Shown here in pieces: positions 1-64,000 of a DNA stretch of 64,000 bases. Positions within the stretch are counted from its first letter, which is position 1; each line of letters opens with the position of its first letter. A program made the translations under genes and the position numbers. The DNA is taken from NCBI RefSeq assembly GCF_000317145.1, contig NC_019697.1, positions 3,444,385 to 3,508,384 on the forward strand, given 5' to 3'. The stretch is from Chamaesiphon minutus PCC 6605. GTDB taxonomy: Bacteria > Cyanobacteriota > Cyanobacteriia > Cyanobacteriales > Chamaesiphonaceae. The notes beneath the pieces were generated by a model that worked only from the letters and a program-made list of their open reading frames with translations, was not told where the DNA came from and did no database searches.

Positions 1-2174
1 TAGTACTAACCTTTTTATCCGAAGCTGAGGTTTTAAGTCAGGTGCAATTATTAGGCAAAAAGCTAGGATTGAATCTCCACGATCCGCAACAGGCTACCTT
101 GCTATTACAAGAACAAAGTTTGATGGATACGCTGCGCGATTCTTGCATCGCAATCATTCAGCAAGAAGGGGGTGAAAGTAAGTCAGAGCGAGCCAAACAA
201 GCTTCTGCATTTAAGCTATTGATTCAAGGTTTTATCGATAACAAAAAATATATCGACAAAACTACCAATCGCACGCTATCGATGGAGCAATTTGATTTTA
301 AAAACCTCCAGGAAGCCGCCAGTTATGCGCGGCGGGGTAGCAATAGCGCGGTATTGCGGCGAGTAGAATATTACTGTCACCATCCCCTGCTCCAAGATGG
401 TAACGTCCTCGTCGATACTCCTGGAATCGATGCGCCAGTCAAGCGGGATGCCGAACTCACCTACACCAAGATCGAAAATCCCGACACATCTGCTGTCGTT
501 TGTGTTCTCAAACCCGCTGCGGCTGGAGATATGAGCACCGAAGAAACCGAAATGCTCGAACGCATTCGCCAAAATCCTGGCGTTCGCGATCGAGTTTTTT
601 ACATCTTCAATCGCATCGATGAAACCTGGTACAATTCCCAATTGCGCCAGCGGCTAGACAATCTCATCGGCGAACAATTTCGCGACTCGCAGCGCGTCTA
701 TAAAACTAGCGGTTTGTTAGGTTTTTGGGGTAGCCAACTCCGCCAGACAAATGCAAACGACAGATTTGGACTGAATTCTTTTTTTGCCGCCAGCGTTACC
801 CCAGACGGCGAACAGACACCCCAATTTGTCAACGAATTCAATCGCTATTGTTCGATCTCTGGCAAATTACCTATAGATAAGTTTCGGATCGATGTCCGCA
901 GTTACGAATCGGCTACCGAAAACTATCTGCGAATTCTCGGCGAGCAAGGACGGGGATTGGTAGAACAACTCATCAAAGATAGCGGCATCGAAGAATTTCG
1001 TACCGCCATTACCCGCTATTTAATGGAAGAAAAACGTCCATTATTATTGGTAAATCTTGCCGACGATCTGCAACCCCTCTGTATCAGTCTCCGCCGCAAT
1101 TATTTAGAAAACTGGCACTATCTCAAAGCTCAACCGCAAGATGCCAATGCGATTAAAGAGCAAGAAATTCAACTCCTCAGCAAGCAGCTCAAAGATGTCG
1201 GCGACGAGTTTACCGAACACATACATGCGATCGTCAATGAAGTAGTTGCCAGTAATACTAACGTTGCTTTTGAGGCAGATTTTACCAAACTCAAAGCCAA
1301 AATGGTCAGTCGTCTGGACGAATTACTCACAACTTTCTCAGTCAGTCACGTTCACCAACAAGCCCAAGCCAGCCATCGCCGCAATTCGGTGGTACCATTA
1401 ATTGGCATTTTGAGTGAAGCCTTTTACTATCTATCAAACGGTTTAGAAGATGTTTTAGTCGTCGCCGTGCAAGAATTAGTCGCTAACTTCTTCCAACAAC
1501 TAATTACCCAAATTCAAAAACAAGAATATTATCGCGATCTTTATCGCTTGTTAGGTAACGATTGCGATATCGAACAAAACCTCAAACAATTAGAAACGAT
1601 CGTCTCTAGTTCCTTAATTAATGCCGCACGGGTAGAATGCGATCGATACGTCCGCGAACGTCCCGAATTTTTCACCGAAGGTACATCATCTCTATTCCAA
1701 TTACGTCAAACGCTTCAACAAGCCTGCCGAGGCTACGATCATTACAATATGATTGAAGCCGAGCCAGCGATTCGTCAATTATTAAAGATTGACTTTGAAG
1801 AAAAAGTTCGCGAAACCGTCATGCGATCGTTCCGGCAAGTCATCAATCAATCGCTCAACAATCAATTATTACCGATCGCCAATTACCAATCCGAACAAAT
1901 TCTCTCTCAATACGATCGCGCTCGTGCATATTTAGCCAAAGCATTGGAAAAAGAAGCCGAAGAAAAGATCCGTCAAAATCAACGTCAACTAGCCGAAGTC
2001 GAGCAACGTATCGGGGTGTTCAATGCAGCAGTTGAAGGCATCAATAGCTGTCTCGAAGCTATGCAACTAGACAGACATCGGTTGCCAACATTGAGCCAAT
2101 CGGATTTATTATTGCCTGTTAATGATGTTGCTGAATCTACGGCAGAGTTAGTTATGGCGGGCGATAGTAATTAA
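1..2174 (+). CDS. Dynamin-family GTPase (5' end outside window)
   Basis: The frame is open from the window edge, so the gene begins upstream and at least the P-loop (G1) is missing. What remains shows a G3 motif DTPGID and a G4-like NRID, followed by several hundred residues of charged helical sequence. A short hydrophobic stretch (VVPLIGILSEAFYYLSNGL) sits midway and could be the membrane paddle. The C-terminus is coiled-coil-like and Glu/Gln-rich. This matches bacterial dynamin-like proteins, which bind GTP and remodel membranes; cyanobacteria have several. A GTG 42 bases in could serve as an internal start but would not give a complete GTPase. No operon partner is visible; the next gene begins 130 bases downstream after a candidate terminator. 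Family assignment is firm, cellular role is not. Confidence 0.85.
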   Translation, partial: VLTFLSEAEVLSQVQLLGKKLGLNLHDPQQATLLLQEQSLMDTLRDSCIAIIQQEGGESKSERAKQASAFKLLIQGFIDNKKYIDKTTNRTLSMEQFDFKNLQEAASYARRGSNSAVLRRVEYYCHHPLLQDGNVLVDTPGIDAPVKRDAELTYTKIENPDTSAVVCVLKPAAAGDMSTEETEMLERIRQNPGVRDRVFYIFNRIDETWYNSQLRQRLDNLIGEQFRDSQRVYKTSGLLGFWGSQLRQTNANDRFGLNSFFAASVTPDGEQTPQFVNEFNRYCSISGKLPIDKFRIDVRSYESATENYLRILGEQGRGLVEQLIKDSGIEEFRTAITRYLMEEKRPLLLVNLADDLQPLCISLRRNYLENWHYLKAQPQDANAIKEQEIQLLSKQLKDVGDEFTEHIHAIVNEVVASNTNVAFEADFTKLKAKMVSRLDELLTTFSVSHVHQQAQASHRRNSVVPLIGILSEAFYYLSNGLEDVLVVAVQELVANFFQQLITQIQKQEYYRDLYRLLGNDCDIEQNLKQLETIVSSSLINAARVECDRYVRERPEFFTEGTSSLFQLRQTLQQACRGYDHYNMIEAEPAIRQLLKIDFEEKVRETVMRSFRQVINQSLNNQLLPIANYQSEQILSQYDRARAYLAKALEKEAEEKIRQNQRQLAEVEQRIGVFNAAVEGINSCLEAMQLDRHRLPTLSQSDLLLPVNDVAESTAELVMAGDSN

Positions 2175-2187
2175 TTGATGATTGATT

Positions 2188-2224
2188 CGATCGATTCTTG
2201 CTTGTGAGGATCGATCGAGTCTTC
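2188..2224 (+). terminator. Candidate terminator after the dynamin-like gene
   Basis: CGATCGA and TCGATCG arms enclose TTCTTGCTTGTGAGGA and are followed by a T/C-rich run. Almost the same sequence occurs after the next gene (2716-2752), so this may be a dispersed 3' repeat that acts as a terminator. Confidence 0.4.
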
Positions 2225-2310
2225 TCATTTCAATCTTCAATTGTTTTAGATTTATGTGAATTACGAGCGGTCTATGGGTATTCTATACATAGACTATATC
2301 ATTTTTGACT

Positions 2311-2697
2311 ATGAGTATTCTTACCACTGGTGTCGCTCACATTATCGATGCTGTTAAAGATCTATTGGATTTAATTGATTCTCAACATCCTCTAAATATT
2401 TCCACCGACCGAGATGAAAAAGATAATTCATTTATAAAAATAACCTTTCAGCTTAAAAATGGTAAATCAGAACTGAGAATCTATAATAATGGAGGTTCTT
2501 TTTATTATTTCAACCTTGACGGAAAAAATTTAGAACGTATTGATTTCAATGACGGTAACCTCACAGACACAGGGGGAGCTTTCCACAAAGCATTAAAGGC
2601 TTTAATTATGTTCGATCGCCAGTACAGTCCTCAACAAGTAAAAAATGTAGATAGCTTAATCGATCGAGCCTCATTTGGACTATCTGAAGTAAACTAG
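2311..2697 (+). CDS. Small unknown protein, paralogue family member 1
   Basis: About 128 residues, no signal peptide or membrane segment. I place the start at the ATG at 2311 (MSILTTG) because it aligns with the starts of the paralogues at 2922 and 5823; a TTG two codons earlier is the alternative. The three proteins share an N-terminal amphipathic stretch, a LKNG motif near residue 50, a (I/F)xFxD stretch, a (A/S)F(H/K)KxxK helix and F-D-(R/K)-(Q/K). It ends in DRASFGLSEVN, nearly identical to the end of the gene at 2922. I do not recognise the family. It is flanked by hairpin repeats and reads alone, so it is probably monocistronic. Confidence 0.7.
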   Translation: MSILTTGVAHIIDAVKDLLDLIDSQHPLNISTDRDEKDNSFIKITFQLKNGKSELRIYNNGGSFYYFNLDGKNLERIDFNDGNLTDTGGAFHKALKALIMFDRQYSPQQVKNVDSLIDRASFGLSEVN

Positions 2698-2715
2698 ATG
2701 GTAATACTTTAATTC

Positions 2716-2752
2716 ACGATCGATCATTGCTTGTGAGGAGCGATCGTACTTT
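2716..2752 (+). terminator. Candidate terminator after small paralogue 1
   Basis: ACGATCG and CGATCGT arms around ATCATTGCTTGTGAGGAG, then ACTTTTCT. It is closely similar to the hairpin at 2188-2224. Confidence 0.4.
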
Positions 2753-2774
2753 TCTGCTTGTTAATTACTTGTGG

Positions 2775-2841
2775 GTGAGGGCGGGTTTGATTTGAGATTT
2801 TTGGTGTACGCAAAATCGATCGCATAAACCCGCCCCTACAG
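2775..2841. repeat. REP-like hairpin, GGGCGGGTTT type
   Basis: Arms GGGCGGGTTT (2779-2788) and AAACCCGCCC (2826-2835) flank a 37-base centre containing CGATCG, with CTACAG outside. A second copy in inverted orientation lies at 3321-3388, on the other side of the gene at 2922. Similar short palindromic repeats are common between cyanobacterial genes. Confidence 0.6.
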
Positions 2842-2921
2842 ATCTAAAAATATATTTTATATGTTTATATTTATCATATTTCGGGAATAATATAAGTGTA
2901 ATAAATTTCATATTTTCAATC

Positions 2922-3314
2922 ATGAGCTTTAATTTATCTGAAGTTATTCATATTATTAGCACCATTGATGACCTACTATCGATGGGCGAACATCCATATA
3001 CCATCACGACCTCTGCTGGCTATGATGTTGAAGATGATGAGGAAATAGAATTTATCAATTTTATATTCCCACTTAAAAATGGCATTGTTTCTATGAAAAT
3101 GTATGATTCTGTTGGGTTGATGACCTATAAAAATCACTCAGGAGAAATTCTGAAAAATATAGAATTTGATGATATGAGTGTTGCGGAGCTAAATGGCTCT
3201 TTTAAAAAGGTATTTAAACAAGTACGAGAATTCGATCGCCAACAAGCTAGCACAGCAAAGAGTAACAATACATCGATCGATCGAGCATCATTCGGATTAG
3301 CAGAAGTAAATTAA
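2922..3314 (+). CDS. Small unknown protein, paralogue family member 2
   Basis: 130 residues starting MSFNLSEVIHII. It is paralogous to the proteins at 2311 and 5823 along the whole length: LKNG at mid-protein, IEFDD, a GSFKK helix, then EFDRQ. An acidic stretch (DVEDDEEIE) lies near residues 35-43. The C-terminus DRASFGLAEVN differs by one residue from that of the preceding gene. The gene is bracketed by inverted copies of a REP-like hairpin (2775-2841 and 3321-3388). No recognised domain, no secretion signal; function unknown. Confidence 0.7.
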   Translation: MSFNLSEVIHIISTIDDLLSMGEHPYTITTSAGYDVEDDEEIEFINFIFPLKNGIVSMKMYDSVGLMTYKNHSGEILKNIEFDDMSVAELNGSFKKVFKQVREFDRQQASTAKSNNTSIDRASFGLAEVN

Positions 3315-3320
3315 TCGGGT

Positions 3321-3388
3321 CTGTAGGGGCGGGTTTATGCCAACAATAACGATCGTAATGAAAATCTACGATCGAACCCGCCCTCCCC
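3321..3388. repeat. REP-like hairpin, second copy
   Basis: GGGGCGGGTTT (3327-3336 region) pairs with AACCCGCCC (3375-3383 region). It carries the same CTGTAGGGGC edge as the copy at 2775-2841 but in reverse orientation. Confidence 0.6.
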
Positions 3389-3571
3389 AGCAATCGAATA
3401 ACAAATGCTATGCAATCACCACCAATACACATAACCATTATTGAATTATGACCGATCGATCCAAACAAATCATCCCCGATTCACAGGCTGTTATTCGTTG
3501 TCTCGATCCAGAGATGCTAGAAATATTAAGTTCACACGGCACTTTTATAATTAGTGAGATTATTGAAAAAA

Positions 3572-5001
3572 GGTTCTCCAGTACCTAATGTGCTAATTAA
3601 ATGAGAATCGAGGCAGTACAAGAGAAAGAAAATAAAATAAATATGTCAAAACTGCTGACGAGGAGAGGAAAAGCAAGATAATGAAGAGAGGAAGAAATAG
3701 TAAGAAGAGCGGCGGGCAGGGCAAGTGGCAACAAAAAAGGAACTCAAGCTACTAACGGAGCTATTAGGAATAGAAGGAATGCGAATAGAGTCGCAGCGAC
3801 AATATGAAGGAATAGGCATCATCTTACAGGTAGAAGCAATAAAGAAAGAAAGCAAATGCCATAGATGCGGAACGAAGAGTAGTAGCTTACATCAGAATAA
3901 TAGATACATAGTAAAAGATTTGCCGTGGGGAGAGCAGCAAGTTCACCTAGAAATAAACAGAAGACAATTTAAATGTAAAAAATAGTCAAAAACCATTTAG
4001 CGAACAACTAGAATTTGTTAAAGGCAGAAGAACATATACTTCAAGACTAGCTAAAAAAATACCTAGCAGAAGCACTAGAAGGAGATATTCAGAGCGTAGC
4101 TAGAACAGGAGTAATGACGACAGCAGAAATAGAGAGAATAATTGAAGACGCAGCAGCAGAGCTAAACGGAGAAAGCCAACGGATTTAAGAAACTGGGAAT
4201 AGATGAAATAGCAATGGTAAAAGGACAAGGAAAATATTGTGCAGTATTAGTAGATATAGAGCGAGGAAAATTATTAGCAATAATCGAAAGCAGAAAGAGT
4301 GAAGAAATAGAGAAAATCCTGAAAGGATGGGGGACAGAGGTACTGGAAAGGATCGAAGAAGTCAGCATAGACTTATGGAAAGGGTATAAAAGCTTAGCGA
4401 TAGAAGTGATGCCTAATGCTCAAGTAGTAGCAGACAGATTTCATGTAACAGCGCAAATAAATAGTGAGTTAGATAAGCTGAGAAAACAAGAAAAAAGAGC
4501 GATAGAGGCTAAACTTAAATCCGCAAAGACATTAGAGCAAAAGAATGAATACACTCGGCAATTGGCAGTAATAAAATCGAGTAAATATGCGCTGCTAAAA
4601 AATGAAAAAGAGTTAAGAGAGGAGAAAGAACAAGAGAAGCTCAAGCAGGTTAGAGAAGAATTTGCCAACATTAGGGCAGCACATCTACTCAAAGAAAAAT
4701 GGAGAGAGATAATGGAAAAAACAACATCGTGGATGAGAGGACTATTGAAAATTAGACATTGGCTGGTAAGAGCCAAGCAGCATTTGCCAAATAGTTGTGG
4801 CACAATCTCGCGATGGTTAACAGAGATAGTTGCTTACTTTGATGAGCGAACTACTAGTGGTGTAGTTGAGGGAATTAATAATAAGATTAAGCTCATCAAG
4901 CGTACTGCTTATGGCTTCACTAATTTCAACAACTTCCGAAACAGATGCTTGCTAACTTGGAGATTCAATTATTGATTTAGCACATTAGGTACTGGAGAAC
5001 C
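3572..5001 (+). mobile_element. ISL3-family insertion sequence, 1430 bp, complete ends
   Basis: Perfect 25-bp terminal inverted repeats at 3572-3596 and 4977-5001 (beginning GGTTCTCCAGTACC). Flanking 8-bp duplication TGAAAAAA at 3564-3571 and 5002-5009. An 8-bp duplication and GG-starting ends are typical of ISL3. The transposase inside is frameshifted (next entry), so the element is not autonomous as written. Composition is purine-rich on the + strand, unlike its neighbours. Confidence 0.95.
3725..4975 (+). pseudogene. ISL3-family transposase, frameshifted
   Basis: The N-terminal piece from a GTG at 3725 carries the ISL3 zinc-finger pattern (CHRCG, then CKK before a stop near 3985). Reading on needs three frame changes: near 3983 (QKPFSEQLEFVKGR follows in a new frame), near 4060 (LAEALEGDIQSVARTG), and near 4170 (EKANGFKKLGIDE). 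The last piece, open from 4214, holds the DDE domain and the typical C-terminus SGVVEGINNKIKLIKRTAYG. Three frameshifts at A-rich positions make an active enzyme unlikely, although homopolymer sequencing errors could mimic some of them. Confidence 0.9.
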
Positions 5002-5487
5002 TGAAAAAATAAAGCAACCGACCGATCTAACTTTTTCTAGAGCAAAAGTAGATAATATATTCGATCAATCTAGAACTCGTGGTAGTTACACTAAAGATGC
5101 CTATTATAGCGACTTAAAAAATGCAATTTTAACAAATGACAATAATGTAGTTACACTAATAAATATGTTGGTAGATGGTAGTATGTGTAATCTATTACAG
5201 CCAGATGGAAAAGGATGGCAAAAAGGCAAACTAAAACTATGTTTTGAATTTATACCGGAAGAACCCGAACCTGTAGCTGCACAGCAAACCTCAGTAGAAG
5301 CTCATCCTTCTCCACTAGATGAGATTCGTCAATTGGCAAACTAATTGACATCGATGACATCAACCGATCAAAATTAGTGAGAGAATCTTTGAAAAGTACA
5401 AGATAGCATTCGTAAACCTTCTAAAATTACCCCTAACCCCCTAAAAGTAGGATGTTTTCATAAAAGTAAAAATGCAAATACCTATTT

Positions 5488-5711
5488 GCTTAGTCCTCAA
5501 CCGCCCTGAAATGAATTTCGGGCTAATAGCGAAAGTTCACTGAAGTGAACTAAGAATTTTTTCTATTGTACGAAATTCCCCTGCTTTCCCGCCTTTTTAA
5601 GAGTGATTTAGTAGGATAAATTAATTGTTTAAAAAGAAAAGTCTTTCAGTCCATTTCAATGGACTTTTGCCATTAGCCCGAAATTCATTTCAGGGCGGTA
5701 GAATACTAAGC
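5488..5711. repeat. MITE-like element, copy A (about 224 bp)
   Basis: Terminal inverted repeats pair GCTTAGT plus ACCGCCCTGAAATG and following bases on the left (to about 5527) with the mirror image on the right (about 5673-5711). Internal smaller palindromes GTTCACTGAAGTGAAC and GTCCATTTCAATGGAC flank the centre. A second copy is at 20381-20628. There is no reading frame inside. This fills most of the 478-base stretch between 5344 and 5823; the rest shows nothing recognisable. Confidence 0.8.
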
Positions 5712-5822
5712 ACTAGGGCTTTAAACTTGCTCTGGTATAAACCCACTCAGATAGATCGATCGATTAGAGCTTTATGATTTTCGCTTGGGTATTATAACAA
5801 TAAAGTCTTTATATTTTAAACC

Positions 5823-6272
5823 ATGGCATTCAACTGGGGTGAATTGACGAATATTCTGAGTACGATTGAGGACTTGATGTTTATGGGCGATCCTCAGCCT
5901 TCTATTAGTATTTCAACTGGATCTGAGGATGACAAATACGAGAAACTCTACATGAAAATTGCCTTTCCTCTGAAAAATGGTATTTCAGAAATAATTTTAT
6001 ATTACGAACAAGGCTTTCTATTTTACAAAGACTTCAATGGGGAAAGCTTACAGTGTATCAATTTTGATGACAAGAATCTATCATTTACCAGTGGGTCTTT
6101 TAAAAAGGCTCTCAAGCAAGTATTAGCTTTCGATAAAAAATTCATTCCACCAGCTAAGAATAGTGAAATAGCTAGCGAAGTAGAAACATCCCAGAATATA
6201 TTACCAACTAGCAGTTCGCCTCTAGATGAAATTCGACAACTAGCCAATAGCTCGCCAAGCGAGAACAATTAA
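5823..6272 (+). CDS. Small unknown protein, paralogue family member 3
   Basis: 149 residues starting MAFNWGELTNIL. It aligns with the 2311 and 2922 proteins over the first ~115 residues (FPLKNG, INFDD, GSFKKALKQ, FDKK). A Ser/Thr/Glu-rich linker then leads to a tail SSPLDEIRQLANSSPSENN. The SPLDEIRQLAN part is identical to the last residues of the split KGK protein upstream, although the two proteins are otherwise different. The HNH nuclease gene starts only 7 bases after this stop, so the two are probably co-transcribed. Function unknown. Confidence 0.75.
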   Translation: MAFNWGELTNILSTIEDLMFMGDPQPSISISTGSEDDKYEKLYMKIAFPLKNGISEIILYYEQGFLFYKDFNGESLQCINFDDKNLSFTSGSFKKALKQVLAFDKKFIPPAKNSEIASEVETSQNILPTSSSPLDEIRQLANSSPSENN

Positions 6273-6279
6273 TAGCTCT

Positions 6280-6516
6280 ATGTCAGAAAAAGCCAAGCGG
6301 ATTAGTTTTCCCAAAGAAGTACGGGAATATGTATTCGATCGAGATAACCATCAATGCAAAAGTTGCGGACAAACTACCAACCTATCGATCGACCATATCA
6401 TTCCGCTAGCTTCGGGCGGTAGTAACGATCTTAGCAATTTGCAAACATTATGCGGTTCGTGTAATAGCCAGAAAAAACACTACTTCGATCCCAGATTCGA
6501 TCGACGGTTTAGTTAA
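6280..6516 (+). CDS. Small HNH endonuclease
   Basis: 78 residues made almost entirely of an HNH fold. CKSC forms the first zinc pair, SIDHIIPLASGGSNDLSNLQ holds the catalytic DH and the Asn, and CGSC the second zinc pair, followed by basic residues. Such free-standing HNH proteins cleave or nick nucleic acid and occur in phages, introns and defence loci. The start at 6280 follows the previous gene by 7 bases. With the unknown partner upstream it may form a two-gene unit. Substrate and role cannot be told from sequence. Confidence 0.85.
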   Translation: MSEKAKRISFPKEVREYVFDRDNHQCKSCGQTTNLSIDHIIPLASGGSNDLSNLQTLCGSCNSQKKHYFDPRFDRRFS

Positions 6517-6544
6517 TATATATGTTTTGACAAGCATCAAGAAA

Positions 6545-6564
6545 GGGTAATCGATCGATTACCC
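6545..6564. terminator. Palindrome between convergent HNH and bioB genes
   Basis: Perfect 20-base palindrome GGGTAATCGATCGATTACCC in the 71-base gap between two convergent genes. It may end transcription from either side; there is no clear T-run. Confidence 0.4.
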
Positions 6565-6587
6565 CAATCACGATCGAAAAGTTAGAG

Positions 6588-7601
6588 CTATTTTGACACA
6601 GAGATCGGGCTACCGTCCACAGCTTCTAATACAAATCCCAGATCCGCGATCGTATCCCAATCTTGAGTTGCTGATTGTCCTGGTGTAGTTAGATAATCGC
6701 CGACAAAGATTGAGTTTGCCACATACAATCCTAACGGTTGTAGCGATCGTAAATGCACTTCTCGTCCGCCAGCAATCCGAATTTCTTGGGAAGGTAATAA
6801 GAACCGAAATAAACACAAAATCCGCAAACACTGTTGCGGTGTTAATTGCTTAATATCGGCAAACTTAGTACCGGGAATTGGAATCAGAAAATTGATCGGA
6901 ACGCTAGTGACGCCTAATTCGCGCAGCGAGAGGGCTAAATCGATGACATCATCATTCGACTCACCCATCCCCAAAATCCCGCCAGAACAGGTGGTAATCC
7001 CCGCTGCATGGACATTTTTAACCGTTTCGACTCGATCTGTATAGGTGTGAGTAGTCGCAATGCGATCGTGATTGGATTCGGAGGTATTCAGGTTGTGATT
7101 GACGCGATCTACTCCAGCTTCAGCCAGACGGTGTGTCTGTTCTTCGCTCAATAAGCCCAGACAAGCACAAACTTTGAGGTCGTAATTGGCCTTAACTTCT
7201 CGTACTGCCTCTAATACTTTACCAAAAGTAGCTTCATTCGGCGATCGACCGGAAATTACCATGCAAAAAGTCCCCGCCTGAAGTTCGGCGGCGCGTTTTG
7301 CCGCTGCGAGGATCTTTTCTTGCGCCATCAACGGATATTTCTCGATCTCCGCTGTCGAGATCTTTGATTGCGAGCAATAATGACAATCTTCGGGACACAA
7401 ACCGCTTTGAGCGTTGAGGAGATAATGCAGCCTGACGCGATTGCTCCAATAGTGGCGGCGCACCCGATATGCGGCAGCAATTTGATCTAACAACACCTCA
7501 TCCTTCGCCTGAAGTACCGCCAAGGCTTCATCCCTAGTCAATGTCTCTCCAGCTAACGATCGATCTGCCAGGGTATTCCAAGTGGGTGTTGTCAGTAGCA
7601 T
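6588..7601 (-). CDS. bioB: Biotin synthase
   Basis: 337 residues, usual length. BioB inserts sulfur into dethiobiotin in the last step of biotin synthesis, using a radical-SAM 4Fe-4S cluster and an auxiliary 2Fe-2S cluster. The radical-SAM triad C69-C73-C76 is in [14 protein letters not shown]. Further family features visible are [24 protein letters not shown] and [13 protein letters not shown]. The start gives [14 protein letters not shown], and the ATG is followed by a normal N-terminal helix. It stands alone; no other bio gene is nearby. Confident. Confidence 0.97.
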
Positions 7602-7801
7602 GTAACTAAGGGTCTATAGTGTTGCGCGATCGCTTATTATCGCATCAGGCCGACCGGATTCACTAGTTAATTTTGTGAAAATTTGGAAGTTGGGAGTTGA
7701 AGGGGTGGGAGCAGAGAGCGGGGAGCGATTTGCGCTCGTCTGGTTTCCAGACGGGTTAGCAAATCAAGACAGCGGGGCGCAATTAACTAGAGAACGTAGT
7801 T

Positions 7802-7886
7802 CCTAATCCCTAAAACCTAAAGCCTAAAACCTAAAGCCTAAAACCTAAAGCCTAAAACCTAAAGCCTAAAGCCTAAAACCTAAAGC
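7802..7886. repeat. Heptanucleotide tandem repeat (CCTAAAR)
   Basis: About twelve CCTAAAA / CCTAAAG units in a row, period 7, running up to the stop codon of the response-regulator gene. Similar runs occur at 35816-35897, 36854-36927 and 40625-40652. These resemble the STRR heptamer repeats of cyanobacteria. Confidence 0.9.
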
Positions 7887-8837
7887 CTAAGCTACTAGCA
7901 TCGTCACCCGATCGCGTCCTTGAGATTTAGCCTGATATAATGCACGATCGGCGGCATGAATTAGAGCTTGAAAATCATTTTCGGCGGTAGGAATAATTGT
8001 AGACACGCCGACACTAATGGTGACGTGAGGACAGACAGATGAAGCTTCATGAACGATCTGAAGATTTTTAATTGCCGTGCGGACATTTTCGGCTACCGAA
8101 ACAGCACCCAAAGCATCGGTATTTGGTAAGACGATCGCAAATTCTTCACCCCCATATCGGGCAACCAAATCGCCACTGCGGCGCACGGTATTTCGCATCG
8201 CCATGGCAACTTCAATCAAACAGCGATCGCCATTGGGATGTAAATATCGATCGTTATAGTTTTTAAAAAAATCGACATCGCACATGATCAAAGATAACGG
8301 AGCTTTAATCCGACGCATCCGATCCCATTCTTTTTGAATATAGTCATCAAATCCGCGCCGATTGGATAGTTTAGTTAAACTATCCAAATTCACTAGTGAT
8401 TTTAAATTTTGGTTGGCTTCTTGAAGTTCGTTTAATTGATTTTTTATTAAATGAGATTGACGGATTAAATTTCGCACGCGCTGACGCAGAATAGATAAAT
8501 TAATTGGTTTGGTAATATAATCAGTTGCGCCACTAGCAAAAGCTCGATCGACTGACTCGTTATCATCTAATGAGGTAATCATTAAAATTGGTATCAAACG
8601 TTCGCCTAAATTCTTGAGTTTCTCACAAAATTCAAACCCATCTAAAATTGGCATCACCGCATCTACCAAAATCAGATCGGGGCGATGCTCTTGGTATGCG
8701 GCAATTCCATCATCACCATTTGTTGCAAGTATTACTTCAAAACCATCTTGTGCTAATGACTCACTTACCCTCGCCCGCACGACAAGATCGTCATCAACTA
8801 ATAAAATTCGTTGAAAGTTTGGTTCAGGCGTATTCAT
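7887..8837 (-). CDS. Response regulator with diguanylate cyclase (GGDEF) output
   Basis: 316 residues. The receiver domain (about 10-125) has the acidic DDD cluster near 15-17, phospho-acceptor D59 in LVDAVMP and K110. A short coiled linker (about 128-150) leads to a GGDEF domain with active-site GGEEF at 229-233. The allosteric I-site RSGD (220-223) lies exactly five residues upstream, so product inhibition by c-di-GMP is expected. It should make c-di-GMP from GTP when phosphorylated. No cognate histidine kinase is adjacent. The stop codon overlaps the heptamer repeat downstream. PleD/WspR-like architecture with one receiver. Confidence 0.95.
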   Translation of the reverse strand: MNTPEPNFQRILLVDDDLVVRARVSESLAQDGFEVILATNGDDGIAAYQEHRPDLILVDAVMPILDGFEFCEKLKNLGERLIPILMITSLDDNESVDRAFASGATDYITKPINLSILRQRVRNLIRQSHLIKNQLNELQEANQNLKSLVNLDSLTKLSNRRGFDDYIQKEWDRMRRIKAPLSLIMCDVDFFKNYNDRYLHPNGDRCLIEVAMAMRNTVRRSGDLVARYGGEEFAIVLPNTDALGAVSVAENVRTAIKNLQIVHEASSVCPHVTISVGVSTIIPTAENDFQALIHAADRALYQAKSQGRDRVTMLVA

Positions 8838-9254
8838 AGTAACTCGCGTAAATAATCATCCACTTACTTATCCAGATATCGTGACTGTTCGTTAATTTGT
8901 GATGATTTGAACGATGTAACTCCATTGATTTATGTTGACAAGAGCTGACGTCTCTCACTAGTTACAACAGCTTCTCGATCGCAACAAGCTGAGTTCTGGC
9001 GATGGTTACCATAGTGTACCCACTGAGTAGCCAAAGAGTAGCATGTAAGTAGTTATTTCTTTTGAATTGCGATTTTACTTACTGGTTGTAGCTTGCCAAG
9101 AGTATCACTCGTCAGGGTTTCACCAATGAAGTTTATCATTATCCGTTAACTAAGTATGTGAGTAACATAAATTACACATGCTGTTATGACAATCTTCGAT
9201 CGCCCGCATCTTTGATGACGCCCGACTCAAGCTAATGGTACAATTGTCCTGTGA
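8838..9254. other. Intergenic region between divergent genes
   Basis: 417 bases between the diguanylate cyclase gene (-) and holB (+). It must hold both promoters. I see no repeat, RNA gene or credible small reading frame. Confidence 0.5.
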
Positions 9255-10217
9255 ATGACAACTGGAAACTTGACTCAATTTAGCTCTATATTAGTCGGAC
9301 AAACTCAAGCCGTCGAAATTTTGACTCGATCGCTAGTCAAACAACGGCTCGCACCTGCATACCTATTTTATGGTGCCGATGGGATCGGCAAAACTCTTGC
9401 CGCTCGCTGTTTTATTGAATCGATCTTTTGTCATGAAGTTCCAGAAAACCAACAAGCGTTAATCAAACAAAAACTCCACCAGGGCAATCATCCCGATGTC
9501 TTGTGGGTAGCACCGACATACAACCACCAAGGAAAACTCTACTCCGCCGCAGAAGCCACCGCAGCAGGCATCAAACGCAAGACACCGCCCCAAATTAGGA
9601 TCGAACAAATTCGCGACATCAGTCGCTTTTTGGCGCGTCCACCACTACTAGGCGAGCGATCTGTGATTGCGATCGAGCAAGCCGAAACAATGCCAGAAGC
9701 CGCCGCAAATGCCCTATTAAAGACCCTAGAAGAGCCGGGAAAAGCCACCATCATTGCGATCGCCTCTAGCGTAGAATCTTTGCTACCGACGATTGTCTCT
9801 CGCTGTCAGCAGGTACCATTCCATCGACTCGATCGCACTTTGACGAGCCAAGTGTTGACTAAATTAGGTAAAACAGAAATCTTGGCACGATCGGAAATAT
9901 TGGGATTGGCTCAAGGTAGTCCCGGCGCGGCGATTGCCATCTGGGAGCAGTTGCAAGCCCTACCAGCGGATCTGCTCGATCGATCGACTAATTTACCGTT
10001 AAGCCGTCGTCAAGGGCTAGAATTAGCGGCTGGGATCGATCGAGATTTGGATTCGGTGGAGCAATTATGGTTGGTAGACTATCTTCAATATATCTACTGG
10101 CAAAAATATCGAGCCGCGAACCTAGTCGAGACGCTCGAACAAACGCGGTCGCAACTCCTGGCTTACGTTCAACCGCGTTTGGTGTGGGAATGTACCTTTT
10201 TGAAGATTGCTACTTAG
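9255..10217 (+). CDS. holB: DNA polymerase III delta-prime subunit
   Basis: 320 residues. An AAA+ clamp-loader fold with Walker A GADGIGKT (40-47) and the SRC arginine-finger motif in TIVSRCQQV. The sequence PEAAANALLKTLEEP is the hallmark of delta-prime/DnaX proteins. The four-cysteine zinc module of enterobacterial HolB is not evident, as is usual in cyanobacteria. The C-terminus is the helical collar domain. The subunit helps load the beta clamp during replication. It is transcribed convergently with the TPR gene, 11 bases apart. Confidence 0.9.
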   Translation: MTTGNLTQFSSILVGQTQAVEILTRSLVKQRLAPAYLFYGADGIGKTLAARCFIESIFCHEVPENQQALIKQKLHQGNHPDVLWVAPTYNHQGKLYSAAEATAAGIKRKTPPQIRIEQIRDISRFLARPPLLGERSVIAIEQAETMPEAAANALLKTLEEPGKATIIAIASSVESLLPTIVSRCQQVPFHRLDRTLTSQVLTKLGKTEILARSEILGLAQGSPGAAIAIWEQLQALPADLLDRSTNLPLSRRQGLELAAGIDRDLDSVEQLWLVDYLQYIYWQKYRAANLVETLEQTRSQLLAYVQPRLVWECTFLKIAT

Positions 10218-10228
10218 GGATTATCGAC

Positions 10229-11701
10229 TTATTTTAGTCTTTCCAACCTGCGCATGACAGATTCATAGGCAGCCTGATTATTTTGGGCTTGAAACAATCT
10301 TGCTGCTGTTTTTAAATCTTCGGTAGCAGCAGAATTGGCTTGGAGTTGGGCTTGGAGCAATCCCCGATTGCTGTATGCCAGAGCGTTATTTGGTTGCAAG
10401 CGAATTGCCGTATTGTAGTCAGCCAGAGCCTTTTGATACTCTTGTAGTTGAGCCAAAGAGACCCCACGATTGAAGTATAAGTCGGCATTTTTGGGATCGC
10501 TGGCGATGCCCTGAGTGTAATCTGCGATGGCTTTGCGATACTCACCAGCCACATAATAGACGATCCCACGATTGAGGTATGCTGTGCCGTAATTGGGTTT
10601 GAGTTGAATGGCTTGAGTATAGTCCGCGATCGCAGCTTGGCGATTGCCGATCGAAGAGTAAAGAATCCCACGATTGTTATATGCTTCGACTAATTTAGGA
10701 TTGAGCTTGAGTGCGGTAGTATAATCGGCGATCGCTTGAGTTTTGTCACCATTCTCAGCTTTGATGATAGCGCGATTGAAAAAGGCAAAGGCATCAGTCG
10801 GATTGATGCTCGCTACCCGATCGTAGTCGCTAATTGCTCCAGTGCGATTTCCGAGTGAATTTTGGGCATTAGCACGGTTGAAATAAGCATTGGAGCTATT
10901 GGGATTTAAGGCGATCGCTCGATTGAAATCAGCGAGTGCAGCTTGGGAATCGCCCATTAATTCTCTAGTTTTACCGCGACCATTGTAAGCTTTAGCATAG
11001 TTCGGTCTCAAGGCAATTACCCGATCGAAATCAGCGAGCGCACCCGTGAAGTCGCCCAGATCGAGTTTGGCGATGCCGCGATTGTAGAAAGCATCTACAT
11101 TCTTGGGATCGAGTTGGATTGCTTGAGCGTAACTGGCGATCGCGCCTTGTTTATCCCCATTTTGCGACAAGATGATACCTTTACCGATCGCTAGTTGCGG
11201 ATCGGTGGGTTTAATCGCGCTTGCGGCTTGGAAGTCGGCTAAGGCACCCGCCCGATCGCCAATATTCAAACGAGCAAAACCTCTGTTGGCATAAGCTTCA
11301 AAAAATTTTGGATTGAGAACCAGCGCGCTAGTATAGTCGGCAATTGCACCCGTACTGTCGCCGTTTAAACCTTTAACGATGCCCCGGTTGTTGTAAGCAT
11401 CGACAAAATTAGATTGCAAGGCAATCGCCCGATTGAAGTCAGCAATTGCGCCGACTCGATCGCGAGATCGAAAACGACGCATCGCTCGATTGTAAAAATC
11501 TCTAGCCGTTTTTAAATTTTTGGGAGCTGGTGTTTTTCTAGTAACTTGGCGAGCTAACACGATCTCAGATGGAGCTTCGGTAGCAGCTACGCGTACTGAT
11601 GGTAACAGCGAGATCGTCAAAAGCAAAATGCTCGACAGCGAGATGTGGAGTCGAGACATCCACTTGTCAGAAAATTGTCGGCGATTGGATGTGTTCATCA
11701 T
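10229..11701 (-). CDS. Secreted or periplasmic TPR-repeat protein
   Basis: 490 residues. A basic start and a hydrophobic segment (about 20-35, ISLSSILLLTISLLPSV) followed by a small-residue region look like a signal peptide or anchor. From about residue 60 to the end there are roughly twelve 34-residue TPR units, each with the A-Y-x-N-R-G / A-I-A-D-Y-x-x-A-I-x-L-x-P-x pattern. TPR arrays bind protein partners; the ligand cannot be read from sequence. Cyanobacteria have many of these. It is monocistronic. Confidence 0.88.
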   Translation of the reverse strand: MMNTSNRRQFSDKWMSRLHISLSSILLLTISLLPSVRVAATEAPSEIVLARQVTRKTPAPKNLKTARDFYNRAMRRFRSRDRVGAIADFNRAIALQSNFVDAYNNRGIVKGLNGDSTGAIADYTSALVLNPKFFEAYANRGFARLNIGDRAGALADFQAASAIKPTDPQLAIGKGIILSQNGDKQGAIASYAQAIQLDPKNVDAFYNRGIAKLDLGDFTGALADFDRVIALRPNYAKAYNGRGKTRELMGDSQAALADFNRAIALNPNSSNAYFNRANAQNSLGNRTGAISDYDRVASINPTDAFAFFNRAIIKAENGDKTQAIADYTTALKLNPKLVEAYNNRGILYSSIGNRQAAIADYTQAIQLKPNYGTAYLNRGIVYYVAGEYRKAIADYTQGIASDPKNADLYFNRGVSLAQLQEYQKALADYNTAIRLQPNNALAYSNRGLLQAQLQANSAATEDLKTAARLFQAQNNQAAYESVMRRLERLK

Positions 11702-12217
11702 TGAATATAGGAGGCGATCGATTTAGGCGATCGCGCTGAGTCAGGACAAATGTGTATTATCTAAAATCTTGAATAGTTTCTAGCTAGCTAAATCCTATCT
11801 TCATGGTGCTCAACTTATTTCTGGACGGAATAATGAAATAATTATCGGCGTGTGTAACTATATTTTAACAAATCTTCCAATCTCTTGAAGTTAATGTAGG
11901 CTGATTTCTCAACAATTAACAACGTACAAATATCGTAAAAATGACTGTCTGTAAAGCTTAGACGATCGGATCTTCCTGGATGTCGCTCTGTTAAATCTCA
12001 TCAAATTTTGAGTATAAAATCATACTATTTATAGATACTTCATACCTAAAAACGCACCTTGCTGTTGCTCGAAAAGTCAGCGAAATCTCCAGCATCAAGT
12101 CATTCAAACTAGAAGTCAGATCTCTACTTACTAGTTGCCATCGAGCAACTTTAAATTCAAACTTATTCACAGATCTCATCGTCAGGGCGAGTTGGTGCTA
12201 ACAGCGACTGCATTCTC
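11702..12217. other. Intergenic region, no feature recognised
   Basis: 516 bases upstream of the TPR gene and downstream of the YqgF-like gene. It is AT-rich, with GTTGCTCGA and TCGAGCAAC as a loose inverted pair near 12064-12150. A 62-codon reading frame on the minus strand (11991-12179) has no family signal and I do not call it. Confidence 0.4.
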
Positions 12218-12646
12218 CTAACAATCGGGGTTTTTACTCAAGTATCGTTCGACTAAAATAATTGCCACTAGATCGTCGATCGGGCGGGGTGGTTGGCGCA
12301 TCCCTTGGGGAATTAAACTGGTAAGCAAGTTAGGCGGATACATTTGCCAATATCGATCGCGCGCTTGTAGACTGCTATACCGCTCGTCAACTAGAGTAAT
12401 TGGTAAGTTGGGGAAAACTGCGGTCAATTGTCGTTGCCATTGTTTTGCGGTAGTTTGGTCGCCCATGACAATCCGACTGACGTTATACTGCTGACATAGA
12501 TTGCTAATCTGCGAAATGACCTCGGCTGTCAACAGTACTTGATGGTAAAGCAAAGCTCGATCTCCATTCATCACGGCAACTCCACACTTATCCTTACCCG
12601 GATCGAATCCTAATATTGTTTCATTTTCTCGATGGCAATCTGTCAT
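12218..12646 (-). CDS. YqgF/RuvX-like nuclease (pre-16S rRNA processing / resolvase fold)
   Basis: 142 residues with an RNase H-like fold. FDPGKDKCGVAV carries the first catalytic Asp, VDERYSS the middle Glu-containing motif, and PIDDLVAIILVERYL the last Asp pair. YqgF family members mature the 5' end of 16S rRNA in bacteria and resemble Holliday junction resolvases. Cyanobacteria often have a divergent copy of this type beside a canonical one, so I leave the symbol empty. Single gene. Confidence 0.8.
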   Translation of the reverse strand: MTDCHRENETILGFDPGKDKCGVAVMNGDRALLYHQVLLTAEVISQISNLCQQYNVSRIVMGDQTTAKQWQRQLTAVFPNLPITLVDERYSSLQARDRYWQMYPPNLLTSLIPQGMRQPPRPIDDLVAIILVERYLSKNPDC

Positions 12647-12834
12647 GGTGGTTTTAGGATTTAGGTCTTAGGCTTAGGCTTGAAAAGTGATAACTAAGTA
12701 GCTAGTAGTCTACGGCGTAAATCTAGTTACTATTTTGGCGGGAAGTCTTGTCTCTTTTCCACAATCTAATTACATCTGCATAATCAAGTTCTCTGAATTT
12801 CTGATTTCCCCAGTCACCCAGTTCCCCCATCCCC

Positions 12835-14013
12835 ATGCTCGATCGCATTCACTCCATTGCTACCAACCTCGCACCGAGATTGATTGAAATTCGCCGTCAT
12901 ATCCACGCTCATCCCGAATTGAGCGGACAGGAATATCAAACGGCGGCTTACATCGCGGGGGTATTATCGGCTGCTGGATTGCAGACACAAGAATCTGTGG
13001 GCAAAACGGGCGTTGTCGGCGAACTCGTAGGCGCAGGTACAGACGATCGCTTGTTGGCGATTCGGACTGATATGGACGCACTCCCGATCGTCGAGCGGAC
13101 GGGATTGCCATTTAGCTCTAAAAATCAGGGGATCATGCACGCTTGCGGTCATGATGTGCATACTACCGTCGGTTTGGGTACCGCGATGATTCTGGCAGAA
13201 TTGGGCATGGAATTACCCGGTACGACGCGATTTATCTTTCAACCCGCTGAAGAAATCGCGCAGGGTGCTGCCTGGATGGTCGCTGACGGGGTGATGAAAG
13301 AGGTGGATAGTATTTTTTCCCTGCACGTATTTCCATCGATTCCAGCAGGCTCGATCGGGATTAGGTATGGAGCCTTAACCGCCGCCGCTGATGACCTGGA
13401 GATTACTATTATCGGCGAATCTGGGCATGGTGCCAGACCCCATGAAGCCGTGGATGCAATTTGGATCGCGTCGCAGGTAATTACCGGACTGCAACAGGCA
13501 ATTAGCCGCACCCAGAATCCATTACGCCCGATCGTGTTGACGATCGGGACGATAAAAGGCGGACGCGCTCCCAATATTATCGCCGATCGTGTGGAGTTAT
13601 CCGGTACCGTGCGATCGCTCCATCCCGATACTCATGCAACGTTACCCGATTGGATCGAGCAAATCGTTACCGATATTTGCCGCACCTATGGCGCGAAATG
13701 CCAAGTTAATTATCGGCGCGGCGTACCTTCAGTGCAGAATGATATTGCCTTAACTCAAATCCTCGAATCATCCGCTAGAGCCGCTTGGGGCAGCGATCGA
13801 GTCCAAATCTTACCCGAACCCTCCCTCGGCGCTGAGGACTTCTCCATGTACCTGCAACATGCCCCAGGAACGATGTTTCGCTTGGGTGTCGGTATGCCCG
13901 ATGCGAAGAATTACCCCCTCCATCATCCGCAATTTATGGTGGATGAGTCGGCAATTATTACTGGAGTAGTGACGATGGCATATACGGCATATCAATATTG
14001 GCAAAGTAATTGA
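12835..14013 (+). CDS. M20D-family amidohydrolase (hippurate / IAA-amino acid hydrolase type)
   Basis: 392 residues, normal for the family. The metal-binding set is visible: C104-x-H106 in MHACGHDVH, EE in QPAEEIAQGA, LHVFP (His), and the C-terminal PSLGAEDFSMYL / HHPQF. The dimerisation domain is central, with GHGARPHEAVDAI. Members hydrolyse N-acyl amino acids. The natural substrate is unknown; hippurate, N-acetyl-amino acid and auxin-conjugate names are transfers. No linked pathway genes. Confidence 0.93.
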   Translation: MLDRIHSIATNLAPRLIEIRRHIHAHPELSGQEYQTAAYIAGVLSAAGLQTQESVGKTGVVGELVGAGTDDRLLAIRTDMDALPIVERTGLPFSSKNQGIMHACGHDVHTTVGLGTAMILAELGMELPGTTRFIFQPAEEIAQGAAWMVADGVMKEVDSIFSLHVFPSIPAGSIGIRYGALTAAADDLEITIIGESGHGARPHEAVDAIWIASQVITGLQQAISRTQNPLRPIVLTIGTIKGGRAPNIIADRVELSGTVRSLHPDTHATLPDWIEQIVTDICRTYGAKCQVNYRRGVPSVQNDIALTQILESSARAAWGSDRVQILPEPSLGAEDFSMYLQHAPGTMFRLGVGMPDAKNYPLHHPQFMVDESAIITGVVTMAYTAYQYWQSN

Positions 14014-14044
14014 TAATTGATAACTGGCGTTTTAGGATGGGGGT

Positions 14045-14445
14045 TTAAAATCCTCTATTTGTTTTAATAGCAATACCTTGATAAAAATAGCCGCCAATTT
14101 TAGGTGTATCGGCGGCATAGAACTCATGTACTTTTAAATCCTCAAATTGTTGTGAAATTAGTACCTTAATATCGCGATCGAGATGACAGCCTTCACCAAT
14201 GATTTTCTGAATTGGGGTGAGGCGATGTTGCCAAGTCTGAATATTCGGTTCGTTACTCAACCCATGTTCGATAAATCGACTCGATCGGCTGGATAATATG
14301 CTAAATTTAAGCCCGTCCCAAATCCAATTTCTAAAACATTGCCGCTAGCATCTGCCAAAACTTGTCGGCGATAATTAGCAAAACTTTCGCCAGACATTAC
14401 TCGATCGATTAAAGTCGGAAAAATGAGCTGGGAATAGATATTCAT
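14045..14445 (-). pseudogene. Class I SAM methyltransferase with internal deletion and frameshift
   Basis: The 5' part from the ATG at 14445 (MNIYSQLIFPTLIDRVMSGE) includes SAM motif I, VLEIGFGTGLNLAYYP. After YYPAD the frame breaks into a stop near 14257. The next frame continues with the tail of the same kind of protein: FIEHGLSNEPNIQTWQ and then GCHLDRDI to the end. The expected middle, including motifs II and III, is gone, about 75 residues judged by typical ~205-residue relatives. The junction lies in the GATCGAGTCGATTTATCGA stretch near 14275-14285. It is an internal deletion, not an insertion. Not likely functional. Confidence 0.82.
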
Positions 14446-14509
14446 CAAGATTTTAACTCAGTGACGCGCATCAAGACAGTACATAACCATTCGTAAAAGC
14501 GTAGATATC

Positions 14510-14569
14510 AGGGTACCCACAAGGGGCACCCCTACACAATTAGCCTGTAGGGGTGCCCCTGGGTACCCT
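14510..14569. repeat. Long inverted repeat (GGGTACCC / GGGGCACCCCTACA)
   Basis: The left arm 14510-14536 and right arm 14546-14569 pair except for a 3-base insertion (ACA) in the left arm, with a 9-base loop. It sits after the 3' end of the propeller gene. It could be a REP/MITE relic or act as a terminator. Confidence 0.7.
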
Positions 14570-14619
14570 CCCAATCTCGCAGTAATAGAATCGCATTATT
14601 GATATCGGCAAAATAATAC

Positions 14620-16080
14620 TTATGATAACCAGCGTGGATGCCAACCAGACAGAGGTAATCGCGTTGCTGTGATTGGTGTTTTTATTTCGCGAATATTGGG
14701 AGGAATTGGTAATAACCATAAAATGCCATTGCTACTACCTTGAACGATCTGATTGGTACTTTCGCCCAGATCTACTTGATCGAACATTACCGCCAAACCA
14801 TCTGGAGATAAACTCATCTGAAGACCCTGCTGGATTGGTAACAGCGTCATTTGTAAAATCTTTCTAGTTTTAGTATCGATCGCAGCTAAAAATGGTTCTT
14901 CATAGCTAGTTTCGCCTTTGGTTTTTAGCTCGGTAGCCAAACAATAAATAATATCTTTATCTGGTGAAAACTTGGCATCCCAAATCGAGCCATTAGTATT
15001 GAATATTTGCTGCTCTATGCCATCATTTTTGACAACAAATAGTGACTTGGTATAGTTGCTATTATATTCCACCATCGCAGCGGCTGTGCCATCGTTAGCA
15101 AAGCTCAATACATTCCCAAACTTAGGTAAAAAATCAAGCTTACTATTCGCATTTGGCACGATCGAAAAAATCGATACGCCCTGACCTACAGCAGCAGCAA
15201 CCTCCGTACTATCTGGCGTAATCACAAAATCACCACTTTGTTTGAGCTTGGCAGGAGGAACCGATTTATCTAAAGCCACTACCCACAAGGCAAAATCAGT
15301 CGAGTTTTTGCGACTGACTCGTTGGACGACAACTGTTTTACCATCAGGAGAGAGGTCGAATTTGACGTTTTGATAATCGCGATTGTCGAGCACTACTTCT
15401 AGCTTACCAGGAGGAATAAATTGCTCGTCGTTCTCGGTATTGCGCGGAGCAATTCCGGTGCTGATACTATAAACTTGCTGCGAGGCGATCGCGGGTTGAC
15501 GATTTTCGAGTGTTTGGCGATCGGTTGCTGTAAAAACAATCTTTTGGCTGTAACGATCGGCTTTAAAATCTGTCACGACTAAATTTGGTGGCGTAATCGC
15601 GATCGGGCTTTGCGTTTTAAAATTGTAGATGACGATCCGACCTCTATCTGCTTCTCCACTGCTAATATACGCAAACATTCGATCGGGCGTCCGAAACTGT
15701 CCGACAAAAGGAACGATTTCCTTCCCTCTTTGCTTGCCAATTTTCTCTCTAACACCCCGCAAATCGACTTGATAAGTATTTCCATAGGGAGCTGGAGACA
15801 GCAGCGTATAAGCCATTTTAGACCCCGCCCAACTGATTTTCCCTGGTAATGGCGGTGCGACTTTGAGCTGTTGGGCGACGACAGCACGATCCATCGGACG
15901 ATTGAATGTCAGCGTAAATGCCGTATCTTCAGCACCAATCGATCGATTTTGCCAATTAAAATCGCGCACCTGCGGCAAAGTCCGATCGCCACTCACCAAT
16001 AGCAGCAGAGTCACGATCGCCAATCCAGTCATGACTGCCATGGCAATGCGATCTAGGGGTTGTAAGGGAGTGTTAGTCAC
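14620..16080 (-). CDS. Membrane-anchored Ig-like/beta-propeller protein, function unknown
   Basis: 486 residues. A single N-terminal membrane segment lies at about 12-30 (IAMAVMTGLAIVTLLLLV). An Ig-like domain follows (about 45-125; FTLTFNRPMDRAVV is typical of the Big_5-type fold). The remainder, from about 130, is a TolB/WD-like propeller with repeated S-PDG-K and F-S-D motifs such as DLSPDGKTVVVQR and KFSPDKDIIYCLA. It probably sits outside the membrane in the periplasm. No enzymatic motif is seen. It is alone on its strand; the nearest gene upstream on the strand is 125 bases away behind a G-rich repeat. Confidence 0.7.
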   Translation of the reverse strand: MTNTPLQPLDRIAMAVMTGLAIVTLLLLVSGDRTLPQVRDFNWQNRSIGAEDTAFTLTFNRPMDRAVVAQQLKVAPPLPGKISWAGSKMAYTLLSPAPYGNTYQVDLRGVREKIGKQRGKEIVPFVGQFRTPDRMFAYISSGEADRGRIVIYNFKTQSPIAITPPNLVVTDFKADRYSQKIVFTATDRQTLENRQPAIASQQVYSISTGIAPRNTENDEQFIPPGKLEVVLDNRDYQNVKFDLSPDGKTVVVQRVSRKNSTDFALWVVALDKSVPPAKLKQSGDFVITPDSTEVAAAVGQGVSIFSIVPNANSKLDFLPKFGNVLSFANDGTAAAMVEYNSNYTKSLFVVKNDGIEQQIFNTNGSIWDAKFSPDKDIIYCLATELKTKGETSYEEPFLAAIDTKTRKILQMTLLPIQQGLQMSLSPDGLAVMFDQVDLGESTNQIVQGSSNGILWLLPIPPNIREIKTPITATRLPLSGWHPRWLS

Positions 16081-16155
16081 AGGGGGACGGGGGGACGAGG
16101 GGACGGGGAGACGGGGAGACGGGGAGACTGGGGGGACGGGGGGACGGGGGGACGG
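16081..16155. repeat. G-rich tandem repeat (GGGGGACG / GGGGAGAC units)
   Basis: An imperfect 8-base repeat directly upstream of the propeller gene start. Similar in style to 36669-36782. Confidence 0.85.
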
Positions 16156-16205
16156 AAATATTCAATCCAAAATCCAAAATCCACAATCCAAAATCCACAA
16201 TCCAC

Positions 16206-16970
16206 TTACTCCTGATAAGGATTCTTAGGAACTGCAATTGGCTGGACTTCGCTGGTTTCGATGACTAATTGGCGACTCCCAGAGAATGTTTCGACGATCG
16301 CTTTACCTTTGATTTGAAGCCAGCTATCTTGAGGATATTGGCTGCGATCGCCTGTGAGCTTGACTGGCAGCGAGACGGGGTAAACATCTGCGGCACAACA
16401 GGTAATTACGAATCTCGACAGTAATATGTAGTTAGCAGGCAGATCTTTGGGGTAAAACACGAACCCTTTGAGGTTGGCTTTTTGGTTTAAATAGGCGTCG
16501 GGTTCGGGATAACTATTGAGCGTTCGCACCCAATCTACCAGCGTTCTAGATTCGGGTTTGATATTCGAGCGGAAGGCTTGGGGTTTATCTCTGGTAACTG
16601 TCACCGATTCTGAAGAAACACCCCGCTGGATGGCGGTGTGAGAGGTAAATAATTTTGGTGTAATAATCAATCCAGCGATCGCCGTACCCAAGAGCAACAT
16701 GGTTGTAAACCAAGGCGGGAGCAGATTGCTATGTAGTTCGGACGAGATTGCCATCTGACCCCGATACAGTCGCCACCCCTGAAACAAACCAATTAATAAT
16801 AAACAACCACCCGTGACAGTTACAAGTAGATAATAACTGGGATGAATCAGGATGAATAAGGTTCCGTCGATCGCGTACTTAAGTAATAAGATCCCCCATG
16901 CCGCTACTGCCGTAATATCTAACCACGACTTGCGCAAATTGGAGCGATCGGTGGGTGAGTTAACTGACAT
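16206..16970 (-). CDS. TIGR03943 / DUF1980-family protein, permease partner
   Basis: 254 residues. Two N-terminal membrane helices (about 18-35 and 45-63), a third near 85-105, then a soluble domain. The C-terminal RFVITCCAADVYPVSLPV is the conserved family core. The gene overlaps the upstream permease gene by 11 bases, the standard arrangement for this pair in many bacteria. In Bacilli the homologous pair is linked to zinc homeostasis. A metal role here is an inference; the Cys-Cys of TCCAAD could bind metal. Confidence 0.85.
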   Translation of the reverse strand: MSVNSPTDRSNLRKSWLDITAVAAWGILLLKYAIDGTLFILIHPSYYLLVTVTGGCLLLIGLFQGWRLYRGQMAISSELHSNLLPPWFTTMLLLGTAIAGLIITPKLFTSHTAIQRGVSSESVTVTRDKPQAFRSNIKPESRTLVDWVRTLNSYPEPDAYLNQKANLKGFVFYPKDLPANYILLSRFVITCCAADVYPVSLPVKLTGDRSQYPQDSWLQIKGKAIVETFSGSRQLVIETSEVQPIAVPKNPYQE

Positions 16971-17952
16971 GGAAATTTACAAACAAGGTGAATAGGAAAG
17001 TTAATTGAGTCGCGATCGCGAAGAGATAAATAATCGCTTTGGGCTTAAATATCGACAACATTAATCCGATACTTTTGAGGTCGAACATCGGCCCAAACAC
17101 CAGAAATGCCAACAGCGAACCGCTCGTAAATGTCGCGGCAAAAGAGAGCGCGAAAAATGAGTCTACAGTAGAACAAATCGAAATCGAGCCAGCCAAGATC
17201 ATCATTACCACGATCGAGATAATTGGCCCTTCACCCAGACTAACAATTAATTCGCGTGGAGTGAGCGTTTGAATTGCCGCTGCCACTGCACTACCGAGGA
17301 TTAAAACTCCCCCTAGCTCGCGCAATTCTTGGATGACATTATCCAAGACTAAATTCAAATTAGCACGAAACGATCTCTTGGGTGGCTGAATTAGCTCTGG
17401 TGTCATCCGTTGCGGTGCCATCCCCCTACTACCCAGCATAAAATCGCCCCCATCGAGAATACTGTAGCCAGTACTAACTTTCGGCTCGGCACGAAGCGTA
17501 CCCATCGCGATCGCGGGTTGCAGAATAGGTTTGAGATCTTTTTGAACGCTAAAAATATAACCGATAATAGTCGCAATTAATAGCGAAAATACTACCCGCA
17601 AAACGACAATTTCCGGTCGATCGCGAAACGCAATCCAAGTAGACCAAATCACGATCGGATTGACAGTCGGTGCAGCCAGCAAAAATCCGATCGCAACAGG
17701 CATTGGAATCCCCTGCATAATCAATCGTCTCGCCACTGGCACATTTCCACATTCACAAACTGGGAATAAAAACCCAATACAACTGCCCGTAAAAGCACCC
17801 AGTAACGGATTTTTGGGCATCCGAGCGAGCAACCATCGTTCGTCGATACAAATCAGCAGTATGCTCGATAACAACACCCCCAGCAACAGAAATGGGAGTG
17901 CTTCTACCAGCAAGCTCAAAAAGAGCGTAAACGCATTATTAAGCTGTTCCAT
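16960..17952 (-). CDS. DUF318 / ArsP-type permease
   Basis: 330 residues with about eight hydrophobic segments. The conserved [14 protein letters not shown] and APTVNPIVI motifs are diagnostic of the UPF0718/ArsP_1 family, and [13 protein letters not shown] is the second repeat's equivalent. A polar loop of about 75 residues separates the two halves. First gene of a two-gene operon with the TIGR03943 protein. Likely exports an inorganic or organometal substrate; the substrate is unknown. Confidence 0.88.
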
Positions 17953-17959
17953 CTCGATC

Positions 17960-18048
17960 TTGGGATTGGGGATTGGGGATTAGAGATTGGGGATTGGAGA
18001 TTGGAGATTGGGGATTGGGGATTGGAGACTGGGGATTGGGGATCGAAC
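17960..18048. repeat. STRR1-like heptamer repeat (GGGGATT / CCCCAAT)
   Basis: About twelve units of 7 bases, mainly GGGGATT and GGAGATT. This matches the CCCCA(A/G)T heptamers described as STRR1 in heterocystous cyanobacteria. It lies just upstream of the permease operon. Confidence 0.88.
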
Positions 18049-18104
18049 TTAGTAGTCACAACCTAATCCTCCTAATCCCTAAATCCTGACTTAGCAAAGA
18101 CAAC

Positions 18105-18761
18105 CTAATCCTGTAAATCCTGCAAATCCTTAAATCCTGATAATGGTTTGGCTGTTACGTATAACTCCAACAATCCAGGCGGCGGCAAGATTTCGATCCG
18201 GCGATTGGCAAGATCGACCACAGGCACGATTTCTTTGACGAATGGAATCATCGCCTCAGCGATTTTACCATCCCCATTCGGGACGCTAACTACCAAAATT
18301 TCGTGCCCAGCAGTAAAAATATCAGCTACAGTGCCAACTTCGACTCCCGTCACCCCATGAAAAACTGGCAACCCGATCAGATCCTGGCTGTGATACTCGC
18401 CAGGAGACAATCGCGGTCGATCGGTTGCGGGTAATAATAGCATTTGTCCGCGCAAATTCTCAGCTTGCGATCGAGTTTCAATCCCGGCTAATTGGACTAC
18501 AAATAAGCCTTTCCCAGGAATCTCATAACCTTTTTGCAACTGGATCGAGCGCGGCTCCACATCAGTCGCACCCCACAGCCAGCGTTCCCCCGCGCGCTCG
18601 AATCGTTCGGGAAAGTCCGAGTTCGGATATACCTTCACTTCGCCTTTAATCCCCTGTGCGCCGACGATCGAACCAATTTCCATCCAACCATCTGGCGGTA
18701 CTAATGGAGCTGTCCCAGAGGCAACCTTGCTGCGGGGAGTTTTAGAAGGTCGAATAGTCAT
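18105..18761 (-). CDS. rimM: Ribosome maturation factor RimM
   Basis: 218 residues. The N-terminal RimM domain starts at WMEIGSIVGAQGIKGEVKVYP (about 26-45) and contains GLFVVQLAGIETRSQAENLRG. The C-terminal PRC-barrel has YHSQDLIGLPV and a conserved E(M)IPFVKEIVP segment. RimM assists 30S head assembly, bound to S19. The first ~25 residues and the last ~10 (GFKDLQDLQD, from local repeats) exceed the usual length. A start nearer residue 26 is possible. Confidence 0.93.
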   Translation of the reverse strand: MTIRPSKTPRSKVASGTAPLVPPDGWMEIGSIVGAQGIKGEVKVYPNSDFPERFERAGERWLWGATDVEPRSIQLQKGYEIPGKGLFVVQLAGIETRSQAENLRGQMLLLPATDRPRLSPGEYHSQDLIGLPVFHGVTGVEVGTVADIFTAGHEILVVSVPNGDGKIAEAMIPFVKEIVPVVDLANRRIEILPPPGLLELYVTAKPLSGFKDLQDLQD

Positions 18762-18853
18762 AGCTCGGTCGGTAAGGAAAGAAGATCGATCTTTATGTTA
18801 AACCACAACCATCGATCTACCGCACCGCCAGCAACTGACAGCAAAGTTTATTA

Positions 18854-20347
18854 CTCGATGTTCAAGTTTTTAAGCTACAGCTCGACGATTGAGGGAGGGA
18901 GTGGGTTCTAAGCGACCTAAATCTCTACCACTCATATGTTTACCAGACGATCTCAAAAGGAAAAACTCCTGAACTGATTGACTTAATTGATTCAACTGCT
19001 CAACCGGATTAGGTGCTTGTAGCAACTGCTCAAAATATAACAACAAAGCTTCCATCTGAAGATTGCGGAGTAGACTGCCCACAGTATATGCGGGCAGCTT
19101 GCTGTCAACGCGGGCTATTTGTCTCGGGTGAAGCAAGAGGCATAAGTCAAGCAACAGACTCAGGGTCAGGCCACGGCTTGTCCCTTCTTTACCTGTTTGC
19201 TTGGCCAACTGCGCCCAACCTTCATAAGACTTCCAGTCCTCGATGAAAACCTCTACTAACCATCTCAGTGTATACGCTTGGATGATATCTATGGTGCGCC
19301 AAGTCAGATCCGTAGCAACTAAATATCGATAATCTTGCTCACCCGGATACTTCAGCGCAATCACAAATCGCTTTTTTCCGTGAGCACAAACTTCCACTCT
19401 GATACTTCCAACATTGGCTGTAATGGCAGGTTGACCTCGAATACTCAACTCTTGAGGAACTCCCGGATAACTTGAAAAATAGTGCTTTAGGCTTTGTTTT
19501 CGGCCTCGAAAACGAATATTTTGGTTATAACGCAATTGGCTAATGACTTGGACTCCACCAAATAAGCCTGATGCTGCATCCATGAATTTTGCCTGACCAT
19601 ATAGTGCATCAGCAACGACGGCTTTGATCTTGATTTGACTGTGGTGCTTCCGAAACTGCTCCATTAATCGCAACACTAATTCTGGTTTAGTTGGGTAGTC
19701 TGGATTATGGGGTGGAGCCTCTGGGCGGTTTTTTTTCGCGATACCTTTCTTTCTCAGACGTTGATCTTCTCTTGTCCATGCTTGTTGTTGAGGGTCAGGT
19801 TGATAGACCTCAAATCCAACTGGCAAGCTCACTTTGTCAGTAACTAGTATTAATAACACTATGTTTTGACCATTTATATATCCCCCGCTACCTTTGTCTC
19901 TGATTTTATGGGTTTTGAATAACCTTGGTGTCTTCTTACTGCGCTGATGATCTGAGTCGTCAGTCACCAAAGTACCTCCAGAAATACCATACTGCTTGAG
20001 CACTATTGCTATACTAACTTGAAGCATCATCTCCCATGGCAGTTTGGATTTGCGAAACATCCATGATAAGGCTCCCAGGCTGTATTTCCCCAGGCTCACC
20101 CGTTCAAATCTTGCCCAGCATACGCTGTTCGTCAGTATTATGCCCATCAGACAGAATCCGATCCATCCACGCTGAATTCTGCTCAAGCCCCCATCTGGAT
20201 TGTAACTTTTCAGTCCCTTGTTCAATTCGTTGATAAAGTCTTCGATGAAGGGCAAAGGCTTATTGAGTAGCATGTCTTTACCTTTCTATACCGATCCTTC
20301 ATCCCATATCATACACTTCAGCAGTTTTCAAAAACTTGAACATCGAG
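18854..20347 (-). mobile_element. IS4-superfamily insertion sequence, copy 1 (1494 bp)
   Basis: Ends share the 18-bp inverted repeat CTCGATGTTCAAGTTTTT. Target duplication TATTA at 18849-18853 and 20348-20352. The encoded transposase is identical to that of the copy at 52632-54125, which has the same length and opposite orientation. It inserted in intergenic DNA between rimM and a MITE. The 5-bp duplication is short for classical IS4 and suits the ISH3-like offshoot; the subgroup is unproven. Confidence 0.95.
18870..20273 (-). CDS. IS4-superfamily transposase
   Basis: 467 residues, intact. DDE catalytic features: VTDDSDHQR (first Asp region), VVADALYG (second Asp), and the Y(2)R(3)E(6)K signature in YTLRWLVEVFIEDWK. 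It is identical to the copy at 52706-54109. It cuts and joins the element ends. Probably still active, since both copies are intact, identical and have perfect duplications. Confidence 0.95.
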   Translation of the reverse strand: MLLNKPLPFIEDFINELNKGLKSYNPDGGLSRIQRGWIGFCLMGIILTNSVCWARFERVSLGKYSLGALSWMFRKSKLPWEMMLQVSIAIVLKQYGISGGTLVTDDSDHQRSKKTPRLFKTHKIRDKGSGGYINGQNIVLLILVTDKVSLPVGFEVYQPDPQQQAWTREDQRLRKKGIAKKNRPEAPPHNPDYPTKPELVLRLMEQFRKHHSQIKIKAVVADALYGQAKFMDAASGLFGGVQVISQLRYNQNIRFRGRKQSLKHYFSSYPGVPQELSIRGQPAITANVGSIRVEVCAHGKKRFVIALKYPGEQDYRYLVATDLTWRTIDIIQAYTLRWLVEVFIEDWKSYEGWAQLAKQTGKEGTSRGLTLSLLLDLCLLLHPRQIARVDSKLPAYTVGSLLRNLQMEALLLYFEQLLQAPNPVEQLNQLSQSVQEFFLLRSSGKHMSGRDLGRLEPTPSLNRRAVA

Positions 20348-20380
20348 TATTAGCAATTGACAAAAGATATTTGACAATCT

Positions 20381-20628
20381 GGTGCTTAGTTATTAACCGC
20401 CCTGAAATGAATTTCGGGCTAAAAGCGAAAGTTCGCTTAAGTGAACTCAAAAGCTTGAGCAGTGAGGATTTGCCGTATTAGAATTGTTACTACTATTAAT
20501 TCACCATGTGCTTCCCTTTTTTAGGATCGGGTTATTTCCTACAATCACAGGAAGATCTTTGAGTCCACTTCAGTGGACTTTAGTCGTTAGCCCGAAATTC
20601 ATTTCAGGGCGGTTAGCGACTAAGCACC
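20381..20628. repeat. MITE-like element, copy B (about 248 bp)
   Basis: Outer GGTGCTTAGT / ACTAAGCACC plus inner ACCGCCCTGAAATG... and its mirror form long terminal inverted repeats. Same family as 5488-5711, including the internal GTCCACTTCAGTGGAC palindrome. The left end is only 34 bases from the IS end. Remaining bases to 20801 show nothing else apart from a likely promoter for the next gene. Confidence 0.8.
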
Positions 20629-20801
20629 AAGATTCTAGATTTGCGCTCCTGACAACTAATCCACCCTACTGCACCCCACCCCTCTCTAGCCAGTTGAGAA
20701 ACTGTCCATTTCGGATCTCGAGCGATATTTGTTCGGCTTAGTATTTAGATATCGACTTAAATAGATCGGCTCTCAACTATTAGTAATTAGAGTAAAATCA
20801 G

Positions 20802-21077
20802 ATGCAACAGATTGGTTATCAAAAAGATAGTAACGCTTGGATTTTTCAGACTTGGGCATCCTTTGTCCTTTCGGTAGGGATGACAACAACGGGAATTATT
20901 TATCTGCCCGTGGATTTGTGGACTAAAGGCTTCATGGGTATGGGGTTAGGATTTTCGGTAGCTTCGACATTTACACTAGCCAAAACCCAGAGAGACCTCC
21001 ACGAATCGACAAAACTGACCTCAAAGATCGAAGAAGCGAAGGTCGAACAAATCCTCTCCCAACACGGACGCGCTTAA
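20802..21077 (+). CDS. YiaA/YiaB-type two-helix inner-membrane protein
   Basis: 91 residues. Two hydrophobic helices (about 13-33 and 43-60) with the family's WASFVLSVGM, LPVDLWTKGFMGMG and FTLAKTQRD motifs, then a charged tail. This is the YiaAB two-helix domain, of unknown function. Start ATG at 20802 agrees with the domain boundary. Confidence 0.85.
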   Translation: MQQIGYQKDSNAWIFQTWASFVLSVGMTTTGIIYLPVDLWTKGFMGMGLGFSVASTFTLAKTQRDLHESTKLTSKIEEAKVEQILSQHGRA

Positions 21078-21118
21078 TTAGCAACTCTACCCAATCGATT
21101 AAATTAACTCCTGTGTTT

Positions 21119-21167
21119 AGCCTGACTCGATCGATGAAAGTCGATCGATATTTTGTTGGCTTTTTTA
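21119..21167 (+). terminator. Candidate terminator of the yiaA-like gene
   Basis: TCGATCGA-TGAAAG-TCGATCGA hairpin nested within AGCC...GGCT, followed by TTTTTT. Confidence 0.55.
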
Positions 21168-21557
21168 GACAACTAATACCTTCATCTCGATGATGGCTAT
21201 AGTTTCGCGTCAACCTGTACCGCCAAAGCTTACAATTGGTTGGAGTCCGATCGAAAATATCCTGGTAGCCGTCTATGTCATAGACTGATTAACCTCTATT
21301 ATCCGGCTTGCAGGTATTGTGTTAGTGTGGTTGAGATAGATCGCGATTCGGCAGAGCCGACGCTACGCGAACGAAAATTTCAAGTTCAAAGTTCACAACT
21401 CCGCTCCCCCTCTAAGATCCAACCGCTCAGATTCTCGGTCTAATAATTATTTCCCCATCCACCCATCCACTCCTCGTACCCCAGTCCCAATTTGTGCCTT
21501 CGAGCCAGATTTTGCCGTTTATAGCAAAACTTAACTGTCAACTACCAACCGAGCTAA
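21168..21557. other. Intergenic region upstream of LysR regulator
   Basis: 390 bases. It contains one cyanobacterial REP-like palindrome GCAGAGCCGACGCTACGCGA (21351-21370) and presumably the regulator's promoter. A 67-codon frame (21240-21443) crosses that repeat and has no family signal, so I do not call it. Confidence 0.45.
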
Positions 21558-22484
21558 ATGCGTCAATCTACTCTCCATCAACTTAAAGTATTTGAAACTG
21601 TTGCGAGATTAACTAGTATTACTCGTGCAGCAGAGGAGTTATCTTTGACACAGCCAACAGTCTCGATGCAGATCAAGCAACTCACTCAAAATGTTGGCGT
21701 ACCACTATTCGAGCAGATTGGCAAAAAACTCTATCTGACTCAAGCCGGACAAGAATTACTCGTTACCTGTCGCGAAATATTCGATCGATTATCGCGGTTT
21801 GAGATGAAAATCACCGATCTCCAGGGACTCAAGCAAGGCAAGCTCAAACTATCGACGATTACCACGACCAAATACTTCATGCCACGCGCGATCGCACCTT
21901 TTTGTCAACTCTATCCCGGCATCGATGTCTCACTCGAAATTACCAATCACGAGCGAGTTTTAGAGCGGCTGAATGAAAATCTCGACGACTTGTATATTAT
22001 TAGTAAAATTCCCGACAGGTTGGATGTGGCCTTACATCCATTTTTAGAAAATCCACTAGTAGTCATCGCTCCCAAAACTCATCCCCTCGCCCAAGAGAAA
22101 AATATTCCGATTACCAAATTACAAAACGAGCCATTTATCATGCGGGAACGGGGTTCGGGAACTCGCGCAGCAGTCGAACAATTACTTGCCAAACATGGGG
22201 TTTCGGTAAAAGTGCGCCTAGAATTGGGCGGAAATGAAGCAATAAAACAGGCAATTGGTGTGGGTTTGGGGATTTCGGTACTTTCTCAACATACGTTTAC
22301 CCCAGAAGCTGCGATGTCGGGACTGACGATTTTAGATATCCAACATTTTCCGATCGAGCGTCATTGGTACGTAATTTATCCAGCCGATAAGCAACTCTCG
22401 ATTCTTGCTAATACTTTCTTTGATTTTCTTCAGCAGGAATCTCAAATTATCGCCAATAAAATGCGATCGCAAATCGGTATGTAA
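21558..22484 (+). CDS. LysR-family regulator, CmpR/CbbR type
   Basis: 308 residues. N-terminal winged helix (about 1-65) with SITRAAEELSLTQPTVSMQIKQL and VPLFEQIGKKLYLTQAG. The C-terminal effector domain has SLEITNHERVLERLN and GGNEAIKQAIGVGLGISVLS. This matches cyanobacterial CmpR/CbbR proteins that control CO2 and bicarbonate uptake genes in response to 2-phosphoglycolate or related metabolites. The neighbours are not carbon-uptake genes, so its targets must lie elsewhere or be unknown. Confidence 0.88.
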   Translation: MRQSTLHQLKVFETVARLTSITRAAEELSLTQPTVSMQIKQLTQNVGVPLFEQIGKKLYLTQAGQELLVTCREIFDRLSRFEMKITDLQGLKQGKLKLSTITTTKYFMPRAIAPFCQLYPGIDVSLEITNHERVLERLNENLDDLYIISKIPDRLDVALHPFLENPLVVIAPKTHPLAQEKNIPITKLQNEPFIMRERGSGTRAAVEQLLAKHGVSVKVRLELGGNEAIKQAIGVGLGISVLSQHTFTPEAAMSGLTILDIQHFPIERHWYVIYPADKQLSILANTFFDFLQQESQIIANKMRSQIGM

Positions 22485-22566
22485 AGTCTAACTCGATCTA
22501 TTTTTATTGCAATTTTCTCTATCCTTCAGGAAAAAATAGTTATCAAACATTAACTGTTAAACATGC

Positions 22567-22706
22567 CAAAAGCAACACCATGACTATAGCTCAGGGATCT
22601 CTACGTTTAAATCTGTATAATGTGGAGTTGCACTAGCGTTGTAGTGGATGGCTCCCGTCTTGACAGTATTTAGAGATATGGAGGCTGTCAGTTTGTGTTG
22701 CTTTTG
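22567..22706. other. 140-base segment closed by a perfect 12-bp inverted repeat
   Basis: CAAAAGCAACAC (22567-22578) and GTGTTGCTTTTG (22695-22706) are exact reverse complements at the two ends of an otherwise non-coding segment. A TATAAT sits at 22616-22621. It could be a structured RNA or a small mobile-element relic. No known RNA family recognised. Confidence 0.4.
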
Positions 22707-22725
22707 AGGGTTTAGTGAGACAAAA

Positions 22726-22894
22726 ATACAGCAAAAATTTGAAACTGGTTTTCTCCTATTAGATTAAGATCTAAACTAAACTGTAGATGTTCGATCGATC
22801 GAGAAGCTATAATACAGCAAAAATTCGGAACTGATTTTTTCCTATTAGATTAAGATCTAAACTAAACTGTAGATGCCCGATCGGTCGAGAAGCT
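22726..22894. repeat. Tandem duplication, 86-base period
   Basis: Two head-to-tail copies starting ATACAGCAAAAATT and ending near GAGAAGCT differ at a few bases. The second copy runs into a 69-codon minus-strand frame (22857-23066) that I do not trust as a gene. The rest of the 599-base gap (22485-23083) shows nothing. Confidence 0.85.
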
Positions 22895-23083
22895 CTTTTG
22901 CTTCCTTAGTTATTAATTTATCACCTAAATTCTTAAATTCTAGCGATCGCAAGTAATGTTTATATAATTGAGAGTAAATACTGCTAAATTTATAGACATA
23001 GTTGACCGACTGAGAAATATTGTAAACTAGAGTTAAGCGAGCGGCATTAATGAAGCCCGCGCACAAATATTTGATAAATATCA

Positions 23084-24418
23084 GTGATAGACCGATTAGA
23101 AGCTAGTTTCGATCGAGTATTGGCTGGCTTAACCGCAAGTCTCCATGCTGACGAACAATTTACATTGCGGTTGCAGGGCGAAGTCAGTCAATTTACGCGA
23201 TTCAATCATGCCAAAGTCCGCCAGACGGGGATCGTCACCGATGGCAATCTCCAACTAAAGCTGATCTACCAACAGCGAAGCAGTTCGGTAGAGTTTCCCT
23301 TTACTGGCGAAGTCGAAATCGATCTCCCGCAAGCTCAATCCGCTCTAGCAGCCCTAAGAGTGGAAGTACCGCAATTACCTATCGATCCCTATCTAGTATT
23401 ACCGACAGGGACTGCTACCAGCCACGAGGTACATGCTGGCCATTTATTACCAGATGCTGATGTGGTAGATAGCTTGTTACCAGTAGTCGAAAATCTCGAC
23501 TTTACGGGTTTATATGCGGGGGGAATGGTGATGCGCGGCTATGCCGATAGTAGCGGGCAAAAACACTGGTTTGCTACCGAGTCTTATACCCTGGATTATT
23601 CTCTATTTACCAAAACCGGGCAAGCCGTCAAAGGTACGCTCGCGGGCAGCCACTGGGATGATGCTGTCTATCAAGCCAAAATTGCCGAGTCCAAAACCCA
23701 ATTAGTCAGGTTAGCACAACCGCTCAAGACGATCGAGCGCGGTAAATATCGCACCTATTTGGCTCCAGCGGCTACAGCCGACCTGTTAGGGATGTTGTCC
23801 TGGGGAGGGATTAGCGAGGCTGCTTTGCAGCAGGGGAGAAGCTGTTTTGGGGCACTACAGCGCGGCGAGCAATCTTTATCGTCACATTTAACGATCTCCG
23901 AAAATTTCCAGCGGGGGTTGGTGCCCAGATTTAACGAATTAGGCGAAATTGCCCCAGCCCATCTGACTTTAATCGATCGGGGTCACTTGGCCAATACGCT
24001 AGTCAATGCGCGCACCGCTAAAGAGTATCAAAAACCCGCTAATGGTGCAAATCGCAGCGAGTCCCTACGTTCGGCAGAAATTAGCACTGGAGAACTCACA
24101 GCCGATCGTATTTTAGCAACTCTAGATACTGGTTTATATTTATCCAATCTCCATTATCTCAACTGGAGCGATCGACCGACTGGTCGGGTAACGGGGATGA
24201 CTCGTTATGCTTGTTTTTGGGTAGAACGGGGTGAGATCGTTGCGCCGATCGCCAATTTACGCTTTGATGAAAGTCTCTACCGTTGTTGGGGCGATAATCT
24301 GATGGCATTGACAAACACTGTGGAATTTATTCCCGATGTCGATACTTATGGCAGTCGTCAGCTCGGTGGGAGTTGGGTACCGGGATTATTAGTAGATGAT
24401 TTTACTTATACCCTCTAA
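23084..24418 (+). CDS. TldD/PmbA-family protein
   Basis: 444 residues with a GTG start. The C-terminal half carries the family pattern: LDTGLYLSNLHYLNWSD, GRVTGMTRYACFWVERGEIVAPI and DTYGSRQLGGSWVPGLLV. The N-terminal half is the variable domain. In TldD-TldE (PmbA) heterodimers only TldD has the HExxxH zinc site; it is absent here, so this resembles the PmbA/TldE partner. Those proteins process microcins and modified peptides. No TldD partner is adjacent. Confidence 0.82.
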   Translation: MIDRLEASFDRVLAGLTASLHADEQFTLRLQGEVSQFTRFNHAKVRQTGIVTDGNLQLKLIYQQRSSSVEFPFTGEVEIDLPQAQSALAALRVEVPQLPIDPYLVLPTGTATSHEVHAGHLLPDADVVDSLLPVVENLDFTGLYAGGMVMRGYADSSGQKHWFATESYTLDYSLFTKTGQAVKGTLAGSHWDDAVYQAKIAESKTQLVRLAQPLKTIERGKYRTYLAPAATADLLGMLSWGGISEAALQQGRSCFGALQRGEQSLSSHLTISENFQRGLVPRFNELGEIAPAHLTLIDRGHLANTLVNARTAKEYQKPANGANRSESLRSAEISTGELTADRILATLDTGLYLSNLHYLNWSDRPTGRVTGMTRYACFWVERGEIVAPIANLRFDESLYRCWGDNLMALTNTVEFIPDVDTYGSRQLGGSWVPGLLVDDFTYTL

Positions 24419-24658
24419 ACCAAATCGCTGCTTGACTAAATTCGATCGTTCAACCTGCAAATCTTATCTCAATTTTTGTGTTTTCTGGGCATAATAAATT
24501 AGGTTCTGGTTGGAGAGTTGCCATCTAGTCGCAGATCTGCCTACCTTGACTCGATCGATCGGCAGGAAATCTAAACATGGTGGAGCGTCAAGATGGACGT
24601 TATGGCTGCAACACATGTCTCAAAATTATCAACTCTCACCCGTCCACCGATTCAATCG

Positions 24659-25528
24659 ATGTCCAAACTGGAAGACCAATTCATCATTAATTTCTGGGGA
24701 GTACGCGGGAGCATTGCTTGCCCTGGAGCCGCTACCGTGCGCTACGGTGGTAATACGCCCTGCGTGGAAATGTTAGTGGGCGGTTATCGGCTGATTTTTG
24801 ATGCGGGAACCGGGATTCATGTCTTAGGACAATCATTAATGAGTCACCTTCCCGTCAGCGGACATCTATTTTTTTCGCACTCACATTGGGATCACATTCA
24901 AGGTTTCCCGTTCTTTTCTCCAGCATTTATGGAGGGTAATGAATTTGATATTTATGGTGGTGTAATTCCCCACGGCGTGACGATCGAACACCGCCTGCAC
25001 GATCAGATGAATCAGCCTAATTTTCCAGTACCGTTACAGGTAATGGGTGCCAATTTACGCTTTCACAATCTCGATTATGGCGATCGAGTCAATTTAGGCG
25101 AAGTTACCGTCTCCACGGGCGAATTAAATCATCCCGGTGGCGCGATGGGATATCGCGTAAGCTGGCGAGATTATGCCGTCGCTTATATTACCGATACCGA
25201 ACACTTTAGCACTGGACTCGATCGCAATGTATTGGCATTAGCAGATCGAGCCGATGTCCTGATCTATGATTCTACTTATACCGATGAGGAGTATTATCAT
25301 CCCCAATCTAGTAAGATCGGGTGGGGACATTCGACCTGGCAAGAAGGGGTAAAAATTGCCCAAGCAGCACGAGTCAAAAAGCTGGTAATTTTCCACCACG
25401 ATCCCAGTCATGACGATCGATTTATGGATGCAGTTGAGTCACAATCGACACGAGTTTTTCCTGAATCGATCGTTGCCAAAGAAGGGATGAAAATTTTGGT
25501 AAACGAGCGCGTATCGATCGCCAATTAA
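24659..25528 (+). CDS. MBL-fold metallo-hydrolase
   Basis: I prefer the ATG at 24659 (MSKLEDQFIINFWGVRGS), where the conserved fold begins; an ATG at 24593 adds 22 residues without conserved sequence. The metal motif is HSHWDHIQGFP (HxHxDH), with further ligands in LNHPGGAMGY, ITDTEH and the C-terminal FHHDPSHDD. GVRGS and GGNTPCVE are typical of PhnP/RNase Z-like phosphodiesterase relatives. Substrate unknown. It converges with dndC, ending 5 bases from it. Confidence 0.88.
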   Translation: MSKLEDQFIINFWGVRGSIACPGAATVRYGGNTPCVEMLVGGYRLIFDAGTGIHVLGQSLMSHLPVSGHLFFSHSHWDHIQGFPFFSPAFMEGNEFDIYGGVIPHGVTIEHRLHDQMNQPNFPVPLQVMGANLRFHNLDYGDRVNLGEVTVSTGELNHPGGAMGYRVSWRDYAVAYITDTEHFSTGLDRNVLALADRADVLIYDSTYTDEEYYHPQSSKIGWGHSTWQEGVKIAQAARVKKLVIFHHDPSHDDRFMDAVESQSTRVFPESIVAKEGMKILVNERVSIAN

Positions 25529-25533
25529 TAATT

Positions 25534-27084
25534 TTACTCCTCGATTGTATCTGGTGCCTCATCATTTTGAAACTTCATCTGCGCCCAGGTTAATTGTTTG
25601 ACCTTTTCGACATTGCCTTCTTTGACAGCATCTTTAAGATCTCGCTTTTCATGCGCGATCGCAATTGCTTCTTCTTTCGATCGAGAACTGCTATCGAAAC
25701 ACTTCTCCAGGTTTTCAAAAACCCCACGTCGCGATTTTGTCGCATGTTGGCGTTCGGTATCGAGCAATTTTGCCATCAATTCCAGGTGCATGGCATCATC
25801 GCTACAGATCTCTTCTAAAATCGACCATTCGTCACCGCCTAATAATTTCTTTTCCTGAATGCGAGTATCTTTAAACGGTTTGCCCATTACTTCCTCATAT
25901 ATCCGAGGTAGACTATCATCAAATTCGTGCTTTTCTTCCAGCCAAATTCGTCTAATTTCTCCTAACTCTTCATCAGTAATTAGGGTAATATCCTGCATAT
26001 CTGGCGGCGCAGTCTGCTGAATTTGCACCTGTGCCTCTAGCACCCGTCGCAACCAATGTTCGCGCCAAAACTTAGTATAAGGGCCAGGAATTGGAACTAT
26101 TTCAGTTGTTTCTTTATCTTCTTTAGATTTTCGCTCGAATAGTTCGACTCTACCATATATGCGTCTGAAATCTCGCTTATCGCGATCGTCATGAATATCT
26201 AATTCATTCCGAATATCTAACAATGGTTGCAACCATTCTTTATCCTCATCATTTTGAATCATTGCCTCCATCGATTTATCTTTACTCACTAGCGTACACA
26301 CCCAGCAACCAAACCGAGAATCGCCACAACTAGGGGTAGATGTATCGACAACTAACGGACATTCATTATCGGCAGTCGCACCGCGATACAGGCTGAATAA
26401 ATCCTGATTATTTCCACCCCAAGGATTCTTAAATTGCATCAGATACATCCACACCTCATCAGTCCGCCAATCCTCGATCGGGGTATAAACCAGGGAATTA
26501 ATTAAGCTCGGTCTAGGACTCAACCGATCGCGCACCCGACCTTTTTCATGCTTTTCCATAACAGTAGCGCGCTTATTACTTTCTGCCTTACGCATACCCA
26601 AAACCAGTATGACTTCACCGCAGGTATGAACGGTGTTGCGAATAAAACGGTTCGCTGGATTAATTTTTAGGCGTTCGGTACACCATCGAAATCTCATCCG
26701 TGGTGCAGGGTAGCCTTTACCAATTAAATTAGGCCAAAATCTTTCTTTAAGTTCTGGGTAAAGTAAATGAGCTTGAATTGGCATCTGTTGTTGTCGAGCA
26801 GCAGTTTTCAACTGTTCGATCGATCTATTTACCCAAACGGAGACAATTGGATTTTCTACTAATGTATCTGTAGTGATTACATGAATTGGCTTGGTACGTT
26901 GTTCTACCGGAAGTTGAGCAATTGCATTCCAAATCAATTGAAGAATACAGCTACTATCTTTGCCCCATGAAACCCCTAAAACCCACGGTATTCCATCGAG
27001 GCAGTATAATTCCTGTATCTCCTGGTTAAGTCTTTCTATTTCATCTACTAGTTCAGATACACCACGATTTTCTAGCTCTAACAT
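25534..27084 (-). CDS. dndC: DndC, DNA phosphorothioation sulfurtransferase
   Basis: 516 residues. PP-loop ATP pyrophosphatase motif SWGKDSS at 39-45; Trp replaces the usual second Gly of SGGKDS. Cluster-type cysteines lie at 135 (RWCTERL), 242, 253, 260 and 263 (CGDSRFGCWVCT), followed by SKDKSM. These are the conserved features of DndC, which with DndD and DndE replaces a non-bridging phosphate oxygen of DNA by sulfur, using sulfur from a cysteine desulfurase. It follows the DUF262 gene by 22 bases on the same strand, so they form an operon. No dndD or dndE follows; the next gene is an unrelated convergent hydrolase. Confidence 0.88.
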   Translation of the reverse strand: MLELENRGVSELVDEIERLNQEIQELYCLDGIPWVLGVSWGKDSSCILQLIWNAIAQLPVEQRTKPIHVITTDTLVENPIVSVWVNRSIEQLKTAARQQQMPIQAHLLYPELKERFWPNLIGKGYPAPRMRFRWCTERLKINPANRFIRNTVHTCGEVILVLGMRKAESNKRATVMEKHEKGRVRDRLSPRPSLINSLVYTPIEDWRTDEVWMYLMQFKNPWGGNNQDLFSLYRGATADNECPLVVDTSTPSCGDSRFGCWVCTLVSKDKSMEAMIQNDEDKEWLQPLLDIRNELDIHDDRDKRDFRRIYGRVELFERKSKEDKETTEIVPIPGPYTKFWREHWLRRVLEAQVQIQQTAPPDMQDITLITDEELGEIRRIWLEEKHEFDDSLPRIYEEVMGKPFKDTRIQEKKLLGGDEWSILEEICSDDAMHLELMAKLLDTERQHATKSRRGVFENLEKCFDSSSRSKEEAIAIAHEKRDLKDAVKEGNVEKVKQLTWAQMKFQNDEAPDTIEE

Positions 27085-27106
27085 TTGAGTCTATTACCTA
27101 CATAAG

Positions 27107-29506
27107 TTATTTTTCTGGATTTTCTGCTAAGATACTTTGCCTTAATTTTTCAAATCTTTTTTCTAGCAACGATTTTAATATTCTTGGAGCATTTTCCTTC
27201 TGATAGTCTTCAGAGCCTATAGATATATTGCTATACTCACATTCCACTGATTCAATTGATAAAAAATGTTCATGTAAAAAGTCTATGCTATCTTGACTAC
27301 CTTTGATAGCAGATTCTATCTCCAATTTTTGAAATGATGGATTATCCGACCAATATCGGTTAGCTTTTGAAGATATCCATGCATAATTTAGAGGAGAGTT
27401 AACTGGATGATCTGTATTTCGGTCTATCTTTTCACCCGTAAATCTGTACCATAAATTAACGGCGTATAGATGATCGATTTGCAAATCTCCTCTACCTATA
27501 TGTAAACGTTCTCCACGTTCTGATTCATTACTACCACTTTTATCTCTAAACTTAAAATCTGACAATCCATTTTTAATAGAAAACGATAGAATTGCCGTCT
27601 GCATGGTACTACCTGGAGAGGACATCAAAGCTTCTTTTGTAGAATAGCCATCAACATTGCATATCATTTCAAAACGATTTTTTCCCTCAGAGCCAAGTAT
27701 AGATGATTCCGTTAAATATTGATTAGAAGAAATTCCATCATTCAAGTCTGAGACATCTGACCACTTAATTTTCGGATCGGATATATATGCTATTAATCTT
27801 GGAATATCTGATAGTATTCTCTTGTCTACTGATGAATAAGCTTTTTGATAAGCACCACCAAATATAGATCCCCAATACCACCACTCAATTTTTTTAATGA
27901 TTGTTCCATTAGGATCTTTCAGTATTTTTTTCCAGACTGAATCAGTCAATACTGATGACAAAACTAAATCCATCGGTCGATAGGGAACAGTTGATAACTT
28001 TTCTACTCCTAACTTTGATTTCATTAAGAAATAGGCACGGAGTAACTGCTTGACTGCTTGAGACTGAACTTTATGAACAACATCTCTACTTAGAGCAAGT
28101 ATTAATTTATCTGAATATCCCCAATTCTCGCTTTGAAAAATATGACGAGCAGCATTCTGATAACTAGTATATCCTTGTAAAATATTAGAACGAGTTGACC
28201 AATCATCGCCAAGAGCCTGATTTAGCTGTGCATGTAGAACAATGGCTTGTGCAAAAGATCGAGATATAGACTCAGGGAACTTACTACCTTGGTTGACTTG
28301 ATCTGCCTCTTCACTTTTTTCACCTAAAAATTTGCCTATATTCCAGAAGTTAGAGGCTACATCTTTGCCTCTAGCCCCATCTGGTAACATCAGAGTATAC
28401 TTCTCTATATTTTTGTTATACTCTTTAAAATTTTGCGAACATTCATTTTTAACAACATCTCTAAGACTACGATCTGTAGTTGTAGTTTTAGCAACTAATA
28501 AGTCGAATGTATCTAATGCTACACTACCCATGTTGATTACTGAAAAAATTCCTGACAGACGATTAAAATCTTTTGACGGCACCTCCAATACTGGAAAGGG
28601 AAATTTAATAATCTGACCCAGCAAATGTTCCAATCTTGTTTTCCAAATTAAGAATTTCTTCTTTAATTTTTCTCTCTCCTGATTATATTCAATTTCTTCA
28701 ATTTCTCCTGCATCAAATTTTCTCTTTAATGCCTGCCCATCCTTAGTACTTACGATAATCGTCTCTTGACGATAGTCAAATAATTCCATCAACAGTCTTG
28801 TTGGATCTAGTTCTAGAGAATTACTACTTTCATTTTCAAAATAAAGTTGATCTAATGGTAGATATATTCCTTCTTCCATCTCGAACTGTCTTTGCAAAGC
28901 ACTTACAGTACAAAAATCAGCCAGCTCGCCATCAGGAATACTATAATATATTGGACTTTTCTTATCAGTTCTTCTGTATTTAACTGATACAAAAACGTCG
29001 CACATTTCTTCATGTTGTATTTCTCGAATATCTAGCCACTCAAGATTATCTAACCCAAGCTTATTAAGATTTAAGAACCATCGCAGCCTGTAGCTTCTGT
29101 TTAGCTCACTACCTTCAGAAAAATGGTAAGCATTTCCAAATATTAGATCTAGTGCAGTTAGTCTTTGTTGTCCATCTAACAAATAATCGCAGCTATACTC
29201 ATCCCCTTTTTGTAAGCATTGGTTAGATTTAACAATTTCTGTATCTTTAGATGATATATTGGCTTTGCTTGCTAGAACATCTTTAAGTGTTTTTTCTGGA
29301 ATAGATAGTGGTCTATTAATAGACATCATCTTACTGTTGGCTTCTGTCCCGATTAAAGCTTGTCCAACCGGATACTCAAGCAAAATGGAGGCTAACAATG
29401 ATTGCCATCGCTCAGGATTCCAAACAAATGGACGTTGAAAATTAGGCAACAAAAGATCCCCTTTTCGTAGTGCATATAGTAGTTGCCCAAGTGTTCTGGT
29501 TGTCAT
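27107..29506 (-). CDS. DUF262/DUF1524 nuclease, SspE/GmrSD-like
   Basis: 799 residues. The N-terminal DUF262 (ParB-like NTPase) region has LLPNFQRPFVWNPERWQSLL and the nucleotide motif DGQQR (111-115) in LLDGQQRLTALDLIFG. A long helical middle follows. The C-terminal part has DHLYAVNLW and NSPLNYAWISSKANRYWSDN, matching the DUF1524 HNH pattern (His, Asn, Asn). Proteins of this layout include GmrSD (type IV restriction of modified DNA) and SspE, which senses phosphorothioate DNA and nicks non-modified invaders. The link to dndC suggests a phosphorothioate-dependent restriction role. Transcribed first in the operon with dndC. Codon use is AT-richer than its neighbours, hinting at transfer. Confidence 0.85.
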   Translation of the reverse strand: MTTRTLGQLLYALRKGDLLLPNFQRPFVWNPERWQSLLASILLEYPVGQALIGTEANSKMMSINRPLSIPEKTLKDVLASKANISSKDTEIVKSNQCLQKGDEYSCDYLLDGQQRLTALDLIFGNAYHFSEGSELNRSYRLRWFLNLNKLGLDNLEWLDIREIQHEEMCDVFVSVKYRRTDKKSPIYYSIPDGELADFCTVSALQRQFEMEEGIYLPLDQLYFENESSNSLELDPTRLLMELFDYRQETIIVSTKDGQALKRKFDAGEIEEIEYNQEREKLKKKFLIWKTRLEHLLGQIIKFPFPVLEVPSKDFNRLSGIFSVINMGSVALDTFDLLVAKTTTTDRSLRDVVKNECSQNFKEYNKNIEKYTLMLPDGARGKDVASNFWNIGKFLGEKSEEADQVNQGSKFPESISRSFAQAIVLHAQLNQALGDDWSTRSNILQGYTSYQNAARHIFQSENWGYSDKLILALSRDVVHKVQSQAVKQLLRAYFLMKSKLGVEKLSTVPYRPMDLVLSSVLTDSVWKKILKDPNGTIIKKIEWWYWGSIFGGAYQKAYSSVDKRILSDIPRLIAYISDPKIKWSDVSDLNDGISSNQYLTESSILGSEGKNRFEMICNVDGYSTKEALMSSPGSTMQTAILSFSIKNGLSDFKFRDKSGSNESERGERLHIGRGDLQIDHLYAVNLWYRFTGEKIDRNTDHPVNSPLNYAWISSKANRYWSDNPSFQKLEIESAIKGSQDSIDFLHEHFLSIESVECEYSNISIGSEDYQKENAPRILKSLLEKRFEKLRQSILAENPEK

Positions 29507-29677
29507 GAATCGATATTTATACTAAGGGGTGACACAGACTATTAACAGGCTAACACATGCGTAATCAGGATTAAATATAATTAAACTCACAGATTCGTTA
29601 AGTTTTTAAAAACCTCTGAAAGCGGTGGCGGGAAAGCTGCTAATCTAGTTGCGGTAACTTCACTCAACCGTCGGACA

Positions 29678-31186
29678 ATGCCAGCTAGCAAGATTCCTAA
29701 CCTTCAGCCTAATGAAATCCTCGTCCAACGCACTAACATGGGCGGTAGTGAGGCTTATATCGGCTCTGTGACGCTGCAATGGTTGGCCGATCGAGTAAAA
29801 TATGCCTCGGAGATGAGTTTGCTATCCGATCGACATCAGCCTCAAGATAAGAACATCTCGATCGATAGCGATAGTATCGAAGTTATCCAACAGCGTCCGC
29901 TAGACTGGAGCCGACAGGCTGCTTTAGTACAATATTTAGCAGGGCGAACTACTCATAAATTCCCGCCCGTATTAGTGACGATCGACAGGGGTTGGGTTGA
30001 TAATATTCATGCGGATGAGTGGGGGAGAGGCGGCAAAGCCACTGAGTCGGCAGCGATATTTATGCCACTAGATGGTAATAATAGTTTCGGGCTATTAGAT
30101 GTGGGCGAATCTGTGCGGATTTATGCCCTTGATGGACAACATCGGTTGATGGGCGTACAGGGATTGATGGAGTTATTACGTGCTGGTGAATTGCCTCGAT
30201 ATAATAAAGAGCGGCATCCGGTAGGTAATAAAATTACGTTGGCTGAATTGGGGACATCGGAGGCATATTTAGAGAGTTTACCTCAGGAAACGATCGGGAT
30301 TGAATTTATCTCGGCGGTGGTAAAAGGTGAGACACAATTAGAGGCGCGCCGCAGGATTCGATCGATCTTCGTCCATGTTAATCTAATGGCGATCGCGTTG
30401 AGTAAAGGACAATTAGCCCAGTTAGATGAAAATGATGGCTTTGCGATCGTGGCCAGACAAATTGCTGTCAATCATCCCTTATTAAAAGATATCCCAGGAC
30501 GCAACCCTCGCGTGAATTGGGATAGTGCGACGGTGGCGACTAAAACTACCGTGCTGACAACTCTGCAAGCTCTGCAAGATATGGCGGCAAAATATCTGCA
30601 ATATCGGTTCCCTCTGTGGAAGCCTAAAGCCCAGAAAGGTTTGGTGCCGTTGCGTCCAGATACCGCCGAATTAGAATTGGGAATTGAGTCTTTTAATCGG
30701 TTGTTCGACAAGCTATCCCAATTTACCAGCTACGGACGGTTAAAAGGCGAAGATACGACTAAATTGCGCCGATTTAGTTTTGAAATCGACGGCGGTGAGG
30801 GACATTTATTATTTCGCCCCGTCGGGCAAGTTGCCTTCGCGCAAGGGGTGGGAATGGCGGTTTTTAAAAAACAAATGGTTGAAACCGAGGTTTTCCGTAA
30901 ACTCGATCGCTATGATGCCGATGGTGGGTTTAGTAATATTAATCTGCCGCAATCTCTATGGTATGGAATTTTATTCGACCCTAATAAGAAACGTATCCTG
31001 GTATCTGGGCGCGATTTGGCTGCTAAGTTGATTGTATATTTACTAGGCGGCGTGGATAATGATTTCGATCGCGCCGAACTCCGCCGTCAAGTTGCTGAAG
31101 CGAGAACTATCGGTGAATATGCAATGAGTTTTGAGGGTGAATTAGTCACGCCCAAGGAGGTTGGTTTGCCACCACTATTGACATGA
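29678..31186 (+). CDS. dndB: DndB-like DGQHR-domain protein
   Basis: 502 residues. The DGQHR motif is at 152-156 in RIYALDGQHRLMGVQGL, followed by the family's RIRSIFVHVNLMAIALSKGQ segment (equivalent of the F-V-D-V-N-T region). DndB regulates the dnd genes and the modification level by binding the dnd promoter region. It is divergent from the DUF262-dndC operon across 171 bases, the usual dndB position, so the shared intergenic region probably holds its operator. GC content is higher than in the DUF262 gene. Confidence 0.85.
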   Translation: MPASKIPNLQPNEILVQRTNMGGSEAYIGSVTLQWLADRVKYASEMSLLSDRHQPQDKNISIDSDSIEVIQQRPLDWSRQAALVQYLAGRTTHKFPPVLVTIDRGWVDNIHADEWGRGGKATESAAIFMPLDGNNSFGLLDVGESVRIYALDGQHRLMGVQGLMELLRAGELPRYNKERHPVGNKITLAELGTSEAYLESLPQETIGIEFISAVVKGETQLEARRRIRSIFVHVNLMAIALSKGQLAQLDENDGFAIVARQIAVNHPLLKDIPGRNPRVNWDSATVATKTTVLTTLQALQDMAAKYLQYRFPLWKPKAQKGLVPLRPDTAELELGIESFNRLFDKLSQFTSYGRLKGEDTTKLRRFSFEIDGGEGHLLFRPVGQVAFAQGVGMAVFKKQMVETEVFRKLDRYDADGGFSNINLPQSLWYGILFDPNKKRILVSGRDLAAKLIVYLLGGVDNDFDRAELRRQVAEARTIGEYAMSFEGELVTPKEVGLPPLLT

Positions 31187-31200
31187 GCAAATCTACCTGA

Positions 31201-32010
31201 CTACCATTTTAATGGTTGTAAAAGTTGCCCGGTCAAGCTTGGCTCGATCGGCATTTCAATCCCATATTTTTGCGGCCAGCGATGTTTGGGGAGATAAAAT
31301 GAACCGAAGAGGATGTCGATAATCGGCAAAATTGCGGCATAGTTTTTGTTAATATACTCCGCACCATCATTCGTATGATGCCAATGGTGAAAAGCAGGCG
31401 TAGCCAACAACCGTTCGACAAAACCAAACCGCCAATTCATATTCGCGTGAACCCAAAAACTCCAGATGGTACCAACGAACGAATATAATAGCGGTACGAT
31501 GTCCGCAGAGTCTGCCGTTGGCTGTGCCAAACCCAGGAGATAGATCGGGACTAAGCCTGTAAACCGCCCAAAAAACATATCCAACGGATGGGCGCGAGTA
31601 TTTACCAACCAGTCAATCTCTTCCGAACTATGGTGGATGGCATGAAACCGCCAGAGCCAGGGAATCTCATGCGACCAACGATGACCCCAATAAGCACCAA
31701 ATTCGCCGACAATTATCGCTAGGACGAACCGCACTCGCAAGGGTAATGCTGCAACCCAAGTATAGATTCCGCTGGGTTCGAGCTGATGCACTGCCGCAGC
31801 AACGAGCGACATGGGTATAATTAATAGCAGTTTGGGCAGCAGACTATTGAGGAAGTAATAACCCAAGTCAATGAAAAATTCTTTCCGCAAAACTGGCTGT
31901 TTTTTCTGGGCACAGAGCCGTTCTAGCGGGATAAAGACGATCGCGATAATTACCAACCAGGTACATAAGCTGAAGATTTCTAATGCTAATGATGGCAGAT
32001 ACTGTTGCAT
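31201..32010 (-). CDS. Fatty acid hydroxylase / sterol desaturase superfamily protein
   Basis: 269 residues with four or five membrane helices. The di-iron histidine boxes are HRWSHE, HAIHHSS and HHWHHTND, plus the NTRAHPLD segment typical of the superfamily. It probably hydroxylates or desaturates a lipid at the membrane. The substrate (carotenoid, fatty acid, sterol-like) cannot be told. Convergent with dndB, 14 bases apart. Confidence 0.88.
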   Translation of the reverse strand: MQQYLPSLALEIFSLCTWLVIIAIVFIPLERLCAQKKQPVLRKEFFIDLGYYFLNSLLPKLLLIIPMSLVAAAVHQLEPSGIYTWVAALPLRVRFVLAIIVGEFGAYWGHRWSHEIPWLWRFHAIHHSSEEIDWLVNTRAHPLDMFFGRFTGLVPIYLLGLAQPTADSADIVPLLYSFVGTIWSFWVHANMNWRFGFVERLLATPAFHHWHHTNDGAEYINKNYAAILPIIDILFGSFYLPKHRWPQKYGIEMPIEPSLTGQLLQPLKW

Positions 32011-32208
32011 ACGATCGAAGCGTCTCCAAGTTTGGGTTAAAGGCTCTGGTTAAAACAAATTGAGGTCGTGCATAACAGTAGCGCAACCTCAATCGCAGAT
32101 GGTGTCTCGATCTTGACGATCGATAAAGCTCGATCGATAGTAAACGTCCTATTAGTTGAATTACTACTTAAAAGTTACAGATAGGAATTCAAACAATTGA
32201 GGATTTAT

Positions 32209-33214
32209 TTAGGCGTTTTTGGTAGATTTAGCTAGTTTCTTTCGCAACCGAAGAGCTGCCGTACCGCCGACAATCGTACCGATAATCGTCAAAGGTTCGG
32301 GAACGTTAGTAGGCGTAACTGAGACACTAGATAACAGCGAGAAGGGGGGCTTTCCACTGGGAGTACCAACAGCCAAGAATGTCAAGATATCGCTAGCACT
32401 ATTAGCTGTAAATGTTAATGTCTGCTTTTCCCAATCAGTTACCCGCGTAGCTGTATCTGGAAAGATATTGATCTTTGATAGCTGAGTTTTTGCGAGTTGC
32501 GTGCCAATAGTTCCGTAAGTCAAAATGCTCGTATCGAGACCTACCCGCCATCTTTCGGTTGTTGGGCCAGTAAATGTTCTTTGCTGTCCGGCAGCCTGAT
32601 AAAATGTTACATCATATTGTTTGCCCGGTGTTAGACCACTCAATTGTTGATAAATCGGCGCACCGAAACCGGGATCGCCATCTGCCGCTACATACCAAGT
32701 TGCAATCCCATCAGGACTGAGAATGGGCGCAGTACCATAAAGTTGTAGTTTATTGTCGGGACGACCGCCTACTACATTAAGATTATCTGTATATTCTGTG
32801 CCAATTGGCACTACAAAATTCAATTTACCGTTATTAGTAGTACTCCAGCCAGTGCTTGCTACGTTGAAAAATGATGAGCGGGTCTGCCCTGCGGTTCCAG
32901 GTGTAAAGTTGCCGTTAACCCATTCGTGACAAGTTAAGGCGCGATCGCAATTGTCAAGCACGTTTGGCGATCCTTCGATCGACCGTTACATCAGATATTC
33001 AGAGATCGAATACATTAGCACTATCAATCGAGTTTTTTGATATATAGTGAGACCGAACCAACAGCCACGCTATATATGGGTGTTGACATTCGATCGAAAA
33101 CCTTAACTTGTCACAGATGCCGTTAACCAGACTTACGGCTTGGGCGGATAAGCTCATCGTACAGATGCCGATGACGGACAATCCGCCGATCGCCGCTTTA
33201 AGTGTTGCGTTCAT
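32209..33214 (-). pseudogene. PEP-CTERM secreted protein gene split by a MITE
   Basis: The 5' part from ATG 33214 encodes a signal peptide MNATLKAAIGGLSVIGICTM... ending SLSAQAVSLVNG. The 3' part encodes NFTPGTAGQTRSSFFNVAS to a C-terminal VPEPLTIIGTIVGG...RLRKKLA, a PEP-CTERM sorting signal. A 197-bp element sits between them. Removing it plus one 10-11 bp duplication joins SLVNG to NFTPG in frame, a typical mature N-terminus for this family. The restored protein is about 270 residues, exported and processed by exosortase. A start at 32961 inside the MITE would lack a signal peptide. Confidence 0.88.
32921..33117. mobile_element. MITE, 197 bp, with 11-bp target duplication
   Basis: Inverted repeats GTGACAAGTTAAGG (32926-32939) and its complement (33101-33114), extended imperfectly to about 32 bp each side. 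Direct repeat TGCCGTTAACC at 32910-32920 and 33118-33128. No reading frame. A 10-12 bp duplication is typical of the IS231 group of IS4, which has known MITE derivatives; the parent is not in this window. Confidence 0.88.
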
Positions 33215-33381
33215 AATTTGTCTCCTTACAAGTTACCCAGTCGCTATACTTTAAGAGTCGATTTGTCTAAGCCAAATAGCTTAAATTTTTTCATCAGCTT
33301 ATCTTCCAAAGATCGTATTGTCAATACTACTTAAGTACTCTAGATTGAGACGCTTCAATCGATTTCAGAGCGTGCGAGCGA

Positions 33382-33421
33382 CGTAAAAAACAACAGTACT
33401 CAGTAAATTGGCTGAGTACTG
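33382..33421 (-). terminator. Rho-independent terminator of the MEKHLA gene
   Basis: On the minus strand a perfect 10-bp stem CAGTACTCAG / CTGAGTACTG with an 8-base loop is followed by TTGTTTTTT, about 120 bases past the stop. The rest of the 33215-33538 gap shows only CGATCG-rich sequence. Confidence 0.75.
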
Positions 33422-33538
33422 CTCGATCGAGTATTTCGATCGCGAAGTTACAGGATAATTTTCGATCGAGAAAATAACGCTCGACTGGGTTTGAGTTCTG
33501 CTCGATCGCCTAGTAAATATCGAAGCAAGCCGATTTTT

Positions 33539-34033
33539 TTAGCTCAAACTCATGTCGATCGTGCGAGTTTCTACTTCTTTAAACCAAGCAGCCTGTCCGC
33601 AGAAATCGCCATTTTCTGTAAAAACATTCCAGACAATTCCGTCTGATATGGTAAATTCTTTCCCGGTCTTGCTGATGCGAACGCCACTATATCCATTGAT
33701 ATAATTATCAGCTTTGACTCGCTCCATCATTGCCGCACGTTCCGCCCGATCGATTGGTTTGGCAGTTTCTCTAGAGTGCATTGTTATCAGTTCTGCCCAA
33801 GAAACTTCCCATTGTGATAACACTTGCTGATTTCCATAAGTCAAAATTGGATCGGCGGCATTATTATGACTTAATAGATAGAATTGGGCATTAAATACTT
33901 GTGCCCCTAATGTATCTAATGAAAAGCCATACTCTGCAATGAGATCGAAACCAGTCCATCTCTTTAAATTTTGGAGCAGAAGTAATACATGCTCGCGATG
34001 ATAGTTGTTATCGTTACTAGGAATTGCAAGCAT
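33539..34033 (-). CDS. MEKHLA-domain protein
   Basis: 164 residues, essentially a single PAS-like MEKHLA domain. DPILTYGNQQVLSQWEVSWAEL, SRETAKP, ERAAMMERV, YINGYSGVRISKTGKEF and CGQAAWF match the family. The domain occurs at the end of plant HD-ZIP III regulators and alone in cyanobacteria, where the function is unknown. A strong terminator follows. Confidence 0.85.
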   Translation of the reverse strand: MLAIPSNDNNYHREHVLLLLQNLKRWTGFDLIAEYGFSLDTLGAQVFNAQFYLLSHNNAADPILTYGNQQVLSQWEVSWAELITMHSRETAKPIDRAERAAMMERVKADNYINGYSGVRISKTGKEFTISDGIVWNVFTENGDFCGQAAWFKEVETRTIDMSLS

Positions 34034-34217
34034 CGATGCGATCGGTTAGGTTTCAACAGCGAGACTAGCCACCTGCGGTTAATCTCGATCGGTCCACACC
34101 AATTTTAATCCAATCGATCGCACCCACGGCGATCGCAGCTAGAGGGACAGGATATTTGCGCTACGCTGTAAAAGAGGTGTCACGATCGTAATCTAACTTT
34201 CTGGGAGTCAACCAATT

Positions 34218-34778
34218 TTGCAACTAGAGGCACAGTTAGATAAATTAGCCAAATTAGGATTAGTCATCAATCCTGAGATAACGATCGAGGATATCTTGTT
34301 TTCATTCGATCGACAAGCTTTGGAGTCCGACCCTTTTAAGCTACTGTTATTTGCTTTTGGCTCGGAAGTAGAAAGGGAGCCGAAAGGACGCCGAATTTGT
34401 AACCGCGTCTGGAATTTCGATCCTGAATGTGTTGCCGCTACGGGCGATTATGTCAAGATCGTCCAGCAACTTTGTCTGCTTGGTGGCGATGCAGACTACC
34501 TGCAAGAGATTGTGGACTACATCGACCTAGATGAAGGTGAATGCTGGCTAGAATACACGCTAGGGGATACCACACAGCACTGGGAGATCGAACCTAATGA
34601 TGATTGGGCGGACATGCTCGCGCTTTCATATGTGATGGAAGATCTCCAGCGCGATGGGCGTCAATTTTATTCGCTCGATAACGAGCAGGCGATGATTTTG
34701 GTTTACGTCGATCTAGATACCGCCATCAAATTAAGCGATTTGTGCGATGAGGATTTGGAGCCAGTAATTCCCGCCTAA
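34218..34778 (+). CDS. Unknown acidic protein
   Basis: 186 residues, very acidic, no membrane segment. The likely start is a TTG at 34218 with GGGAG about 10 bases upstream. Motifs seen: CNRVWNFDPECVAATGDY and DLDEGECWLEYTLGDTTQHWEIEPNDDWAD. I recognise no domain; the WEIEPNDDWAD segment looks like an enzyme-like or immunity-like fold but that is a guess. Confidence 0.65.
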   Translation: MQLEAQLDKLAKLGLVINPEITIEDILFSFDRQALESDPFKLLLFAFGSEVEREPKGRRICNRVWNFDPECVAATGDYVKIVQQLCLLGGDADYLQEIVDYIDLDEGECWLEYTLGDTTQHWEIEPNDDWADMLALSYVMEDLQRDGRQFYSLDNEQAMILVYVDLDTAIKLSDLCDEDLEPVIPA

Positions 34779-34835
34779 TAAGATGAAGAATTATATCTAA
34801 TTATCAATATTGATTTCAAAATCTCATAGTTTCAA

Positions 34836-35099
34836 TTGGTGAAACTCGAATCGGGTGATAAGCTGCTAAACAATATTTGTAAAAGTTTAGGCGATCGCCC
34901 GATCTCGCCAATTGAAAAAACTATGTATAAAAGTAAATCCGGTCGTACCTTATTAGATGTTGCTATGCCTGCGGCAATCGGTGCTGGTGTAGTTACAACG
35001 TTCGCAATCTCCCAAGGACAACACCCGGCAATGGCGATCGGGATTACGGCGATCTCGACAATATTTACAGTGGTTTGTTATCGCTTCGATCTCATCTAA
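34836..35099 (+). CDS. Small membrane protein, unknown
   Basis: About 87 residues with a TTG at 34836 or GTG at 34839 as start. Soluble N-terminal half, then two hydrophobic stretches (TLLDVAMPAAIGAGVVTTFAI, MAIGITAISTIFTVVCY). It follows the acidic protein by 57 bases on the same strand. No family recognised. Confidence 0.5.
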   Translation: MVKLESGDKLLNNICKSLGDRPISPIEKTMYKSKSGRTLLDVAMPAAIGAGVVTTFAISQGQHPAMAIGITAISTIFTVVCYRFDLI

Positions 35100-35100
35100 A

Positions 35101-35748
35101 TTAAACGACTTTTATTCTCATAAATAAATTGCTGGCGCGATCGCGGATGCTCTGCCAATCTTTTTGCAAAACTTCAGCAGGGGGAAATAAACAGCCGGAT
35201 AATCCCACCGCCACTGCACCAGCAGCTAAAAATTCAGGGGCATTGCTTTCAGTCACGCCGCCAGTGGGAATCAATGGAATTTGACCGATCGGCCCCTGTA
35301 ATACTTGTAAATATTTCACCCCACCCACCGCTTGAATGGGGAAGACTTTCACCGCAGTCGCACCAGCTTGCCATGCTGTGATAATCTCCGTCGGCGTCAA
35401 GGCTCCAGGCACGATTGGGATTTGGGCATTAATGGCAGCACGAACTAAACTCAGATCGAAGTGTGGTGTAAAGATATATTCCGCCCCACAGGCGATCGCA
35501 TTGCGGACATCAGCCAGACTCAAAATCGTCCCCGTCCCGATCGAACAATCCGGTAATTCCGCCCGCAGCAACTCGATTAACGCCCACGGTCGATCGCTAT
35601 TCGCCGTAATTTCAATTAATTTAATTCCCCCAGCCGCCACCGCCCGCGCCATCTCGCGCCCGATGCTTAGATCTGTCGATCGAATTACCGCAATTACGCG
35701 CTCTCGTTTGACAAGCTTTAACCAATTGTCTCCATACCTGTGCATCAT
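35101..35748 (-). CDS. eda: KDPG / 4-hydroxy-2-oxoglutarate aldolase
   Basis: About 215 residues. I start at MMHRYGDNWLKLVKRERV (35748) because the frame upstream to 35814 translates a local G-rich repeat. Catalytic Glu in IEITANSD, IGTGTI, FTPHF, and the Schiff-base Lys in ATAVKVFPIQAVGG are all present. The enzyme cleaves 2-keto-3-deoxy-6-phosphogluconate to pyruvate and glyceraldehyde 3-phosphate in the Entner-Doudoroff route, active in several cyanobacteria. No edd nearby. Confidence 0.9.
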   Translation of the reverse strand: MMHRYGDNWLKLVKRERVIAVIRSTDLSIGREMARAVAAGGIKLIEITANSDRPWALIELLRAELPDCSIGTGTILSLADVRNAIACGAEYIFTPHFDLSLVRAAINAQIPIVPGALTPTEIITAWQAGATAVKVFPIQAVGGVKYLQVLQGPIGQIPLIPTGGVTESNAPEFLAAGAVAVGLSGCLFPPAEVLQKDWQSIRDRASNLFMRIKVV

Positions 35749-35815
35749 CTTCAATGGGGAATAGCGGGGAGCGGGGAGCGAGGGTGGATGGGCAAAACGG
35801 GAACGCAGTTCCATG

Positions 35816-35897
35816 CCTAAAGCCTAAAACCTAAAGCCTAAAGCCTAAAGCCCAAAGCCTAAAGCCTAAAACCTAAAACCTAAAACCTAAAGCCTCC
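35816..35897. repeat. Heptanucleotide tandem repeat (CCTAAAR), second array
   Basis: About eleven 7-base units GCCTAAA / ACCTAAA, filling the gap between panB and eda. Confidence 0.9.
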
Positions 35898-35900
35898 CCT

Positions 35901-36668
35901 CTATCCCCTGCCCTCTTTCACCTCAGCACTGTAATCCTGCACCGCTTGGGCGATCGTTGCACGTAAATTGACATAAGCCTTCGCGAAAGGTGGTTGACGC
36001 TGTGTTAAACCTAAGAGATCTGCCGTCACTAGGACTTGTCCGTCACAGTCTGCGCCTGCGCCAATGCCGATTGTCGGAATCGAGAGTTTTTGGGAGATCG
36101 ATTTGGCTAAATCGGCAGGAATATGTTCTAGCACGATCGCAAATGCCCCTGCTGCTTCTAAGGCTACTGCTGAGGCGATCAGCCGCTCGCGATCGGTTTC
36201 GGATTGTCCCTGTTGGCGATATCCCAATTGATGCACTGATTGCGGCGTCAAGCCGATATGTCCCATTACCGGAATCCCGATTTCTACCAGTCGCGCTACC
36301 GTTGCTACCATTGCCGGATGTCCGCCTTCGAGCTTCACCGCCTGTGCGCCTGTCTCCTTGAGGATTTTACCTGCCGACCCGATCGCGACCTCAGTACTAG
36401 TTTGATAGCTCAGAAACGGCAAATCGACCACAATTAGCGCATGTTTGACACCGCGCTTAACTGCTTTGGCATGGTGGATAATTTCATCGAGCGTCAGCGG
36501 CAGGGTATTTTCATATCCCAGCGTCACCATCGCCAGCGAGTCGCCCACGAGAATCAAATCTACTCCAGCTTCATCCAAAATTTGCGCGATCGCAAAATCC
36601 CACGCCGTCAACGCGACGATTTGTTTTCCATTCGGTTTATATTGCAACAACTGGCGAACTGTCGGCAT
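35901..36668 (-). CDS. panB: Ketopantoate hydroxymethyltransferase
   Basis: About 255 residues from ATG 36668 ([20 protein letters not shown]). A longer frame to 36854 would add 62 residues made of repeat-encoded SPTPPLPH units, so I reject it. Motifs: [15 protein letters not shown] (Mg-binding Asp), [23 protein letters not shown] and [14 protein letters not shown]. It makes ketopantoate for pantothenate and CoA. The stop lies 3 bases from the heptamer repeat. It may be co-transcribed with the aldolase gene downstream. Confidence 0.94.
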
Positions 36669-36782
36669 GGGGGGACGGGGAGTGGGGGAGTGGGGGAGTG
36701 GGGGAGTGGGAGAGTGGGGGAGTGGGAGAGTGGGGGAGTGGGAGAGATGTGGAGTGGGGGAGTGGGGGAGTGGGGAGTGGGT
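36669..36782. repeat. G-rich 8-base minisatellite upstream of panB
   Basis: Repeated GTGGGGGA / GTGGGAGA units immediately before the panB start codon, where a ribosome binding site and promoter would be expected. Confidence 0.9.
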
Positions 36783-36853
36783 TGAATATCCCAATCCAAA
36801 ATCCCGCTTGGTGCGCTTCCATGGTCGGGGAACCCGACCGGAGCGCATCCGCA

Positions 36854-36927
36854 AAATCCAAAATCCAAAATCCCCTAAAGTCTAAAACCTAAAGCCTAAT
36901 CCCTATCCCCTATCCCCTATCCCCTAA
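36854..36927. repeat. Mixed heptamer repeats (AAAATCC, CCTAAAG, CCCCTAT)
   Basis: Three short heptamer arrays follow one another in the gap before chlG. Confidence 0.8.
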
Positions 36928-37015
36928 TTTGACTGAGAGCTTTTGTAGTTATACACTCTAGTTTAGAGCTTACTACTAGCACACAGACTAAAATAGCAAC
37001 TTTAAATTTATTATT

Positions 37016-37990
37016 ATGAGCGATTTACCAGTCGAGCCAGTTGAAGCCAAGAGTGCGAAAACGCGACAGATGTTGGGGATGAAGGGTGCTTCGACGGAGG
37101 CGGCTTCGATTTGGAAAATTCGGTTGCAGTTGATGAAGCCGATTACCTGGATTCCTTTGATGTGGGGGGTTGTGTGTGGTGCGGCGTCGTCTGGCGAGTA
37201 TACTTGGTCGATCGAGAATGTGCTTAAAGCGGCATTGTGTATGCTGATGTCGGGGCCATTATTGACTGGTTATACTCAAGTCGTAAATGAGTGGTACGAT
37301 CGCGAGATCGATGCAGTGAACGAACCTTATCGTCCGATTCCTTCAGGGGCAATTGCTGGTTCTCAGGTAGTTGTCCAAATTTTTGCGTTATTAATTGGCG
37401 GTATTGGCGTTGCATATATTCTCGATCGAGCCGCAAATCATGATTTTCCAATTATGACTTGTTTGGCGATCGGTGGTGCATTTGTTGCTTATATTTATTC
37501 AGCTCCACCATTAAAATTAAAACAAAATGGTTGGTTGGGTACTTACGCGCTAGGGGCGAGTTATATTGCCTTGCCTTGGTGGGCTGGTCATGCCTTATTT
37601 GGAACGCTAAATTGGACGATCGTGGTGATGACACTATTCTACAGCTTGGCTGGATTGGGGATCGCGATCGTTAATGATTTCAAAAGTGTTGAAGGCGATA
37701 AGCAATTTGGATTAAAGTCGCTTCCAGTCATGTTTGGTGTCGATAAAGCTGCTTGGATTTGCGTATTAATGATTGATATTTTCCAAGCGGGAATTGGTGT
37801 ATATCTGATTACGATTCACCAAAATCTCTATGCGGCAATTTTATTCTTACTAATCATCCCGCAGATTACTTTCCAAGACATGTATTTTCTGCGTAACCCG
37901 CTCGAAAATGATGTCAAATATCAAGCGAGTGCGCAACCTTTTCTAGTAATTGGAATGCTGGTTGCTGGGCTGGCTTTCGGTCGTGTTTAA
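37016..37990 (+). CDS. chlG: Chlorophyll synthase
   Basis: 324 residues, a UbiA prenyltransferase with about eight membrane helices. The Asp-rich motif NEWYDREIDAVNEPYRPIPSGAI and second motif GIAIVNDFKSVEGDK are typical of ChlG, which esterifies chlorophyllide with phytyl or geranylgeranyl diphosphate in the thylakoid. The N-terminal soluble stretch (about 1-40) is normal for cyanobacteria. A terminator follows. Confidence 0.96.
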   Translation: MSDLPVEPVEAKSAKTRQMLGMKGASTEAASIWKIRLQLMKPITWIPLMWGVVCGAASSGEYTWSIENVLKAALCMLMSGPLLTGYTQVVNEWYDREIDAVNEPYRPIPSGAIAGSQVVVQIFALLIGGIGVAYILDRAANHDFPIMTCLAIGGAFVAYIYSAPPLKLKQNGWLGTYALGASYIALPWWAGHALFGTLNWTIVVMTLFYSLAGLGIAIVNDFKSVEGDKQFGLKSLPVMFGVDKAAWICVLMIDIFQAGIGVYLITIHQNLYAAILFLLIIPQITFQDMYFLRNPLENDVKYQASAQPFLVIGMLVAGLAFGRV

Positions 37991-38040
37991 ATCGATCTCA
38001 AGATAGACAGATTAAAGTATTATTTCATCAAATATACTAG

Positions 38041-38080
38041 ATACCCGACCGATCGAACTCGATCGTAGTCGGGTATTTTA
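38041..38080 (+). terminator. Rho-independent terminator of chlG
   Basis: ATACCCGAC / GTCGGGTAT stem followed by TTTAT, 50 bases after the stop. The loop also contains GATCGA/TCGATC complementarity. Confidence 0.8.
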
Positions 38081-38095
38081 TGCTCTCGATCGCTC

Positions 38096-38518
38096 CTATA
38101 CCGAGCACTGCTCGTCCTGGCAACTCTTAAACTGATAGGGTGATAAGTAGGTACGATCGCGTTTGCCAAACCAAGCATAACGATTGTCGCGAATCTGAAG
38201 ATAACCGCGATCGCCCAACCATTTTAAACCGGGTACCCATCGATAGAGATCGACAGCCAAATCGACTCCTGGTAATAGTTTGCCAATTTCTTCGGCGGCT
38301 GCGCTACCTTGCCAGCGTTGGCTCGGCTCGGCTGCATTTATGAGCATCATCCCCTGTTCGCAATCTTGAGCTGTTACGCCTAGTTCGCTGAGGGTAAGAG
38401 TGTCTTGCATCGGGATATATTGAAAGATCTTGCCACGATCTAGTTGTTCTAGTTGCCGCACGAAGGTGACGCACAGGTTGCAGTTGCCGTCATAGATCGC
38501 ATAGTAAGACATCGACAC
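38096..38518 (-). CDS. DCC-family thiol-disulfide oxidoreductase-like protein
   Basis: 140 residues. DGNCNLC near the N-terminus is the DxxCxxC signature of the DCC (DUF393) family; further family residues are VPGLKWLGDRGY and the C-terminal Cys-rich CQDEQC. Redox function is predicted from the CxxC; partner unknown. ATG codons at 38518 and 38512 are both possible starts. Confidence 0.85.
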   Translation of the reverse strand: MSMSYYAIYDGNCNLCVTFVRQLEQLDRGKIFQYIPMQDTLTLSELGVTAQDCEQGMMLINAAEPSQRWQGSAAAEEIGKLLPGVDLAVDLYRWVPGLKWLGDRGYLQIRDNRYAWFGKRDRTYLSPYQFKSCQDEQCSV

Positions 38519-38550
38519 TAACTATAAATTGATACTATTTATAGTGTAAC

Positions 38551-38607
38551 AAAGGTGCCTGCTTAAGCTAATCGAGTTTGACTCTGGGCTTAAACAGGCA
38601 CCTTTTT
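38551..38607 (-). terminator. Hairpin after tRNA-Asp
   Basis: AAAGGTGCCTG and CAGGCACCTTT arms, extended by CTTAAGC / GCTTAA, lie just past the tRNA 3' end on the minus strand. Confidence 0.65.
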
Positions 38608-38623
38608 GGATCTTAAACTTTGA

Positions 38624-38697
38624 CGGGACTGACGGGGCTCGAACCCGCGACCTCGCGCGTGACAGGCGCGCGCTCTAACCAACTGAGCTACAGTCCC
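38624..38697 (-). tRNA. tRNA-Asp (GUC)
   Basis: Read on the minus strand: acceptor GGGACTG pairs with CAGTCCC, D arm GCTC...GAGC, anticodon stem CGCGC/GCGCG around CTGTCAC (anticodon GTC), and T arm GCGGG TTCGAGC CCCGT. Discriminator base G, as expected for Asp. CCA is not encoded. All stems pair cleanly. Confidence 0.97.
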
Positions 38698-38957
38698 ATT
38701 TATTCAACAGATACAATTATGCACTTTCTACGCAAGGATGTCAACTACTTTGCATTAATTAGGGATCGGAGGTGTTATCGATCGACATTAACTCGATTTA
38801 TTTACGCCAAGTTGCCTTTTATGCCTCAAAATTTTGCTGACATTGTCGCTTTTAGCAAAAATTCTATTCATCCTCACAATCTGGGTCGATCGAATGGTAA
38901 GATAATGGGCTTTGGCAAAACACTCGATCGCAGCTAGGCGGCGCGTAAGCTTCGTGT

Positions 38958-39893
38958 ATGAACATAGTAGATAAAACCTATTTAGAGATCCTCGATCGAA
39001 TCCTCACCGAAGGAACGCGAGAAACCAATCGCACAGGAACTGATACCGTCTCGTTATTCGGATTGAGCTATCGCCTACCTGTAACTACTGAAGCTTTTCC
39101 AATTTTGACGCATAAAAAGATTCAATGGCGCAGCCTGGTGACGGAAATGATTTGGTATCTATCCGGCGAGCCGCATATTCGCAATCTCCAACAACATACT
39201 AAAATCTGGGATGCTTGGAGCGATGCAGATGGCAATTTAGAAACTGCTTACGGTCGGTTTTGGCGGTATTATCCAGTTCCCAATTATACAGCTCCAATTC
39301 GGCGTGGAGATAGCAACTATTTGTGCGATGGTGAGGTATTGGTTAATTTAGATGAGAGTAAATATCGACACAATTTAATCGTAGATGAGAAAGAATCGAT
39401 CGTTATTCCTTGTTTCGACCAATTACGATGGGCGATCGATGAATTAAAACGCAATCCTCGATCGAGGAGACTACACATTACGGCATGGTATCCACCGAAT
39501 GCAACTGTAAGTAGACTTCCTCCATGTCATCATAGTTTTACGTTAAATTATCAAGGTGGTAAATTAAATTTACATCTCCAACAAAGATCGTCGGATCATT
39601 GCGTGGGCAATCCGTTTAACTTGACTTGCTACTCACTCCTATTATTACTAATCTGTCGCGAGGTAAATCTCAATCCGGGCGATTTCTATCACTCGATTAC
39701 CGATGCACATATATATGTCGATCATATCGAGCCTTACCGTAATGCTAGTCGGGAAGCTTATGTATTACCGCAATTAGATTTGAGTCAATTAGGCGATCGA
39801 TCGATGTTCGATCTGACTTATGATGATATCGATCGCCTTCAATTAGTCAACTATCAACACGGCGCATTCATCAAATTACCAGTGGCAGTCTAA
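38958..39893 (+). CDS. thyA: Thymidylate synthase (ThyA type)
   Basis: 311 residues. Catalytic Cys190 in RLPPCHHSF, substrate-binding QQRSSDHCVGNPFNL, and DAHIYVDHIEPY near the C-terminus. An insertion of about 45 residues (about 112-155), compared with the 264-residue E. coli enzyme, is common in some bacterial ThyA. Converts dUMP to dTMP with methylene-THF, producing DHF, which requires the DHFR encoded next. Many cyanobacteria use ThyX instead, so this set is notable. Confidence 0.95.
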   Translation: MNIVDKTYLEILDRILTEGTRETNRTGTDTVSLFGLSYRLPVTTEAFPILTHKKIQWRSLVTEMIWYLSGEPHIRNLQQHTKIWDAWSDADGNLETAYGRFWRYYPVPNYTAPIRRGDSNYLCDGEVLVNLDESKYRHNLIVDEKESIVIPCFDQLRWAIDELKRNPRSRRLHITAWYPPNATVSRLPPCHHSFTLNYQGGKLNLHLQQRSSDHCVGNPFNLTCYSLLLLLICREVNLNPGDFYHSITDAHIYVDHIEPYRNASREAYVLPQLDLSQLGDRSMFDLTYDDIDRLQLVNYQHGAFIKLPVAV

Positions 39894-40005
39894 ACAACGA
39901 TCGAGAGGCACAGCTACAAAGCTTCTCAGTTCGAGGATAAATCAAATCAGATCGATCGTTGTCTTGTAACGATCGATTATCAATTATAAACTATCAATTA
40001 TTAAA

Positions 40006-40575
40006 ATGGTTCAAAAAATTCTCATTGCAGCGATCGACAAAGATGGTGGTATTGGTAAAGATGGATATATGCCATGGCATTATCCTGCCGATCTGAAACT
40101 ATTTATGAATCTGACGATGGGACATACGATCGTGATGGGGCGTAAGACTTTCGATGGGATGTTCGATCGCCAGAAGGCTCCATTAAAAGGTAGGCAAAAT
40201 ATTGTCGTGACATCGCAAGCCGAGAAGTATCGATCGCGATTTACACCCGAACAATCTCTATCTCACTTAAATTTTACTACCGATCTCAATTGTGGAGATA
40301 TCGAATTAGAAGCAGACGCTAAAATCTTTTATTGCGGCGGAGCAAATATCTATCAACAGGTAATTCAACGACTCGATCTCGATATCATCTATCTTTCACG
40401 ACTCGATGAAAGTTATGACTGCGATACCTTTTTTCCTCAAAATCCGCAGTCATCAGATGGAGAATTTGAACCCTATATTCCGCCATATCTTACGCAGAGC
40501 TTTTCCGATAAAATGTCAGGTAGCAAACCTTTCACTTTTCAAATATATACACCAAAGCCACTGATAATCTACTAA
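40006..40575 (+). CDS. folA: Dihydrofolate reductase
   Basis: 189 residues. AIDKDGGIGKDGYMPWHYPADLKLF contains the active-site Trp and Asp, IVMGRKTFDGM the NADPH-binding region, and FYCGGANIYQQVI the GG loop. Longer than the 159-residue E. coli enzyme, mostly in the second half. It recycles the DHF made by ThyA, and lies between thyA and the dCMP deaminase gene on the same strand. Confidence 0.92.
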   Translation: MVQKILIAAIDKDGGIGKDGYMPWHYPADLKLFMNLTMGHTIVMGRKTFDGMFDRQKAPLKGRQNIVVTSQAEKYRSRFTPEQSLSHLNFTTDLNCGDIELEADAKIFYCGGANIYQQVIQRLDLDIIYLSRLDESYDCDTFFPQNPQSSDGEFEPYIPPYLTQSFSDKMSGSKPFTFQIYTPKPLIIY

Positions 40576-40624
40576 TATTTTTAGTATTACCTCTAGCTGA
40601 TGGGCTGTTACGATCGTCCAGTTA

Positions 40625-40652
40625 CTAAAACCTAAAGCCTAAAACCTAAAGT
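40625..40652. repeat. Short heptamer repeat before the dCMP deaminase gene
   Basis: Four CCTAAAR units end 3 bases from the start codon, in the place of a Shine-Dalgarno sequence. Confidence 0.8.
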
Positions 40653-40655
40653 ATA

Positions 40656-41192
40656 ATGTACGACATTTCTTCGCGCCCGACTTGGGATGAATATTTCATG
40701 ATGCTGGCGAAATTAACCGCTACTAGATCTACTTGTTTAGCCTTCCCAGTGGGTGCGGTAATCGTCAAAGATCGCCAAGTTTTATCGACAGGTTATAATG
40801 GCTCGCCATCGGGTTCGGTACATTGTACCACGCAGGGATTTTGTTATCCAGATTTGAGTGCGTGCAATGCCAGTAAAATTCTACCTTCTCGATCGGTACA
40901 TGCCGAAGCAAATGCGATCGCGCAAGCAGCCAAACATGGTATTTCGACTGGTGGCGCGAGTATTTATGTCACATTAGAGCCATGTTTATCTTGTCTGAAA
41001 ATAATTATTTCGGCTGGGATTCGCGAGGTATATTACGAGACGACATTCAATACTGGTGATAATATTAAAGTTCGCGATTTCTTGCTCAAAGATAGCTCGA
41101 TCGAACTCATCCCAATTTTAGTTTCGGAAGCGACTGCCAAACGTTCGGCTGCATTTCTACTCAACCCGACATCTGTAGAAACTTTTAGTTAG
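40656..41192 (+). CDS. dCMP deaminase (ComEB-like)
   Basis: 178 residues. Zinc and proton-shuttle motif HAE at 82-84 (RSVHAEANAIAQAA) and PCLSC (110-113 Cys pair). CTTQGFCYPDLSAC supplies extra Cys typical of dCMP deaminases. It makes dUMP, the substrate of ThyA; the three genes together cover dCMP to dTMP plus folate recycling. Confidence 0.93.
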   Translation: MYDISSRPTWDEYFMMLAKLTATRSTCLAFPVGAVIVKDRQVLSTGYNGSPSGSVHCTTQGFCYPDLSACNASKILPSRSVHAEANAIAQAAKHGISTGGASIYVTLEPCLSCLKIIISAGIREVYYETTFNTGDNIKVRDFLLKDSSIELIPILVSEATAKRSAAFLLNPTSVETFS

Positions 41193-41339
41193 TAATAATA
41201 TCGATCGATCGTTGTAACCATACACCAAAAAGAGGCTTTCGATCGATCGCTCAACCAGCAGGCAAAGCAATCGATCGCGAAGCGCGCCGCCAAGGCGGTC
41301 GAAAACCCCTTTATCTAGTCGAGCTTCTAATTCAGCGAA

Positions 41340-42086
41340 TTAGCGACGGGGAACTAGATTTTGATAATCGATGTTGTAAGGCGAGATGGACTGTGGCTGA
41401 TTGCCGATGTTGCCCAGACTTTTTGCCATCCCAGCAAATAGAGCGGGATCGCCTGCTTTGGGTTGTTTTTCTTGGGGTTTGTAGCCACGGACTGCTGCTT
41501 GCCAAGAAGCTTTGGGGAAACCTAGTTTGCGGCGGTAGTAAGCATCGTAACGCGGGTTTTTGATGTTAAATGGTACTTCACTCGCACCGGAAGGTAATAC
41601 CCGACGACGTTGGAACGGAACGATATTATCGCCGAAGTTTTCTAGATACTCATCGCTATTGAGGAGGTCGTTTACAAACCCAGCACGACCTTTAGTCGCA
41701 ATGACGATCGACCAAGCGATTTTTTCTGCTTCGTTATACACGTCGCGTCCGAGAATTTTTTGTACGCAATGCTCGGCAAATTTATAGTTGCTATTGAGAT
41801 TATAGAAACTATTAGTGAAGGTATTGGACAGGCACAATCCCCGAATGAAGTCGCGAACGGTGATTTGACCGTTACGGAGTTGCGATTCTAAGAATTTTTC
41901 GCGATCGGATGCAAAGGCATGGAAGAAGATCTGACGGTAAGCAGATTCGATCAGATTATCATAATCGCCAGAAGACAATAAGTTGTCTGTAGAAAATACC
42001 CTGGGCTGTTCGTCACTGGGTACTTCATAGCCACGAACGCGAGAGTTCTGGCTTGAAGGAGTGTACTCTAATAATGGAATAGACAT
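41340..42086 (-). CDS. cpcG: Phycobilisome rod-core linker CpcG
   Basis: 248 residues. N-terminal PBS linker domain (about 12-180) with [35 protein letters not shown] and [12 protein letters not shown]. The C-terminal part ([19 protein letters not shown] and on) is that of the CpcG1 type, which docks phycocyanin rods on the allophycocyanin core. No other phycobilisome gene is nearby, which is common for cpcG. The start [21 protein letters not shown] is family-typical. Confidence 0.96.
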
Positions 42087-42253
42087 ATACTTAAAGTTAT
42101 CTTCTTACGAAACTTTACAATTTTCCTCATCATAATCCTGATTTGGCCTTCTTCGGCGACCCCGATGCGAAAACATTACATTCCTTAATTATCTCTCAAC
42201 CTGAATGGCTACCAACATTCTGGTTGTTTATAGGTGTATCACTTTGGCTCACT

Positions 42254-42559
42254 TTACCAGTCGTCATCGACGATCGCATTAGGTAATTTTAATCTGGGGA
42301 AACGGTAAAAGGTGTCGCCATCGTCGTCAACCTCTGGAATGCCGTCCAGCAGGCGCACCTGTTCGTCGAGAAAAATTTTTGCTTCCTGAGAGCTGACTTG
42401 TGAAATCGTTACCAACTGAATCAAGGATATATAACTGTCCTGTTTCCGTAAAAGCTGGTAAAAAGCAGCTTCCAGACGTTTGCGCCGATTGGAATTAGAA
42501 ATAAATTTTGAAGTTCCGACTCCTAAACCTAATAGGATGAGTAATTCAATTAAGCCCAT
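42254..42559 (-). CDS. Small membrane-anchored unknown protein
   Basis: 101 residues. An N-terminal hydrophobic stretch (MGLIELLILLGLGVGTS), then a basic NRRKR, then a helical soluble domain ending in DGDTFYRFPRLKL. It resembles small cyanobacterial proteins of unknown function. No neighbour on its strand within 160 bases. Confidence 0.7.
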   Translation of the reverse strand: MGLIELLILLGLGVGTSKFISNSNRRKRLEAAFYQLLRKQDSYISLIQLVTISQVSSQEAKIFLDEQVRLLDGIPEVDDDGDTFYRFPRLKLPNAIVDDDW

Positions 42560-42751
42560 AAGGTGAGTAAGTGGAAATTGACTACATAGTGCAAGTATAG
42601 CGACTTTGGGCTGTTGCGCAGCAGCCTAATGACACATCTGCTACCAAGACTCGTGACAACCGCTAGTCAATCGTCGATAATGACACTGGAATCCCACTAA
42701 ATAATTTACCCTCACCACGTATCCCCGTACTTTATCTTCTGTCCTCTATCC

Positions 42752-44365
42752 GTGGATGAACATCCTTCCCTAAATATTGCGGTCGCCCGCTTAGGCGCGA
42801 CCACGCCAGACAATTATGCGGTGTGGGTGCTCAAAGCACCATATCCTGGCGGCTACGTAATTGAAAATTGTACCTGGACGATCGAGCTATCCCAAATTTG
42901 GTTGGGATGGCAAGGGTTGTTTAATCCTGGCAGCAGACCCTATTGTCTGCCCTGCCATCAAGATCTGAGTATTCCGGAGTTAGATTTAGAAACGATCGCA
43001 CCTGTAGATGCGCCGCAGCCGCAACTCTATAGTGCGAATTTGATGCAGCACTTGGGCATCAATTTGTGGCAGTGGTTATTTTGCAAACAGGTGGGAAATG
43101 CCTTTGCTCAAAGTCAGGGCATGGCGATCGGACAGGGCAAATCGCTCCGTCTGCGCCTGGAAATTCGCGATCCCGACTCAATCTCCATTCCGTGGGAAAT
43201 CATGCAGTCACAGCACGGTAAACCCGCGCTCTCGATCGATCGACTGGTGTTGTTCAGCCGGACGAATAGCGATGTCGATCCCTTGCCGCCGCAACGACTC
43301 GATCGATCGATTAAAATCCTGTTAGTTTTGGGTCAAAATATCCCTGGCAGTCCCAATCTCGACCTAGAAAAAGAATCAGCCACGATCGCCCAAGCTCTGC
43401 GGAGTACCATGCCCAGCGGCTTCAATCCCCCCAATCGACTCAATCCCGCAGGTTGTAATGTCGATACGCTCGTGCGACCCACTCCAGAGGAGCTGATTGC
43501 CAAACTTGAGAGTCAGCAATATAACGTATTTTTCTATGCCGGACATGGGATGTCCGCACCCGATGGGGGTTTATTACTGCTTAACGATGTGGGTGGTTTG
43601 AATGGTACCGAGCTGGCACAATTACTCGTCCGCTGTGGCGTCAAACTAGCCGTATTTAATTCTTGTTGGGGCGCGCAGCCATACCAGCATCAACAGCAAG
43701 CCGTTCCCCGCAGTAGCTTGGCAGAAGTCTTGCTGCATTACGGCGTTCCGGCAGTACTCGCCATGCGCGATACAATTGCCGATCGCGAGGCTTTAAGCTT
43801 TATTCAGACTTTTACTCAGGCTCTGGCACACCGATTGAGTATCGATGAAGCTGCGGCGATTGCCAGACAGCAATTATTGATTTCATTTAAGTTCAATCAA
43901 CCTGCCTGGACGCTACCAATTTTGTACATGCACCCAGAGTTTAATGGAGAATTAATCAGACCATTAGCTGAAGCAATTACCGAAATTCCGTCCGTACCGC
44001 AAGCGATTCCCGTCGCCTATATGCGATCGCTGAGTTTTCATACCCATCCAGATTTTCCGATTGATGGTGGCTTGATGCGCGTCGGCAGATCTAACGATAA
44101 TGATTTAGTAGTAGTCGAGCCGTGGGTATCTCAACGCCATGCCGAAATTATCTATCGATCGCCATCGATGACCGATTTTACTCAGGGAATTTATTATCTA
44201 CGCGATACATCTCGGTTTGGCAGTTATGTATTGACTCTCGAAAATAAATGGGTCAAAGTTCACGCGCGCGAATTTCCACTCGAATCGGGAATGCAGATTA
44301 AATTTGGTAGTGAAGAAGGGCAAATTTTGGAGTTTAGAATCGATCGGCAAGAGTGGCTCCGGTAA
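42752..44365 (+). CDS. CHAT-FHA protein (caspase-like protease with phosphopeptide-binding domain)
   Basis: 537 residues with a GTG start. The N-terminal segment (about 8-60) is the cyanobacterial CHAT-associated region. The CHAT peptidase has catalytic His265 in FFYAGHGMS and Cys305 in VFNSCWG. The C-terminal FHA domain begins near 440 with MRVGRSNDNDLVV, and SQRHAEI (Ser/His of the binding site) follows. CHAT proteases act in bacterial caspase-like death and defence pathways; FHA would recruit a phospho-Thr partner. The next genes on the opposite strand encode a NACHT protein and RloAB. Confidence 0.88.
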   Translation: MDEHPSLNIAVARLGATTPDNYAVWVLKAPYPGGYVIENCTWTIELSQIWLGWQGLFNPGSRPYCLPCHQDLSIPELDLETIAPVDAPQPQLYSANLMQHLGINLWQWLFCKQVGNAFAQSQGMAIGQGKSLRLRLEIRDPDSISIPWEIMQSQHGKPALSIDRLVLFSRTNSDVDPLPPQRLDRSIKILLVLGQNIPGSPNLDLEKESATIAQALRSTMPSGFNPPNRLNPAGCNVDTLVRPTPEELIAKLESQQYNVFFYAGHGMSAPDGGLLLLNDVGGLNGTELAQLLVRCGVKLAVFNSCWGAQPYQHQQQAVPRSSLAEVLLHYGVPAVLAMRDTIADREALSFIQTFTQALAHRLSIDEAAAIARQQLLISFKFNQPAWTLPILYMHPEFNGELIRPLAEAITEIPSVPQAIPVAYMRSLSFHTHPDFPIDGGLMRVGRSNDNDLVVVEPWVSQRHAEIIYRSPSMTDFTQGIYYLRDTSRFGSYVLTLENKWVKVHAREFPLESGMQIKFGSEEGQILEFRIDRQEWLR

Positions 44366-44511
44366 GTAGTTATTGACGATCGCCACCATCGATTGAGGCA
44401 TCGCTCGCCGCCTTTCGACGGTAAAGTGAAATTTATCCAGTCGCAAATATTTTATGAGATAATTATGTTATTAAGCTTTTCTAGTTAATTTAGGACTCGA
44501 TCGATGTAAAT

Positions 44512-44793
44512 ATGTCTGAAGAAAGGTTGGAGCGTGTAGAAAATCAACTTTCTGTTTTGCAGCAAGACATGACTGCAACAAAGCAAAATGTAGATGCACT
44601 TAGAGATGATGTATCTTCTTTGCGGCAGAGATTCGATAGTTTTGAAGGGACAATTCTTACAGCTATCCGTGAAGGGTTTGATTCTCTGCGCCGTTATTCC
44701 GACGATCTCAACTATGAGGTTGCTGACAATGCTAGAGCGACGCGGTTATTAAAACGACGAGTCGCTCGTCTAGAAAGGAAAGAAGAAGATTAA
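44512..44793 (+). CDS. Small coiled-coil protein
   Basis: 93 residues, nearly all heptad-patterned (LERVENQLSVLQQDM, VDALRDDVSSLRQRFD) with a basic tail RRVARLERKEED. No enzyme motif. It ends 9 bases from the convergent NACHT gene. It is typical of small cyanobacterial coiled-coil proteins found near conflict or signalling genes; function unknown. Confidence 0.7.
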   Translation: MSEERLERVENQLSVLQQDMTATKQNVDALRDDVSSLRQRFDSFEGTILTAIREGFDSLRRYSDDLNYEVADNARATRLLKRRVARLERKEED

Positions 44794-44802
44794 GGGCAAA
44801 GG

Positions 44803-47769
44803 CTATCGCTCCCAAATTTGAATAAATTGTCGATCTGGTAATCGATCGGCGCAATACCAAAGTAATTTATAACATGTCATCGCACAAGCAGATCGATCGC
44901 CTTTTTCTACTTCTATAACTTGACTTTTTAGATGAGTAATAATTAGAGGTAATTGTTCGATTACTGCGACCTCTTTGAGATATTCTCCAGTGAGTTTGTA
45001 GAAACTTTTGGACTGGGGGGAAGAAAGTAGTTGTAATAACACATCTACTGCTAACGGATGTCCGGGTTGAAATTTACCTAATTGATAGGCATAACGGCGT
45101 TGAGATTCGACATTATTAATCGTTGTTAGTTTGTGTTCGATTTGAGCGATCGCGATTTCGATATTTTGGGCGCGGGCTACTTTTTTCCGCCGATTGCGGG
45201 TGCTGCTGGGCAAAGTGCGCGTGTCTATAAATTGCTGCTGGGTAGCTGGATGGGTGGGTGCGAGCTGTCGGAGATTTTCCATTGCAGCCATACCATCGGC
45301 GTGGTGGCGCAGGCTTTGGGAGGGCGATGAATCTCCAGATTCAATGATGCTAACGAGCGTATCGATCGCGAGGATAAGTAATGAATTATTATCATCGTTG
45401 GCGTAGCCTCTCAGAATGGGAATCGTGGCTGATTCGAGTAATACTTTACCTAAAGTGAAGGCAGCTTTGCGAGTTAGAGATACTGTTTTTTTACTGTGGA
45501 TAATATTGACGAGAGTAGAGATTGCAGTCTCATTATAGTTAGGATCGATCTTGGTTAATGATTCGCAAATCTTGATCAGGAGATCGCTGTGAGAAACTAG
45601 ATCGATCGTCTTAGTTAAAGCAGAGATCGCGATCGGATTTCCCGGATCGAATACTTTACCTAAGCTGTGGGCTGCTTGCCAACAAATGAATGGACTTTCG
45701 ACAGTTTGAACGAGTTTTTCTAACCCAGAAATAGCAGCAGTTCGATCGGTTTGTCTGAGCGATACTCTCGCCCCATCCTGGACTGGTAGGGGATAAAATT
45801 GCCAGGTATCGAGCGTGGGAATGAACTTAGCAAATCGCCATTGCAGTAACCGATCGACAATCTGCTGACTATAAATAGATTCCGGGAATTCGGCGAGTAC
45901 GGCGGCGGCTAAAAAGTAAGCCCGATAGTGATAAAATCCGCCATGAGATCGATCGAAATCGATTAATGCAGCGATAAATGATTCCTTTTCATTCGCCGTG
46001 ATATCTGCTCGCCCAAACCAAAACAGGATAGTCTCTTGCCAATAGGGACTAAAAATTGGTGAGTGAGTGGTTATAGTTCCCGCCAAAAAGTAGTGCCAAT
46101 CGTCGATCGATCGAGCGGCAAAATATTCCTGAAAAGTGGAATGATAAAAAGCATAAATTTTGGCTCCCGTACTAGCAGAAATACCAACCTGATTCAACCA
46201 ACCTAGTTGTAATGCTAGTTCGAGCAGTTCTGGCGAGAGTAATTCTAAAACAGTATGCTCGTGGAGTCTAAATCTGACTCGTTCTTGGGTTTCTCCTGAT
46301 GACTCTAAGCTGAGTGCTTGCAGAGCTAATTTGCCTAAAGCCGAGTTTAACTGCTGACGTTGTGCCAAACTAGTCGGAAACCGATCTTGTTTCCACGCAT
46401 AAATCGTGTCGGTAAATTGTCGATACAAACTAGCTTTGGTACTGGGTAATTTACCTTGAGTCAGCAACCAGTAGCGACATAATAAAGCCAATCGCAGCGG
46501 ATTTTTGACAGCATCGCGCAACCGTTGATATTGAGGTTGTGCTAATTCGATACTGAGATTTTCACCCAGATGTGGCTGAGTGCGAAACCAGCCTTGAATA
46601 AATTGTCGCACTCGATCGGGCGAGCCGCGATAACCATCGCTCAAACTGAGATGGCGATAAGTACTAAAATTTTCTAATGCGTTTTTACCACTATCCCAAA
46701 CATTCGATCGACATGTCAAAATCACATGTGCGGAACCAATCCAGCCCCGCAATTGCCGATCGATATTCGCCAGCGCGATACTCGCATCAATGGCCATTTC
46801 ATCGACAGCATCGAGCAGCAACCACACTCTTCCCCGCTCGAATTGTGATGCAAAATCTTGTTGCAATTGCGGCGCGATCGCGAGTTGGCGAGTAGCCAGT
46901 TTGAGCCAGTCTTGTAACAGATAATCTTCCAAAGTTTTACCCTGAAGATCGGCAAGCGAAATCCAGATCGGCAGCAATTGCAAATCGAGCATTCCAGCGG
47001 CTAACTTTTGCAAACAGGTAGTTTTGCCCGAACCTGGTTCGCCGATAATCCCAATCCGATTGGTTTCTGAATTGGTGACTAATCGCGCTAACAATCGATC
47101 GAGATCGAGATCGCCGATCGTCTGCGCCCCAATTTCCTCGCTAATACCATCGATACCCGCTTGCCCCTCAAATATAGTGGCGCGTTGTCTTTCCATCAAG
47201 TCTAGGGGCACATAGACCTCTTCGAGACTAAATTTCAGTCGCTCCTCTCCCATCAGCGGATTGGTGGTAATCCGGTGATACTGTTGAGTATTCAGACTCG
47301 ATCGCACTAGCTCCCACCAGTAATCTAGGTTAGCCACTGCTGGTTGACTATCAATCGAAGGTTGCGGTGACTTCCGGCGATCCCATTCCCGCGAAAATCG
47401 ATCGAGATTAGCCGCTCGATCGAATCTGTCATGCCACAAATTGAGGGTAAAATGCCAAGTTTCCGAGCCACCCTTGCTCGCGCGATTATCTTCGACAATC
47501 TCCAGAAAATCAGTCAAACATTTAATCGCTTCCTTGATCTGTTCCCCAGTTAGTGTTGCACCTGCTAATTTAGCTAACTGTTCGAGATATCTAACTTTCG
47601 TCCGAATTACACACCGCTGGGAAGTTTGCCAATGCAGTTGAATATCCCGTTGTAAGTTCTCTAACTGGCGTTCGTCGGCAGCTAATTCATCATTGGCATA
47701 GTCAACTAGCACCATGAAAAATTGCACGGTGCGTTGTTTGACGGCATTACCATAATTAGGACGCGGCAT
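44803..47769 (-). CDS. NACHT-domain NTPase with HEAT repeats (NLR-like)
   Basis: 988 residues. The N-terminal ~130 residues form an unnamed helical region ending in WHFTLNLWHDRFDRAANL. The NACHT domain has Walker A GEPGSGKT (243-250), Walker B WLLLDAVDEMAI (316-327) and a sensor CRSNVWD. A helical middle follows, then roughly five HEAT-like units from about 690 to 860. Bacterial NACHT proteins (bNACHT) protect against phages and resemble eukaryotic NLRs. It starts 46 bases after rloB on the same strand, so it is likely the third gene of a rloA-rloB-NACHT operon. Confidence 0.88.
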   Translation of the reverse strand: MPRPNYGNAVKQRTVQFFMVLVDYANDELAADERQLENLQRDIQLHWQTSQRCVIRTKVRYLEQLAKLAGATLTGEQIKEAIKCLTDFLEIVEDNRASKGGSETWHFTLNLWHDRFDRAANLDRFSREWDRRKSPQPSIDSQPAVANLDYWWELVRSSLNTQQYHRITTNPLMGEERLKFSLEEVYVPLDLMERQRATIFEGQAGIDGISEEIGAQTIGDLDLDRLLARLVTNSETNRIGIIGEPGSGKTTCLQKLAAGMLDLQLLPIWISLADLQGKTLEDYLLQDWLKLATRQLAIAPQLQQDFASQFERGRVWLLLDAVDEMAIDASIALANIDRQLRGWIGSAHVILTCRSNVWDSGKNALENFSTYRHLSLSDGYRGSPDRVRQFIQGWFRTQPHLGENLSIELAQPQYQRLRDAVKNPLRLALLCRYWLLTQGKLPSTKASLYRQFTDTIYAWKQDRFPTSLAQRQQLNSALGKLALQALSLESSGETQERVRFRLHEHTVLELLSPELLELALQLGWLNQVGISASTGAKIYAFYHSTFQEYFAARSIDDWHYFLAGTITTHSPIFSPYWQETILFWFGRADITANEKESFIAALIDFDRSHGGFYHYRAYFLAAAVLAEFPESIYSQQIVDRLLQWRFAKFIPTLDTWQFYPLPVQDGARVSLRQTDRTAAISGLEKLVQTVESPFICWQAAHSLGKVFDPGNPIAISALTKTIDLVSHSDLLIKICESLTKIDPNYNETAISTLVNIIHSKKTVSLTRKAAFTLGKVLLESATIPILRGYANDDNNSLLILAIDTLVSIIESGDSSPSQSLRHHADGMAAMENLRQLAPTHPATQQQFIDTRTLPSSTRNRRKKVARAQNIEIAIAQIEHKLTTINNVESQRRYAYQLGKFQPGHPLAVDVLLQLLSSPQSKSFYKLTGEYLKEVAVIEQLPLIITHLKSQVIEVEKGDRSACAMTCYKLLWYCADRLPDRQFIQIWER

Positions 47770-47815
47770 ACTAGAGAATTAATTAGAAGTTGATGCTTAG
47801 TGGACTCCTTCAATC

Positions 47816-48448
47816 TCAACGAATGTATCGATTCAATTCTTCAACCAGGAGATGAACGGTGGTAGCAGGATTATCGTTTTCCGGCTCGTGCGGATCGTAA
47901 CTGGCTAATAGGTTTTTAGCGTGCTTGATTGCTTGAGTTTGTTTATCTTCAAGCTTGACATACATATCATCACTATTTTTCTCATAATCGCAGCCTAGTA
48001 ATTTAGTCAGCTTTTTCTTATAATCACTTCTCGGCACGCCAGTATTAAAATAGTGAAAATGTAATAAATACCAAATTTCAAAGCACTCATTGGAATAGGC
48101 TACATTAATATTTTCCTTGGCCGCTATTTTCAATGCTTCTCTAAACCTATGTGCAGTATTATTAACCTTAGATGGATCTCGATCGAATACACACCATACT
48201 CGATCGAATTTTTTAGCTGTCATTAACTCGATCGCCTTATTGACTACCGCAACTGTTTCGCAGCTAGCCCCAATAATAGTAACTTCTGGTCTAGTACTGA
48301 CGGGAAAACTTTTAAAATAATTTGGCTCAGTTTTTTCGCCTTCACAGACAATCAGAAAAGTCGGAATGGTATCTCTAGTACCCAAGATTCTTTCTGTAAA
48401 ACCTTTGTCCGAACGTGATTGCGATTGACGCTCTTTATTCCTAGACAT
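47816..48448 (-). CDS. RloB-like Toprim protein
   Basis: 210 residues. Toprim-type acidic residues: E36 in IVCEGEKTEPNYF and D89/D91 in VFDRDPSK. The C-terminal part has ECFEIWYLLHF, typical of the RloB family. RloB proteins partner RloA-type ATPases in abortive-infection systems such as AbiL and are probable nucleases. The gene begins 1 base after rloA ends. Confidence 0.87.
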   Translation of the reverse strand: MSRNKERQSQSRSDKGFTERILGTRDTIPTFLIVCEGEKTEPNYFKSFPVSTRPEVTIIGASCETVAVVNKAIELMTAKKFDRVWCVFDRDPSKVNNTAHRFREALKIAAKENINVAYSNECFEIWYLLHFHYFNTGVPRSDYKKKLTKLLGCDYEKNSDDMYVKLEDKQTQAIKHAKNLLASYDPHEPENDNPATTVHLLVEELNRYIR

Positions 48449-48449
48449 A

Positions 48450-49685
48450 TTATTTTTTACCCAATAACCGACTCAAGTCACCAATAAACGGCACTGCACC
48501 ATATTTTCCCGCAATATAATCTTGCTCGAAGCTAGCTCGATCTGGAATCTTATATTCGGCTAGGGAGTACAAATCCGTGGCTCCATAACGATTCTTTTCC
48601 GTAAACCAAATTTGATCTTTCCGAAACAGATTGCTACTCAGCAAGTTTGTATCATGAGTTGTAAATATTAATTGAGCATTCTCTGAATTAGTTTTAGGAG
48701 AATTAAACAGCTTAACAATCGCACTAGTAACCAACGGATGCAACCTCCCATCTAATTCGTCAATAATTAATATTCTTCCTTGTTCTAAAGCAATAATTAA
48801 TAGTCCTGCTAACCGATACAGTTTTTGAGTGCCAGCAGATTCTTCTTTATCAATATTAAATTCCTCCAAAGATAGTTTGCTTCCATCTACATCATATTTC
48901 CAACGAGTGGTTTTTATGTCAAAAAATGTGTCGTCGCCTACATCGTCAGGTGGAATTGTAATTAATTCAAGACCGACTATTCCAAGGTCAAAGCCAGTCA
49001 CAATACTTCTTAGATCTTGCTTGCGATAATCTCCCATGAGGATTTCATCAGACATCTCTATGTACTTAGATTCATCTTCTAATTCAGAAATTGTAATTAA
49101 TTTTCGATCGAACCAATCGATAATTTCTGTAGATATGCTACCATTGAATTGAGATACGACAGACAAGAACAATGCATTATCTCTTGTTTTCTTAACTAGA
49201 TCTTGTCCTTCTATGAATTTTTGTGATACGTAAATTTCCTTTCCCTCCCGTGAGAACAGTTCAAATTCGGTACTTATTGATGTCTGATATAACCATTCCG
49301 ATCTGACACAAAGACGATCGACTTCAAAGCCATAGCGATATCTAGTTGTACCGATCGCAAATATAATTTCAAAATAGGACGGTTCGGCTTCAGTATCTTT
49401 ACTTAATCTGTAGATTTCCGTATCGATCGGCTCTTTAACTCTTCTACCTACCGCAGAGTTAAGCACAAAAGTCCGCATGAAAGCGATGGCTCGAACCAAA
49501 TTACTTTTGCCGCTAGCATTGGCACCATAGATGGCGGCACTTTTTAATAAACTGATGTCCTTTGCGATCGCAAATACATTATTTAGATCTGTCGTTTCGT
49601 CTTCATGTTGAATTGGTGCCGCAACCATGCTAAAAGTTACAACATCTTTAAAAGATCTATAATTACCAACGCTGAATTCAATCAT
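48450..49685 (-). CDS. RloA-like AAA/ABC-type ATPase
   Basis: 411 residues. Walker A AAIYGANASGKSNLV (54-61 core), ABC signature-like ESAGTQKLYRLA, Walker B ILIIDELDGRLHP, and switch FTTHDTNLL. This is the SMC/ABC-like ATPase class of OLD, PARIS AriA, RloA and AbiL. With the adjacent RloB it forms the two-gene ATPase-plus-Toprim arrangement. First gene of the operon; its promoter should lie in the ~185 bases before rlmD. Confidence 0.88.
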   Translation of the reverse strand: MIEFSVGNYRSFKDVVTFSMVAAPIQHEDETTDLNNVFAIAKDISLLKSAAIYGANASGKSNLVRAIAFMRTFVLNSAVGRRVKEPIDTEIYRLSKDTEAEPSYFEIIFAIGTTRYRYGFEVDRLCVRSEWLYQTSISTEFELFSREGKEIYVSQKFIEGQDLVKKTRDNALFLSVVSQFNGSISTEIIDWFDRKLITISELEDESKYIEMSDEILMGDYRKQDLRSIVTGFDLGIVGLELITIPPDDVGDDTFFDIKTTRWKYDVDGSKLSLEEFNIDKEESAGTQKLYRLAGLLIIALEQGRILIIDELDGRLHPLVTSAIVKLFNSPKTNSENAQLIFTTHDTNLLSSNLFRKDQIWFTEKNRYGATDLYSLAEYKIPDRASFEQDYIAGKYGAVPFIGDLSRLLGKK

Positions 49686-49871
49686 CTAAAAATTACAATA
49701 TCTCGAACAGATCTCATCCTCTCAATTACTGTTGCGTTCGAGTGGAACAACCGCAACCAAACTCGATCGAGAGATAATCTGCTTGGCCGATCGATCGAAC
49801 TTAATTTATTTTATCGCATCCCTCCTCAATAACTGCTATCCTAGTAGATTGCTCTCCTGCTCAAACACATC

Positions 49872-51467
49872 ATGTTTCCCGAAAATTTGCCTACTGACAG
49901 TTCGAGCGAACTGCCTGTCAACAGCCCTTCAATGAAACAAGGCGATGTGGTAGAAATCCAGATCGTCGATGTCAGCGAGAGTGGTGAAGGCGTAGGGCGA
50001 GTAAACGACCGAGTCGTGTTCGTTCCCGATACAGTTACAGGCGATCGCATTGCCGCCAGAATTACCCATGTCAAACGTCAGTACGCCCACGGCAAATTAT
50101 TAGAAGTGCTTGAGGCTTCTCCGCACCGCGTGCGCCCCAGTTGTATCGTGGCGGATAAGTGCGGCGGCTGTCAGTTGCAGCATATTGACTATGACTACCA
50201 ACTAGCAGCAAAAGAAAATCAAGTATTGCAAGCTCTCAAACGCATCGGTGGATTTGCCGAGCCTCCCGTCGCGCCAATTGTCGGCGCACGCGGCAACTTT
50301 GCCTATCGCAACAAAGTTACCTATCCACTCGGCGTCAGCGACTCCGGTACAGTCAAAGCTGGCTATTATCGTAAAGGTACCCATCAAATCGTCAATCTCA
50401 ATCAATGTCCGGTACAAGACGAGCGGCTGAATCCACTGCTCGCCGAGATCAAACAAGATATTCAAGATCGCGGTTGGCAAATTTATCAACCTGAGAGTAA
50501 AGGTGCCAGAGAACCGGGCGCGCGTCGCACGGGAGTTCAAATCGTTGTCACTCAAGAGCGCGATTTGGGTGTGAGCGATCGCGGCATCCCCAAACCCAAG
50601 CTCCGCAACCGTCAGACAGTTACCGAAGTTATCGATATCCCCGACGATCGCCCGAAATTTCGGCATTTGTTACTGCGGATCGGACGACGGACTGGGGAAA
50701 TATTGTTGACGTTAGTAGTCACCGATTTAAATATCCCAGATATCGAAGGACAAGCACAACGCTGGATGCAGCGTTATCCCAAGCTCGTCGGCGTCTGTCT
50801 CAATCTTAACGATCGACCGACTAATAATATATTTGGTACCGAAACTCGGTGCATCGCTGGGCGCGAATATATCTGTGAGACGTTTGGTAACTTACAGTTC
50901 CAACTCAAAGGCGATACCTTCTTTCAGATCTACACCGAGCAAGCCGAAGCTGTACTAGATCTAATTGTCGATCGAGCTGGGTTCAAAGGTACGGAAACGC
51001 TAATCGATGCCTATTGTGGGATCGGTACTTTTACGCTGCCCCTCTCTAAGCGCGTCAAACGCGTCATGGGCATCGAAGTCCACAGTGCCTCAGTAATTCA
51101 AGCCAGAGCCAACGCCCGACTCAATGGCATTAATAATGTCGAATTCCGTACTGGTGAAGTTGAAGAATTATTGCCAGAACTAGACATGCAAGCCGATATC
51201 GTGTTGCTCGATCCGCCCCGCACGGGTTGCGATCGCGCCGTCCTCGACGCGCTCACAGACATGCAACCAGCACAAATTATCTATATCAGTTGCAAACCAT
51301 CTACTCTCGCCAGAGACTTACAAATCCTGTGCGAGCAAGGTAATTACCAGCTCGATCTCGTTCAACCTGCCGATTTCTTCCCCCAAACGGCACATGTGGA
51401 ATGTGTTGCTTTCCTGAGTAAGTCGCAGGTTACAGCCCCCGCTCCAGCGGAACTCGCTAGTATCTAG
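49872..51467 (+). CDS. rlmD: 23S rRNA (uracil-5-)-methyltransferase RlmD
   Basis: 531 residues. N-terminal TRAM domain (about 22-80). Fe-S cysteines at 91, 97 and 100 (CIVADKCGGC). SAM motif DAYCGIGTFTLPL, DPPRTGCDRAVLDAL, and catalytic YISCKPSTLARDL. An inserted stretch of about 50 residues (about 210-260) is unusual. It methylates U1939-type positions in 23S rRNA. The family also contains tRNA enzymes, so the exact target is inferred. Confidence 0.9.
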   Translation: MFPENLPTDSSSELPVNSPSMKQGDVVEIQIVDVSESGEGVGRVNDRVVFVPDTVTGDRIAARITHVKRQYAHGKLLEVLEASPHRVRPSCIVADKCGGCQLQHIDYDYQLAAKENQVLQALKRIGGFAEPPVAPIVGARGNFAYRNKVTYPLGVSDSGTVKAGYYRKGTHQIVNLNQCPVQDERLNPLLAEIKQDIQDRGWQIYQPESKGAREPGARRTGVQIVVTQERDLGVSDRGIPKPKLRNRQTVTEVIDIPDDRPKFRHLLLRIGRRTGEILLTLVVTDLNIPDIEGQAQRWMQRYPKLVGVCLNLNDRPTNNIFGTETRCIAGREYICETFGNLQFQLKGDTFFQIYTEQAEAVLDLIVDRAGFKGTETLIDAYCGIGTFTLPLSKRVKRVMGIEVHSASVIQARANARLNGINNVEFRTGEVEELLPELDMQADIVLLDPPRTGCDRAVLDALTDMQPAQIIYISCKPSTLARDLQILCEQGNYQLDLVQPADFFPQTAHVECVAFLSKSQVTAPAPAELASI

Positions 51468-51485
51468 CTCTATTCCGGGGTGAGA

Positions 51486-52076
51486 CTACTGGCTTTGCTG
51501 AATATACTCGATCGCGACGAGCAAAGCTAATAGCATCACTTCATAGCTAGCATCGGGATCGCGATCGAGCGTCATCAATGCCGATCTCTCTCTGATAATA
51601 AAACCATAAATGGCCGCATTAACCATGCGCATCGTATCGACGATCGCGTCTCGATTTGCTGTGGATAGTTGCAGTGAATCTTGAAACCAGCGGAGCGACT
51701 GCTGAATGATTTCGGCTTCTGGTGGCTCTGTCGGACGCAATTGATATTCCATCATCACTGCATATCGTGCGGGATAAGATTTGGCAAAATTACGGGTAGC
51801 TCGCGCACCTGCGAGAAATAATGCTCGCTTGTCATCGATCCCCGCAGTTTGGCTGCGGCAATGTATCAGATATTCGCACCAAATTTGCAATGCTACCGCA
51901 CGCCGCAATCCAGTATTGCCTTCCAAATGCTTGTAAATTGCTGGTGGTTTGATTCCTAGTTCTCGCGCTACCCGATTTACTCCCAGCGCAGATTCGCCTT
52001 CTCGATCGAGACAAGCGATCGCCGCATCGATGACATCCTGCGGGGTGAGGGAGTTGGCTTTGAGTGGACGACCCAT
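51486..52076 (-). CDS. TetR-family transcriptional regulator
   Basis: 196 residues. N-terminal helix-turn-helix with VIDAAIACLDREGESALGVNRVARELGIKPPAIYKHLEG. The C-terminal ligand domain resembles WHG/TetR_C members. It ends 18 bases from the convergent rlmD stop. Ligand and targets unknown; the amidase gene, 188 bases away and divergent, is a possible target. Confidence 0.88.
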   Translation of the reverse strand: MGRPLKANSLTPQDVIDAAIACLDREGESALGVNRVARELGIKPPAIYKHLEGNTGLRRAVALQIWCEYLIHCRSQTAGIDDKRALFLAGARATRNFAKSYPARYAVMMEYQLRPTEPPEAEIIQQSLRWFQDSLQLSTANRDAIVDTMRMVNAAIYGFIIRERSALMTLDRDPDASYEVMLLALLVAIEYIQQSQ

Positions 52077-52631
52077 AGGGGTGCAAGGGTAATGGGTGGA
52101 TGGGTGGATGGGTAATGGAAATTAACTATCCACCCATCCACTATTTACTATTTACTAATGCTTCGTGTCTTCCTTCATTAGAGCGATCGAGATTTGCTTA
52201 AGTTAATTAAATTAACTAAATTTAGATATAATTGAGTCGATCGAGAATAAATGGTCTGTTGCTGATGAATGACCTAACCTTTGCTTCGGCGCACCAACTG
52301 GCGCAAGCGATCCGCGAGCGGCAAGTTTCAACAGTTGAAGTTATTGAAGCCCATATAGCCAAGATTTCGCGCCATAACACCCAGCTAAATGCAATTTGTA
52401 CGTTGGATACCGAAAATGCTCTTAGCAGGGCGAAGGAGGCCGATTTAGCCCTGTCTAGAGGCGAAAACTGGGGTCGATTGCATGGGGTGCCAGTGACGAT
52501 TAAAGATATTTTTGAAACAGCGGGACTTCGCACTACGGCGGGTTATATCCCTCTTAAAGATTATATTCCCTTACAAGATGCGACGATCGTGGCCAGACTG
52601 CGATCGGCAGGCGCGATTATTGTGGGTAAAA

Positions 52632-54125
52632 CTCGATGTTCAAGTTTTTGAAAACTGCTGAAGTGTATGATATGGGATGAAGGATCGGTATAGAAAGGTA
52701 AAGACATGCTACTCAATAAGCCTTTGCCCTTCATCGAAGACTTTATCAACGAATTGAACAAGGGACTGAAAAGTTACAATCCAGATGGGGGCTTGAGCAG
52801 AATTCAGCGTGGATGGATCGGATTCTGTCTGATGGGCATAATACTGACGAACAGCGTATGCTGGGCAAGATTTGAACGGGTGAGCCTGGGGAAATACAGC
52901 CTGGGAGCCTTATCATGGATGTTTCGCAAATCCAAACTGCCATGGGAGATGATGCTTCAAGTTAGTATAGCAATAGTGCTCAAGCAGTATGGTATTTCTG
53001 GAGGTACTTTGGTGACTGACGACTCAGATCATCAGCGCAGTAAGAAGACACCAAGGTTATTCAAAACCCATAAAATCAGAGACAAAGGTAGCGGGGGATA
53101 TATAAATGGTCAAAACATAGTGTTATTAATACTAGTTACTGACAAAGTGAGCTTGCCAGTTGGATTTGAGGTCTATCAACCTGACCCTCAACAACAAGCA
53201 TGGACAAGAGAAGATCAACGTCTGAGAAAGAAAGGTATCGCGAAAAAAAACCGCCCAGAGGCTCCACCCCATAATCCAGACTACCCAACTAAACCAGAAT
53301 TAGTGTTGCGATTAATGGAGCAGTTTCGGAAGCACCACAGTCAAATCAAGATCAAAGCCGTCGTTGCTGATGCACTATATGGTCAGGCAAAATTCATGGA
53401 TGCAGCATCAGGCTTATTTGGTGGAGTCCAAGTCATTAGCCAATTGCGTTATAACCAAAATATTCGTTTTCGAGGCCGAAAACAAAGCCTAAAGCACTAT
53501 TTTTCAAGTTATCCGGGAGTTCCTCAAGAGTTGAGTATTCGAGGTCAACCTGCCATTACAGCCAATGTTGGAAGTATCAGAGTGGAAGTTTGTGCTCACG
53601 GAAAAAAGCGATTTGTGATTGCGCTGAAGTATCCGGGTGAGCAAGATTATCGATATTTAGTTGCTACGGATCTGACTTGGCGCACCATAGATATCATCCA
53701 AGCGTATACACTGAGATGGTTAGTAGAGGTTTTCATCGAGGACTGGAAGTCTTATGAAGGTTGGGCGCAGTTGGCCAAGCAAACAGGTAAAGAAGGGACA
53801 AGCCGTGGCCTGACCCTGAGTCTGTTGCTTGACTTATGCCTCTTGCTTCACCCGAGACAAATAGCCCGCGTTGACAGCAAGCTGCCCGCATATACTGTGG
53901 GCAGTCTACTCCGCAATCTTCAGATGGAAGCTTTGTTGTTATATTTTGAGCAGTTGCTACAAGCACCTAATCCGGTTGAGCAGTTGAATCAATTAAGTCA
54001 ATCAGTTCAGGAGTTTTTCCTTTTGAGATCGTCTGGTAAACATATGAGTGGTAGAGATTTAGGTCGCTTAGAACCCACTCCCTCCCTCAATCGTCGAGCT
54101 GTAGCTTAAAAACTTGAACATCGAG
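52632..54125 (+). mobile_element. IS4-superfamily insertion sequence, copy 2 (1494 bp)
   Basis: Same 18-bp inverted repeats CTCGATGTTCAAGTTTTT as copy 1. TAAAA duplication at 52627-52631 and 54126-54130. Opposite orientation to copy 1. Both observed duplications fit TANNA, suggesting a weak target preference. Confidence 0.96.
52706..54109 (+). CDS. IS4-superfamily transposase, copy 2
   Basis: 467 residues, identical to the copy at 18870-20273, with YTLRWLVEVFIEDWK as the YREK motif. Intact. Confidence 0.95.
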   Translation: MLLNKPLPFIEDFINELNKGLKSYNPDGGLSRIQRGWIGFCLMGIILTNSVCWARFERVSLGKYSLGALSWMFRKSKLPWEMMLQVSIAIVLKQYGISGGTLVTDDSDHQRSKKTPRLFKTHKIRDKGSGGYINGQNIVLLILVTDKVSLPVGFEVYQPDPQQQAWTREDQRLRKKGIAKKNRPEAPPHNPDYPTKPELVLRLMEQFRKHHSQIKIKAVVADALYGQAKFMDAASGLFGGVQVISQLRYNQNIRFRGRKQSLKHYFSSYPGVPQELSIRGQPAITANVGSIRVEVCAHGKKRFVIALKYPGEQDYRYLVATDLTWRTIDIIQAYTLRWLVEVFIEDWKSYEGWAQLAKQTGKEGTSRGLTLSLLLDLCLLLHPRQIARVDSKLPAYTVGSLLRNLQMEALLLYFEQLLQAPNPVEQLNQLSQSVQEFFLLRSSGKHMSGRDLGRLEPTPSLNRRAVA

Positions 54126-55389
54126 TAAAACGAACCTGGCAGAATTAGCTGGAGACTTTCAAAGTACCAACTCGCTCTTCCCTCGCGTCAATAATCCTTG
54201 GCATCTCGATTATACATCGGGTGGCAGTTCTGGTGGTAGTGCGGCGGCTGTTGCTGTGGGATTTTCCTGTCTGGATCTCGGCAACGATTTCGCGGGTTCG
54301 ATCCGGCAACCCGCACATTGTTGTGGTGTATATGGACTCAAACCAACGGATCGGCGGATTTCGACGGCGGGGGCGATTCCGGAAGTACCAGGAATGCCGA
54401 TCTGTTTGCGACAAATGATGACAGTTGGCTGCTTTGCCCGATCGATCGAGGATTTGCAACTGTGCTTCGAGCTAATTGTCGGGGCCGATTCGCGTCGCCC
54501 TGATGTGCCGCCAATTCCGCTAGATTTACCTATTGGCAAATCCTTACGGGATCTCAAAATTGCCTGGAGCGATGAATGGGAGCAAGTTTCTGTTAGTGCA
54601 GAAATTAAAGCCGCCATGGTAGCGAGTTCTCAAAAACTAGCAGCGGCTGGTGCTAATATCGTTCGCTGGTGTCCGCCAGACTGGGATTTCGGTGAAATCT
54701 TCGCGCTCTACGGGCGGATGTCAGCCTATGTCAATAAATACGCTCAACCGATCGATATCTATAATGTGCGGCGAAGTGTGGAATTATTATGGCGGACGGC
54801 GACTCAAGGGGATAAGCAACTCCGCCAACTGGGAAATTTTAGTCGCTTTTTACCCGAACTACTAAATCCCAGCTTGAAGGGCTATTTTCAGGCTCTGACG
54901 GAACGCGACAGGTTTATCGCTCGGATGGATGCAGCTTTAGAGCCGTGGGATGTGTGGATCTGTCCGGTGGCGGCGACGCCTGCGTTTACCCATCGTCCCG
55001 CCTGGAGTGCTGTGGAGATCGATGGTAGATCGTATCCTCATGTGTTGGCAAATGGAGCCTATACGCTGCCATTCAATCTCAGCGGACAGCCATCGGTAGC
55101 GATTCCGATTTCGCGAAGCGAAGGCTACGTCAACGCTCTAACTCCGGCTGGATTGCCGATTGGGATGCAGCTTATCGGCAAACGGTGGCGGGAAATGGAA
55201 CTACTCTCGATCGCCCGAGAAATCGATAAAATAGTCGGCGACTTTCGTCATCCACCAGGATATTAGACCAGATCCACTTCCCAAACCCTTCTTTGGCGAT
55301 CGAAATTCCAGGTTGCCCTGCTTGTCTTGTCTTGATGCAGTTGTAGAGCAGGATGGATTAGTTATAGACAGCAGAAAATCAGTAAGATC

Positions 55390-55487
55390 CTCGAAATCTA
55401 GGGTAGGGGTAATTCATGAAGCGACCGAAATCATACGGAGGTTTCCTCCGCGTGATTTCGGTCAAGACATTACCCCTAGATTTCGAG
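55390..55487. repeat. 98-base hairpin between convergent genes
   Basis: Long imperfect stem: CTCGAAATCTAGGG... pairs with ...CCCCTAGATTTCGAG, then GACCGAAATCA with TGATTTCGGTC, and CGGAGG with CCTCCG at the tip around TTT. It lies at the 3' ends of the amidase (+) and dehydratase (-) genes. It may be a MITE or a two-way terminator. Confidence 0.8.
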
Positions 55488-55500
55488 ACGATTGGTATTG

Positions 55501-57453
55501 TTAAGCAGCTACAGCTTCGTATTTGACCTTCGCATACTGACCCATGGGTTGATATTCTGGTACCAAGTCGTGGAGAACAGATACGCATTCGGTGACTTCA
55601 CACTGAGCGGCTGCATTTAGTAAGTTGGTGAGTTGGGGAGACAGCTCTTTCCAGCCTAATTTAGCCTCGCGAGCGCAGAAAATCTTGGGATGTCCGGTGG
55701 GTAAAGCTGCATCGCAATCGATTAATAGCTCTTCATAGATTTTCTCACCTGGGCGCAAGCCGACGATCTCGATTTTGATATCTTTATGCGGCTCCATTCC
55801 ATGTAGGCGAATCATCTGAGTAGCGAGGTCGTAAATCTTGACAGGTTCGCCCATATCGAGGAGAAATACTTCGCCGCCTTTAGCCATTGCGCCTGCTTGG
55901 ATAACTAATGTCGCTGCTTCAGGAATAGTCATAAAGTAGCGAGTAATATCTGCATGAGTCAGAGTGAGGGACTTGCCGGAGGTAATTTGCTCACGAAAGC
56001 GAGGAACTACGGAGCCACTGCGGCCTAGAACGTTACCGAACCGAACCATCGTAAAGCAGGTATTGTGGTTGGGCAAATCGGCCAAGCCTTGCAAGACTAA
56101 TTCGGCGACGCGCTTGGTGGCACCCATGATATTTGTAGGGCGGACGGCTTTGTCGGTGGAGATCAAGACAAATTTATGAACTCCACAAGCGATCGCGCAC
56201 TTTGCCGCAGTTAGGGTGCCGTTAATGTTATTAACTATACCTGAAACCGGATTGGCTTCAACGATCGGGACGTGTTTGTAAGCAGCCGCATGATAGATCG
56301 TCTCGACGCCGTATTTAGCGATAACTCCCGTTAAAGTTTGAGCGTCGGTGACCGAACCCAAACAGGCAACTTTTTCGAGGTGGGGATAGTTTTCGCCTAG
56401 CTCCATGTCCATCTGGTAGAGGGCAAATTCATGTAGCTCGTAAATAATCAGCAATTTAGGCTGTTGTTTGGCAATTTGACGGCACAGTTCCGAACCGATC
56501 GAACCACCACCACCCGTAACCAGTACTACTCGATCGGTAATATCTTGCTGGAGCAATTCGGGACGAGCGGCGATGGCTTTGCGGCCTAATAAATCTTCGA
56601 TATCTAGCTCGCGGACTTTGTTAATCGAAACGTGACCGCTTAAAATCTCGGCAATGCTCGGTACTGTTTTGACAGGTACTCCCAGTACTTGCAGTTTCTG
56701 TAAAATTTCGCGTTTGCGCTGGCCTTCGATCGATGGCATTGCGAGGAGAATTTCTTCAAACCCAATGTTGGCTTTGAGCTTGTGCAACTCTGCTGGCGAG
56801 TAAACGCGGATACCTTGAACGTTACGCCCTTGGAGATAGGGACTATCGTCCACAAATCCGATCGGGCGGTTGCCGCGTTGGCCAGCTAAAGCCTGTGCCA
56901 GGATGCAGCCAGCACTACCAGCCCCATAGATGACTACTCCGCCATTTTTCTGACCGGGATAATTAATTTCGTGGAGTCGGCCTAGCGTCAACCGCACGCA
57001 CATCCGAACTGAGATTGTTAAGATTAAAGTCAGCATCCCATGAACTACAGGGACAGACAGGGGAATTACAGGACTCGTAGACAGATTAGCAACGATCGAT
57101 GTAATCAAGCAACTTAAGATTGCTGCTTTGGCGATCGTAATGATGAATCCGCCATCGAGATATCGCAATACTTGTCGATAAATTCCAAACGCCCAAAATA
57201 ATCCGATCTCGATCCCAACTGCGAGCATCGCGAATTTACCCAAGTGCAACGTTTCCATGGGGGTGAGGTCAAATCCATACTCAAAGCCGATCGCCGCAAT
57301 AATCGAAGCCAGGAACAAACTGATATCGACTGACGTCAAGATCGTATACTTCTGATGATTGGAAAGCGCATTTATAAGTTTTTCAAGAGTCGCTGCGGTA
57401 GCTTCAATACTCAACAAAGATCGGCTTTTAGTGGACATGATATTATGACACAA
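55501..57453 (-). CDS. Membrane-bound sugar-nucleotide 4,6-dehydratase (CapD/FlaA1/WbpM type)
   Basis: 650 residues. The N-terminal third holds about four membrane helices. A CoA-binding-like Rossmann domain (VVIYGAGSAGCILAQAL) is followed by the catalytic SDR domain with VTGGGGSIGSELCRQI and the STDKAVRPTNIMGATKR active-site region. Family members remove water from UDP-GlcNAc-type sugars at the membrane for surface polysaccharide or glycan synthesis. No other polysaccharide genes are visible here. The start MCHNIMSTKSRSLL has a second Met (residue 6) as an alternative. Confidence 0.92.
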   Translation of the reverse strand: MCHNIMSTKSRSLLSIEATAATLEKLINALSNHQKYTILTSVDISLFLASIIAAIGFEYGFDLTPMETLHLGKFAMLAVGIEIGLFWAFGIYRQVLRYLDGGFIITIAKAAILSCLITSIVANLSTSPVIPLSVPVVHGMLTLILTISVRMCVRLTLGRLHEINYPGQKNGGVVIYGAGSAGCILAQALAGQRGNRPIGFVDDSPYLQGRNVQGIRVYSPAELHKLKANIGFEEILLAMPSIEGQRKREILQKLQVLGVPVKTVPSIAEILSGHVSINKVRELDIEDLLGRKAIAARPELLQQDITDRVVLVTGGGGSIGSELCRQIAKQQPKLLIIYELHEFALYQMDMELGENYPHLEKVACLGSVTDAQTLTGVIAKYGVETIYHAAAYKHVPIVEANPVSGIVNNINGTLTAAKCAIACGVHKFVLISTDKAVRPTNIMGATKRVAELVLQGLADLPNHNTCFTMVRFGNVLGRSGSVVPRFREQITSGKSLTLTHADITRYFMTIPEAATLVIQAGAMAKGGEVFLLDMGEPVKIYDLATQMIRLHGMEPHKDIKIEIVGLRPGEKIYEELLIDCDAALPTGHPKIFCAREAKLGWKELSPQLTNLLNAAAQCEVTECVSVLHDLVPEYQPMGQYAKVKYEAVAA

Positions 57454-57876
57454 TCGACGGTTTTTAACAAGTTGGGATCGAGGTTAAATCGAATTTAAAT
57501 CGAGTTTAAATCTTGATTTATGACCTTTGCTAATTACGATAGTAACTAGCATTGTCACTTTAGTGTGTGAGGTTAGTAACGGATGAGTTGATGCAACCTA
57601 AACCGAGTCATCTTAACGAACGATTGTGTTGAAAAACAGTTCGCGAACTTTTGCTCGATATCTCTAAAGTATATTTTTTTTATCTAAATGTACTCAGCCA
57701 AATATCTGAACTTATTTAGGTTGAGAGAGAGGTCTAGTGACTCACAGACTGCGATTTTTTAATTTTCAATCCACGCGGGCGTTAATTTCATGGATAGGTA
57801 AAACGAGCTGCCTCCAAATCGATCGCAATGTAAAAATACAGTAAACAATTATTTCTCTCAATCCGGAAATTTGCAG
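57454..57876. other. Intergenic region upstream of the porin cassettes
   Basis: About 420 bases between divergent genes. One 12-base perfect palindrome AGTTCGCGAACT (57638-57649) stands out as a possible regulator site. Otherwise nothing recognisable. Confidence 0.45.
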
Positions 57877-57925
57877 TACAATGTAAATTAACTACTTTTT
57901 CGGTGAGGAGTGCACCAGAGAAACT
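57877..57925 (+). promoter_or_regulatory. Promoter -10 and leader of SLH porin A
   Basis: TACAAT ends 44 bases before the ATG. A strong GTGAGGAGT ribosome-binding site lies within a leader whose sequence (ACTTTTTCGGTGAGGAGTGC) matches that of porin B at the same spacing. Confidence 0.55.
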
Positions 57926-59650
57926 ATGAAGCAAAACAAACAAAAATCTAATTTCAAACGTGCTCAGATCGCGCGAATTGCATCCGTAATGCTAGGCTCG
58001 GTCTTTACAGGTGTAGCGGTTGCTATGAGTCCTGTACTTGCAGTCCCCACTGCCTCCAATAATAGTTCATTAGATAAGGTGGCGGCATCTGTACCTTTGG
58101 CTGAAACTATTAAGGGAAATGTCAATGCCGCTCCTGCGACCCCCGCAACTAACCAAGTCGCTCAAGCTAGCGATGTCGCAGGCAACTGGGCAGAACCTTT
58201 TATCCGAGTGTTAGTTGAAAAGGACATTATCAAGGGCTATCCCGACGGTACTTTCAGACCCGACCAACCGATCACTCGTGCAGAATTTGCCGCTTTACTA
58301 AATAAAGCCTTCGATCTCCAACCAATCCGCGCCGGACGCAAATTTAAAGACGTCCCTGCCAACTACTGGGCGGCTGATGTCATCAACAAAGCTTATCGCA
58401 GTGGCTTTTTAGCAGGATATCCCGGCAGCTTTGGCCCCAGACAAAATCTATTGCGGATTCAAGGTTTGGTCGCTCTAGTCAATGGCAGTAAACTCGAACC
58501 ATCTGGTAACTTAGACCTCAACAGCGTATTTGGTGACGCCGCGCAAGTTCCAAGCTACGGTCAAAACGCCTTGGTCGCTGCCACACAACGCTGTATCGCT
58601 GTCAGCGTCGAATACGATAGCAGTCGTCTCCCTGGCGGTAATTTTGGCCCTAACACCGTGGCTACTCGTGCAGATTTAGCTGCATACATTCACCAAGTTT
58701 TGGTCGGTTCTGGCAGGTTGCCTGCGTTAGACAAAACTAACCCAGCAAACAAGTACATTGCATCTTGTCCTCAAGGTGTCTATGTAACTACTATTACTGA
58801 CCCGCAACCTGTGGCCAAGACTGCTGATGAAGCGATCGCGGCATTGAGCATCCCCGGTCAAGTCCCCGAAATCTCCGGTACGACTGCGGTTAGTACTTTC
58901 CCCGTAGGCGGTCTGGGTACGCCAACTGCTTTTGGTGCCAATACAGGTTTATTCCTCGGTGCTAGCTACCAAAACGAAACTCGCCCCAACATTTACGGCA
59001 ATCCGCCCAATGCTGGCATCGTACCATTCGTACCTGGAACTGCTAAAGGGCCAGAGACTTACGCATACTCAGTCGGTCTCGGTTTGGGCGACTCGCGTAA
59101 CTTCCTCGGCCTAGAAACTGTTGCTACTACCTACACCCGCAACGGTGCTGGTTCCTTCGATAATGGTGGTATCAGCTTCAAAGTTCACAAACTCTTGGGC
59201 GATAACTTTGCGATCGCGGGTGGTTATGAAAATGCCATTACCTTCGGTAACAACTCTGGCGCAGCCATCAATCCTGACGGTGGTGTCAACGGCGGTCGGA
59301 CTGGTTACGGTGTAGCAAGTGTGATCCTCAACCCCGATCCAAATCTGGGCTTCTTCAGCAACACCACTCTCTCGGTAGGTGCTGGTGCTGGTCGCTTCCG
59401 GACTGTCGGCGACATCCGTGCGGGCCGCGATACCATCAACGTCTTCGGTAGCATCGGTACGCGGTTATCTCCTAATTTCTCCCTAGTTGCTGACTGGAAC
59501 GGTCAAGACTTAGGAGTTGGTTTACCTATCTCGATTCCTTTTGGCGGTGGTACTTCCTTACAAATTACCCCAGCACTAGTCGATTTAGTTAATAACGAAA
59601 CTGGTGGCTCTCGCTTCGCTGTTAGCGGCGGTTTGGGCTTTAGTTTCTAA
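57926..59650 (+). CDS. SLH-domain outer-membrane porin A
   Basis: 574 residues. N-terminal signal peptide (hydrophobic about 14-40, ending near VLAVPTA), SLH repeats at about 83-130 and 139-185 (NWAEPFIRVLVEKDIIKGYPDGTF; FKDVPANYWAADVI), and a Cys-containing linker. From about 300 to 574 there is a beta-strand-rich domain with alternating aromatic residues ending GGLGFSF, a terminal Phe as in BAM-assembled barrels. The SLH region should bind the peptidoglycan-linked pyruvylated polysaccharide, as in cyanobacterial Som porins, though the barrel here is shorter than OprB-type. Followed by a secreted partner gene. Confidence 0.85.
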   Translation: MKQNKQKSNFKRAQIARIASVMLGSVFTGVAVAMSPVLAVPTASNNSSLDKVAASVPLAETIKGNVNAAPATPATNQVAQASDVAGNWAEPFIRVLVEKDIIKGYPDGTFRPDQPITRAEFAALLNKAFDLQPIRAGRKFKDVPANYWAADVINKAYRSGFLAGYPGSFGPRQNLLRIQGLVALVNGSKLEPSGNLDLNSVFGDAAQVPSYGQNALVAATQRCIAVSVEYDSSRLPGGNFGPNTVATRADLAAYIHQVLVGSGRLPALDKTNPANKYIASCPQGVYVTTITDPQPVAKTADEAIAALSIPGQVPEISGTTAVSTFPVGGLGTPTAFGANTGLFLGASYQNETRPNIYGNPPNAGIVPFVPGTAKGPETYAYSVGLGLGDSRNFLGLETVATTYTRNGAGSFDNGGISFKVHKLLGDNFAIAGGYENAITFGNNSGAAINPDGGVNGGRTGYGVASVILNPDPNLGFFSNTTLSVGAGAGRFRTVGDIRAGRDTINVFGSIGTRLSPNFSLVADWNGQDLGVGLPISIPFGGGTSLQITPALVDLVNNETGGSRFAVSGGLGFSF

Positions 59651-59677
59651 TCATAGCTATTCGATTTGTTACCTGTT

Positions 59678-59707
59678 GGAAACTTGAGGATCGATCCTTG
59701 AGTTTCC
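59678..59707 (+). promoter_or_regulatory. Intercistronic hairpin between porin A and partner A
   Basis: A 30-base near-perfect hairpin (GGAAACTTGAGGATC and mirror) sits in the 94-base gap. It may be an attenuator or stabilise the porin mRNA 3' end. Confidence 0.5.
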
Positions 59708-59744
59708 ATCAGCATTATTCATCCTCTTCATCATGAGCGTAAAC

Positions 59745-60419
59745 ATGAAAATCTCGTCTTATTTGTTAGGAATGGGTGCTGTAGCTAGTTTAGTCGCACT
59801 CAACGTCACGCCAGCGAATGCCCAAGTAGGCAACGGTTCCGATAATGGCAATATCTTTACTTCCATCACCAATGTTGGTGGTGGTGGTATCGTCGGTGGT
59901 GGCGAACCAACCTACGCTTCCCAGAGCCAAAGTGCCGTCAATCAATTTTCGCAATCTTTAACCGCTAATAGCGTCGGCGATGCTGCGACATTCGATGTAA
60001 TGAATGGTGGCGCACCCGGCCCATTAGTTGCAGCTTTATTACCTGCTGGCGTGCCTGCTGATGGTGCCACTGGTAAAGCAGCTACCAATTTAGCAAGTAC
60101 CGTCCAAGGACTGCGATCGGGTAATGGTAATATCAGCGCGACTAAGCTGAATGCCTCGGTTGGTGCATATAACGAATATATCAAAGCTTACGTTGGCGAA
60201 GTCGGCCCCGAAAAAGCACTTACCGATGCACCTGTCGGTCAAAAAGCATTGCAAGGAGTCTTGGGTCAATTGATTCAAGTTGCCAACCAGTCGGCACCTA
60301 CTGCGGAGCCACCCAGCACTCCACCATCGAGTACTCCAGTTCCACAAGTACCTACTAGTCCACCCGCTCCTACCACCCCCAGCGGTACAGAACCTACTGC
60401 TCCACCTACTCCTAGATAG
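59745..60419 (+). CDS. Secreted Pro-rich partner protein A
   Basis: About 224 residues from the second ATG (MKISSYLLGMGAV), chosen because the duplicate at 63758 begins with the aligned MKLLAYLLGLGAI. Signal peptide with cleavage near ANAQ. Gly-rich N-terminus (NVGGGGIVGGGEP). A conserved stretch is QFSQSLTANSVGDAATFDV. The tail is Pro/Thr/Ser-rich (PPSTPPSSTPVPQVPT). Family unknown; probably periplasmic or outer-membrane associated, always downstream of the SLH porin here. Confidence 0.75.
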   Translation: MKISSYLLGMGAVASLVALNVTPANAQVGNGSDNGNIFTSITNVGGGGIVGGGEPTYASQSQSAVNQFSQSLTANSVGDAATFDVMNGGAPGPLVAALLPAGVPADGATGKAATNLASTVQGLRSGNGNISATKLNASVGAYNEYIKAYVGEVGPEKALTDAPVGQKALQGVLGQLIQVANQSAPTAEPPSTPPSSTPVPQVPTSPPAPTTPSGTEPTAPPTPR

Positions 60420-60452
60420 TAGTAATTTTTTAGTAAAAATCGGGCAAATGAC

Positions 60453-60488
60453 TGGGAGTGAGAAAAGTTTTTCTCGCTCCCATTATTA
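60453..60488 (+). terminator. Rho-independent terminator of cassette A
   Basis: GGGAGTGAGAAAA pairs with TTTTTCTCGCTCCC, then ATTATTATT. The remainder of the 297-base gap shows only the promoter of porin B. Confidence 0.75.
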
Positions 60489-60668
60489 TTGAGTATCGAT
60501 ATTTACAGGAGTAAATACTTACAACAGAATCGTACAGTCTCGCTCGTTAAATATAACTTGCTAACATCAGTATTAAGGTTAGTTCTGTACCACCATAGAG
60601 AATATTTAAATTGCAAAAATCTAGCGATTTGGTATTGAAATACAGATAACAATACCAGTAGTAGTGCG

Positions 60669-60716
60669 ATAATATAAGACGATAACTTTTCCAGTGAGGA
60701 GTACGCTCGGAAAACC
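60669..60716 (+). promoter_or_regulatory. Promoter -10 and leader of SLH porin B
   Basis: GATAAT ends 43 bases before the ATG; the leader has CTTTTCCAGTGAGGAGTACGC, in step with that of porin A. Confidence 0.55.
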
Positions 60717-62402
60717 ATGACCCAAAACAACTACCCGTTTTCCTTCAAACGCTTTGGCGTAGCCTCTCTAAAGGAGAATCGATTCGATCGAATTGTTTAT
60801 TTAGTCATCGGTTCGGTTTCTACAGGAGTAATGCTTTCGGCTGGCTCCGTCCGATCGGAGCCAACAAGATCCCATAGGTACAATTTAGTTAAAATCGGTG
60901 CGGATGCACCTCTAGCCAAAACGATCGCCGCTAGCGATAATCCCGTACCTGTAACTTCAGATCCACGGCGACTCGCTCAAGCAAATGATATTGCGGGTAA
61001 TTGGGCAGAACCATTTATTAAAGTTCTGGTCGAAAAAGATATTATCAAAGGCTATCCAGATGGAACTTTTCAGCCAGATCGCCCTGTAACTCGTGCCGAA
61101 TTTTCGGCTTTACTAAACAAAGCCTTCGACCTGCAACCCATCCGCACCGAGCGGAAATTTAAAGATTTACCGCGCAACTACTGGGCGACTGATGTCATCC
61201 AAAAAGCATACCGCAGTGGATTTATGGCTGGTTATCCCGGCGATACTTTCGCGCCTACTCGCAATATTATCCGGATCGATAGTCTAGTTGCACTAGTCAA
61301 TGGTAGTAAGCTAGCACCGACAGGCAACCTCGATCTCAATAGCGTCTTTGGCGATGCCGCACAAGTCCCCAGCTATGGCCAAAATGCCCTAGTCGCAGCC
61401 ACTCAAAAATGTGTGGCTGTCAGTGTCGAATACGATAGCAGTAGACTACCTGGGGGCAACTTTGGCCCCAACACAGTCGCGACGCGTGCCGATGTCGCTG
61501 CTTATATTCACCAAGTATTAGTCGGTGCTGGTAAATTAACACCCTTAGATCGCTCTAGCCCAGCCTCCAAATACATCGCATCTTGCCCTCAAGGCGTTTA
61601 TGTCACGAGTATTTCGGACACCACACCCAGAACGACCCCAAGTCTGAGTCCCGACGAGGCGATTTCCAAATTAAGCGTGCCGCAACTCCCAACAATCCCG
61701 CTCGGCAATATTACTACGGCCTACCCAGTCAATGGTCTGACAACTCCCAGTGCCTTTGGTGCCAGTTGGGGGGACTTATTCATCGGTGCCAGCTATCAAG
61801 CCTCCACCCGTGGGGCATTGTATGACATTCCACCCGTAACGGGTCAAAGTCGCCAAGATGGAGCTGCCTATCTGGGTTTTGGACTCGGCGATGCGCGCAA
61901 TTTTGTTGGTTTGGAGACGGTTGCGACCTCATATAGCACGACCAATAGTGGTTTTCTCAACAAAGGGAGCTTTAGTTTCAAGCTCCACAAACAGTTTGGC
62001 GAGCAGTTTGCCATTGCTGGTGGCTACGAAAACGCCGCAATCTGGAATCGGACGCCAGGACAAAATCTCGATGGCGGTAAAACTGGTTATGGAGTAGCCA
62101 GTTTCGTCCTCAACCCCGATCCAAACATGGGCTTTTTTAGCAATACGACACTCTCCGTCGGTGGTGGTGCGGGAAGATTCCGCAGCATCGGCGATATTCG
62201 CAATGGCAAAGATAGTTATGGCGTCTTTGGTAGCATCGGAACTCGGCTCTCGCCCAACTTTTCTGTAGTCGTAGACTGGAACGGACAAGATATCGGCGTC
62301 GGTTTGCCGATCGCGGTTTACTTGGGCGATAATACCTCACTACAACTAGTACCGTCAGTCGTAGATCTAGCCAATCAAGAGACTGGAGGCGCACGGTTCT
62401 TG

Positions 62403-63670
62403 CTGTCGGGGCGACTTGTCGCCTATAACGCTGATAGGATAAGTCTCATAGCTCTCAAGCCTTGTTGATAATTAGGTAGTTTATGTGGGGACAAAGACAT
62501 TAATTCAACAACAACCTGCCAATTACTAGATGTTGAATCGACCCATGATTCACCCCAGAGTCCAATATAGAAAGTGCTATGTCTAGCATATTTTCGGTGA
62601 TGTTCTGTTTTTCTGCCGAGATATTCTTGAACTTGCTTTGATTTGATATCTATCCCTTGGATGATACTCTTCAAGTATGCTAGTGATAGCAAAATCAATA
62701 ATTTGCTCAATCGTTCGCCCGTTAAATTAGTCTTTTCTAAGTTATATCCTCCGCCCTTAAAGTCTCGAAACATCTCCTCAATTCCAAATCTTTTAGCATA
62801 GGTATCAACTGCTGCTTGTAGATCTGCCAAGCTGGTCAGAATATACCAAGGCTCTTTTGTGGTAATATTTCGATATTTACCTAGCCATTTACCTGCTAGG
62901 TTAAATCCTTCAACTGGTGCAGTTTTTCTAATTGTTACTTCTTGATTAAAAAAGCTATTTCCTGGCTCTAATCCTAGCCTTTTCAGTTCAGTCCACAATT
63001 CCTCTTCAGTCTTGATACAAACATTCTTTTTCAGTCGTAAACAGAAATCTATTTTCTGCTCTCTAAGCCAGTTCGCAAGAGTAACACTACAAAATTCACG
63101 ATCTCCCAGTACCAACAAGCTATAATCTGATAGGGCAGCGAATACTGGGGTTAATACTAATTGTTGGTTTTCCAATGTACTGTTCCCTTGTTTATCAAGC
63201 ATTTGCCAATAAATAGGAATTGCTCTCTTTCGCCAAATCATACTGACCATCAAAATATTGTTTGATTGCCATTTGGTTCGATCTATTGCTAAATATATAA
63301 TATTATTCTGTTTGACATTGCCTTTAATCCAAGCAATCACTAGTGATAACCAAACATTATCTAAATCCCATTCATCATTTGATAAAAATCTCTGGACTTT
63401 TTTTCTTCTGCTTTCAAATTTAATTGGCATCGCTAGTTTTGTTGCGATGCTTTCTAGCGTGACTTCTTTAATAGATTGCACTACTTGAATCAATAAAATT
63501 GTCAATAAGTAGTTACCGCGTGTGAATTTTTCTGACAAATGGGCATGATACAATTCTGGTAACATTTAATTGTTTTTTGGGTAAGAAGCTCTCTTACCCT
63601 ATCTTTTTTGATACTATTTGTCTAGAGTTGTCTCTCTGCCGAGTTTTCAGGCGACCTGTCGCCCCGTCAG
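62403..63670 (-). mobile_element. IS4-family (IS10/IS50-like) insertion sequence, 1268 bp
   Basis: Ends CTGTCGGGGCGACTTGTCGC (62403-) and, reversed from 63670, CTGACGGGGCGACAGGTCGC, pairing at 18 of the 21 terminal bases. 9-bp duplication CGGTTCTTG at 62394-62402 and 63671-63679. CTG ends and 9-bp duplications are typical of the IS10 and IS50 groups. Confidence 0.95.
62423..63565 (-). CDS. IS4-family transposase
   Basis: 380 residues, intact. First Asp in LAIDRTKW, second in VLGDREF, and the YREK motif in YAKRFGIEEMFRDFK. Near the C-terminus of the gene the 62423-62468 bases overlap the extended end of the porin B frame on the other strand. Confidence 0.94.
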   Translation of the reverse strand: MLPELYHAHLSEKFTRGNYLLTILLIQVVQSIKEVTLESIATKLAMPIKFESRRKKVQRFLSNDEWDLDNVWLSLVIAWIKGNVKQNNIIYLAIDRTKWQSNNILMVSMIWRKRAIPIYWQMLDKQGNSTLENQQLVLTPVFAALSDYSLLVLGDREFCSVTLANWLREQKIDFCLRLKKNVCIKTEEELWTELKRLGLEPGNSFFNQEVTIRKTAPVEGFNLAGKWLGKYRNITTKEPWYILTSLADLQAAVDTYAKRFGIEEMFRDFKGGGYNLEKTNLTGERLSKLLILLSLAYLKSIIQGIDIKSKQVQEYLGRKTEHHRKYARHSTFYIGLWGESWVDSTSSNWQVVVELMSLSPHKLPNYQQGLRAMRLILSAL

Positions 63671-63757
63671 CGGTTCTTGTTAAACGCTGGCTTGGGCTTC
63701 CACTTTTAGTCACAGCCTTCTATGTTCGTTAAATTCATCTAGATAATTATTGCAAAC

Positions 63758-64000
63758 ATGAAACTTTTAGCTTACTTGTTAGGGCTGGGGGCGATAACTG
63801 GTTCGATGCTGCTCGACCTGACCCCAGTCTATGCCCAAATCGGTGGCGGTAATGATAATGGTACTGGTCGAGAAGCCATCTCCGCTCCCCGATCGCGAAA
63901 TACTCAGTCGCCCGAGGCTGCGCGGCGGCAAGCTGCGCTCGACGAATTTTCTAAATCGCTGACATCAAATAGTGTGGGCGATGCCGCACTATTTGATGTT
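63758..64000 (+). CDS. Secreted partner protein B (3' end outside window)
   Basis: 81 codons to the window edge without stop. MKLLAYLLGLGAITGSMLL is a signal peptide ending near VYAQ; EFSKSLTSNSVGDAALFDV matches partner A. It completes the second copy of the porin-partner cassette. Confidence 0.8.
   Translation, partial: MKLLAYLLGLGAITGSMLLDLTPVYAQIGGGNDNGTGREAISAPRSRNTQSPEAARRQAALDEFSKSLTSNSVGDAALFDV

What the first reader, a model, noticed from the sequence alone, without database searches (positions are those of the whole stretch)
25534..31186. Reduced phosphorothioation-like module: DndB, DUF262/HNH and DndC without DndD, DndE or DndA
Canonical modification needs DndA (or IscS), C, D and E. 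Here DndC is co-transcribed with a SspE/GmrSD-like DUF262-HNH protein and divergent from DndB, and the next genes on both sides are unrelated. It may be a hybrid of Dnd and Ssp logic, with modification proteins elsewhere, or a different sulfur-based defence unit. The SWGKDS loop is also a variant of SGGKDS.
Basis: partly seen in the sequence, partly recalled or inferred. Interest (0 to 1): 0.75.

Follow-up and report, generated by a model that had tools for sequence, protein, structure and literature searches.

The report
Sulfur-DNA defence genes, scattered genome-wide
This stretch of a Chamaesiphon-like cyanobacterium carries one of the enzymes that put sulfur into the DNA backbone next to a probable DNA-cutting defence protein, while the other sulfur-marking genes do exist but lie about a million bases or more away, so it is an unusual layout of a known kind of defence rather than a stripped-down new one.

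Summary
The three genes are real and exactly placed. DndC is genuine: NCBIfam equivalog, 698 bits, cut-off 290. "Without DndD, DndE" holds only locally. The same genome encodes DndD (634 bits, cut-off 246) at 0.85 Mb and DndE (119 bits, cut-off 72) at 4.44 Mb; the window's dndC is at 3.47 Mb. The best DndA-like desulfurase is below the DndA cut-off. The split modification set is shared by the genus.

The "DndB" is a different, long DGQHR protein, the usual divergent neighbour of cyanobacterial dndC (46 of 57 loci).

The DUF262-HNH protein is rare. The two other near-full-length relatives found both sit beside phosphorothioation genes: a Nostoc dndCDE locus and a Vibrio ssp plasmid locus. In Chamaesiphon it occupies the place that sulfur-binding HNH nucleases or DndB occupy in relatives.

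Best reading: a phosphorothioate-guarded restriction nuclease working like DndI/SspE, in a position that accepts different nucleases. SWGKDS is ordinary (26 of 80). New variant of a known kind; no biochemical proof.

The parts
25534..27084 (-). dndC (516 aa), phosphorothioation sulfurtransferase
   Evidence: TIGR03183 698 bits, cut-off 290; PADLOC DndC 656 bits; G37, S39, G41, K42, D43, S44 and Cys135/242/253/260/263 identical in 81 of 81 aligned DndC; dN/dS about 0.13 against L011
26953..26970 (-). SWGKDS loop (aa 39-44 of DndC)
   Evidence: SWGKDS in 26, SGGKDS in 47, SFGKDS in 6, SLGKDS in 1 of 80 related DndC: a common variant
26296..26361 (-). Cys242-Cys263 cluster of DndC, presumed 4Fe-4S ligands (equivalence to the Salmonella C280 region is inferred)
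   Evidence: four cysteines (242, 253, 260, 263) invariant in 81 of 81
27107..29506 (-). DUF262-HNH nuclease (799 aa), proposed phosphorothioate-guarded restriction effector, 22 bp upstream of dndC on the same strand
   Evidence: PF03235 75.9 bits; 65% identical full-length relative in a Nostoc dnd locus; near-full-length relative, E 4e-27, in a Vibrio ssp locus; GC 34.6% against 40.8-51.5% for the nine other window genes measured
29432..29455 (-). LLLPNFQR motif (aa 18-25); F23 lies where DndI has Y25 and SspE Y30
   Evidence: P21, F23, Q24, R25 kept in all three relatives; DndI/SspE residues from PMC11662687 section 19, their region as aligned
29162..29176 (-). DGQQR NTP-binding motif (aa 111-115)
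   Evidence: invariant in all three relatives
27125..27520 (-). C-terminal GmrSD/DUF1524-type HNH domain (aa 663-794; D678, H679, N707, N716)
   Evidence: hhalign 98.6%, E 5.9e-16 against a set of DUF262-DUF1524 proteins; four residues kept in the Nostoc relative; N707 and N716 kept in the Vibrio relative, whose D-H pair is not in register in the alignment; not reported by Pfam
29507..29677 (.). 171-bp divergent region between the DUF262-dndC pair and the DGQHR gene
   Evidence: sequence; promoter-like sites in 25400-31300 no more frequent than in shuffles; no inverted repeat with arms over 7 nt
29678..31186 (+). long DGQHR-domain protein (502 aa), conserved divergent partner of cyanobacterial dndC; not the DndB equivalog
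   Evidence: TIGR03187 158 bits, cut-off 59; TIGR03233 14.5 bits, cut-off 328; divergent from dndC within 6 kb in 46 of 57 loci with over 6 kb upstream, 44 of the 46 full length
30131..30145 (+). DGQHR motif (aa 152-156)
   Evidence: invariant in the 38 aligned proteins, 37 chosen out of 54 full-length ones plus the window

Best explanation
This is one piece of a dispersed Dnd phosphorothioation (PT) restriction-modification system. Inferred steps: DndC from the window, charged with sulfur by an IscS-type desulfurase, works with DndD (0.85 Mb) and DndE (4.44 Mb) to put PT marks on host DNA. The DUF262-HNH protein, probably made from the same transcript as DndC, is the restriction part. It binds NTP through its DUF262/DGQQR domain and senses PT near the P21-F23-Q24 pocket. 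NTP hydrolysis then lets it leave marked self DNA, and its C-terminal HNH domain nicks unmarked phage DNA. The divergent DGQHR protein is a ParB-fold regulator or NTPase acting on the shared promoter region, in the role of DndB. Shown by computation: the genes, domains, motifs, genomic dispersal, PT-gene linkage of the three family members found, and different genes at the same position in relatives. Not shown: PT in the DNA, transcription, nuclease activity, PT sensing, phage resistance.
For: DndC, DndD and DndE all pass curated cut-offs in this one genome, with conserved residues and purifying selection on DndC. Of 11 family genomes, DndC is in 7, DndD over cut-off in 8 and DndE over cut-off in 9; both sister-genus genomes lack all three. 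Fifteen of 15 other cyanobacterial genomes whose fetched DndC locus lacks dndD have an over-cut-off dndD. The three family members found are PT-linked: the window; Nostoc sp. 106C, between a dnd-associated gene and DGQHR-dndC-dndD-dndE; a Vibrio scophthalmi plasmid, beside sspBCD. The C-terminal half matches only the other two among 19 DUF262 proteins tested. In Nostoc it lies where 11 of 31 comparable loci have a sulfur-binding HNH nuclease. In Chamaesiphon the gene directly upstream of dndC is DUF262-HNH in the window, SBD-HNH in three genomes, DndB in two, neither in one. Domain layout equals that of DndI and SspE.
Against: The family is rare: 1 of 388 class genomes, the window's own, and 1 of 80 dnd loci, so PT linkage rests on three cases. 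DndI and SspE structures are not reached by the two-sequence profile at E up to 10; the one hit is another DUF262 protein, 7p9k. The PT-sensing tyrosine is phenylalanine, which is also common in other DUF262 proteins. The HNH histidine is not in register in the Vibrio relative. Similar N-terminal domains occur in non-PT settings such as DISARM. Neighbour contents are clustered on the DndC tree more than in shuffles (25 changes, shuffled mean 38.3), so part of the pattern is inheritance. A C5-cytosine methylase lies beside dndD, so DndD may serve another modification. The AlphaFold model of the DUF262-HNH protein failed (pLDDT 34).
Confidence: 0.6

Rival explanations
1. The DUF262-HNH protein is an ordinary type IV, modification-dependent nuclease of the GmrSD/BrxU kind that attacks modified phage DNA, and it sits beside dndC only because defence genes cluster.
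For: The only solved structure reached is 7p9k (E 3e-4), which I recall as BrxU. DUF262 proteins with similar N-termini sit in DISARM and other settings. The gene is AT-rich and looks acquired.
Against: The three family members found are next to PT genes of two different systems. It takes the place of sulfur-binding HNH nucleases or DndB in relatives. Partial matches were PT-linked in 0 of 6 annotated stretches, so linkage follows the full-length family.
Confidence: 0.18
2. The DUF262-HNH protein cleaves PT-marked DNA rather than sparing it, as sulfur-binding-domain HNH enzymes are reported to do, and acts as a suicide effector or as a block to incoming PT DNA.
For: It stands where SBD-HNH proteins stand in relatives. 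SBD homologues bind PT DNA and restrict transfer of a dnd plasmid (PMC6224610, passages).
Against: It is encoded by a cell that also has DndC, DndD and DndE, where a PT-cleaving enzyme would attack the chromosome. The DUF262-HNH enzymes known from PT systems spare PT DNA (PMC11662687, sections 17-19 and 21).
Confidence: 0.1
3. The dispersed dnd genes are relics: DndD and DndE now serve the neighbouring C5 methylase or nothing, and DndC with its neighbours is being lost.
For: dndD is followed at 34 bp by a C5-cytosine methylase gene in the window genome and in one more of 8 genus dndD loci. Cytosine methylases are described with related systems (PMC10853773, abstract and passages).
Against: DndC is under purifying selection with its cysteines kept. 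DndC, DndD and DndE co-occur in 7 of 9 genus genomes; the two without DndC are 77% and 82% complete.
Confidence: 0.08
4. One reading: a reduced three-gene unit that makes a sulfur-based mark or defence without DndD and DndE.
For: None of the partner genes lies in the window.
Against: Partners are in the genome. In Nostoc sp. 106C the same kind of nuclease gene lies beside a contiguous DGQHR-dndC-dndD-dndE set.
Confidence: 0.03

Closest known systems
IscS-DndBCDE-DndI of Salmonella enterica Cerro 87 (PMC11662687)
   Same: Dnd modification genes plus a DUF262-HNH nuclease with DGQQR and HNH motifs; IscS-type desulfurase in place of DndA
   Different: Here modification genes are at three separate chromosomal sites; the nuclease is another DUF262-HNH subfamily (DndI and SspE not reached by its two-sequence profile); Phe at the PT-sensing position; the DGQHR protein is not the DndB equivalog; dndFGH was not searched for
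SspABCD-SspE
   Same: DUF262-HNH effector beside a PT modification system; the only near-full-length non-cyanobacterial relative found is in an ssp locus on a Vibrio plasmid
   Different: Modification genes found here are dndC, dndD and dndE; SspB and SspC were not searched for in this genome
Dnd modification neighbourhoods with alternative nucleases (Rakesh, Aravind and Krishnan 2024, PMC10853773)
   Same: Idea that nucleases in dnd neighbourhoods are the true restriction parts; SBD-HNH, helicase and CxC/PbeC ATPase parts recur in my loci
   Different: The words DUF262 and DndI do not occur in that paper's main text; it calls DndD-DndE an always-linked dyad, which this genus contradicts
Split dnd clusters of Microcoleus (PMC8546630) and disordered cyanobacterial dnd operons (PMC8569181)
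   Same: dnd genes separated in cyanobacterial genomes
   Different: There dndBC versus dndDE on different contigs; here three sites on one contig of a 3-contig assembly, with D and E also apart
GmrSD/BrxU type IV enzymes
   Same: DUF262 plus HNH architecture; three GmrS motifs (QR, DGQQR, FxxxN) and the D-H-N-N motif in the window protein
   Different: PT gene linkage; no evidence on modified-base recognition

Membership tests
Dnd PT modification system | DndC equivalog | tested here: met
   TIGR03183 698.1 bits, cut-off 290.4
Dnd PT modification system | DndD in the genome | tested here: met
   TIGR03185 633.6 bits, cut-off 245.85, C1:853479-855455
Dnd PT modification system | DndE in the genome | tested here: met
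   TIGR03184 119.2 bits, cut-off 71.85, C1:4440937-4441248
Dnd PT modification system | DndA, or IscS in its place | tested here: inconclusive
   best hit 443 bits, DndA cut-off 480; IscS substitution is known from the literature, not shown here
Dnd PT modification system | dndC, dndD and dndE in one operon | tested here: not met
   3.47, 0.85 and 4.44 Mb on contig C1
Dnd PT modification system | phosphorothioate linkages in the DNA | not testable with these tools
   needs LC-MS or iodine cleavage
DndB | DndB equivalog model | tested here: not met
   TIGR03233 14.5 bits, cut-off 328; broader Pfam DndB family met, 49.3 bits, cut-off 29.1
DndI / SspE | N-terminal DUF262 with DGQQR | tested here: met
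DndI / SspE | C-terminal DUF1524-type HNH | tested here: met
   hhalign 98.6%, E 5.9e-16; Pfam alone gave no hit
DndI / SspE | PT-sensing tyrosine (Y25 / Y30) | tested here: not met
   Phe23 in all three family members; flanking P and Q kept
DndI / SspE | sequence kinship to DndI or SspE beyond shared domains | tested here: inconclusive
   9jfl, 6jiv and 7drs not reached from the A1 profile at E up to 10, although reached from a general DUF262-HNH profile
DndI / SspE | encoded with PT modification genes | tested here: met
DndI / SspE | PT-regulated NTPase and DNA nicking | not testable with these tools
   biochemistry needed
SspABCD | SspB and SspC in the genome | not tested
GmrSD / BrxU type IV restriction | DUF262 plus DUF1524 architecture | tested here: met
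GmrSD / BrxU type IV restriction | cleaves only modified DNA | not testable with these tools
   biochemistry needed

The most novel reading that the evidence does not exclude
A separate subfamily of DUF262-HNH nucleases is a plug-in PT-sensing effector used by both kinds of PT modification system, Dnd in cyanobacteria and Ssp in Vibrio. In cyanobacteria it competes for one genomic position with sulfur-binding HNH nucleases and DndB. In Chamaesiphon the modification machinery itself has been broken into unlinked parts (dndC, dndD, dndE, perhaps an orphan PbeC-type ATPase) and has stayed that way across the genus, so that the nuclease is co-expressed with only one of the proteins that must protect the cell from it.
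Probability: 0.4. Interest if true: 0.6.

Novelty: new variant of a known kind. Interest (0 to 1): 0.45.

Why it matters
A 2021 survey states that PT restriction systems (there meaning dndFGH) are absent from cyanobacteria and suggests an antioxidant origin for dnd there (PMC8569181, passages). A candidate PT restriction enzyme beside cyanobacterial dnd genes is already in print for Microcoleus (PMC8546630, passages). The loci here add several candidate PT-linked nucleases at one position with changing contents, which makes the question testable. The genus also contradicts the statement that dndD and dndE are always a linked pair (PMC10853773, passage), and suggests that a PT system can persist with its essential genes unlinked. 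If the nuclease subfamily is PT-guarded, one effector type serves both Dnd and Ssp marks, which bears on how such enzymes read a backbone sulfur.

Tried and rejected
Rejected: a reduced module lacking DndD and DndE. Rejected: SWGKDS as a special feature. Rejected: the DGQHR protein as DndB proper.

Mobile carriage: the window nuclease gave no match in phage records or viral contigs, and two plasmid matches, the Vibrio one and a partial Arthrobacter one. The DGQHR protein gave no plasmid match. The Vibrio protein gave 10 plasmid and 3 phage records. Apart from its own record these cover 11-17% of it. Of the 9 other plasmid records I opened 6 (H4, H5, H6, H8, H11, H12). H4 (Shinella) carries no annotation and was left out of the count. 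H7 and H10 were not opened, H9 is a second record of the H8 species with the same match, and the phage records were not opened. With Arthrobacter (H2) this gives the 6 annotated partial matches. One of them (Paenarthrobacter) aligns with the window protein as far as residue 571 at 22% identity.

Led nowhere: AlphaFold of the DUF262-HNH protein with only two sequences (pLDDT 34), so no fold search was made with it. The DGQHR model (pLDDT 78) gave no PDB match at E up to 0.001. Promoter and terminator scans were at or below chance.

Weak points of my own scripts: my ABC-ATPase profile mixed DndD and PbeC proteins, so its scores were not used to tell the two apart; PADLOC was used instead for single proteins. 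The locus labels H, A, S and B come from home-made profiles; representatives, not all members, were checked against curated libraries. Several representatives lie below the curated cut-offs (SBD-HNH 123 and 110 bits, cut-off 180; L018 helicase 384, cut-off 600).

The 80 loci are the best 80 of 202 matches found by short peptide patterns of the window's own DndC, so counts are for close, mostly cyanobacterial relatives.
Full report
OBSERVATION. DndC, 25534-27084(-), is a clear member of the DndC equivalog (698 bits, cut-off 290). The DUF262 gene, 27107-29506(-), lies 22 bp upstream of dndC on the same strand. The DGQHR gene, 29678-31186(+), is divergent across 171 bp. Flanking genes are a beta-lactamase-fold protein and a fatty-acid-hydroxylase family protein. 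The host looks like Chamaesiphon: the five best DndC matches, 81-84% identical, are Chamaesiphon records.

WHAT IS MISSING LOCALLY IS PRESENT IN THE GENOME. The assembly has 6,761,765 bases in 3 contigs and is rated 100% complete. DndD scores 633.6 bits (cut-off 245.85) at C1:853479-855455. DndE scores 119.2 bits (cut-off 71.85) at C1:4440937-4441248. The window's dndC is at C1:3469921-3471468. The best DndA-model match is 443 bits, below the cut-off of 480, so DndA proper is absent by that test and an IscS-type enzyme would have to serve.

THE SPLIT IS OLD. Of 11 genomes of the family (9 of the genus including the window's, 2 of a sister genus), DndC is found in 7, DndD over cut-off in 8 and DndE over cut-off in 9; the sister genus has none of the three. 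The two genus genomes without DndC are 77% and 82% complete. In the window's assembly the three genes are on one contig, about 1 to 3.6 Mb apart. In the six draft relatives that have all three, they are on three different contigs each; those drafts have 170 to 760 contigs, so only the window's own assembly proves distance. dndE lies next to the same isopentenyl-diphosphate isomerase-like gene in 9 of 9 genus genomes that have it (that gene name is my reading of the protein, not a library result). Elsewhere, 20 of 80 fetched DndC loci lack dndD in the fetched stretch. I searched the genomes of 15 of these (the other 5 are Chamaesiphon), and 15 of 15 have an over-cut-off DndD. Some of those loci are cut by contig ends, so this shows presence, not always distance. 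Among loci with over 5 kb after dndC, 44 of 57 have dndD within 5 kb. Among loci with over 4 kb after dndD, 33 of 42 have dndE within 4 kb; where the other 9 keep dndE was not searched. In print: Microcoleus has dndBC and dndDE on different contigs (PMC8546630, passages); disordered dnd operons in cyanobacteria are noted (PMC8569181, passages and section 7); an older paper found dndC-D-E still clustered in cyanobacteria (PMC2442094, passages). PMC10853773 calls DndD-DndE an always-linked dyad (passage); this genus is an exception.

THE DGQHR PROTEIN. It fails the DndB equivalog (14.5 bits, cut-off 328) but passes the DGQHR domain model and Pfam DndB. It has only marginal similarity to the full-length DndB-family protein of a relative (E 0.003 in a single comparison). 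That relative's protein itself scores 227 bits with Pfam DndB but only 79 of 328 with the equivalog model. The long DGQHR protein is found in 58 of 80 dndC loci, 4 of them as partial or broken copies. Of 57 loci with over 6 kb upstream of dndC, 46 have it divergent from dndC within 6 kb, 44 of those full length. The window's genome has no other Pfam-DndB match at E up to 0.001.

THE DUF262-HNH PROTEIN. The N-terminal domain passes PF03235. The three GmrS motifs (QR pair, DGQQR, FxxxN) and the D-H-N-N motif listed in PMC4619093 (passages) are present and kept in the Nostoc relative. The 663-794 region matches DUF262-DUF1524 proteins at 98.6% probability. Relatives are few. None was found at E up to 1e-20 in the other 387 class genomes searched, and one in 80 dndC loci: Nostoc sp. 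106C, 65% identical. The best plasmid match is Vibrio scophthalmi pVS127, 23% identical, E 4e-27, aligned over residues 4-723 of 799. There the motifs LLLPxFQR, DGQQR, FxxxN and the two HNH asparagines are kept, but the D-H pair is not in register in the alignment. That gene lies beside SspD (418 bits), SspC (two ORFs, 800 and 334 bits) and SspB (329 bits) by PADLOC, with an annotated cysteine desulfurase beyond. In a test against 19 DUF262 proteins, these two among them, the C-terminal half matched only these two; for the rest the best E was 0.3. Six other plasmid DUF262 proteins with partial matches and annotation (Arthrobacter; Nostoc C057, Scytonema, Salinibacter, Roseinatronobacter, Paenarthrobacter from the Vibrio query) show no PT genes in the stretch shown; two lie in DISARM-type loci, one so annotated and one of the same layout. 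So PT linkage holds for 3 of 3 members of this family and for 0 of 6 partial matches examined.

DIFFERENT GENES AT THE SAME POSITION. In Chamaesiphon the gene directly upstream of dndC is DUF262-HNH in the window, a sulfur-binding-domain HNH protein in three genomes (G389, G391, G392), a DndB-family protein in two (G388, G393), and neither in one (G390, equated with L013 by contig coordinates). The window's genome has no SBD-HNH match at E up to 1e-5. The sulfur-binding assignment rests on a match to the solved domain SBDHga1 (68 bits) and on a below-cut-off match to the PT-DNA restriction model (123 bits, cut-off 180). In Nostoc sp. 106C the DUF262-HNH gene lies between a dnd-associated small gene (TIGR04062, 191 bits, cut-off 74) and the DGQHR gene. 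Of 31 loci with that frame, 11 have SBD-HNH there, 3 a DndB-family gene, 4 a DGQHR plus GIY-YIG-like pair, 5 nothing, 7 other genes and 1 the DUF262-HNH gene. On the DndC tree the window and five Chamaesiphon rows form one group (SH-aLRT 100) with four different contents, and the two DUF262 rows need two changes. Over 71 rows with a label the contents need 25 changes, against a shuffled mean of 38.3 (0 of 200 as low), so contents change repeatedly but are also inherited (10 rows without enough upstream sequence were not counted). The DUF262 gene has 34.6% GC and 24.5% GC3 in the window, against 42-47% GC for dndC and the DGQHR gene, in keeping with acquisition.

MECHANISM. I infer a DndI/SspE-like effector. 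DndI nicks DNA, its ATPase is stimulated by PT, and PT lets it leave self DNA (PMC11662687, sections 17-19 and 21). The window protein has the same parts but Phe in place of the sensing Tyr. Phe is also common in other DUF262 proteins, so that position does not decide. The protein could instead be a type IV enzyme or cleave PT DNA; see rivals.

NOVELTY. That dnd neighbourhoods carry other nucleases as likely restriction parts is in print (PMC10853773, abstract, section 17 and passages). A DUF262-HNH effector for Dnd is in print (PMC11662687). I found no paper on this subfamily or on PT in Chamaesiphon in the searches, which cover open-licence PubMed Central papers only and of which I mostly saw listings. 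What is added here: the three-way split of dndC, dndD and dndE in one assembly, a PT-linked DUF262-HNH subfamily spanning Dnd and Ssp, and its presence where relatives have SBD-HNH or DndB.

Noticed in passing
L002:504-1460 (genome C1, beside dndD) and L108:504-1460: A C5-cytosine DNA methylase gene (PF00145, 313 and 310 bits) lies 34 bp after dndD in 2 of 8 genus dndD loci, some of which are cut short, so DndD may be tied to a second modification.
   Followed up: partly
L003:1378-3456 (genome C1:4866049-4868004): An orphan PbeC-type ABC ATPase (PADLOC PbeC 975 bits); the genome's only DndE match is elsewhere. Below-cut-off DndD-model hits of similar score occur in 8 of 11 family genomes and in neither sister-genus genome (only the window's was checked as PbeC). 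It may be a fourth dispersed part of the PT system.
   Followed up: partly
L012:400-1356 and SBD-HNH genes of 27 of 80 dnd loci, 15 of them directly upstream of dndC: Sulfur-binding-domain HNH nucleases are encoded beside dnd genes in cyanobacteria that should carry PT, where a PT-cleaving enzyme would be self-destructive; their real mode of action is open.
   Followed up: partly
L066:5450-8134 and five other loci: A pair of genes, a 663-aa weak DGQHR protein and a 228-aa GIY-YIG-like protein (20.9 bits, below the Pfam cut-off), recurs beside dnd genes.
   Followed up: no
L171:11198-14549 (Vibrio scophthalmi pVS127): SspC is present as two overlapping ORFs matching successive parts of the SspC profile; described only.
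   Followed up: no
window 47816-49685: A gene pair matching the AbiLi/AbiLii abortive-infection models (323 and 111 bits), with an AAA ATPase and an RloB-like protein: a second defence candidate in the window.
   Followed up: no
window 42752-47769: A CHAT-FHA protein and a NACHT protein with effector-associated domain 4, next to the AbiL-like pair.
   Followed up: no
window 18870-20273 and 52706-54109: Two transposase genes identical over 1404 nt, on opposite strands; further transposase genes at 4214-4975 and 62423-63565.
   Followed up: no
L166 and L167 (IMG/VR contigs): DndC relatives, 56% identical, on two contigs of a viral collection; whether these are true viruses was not tested.
   Followed up: no
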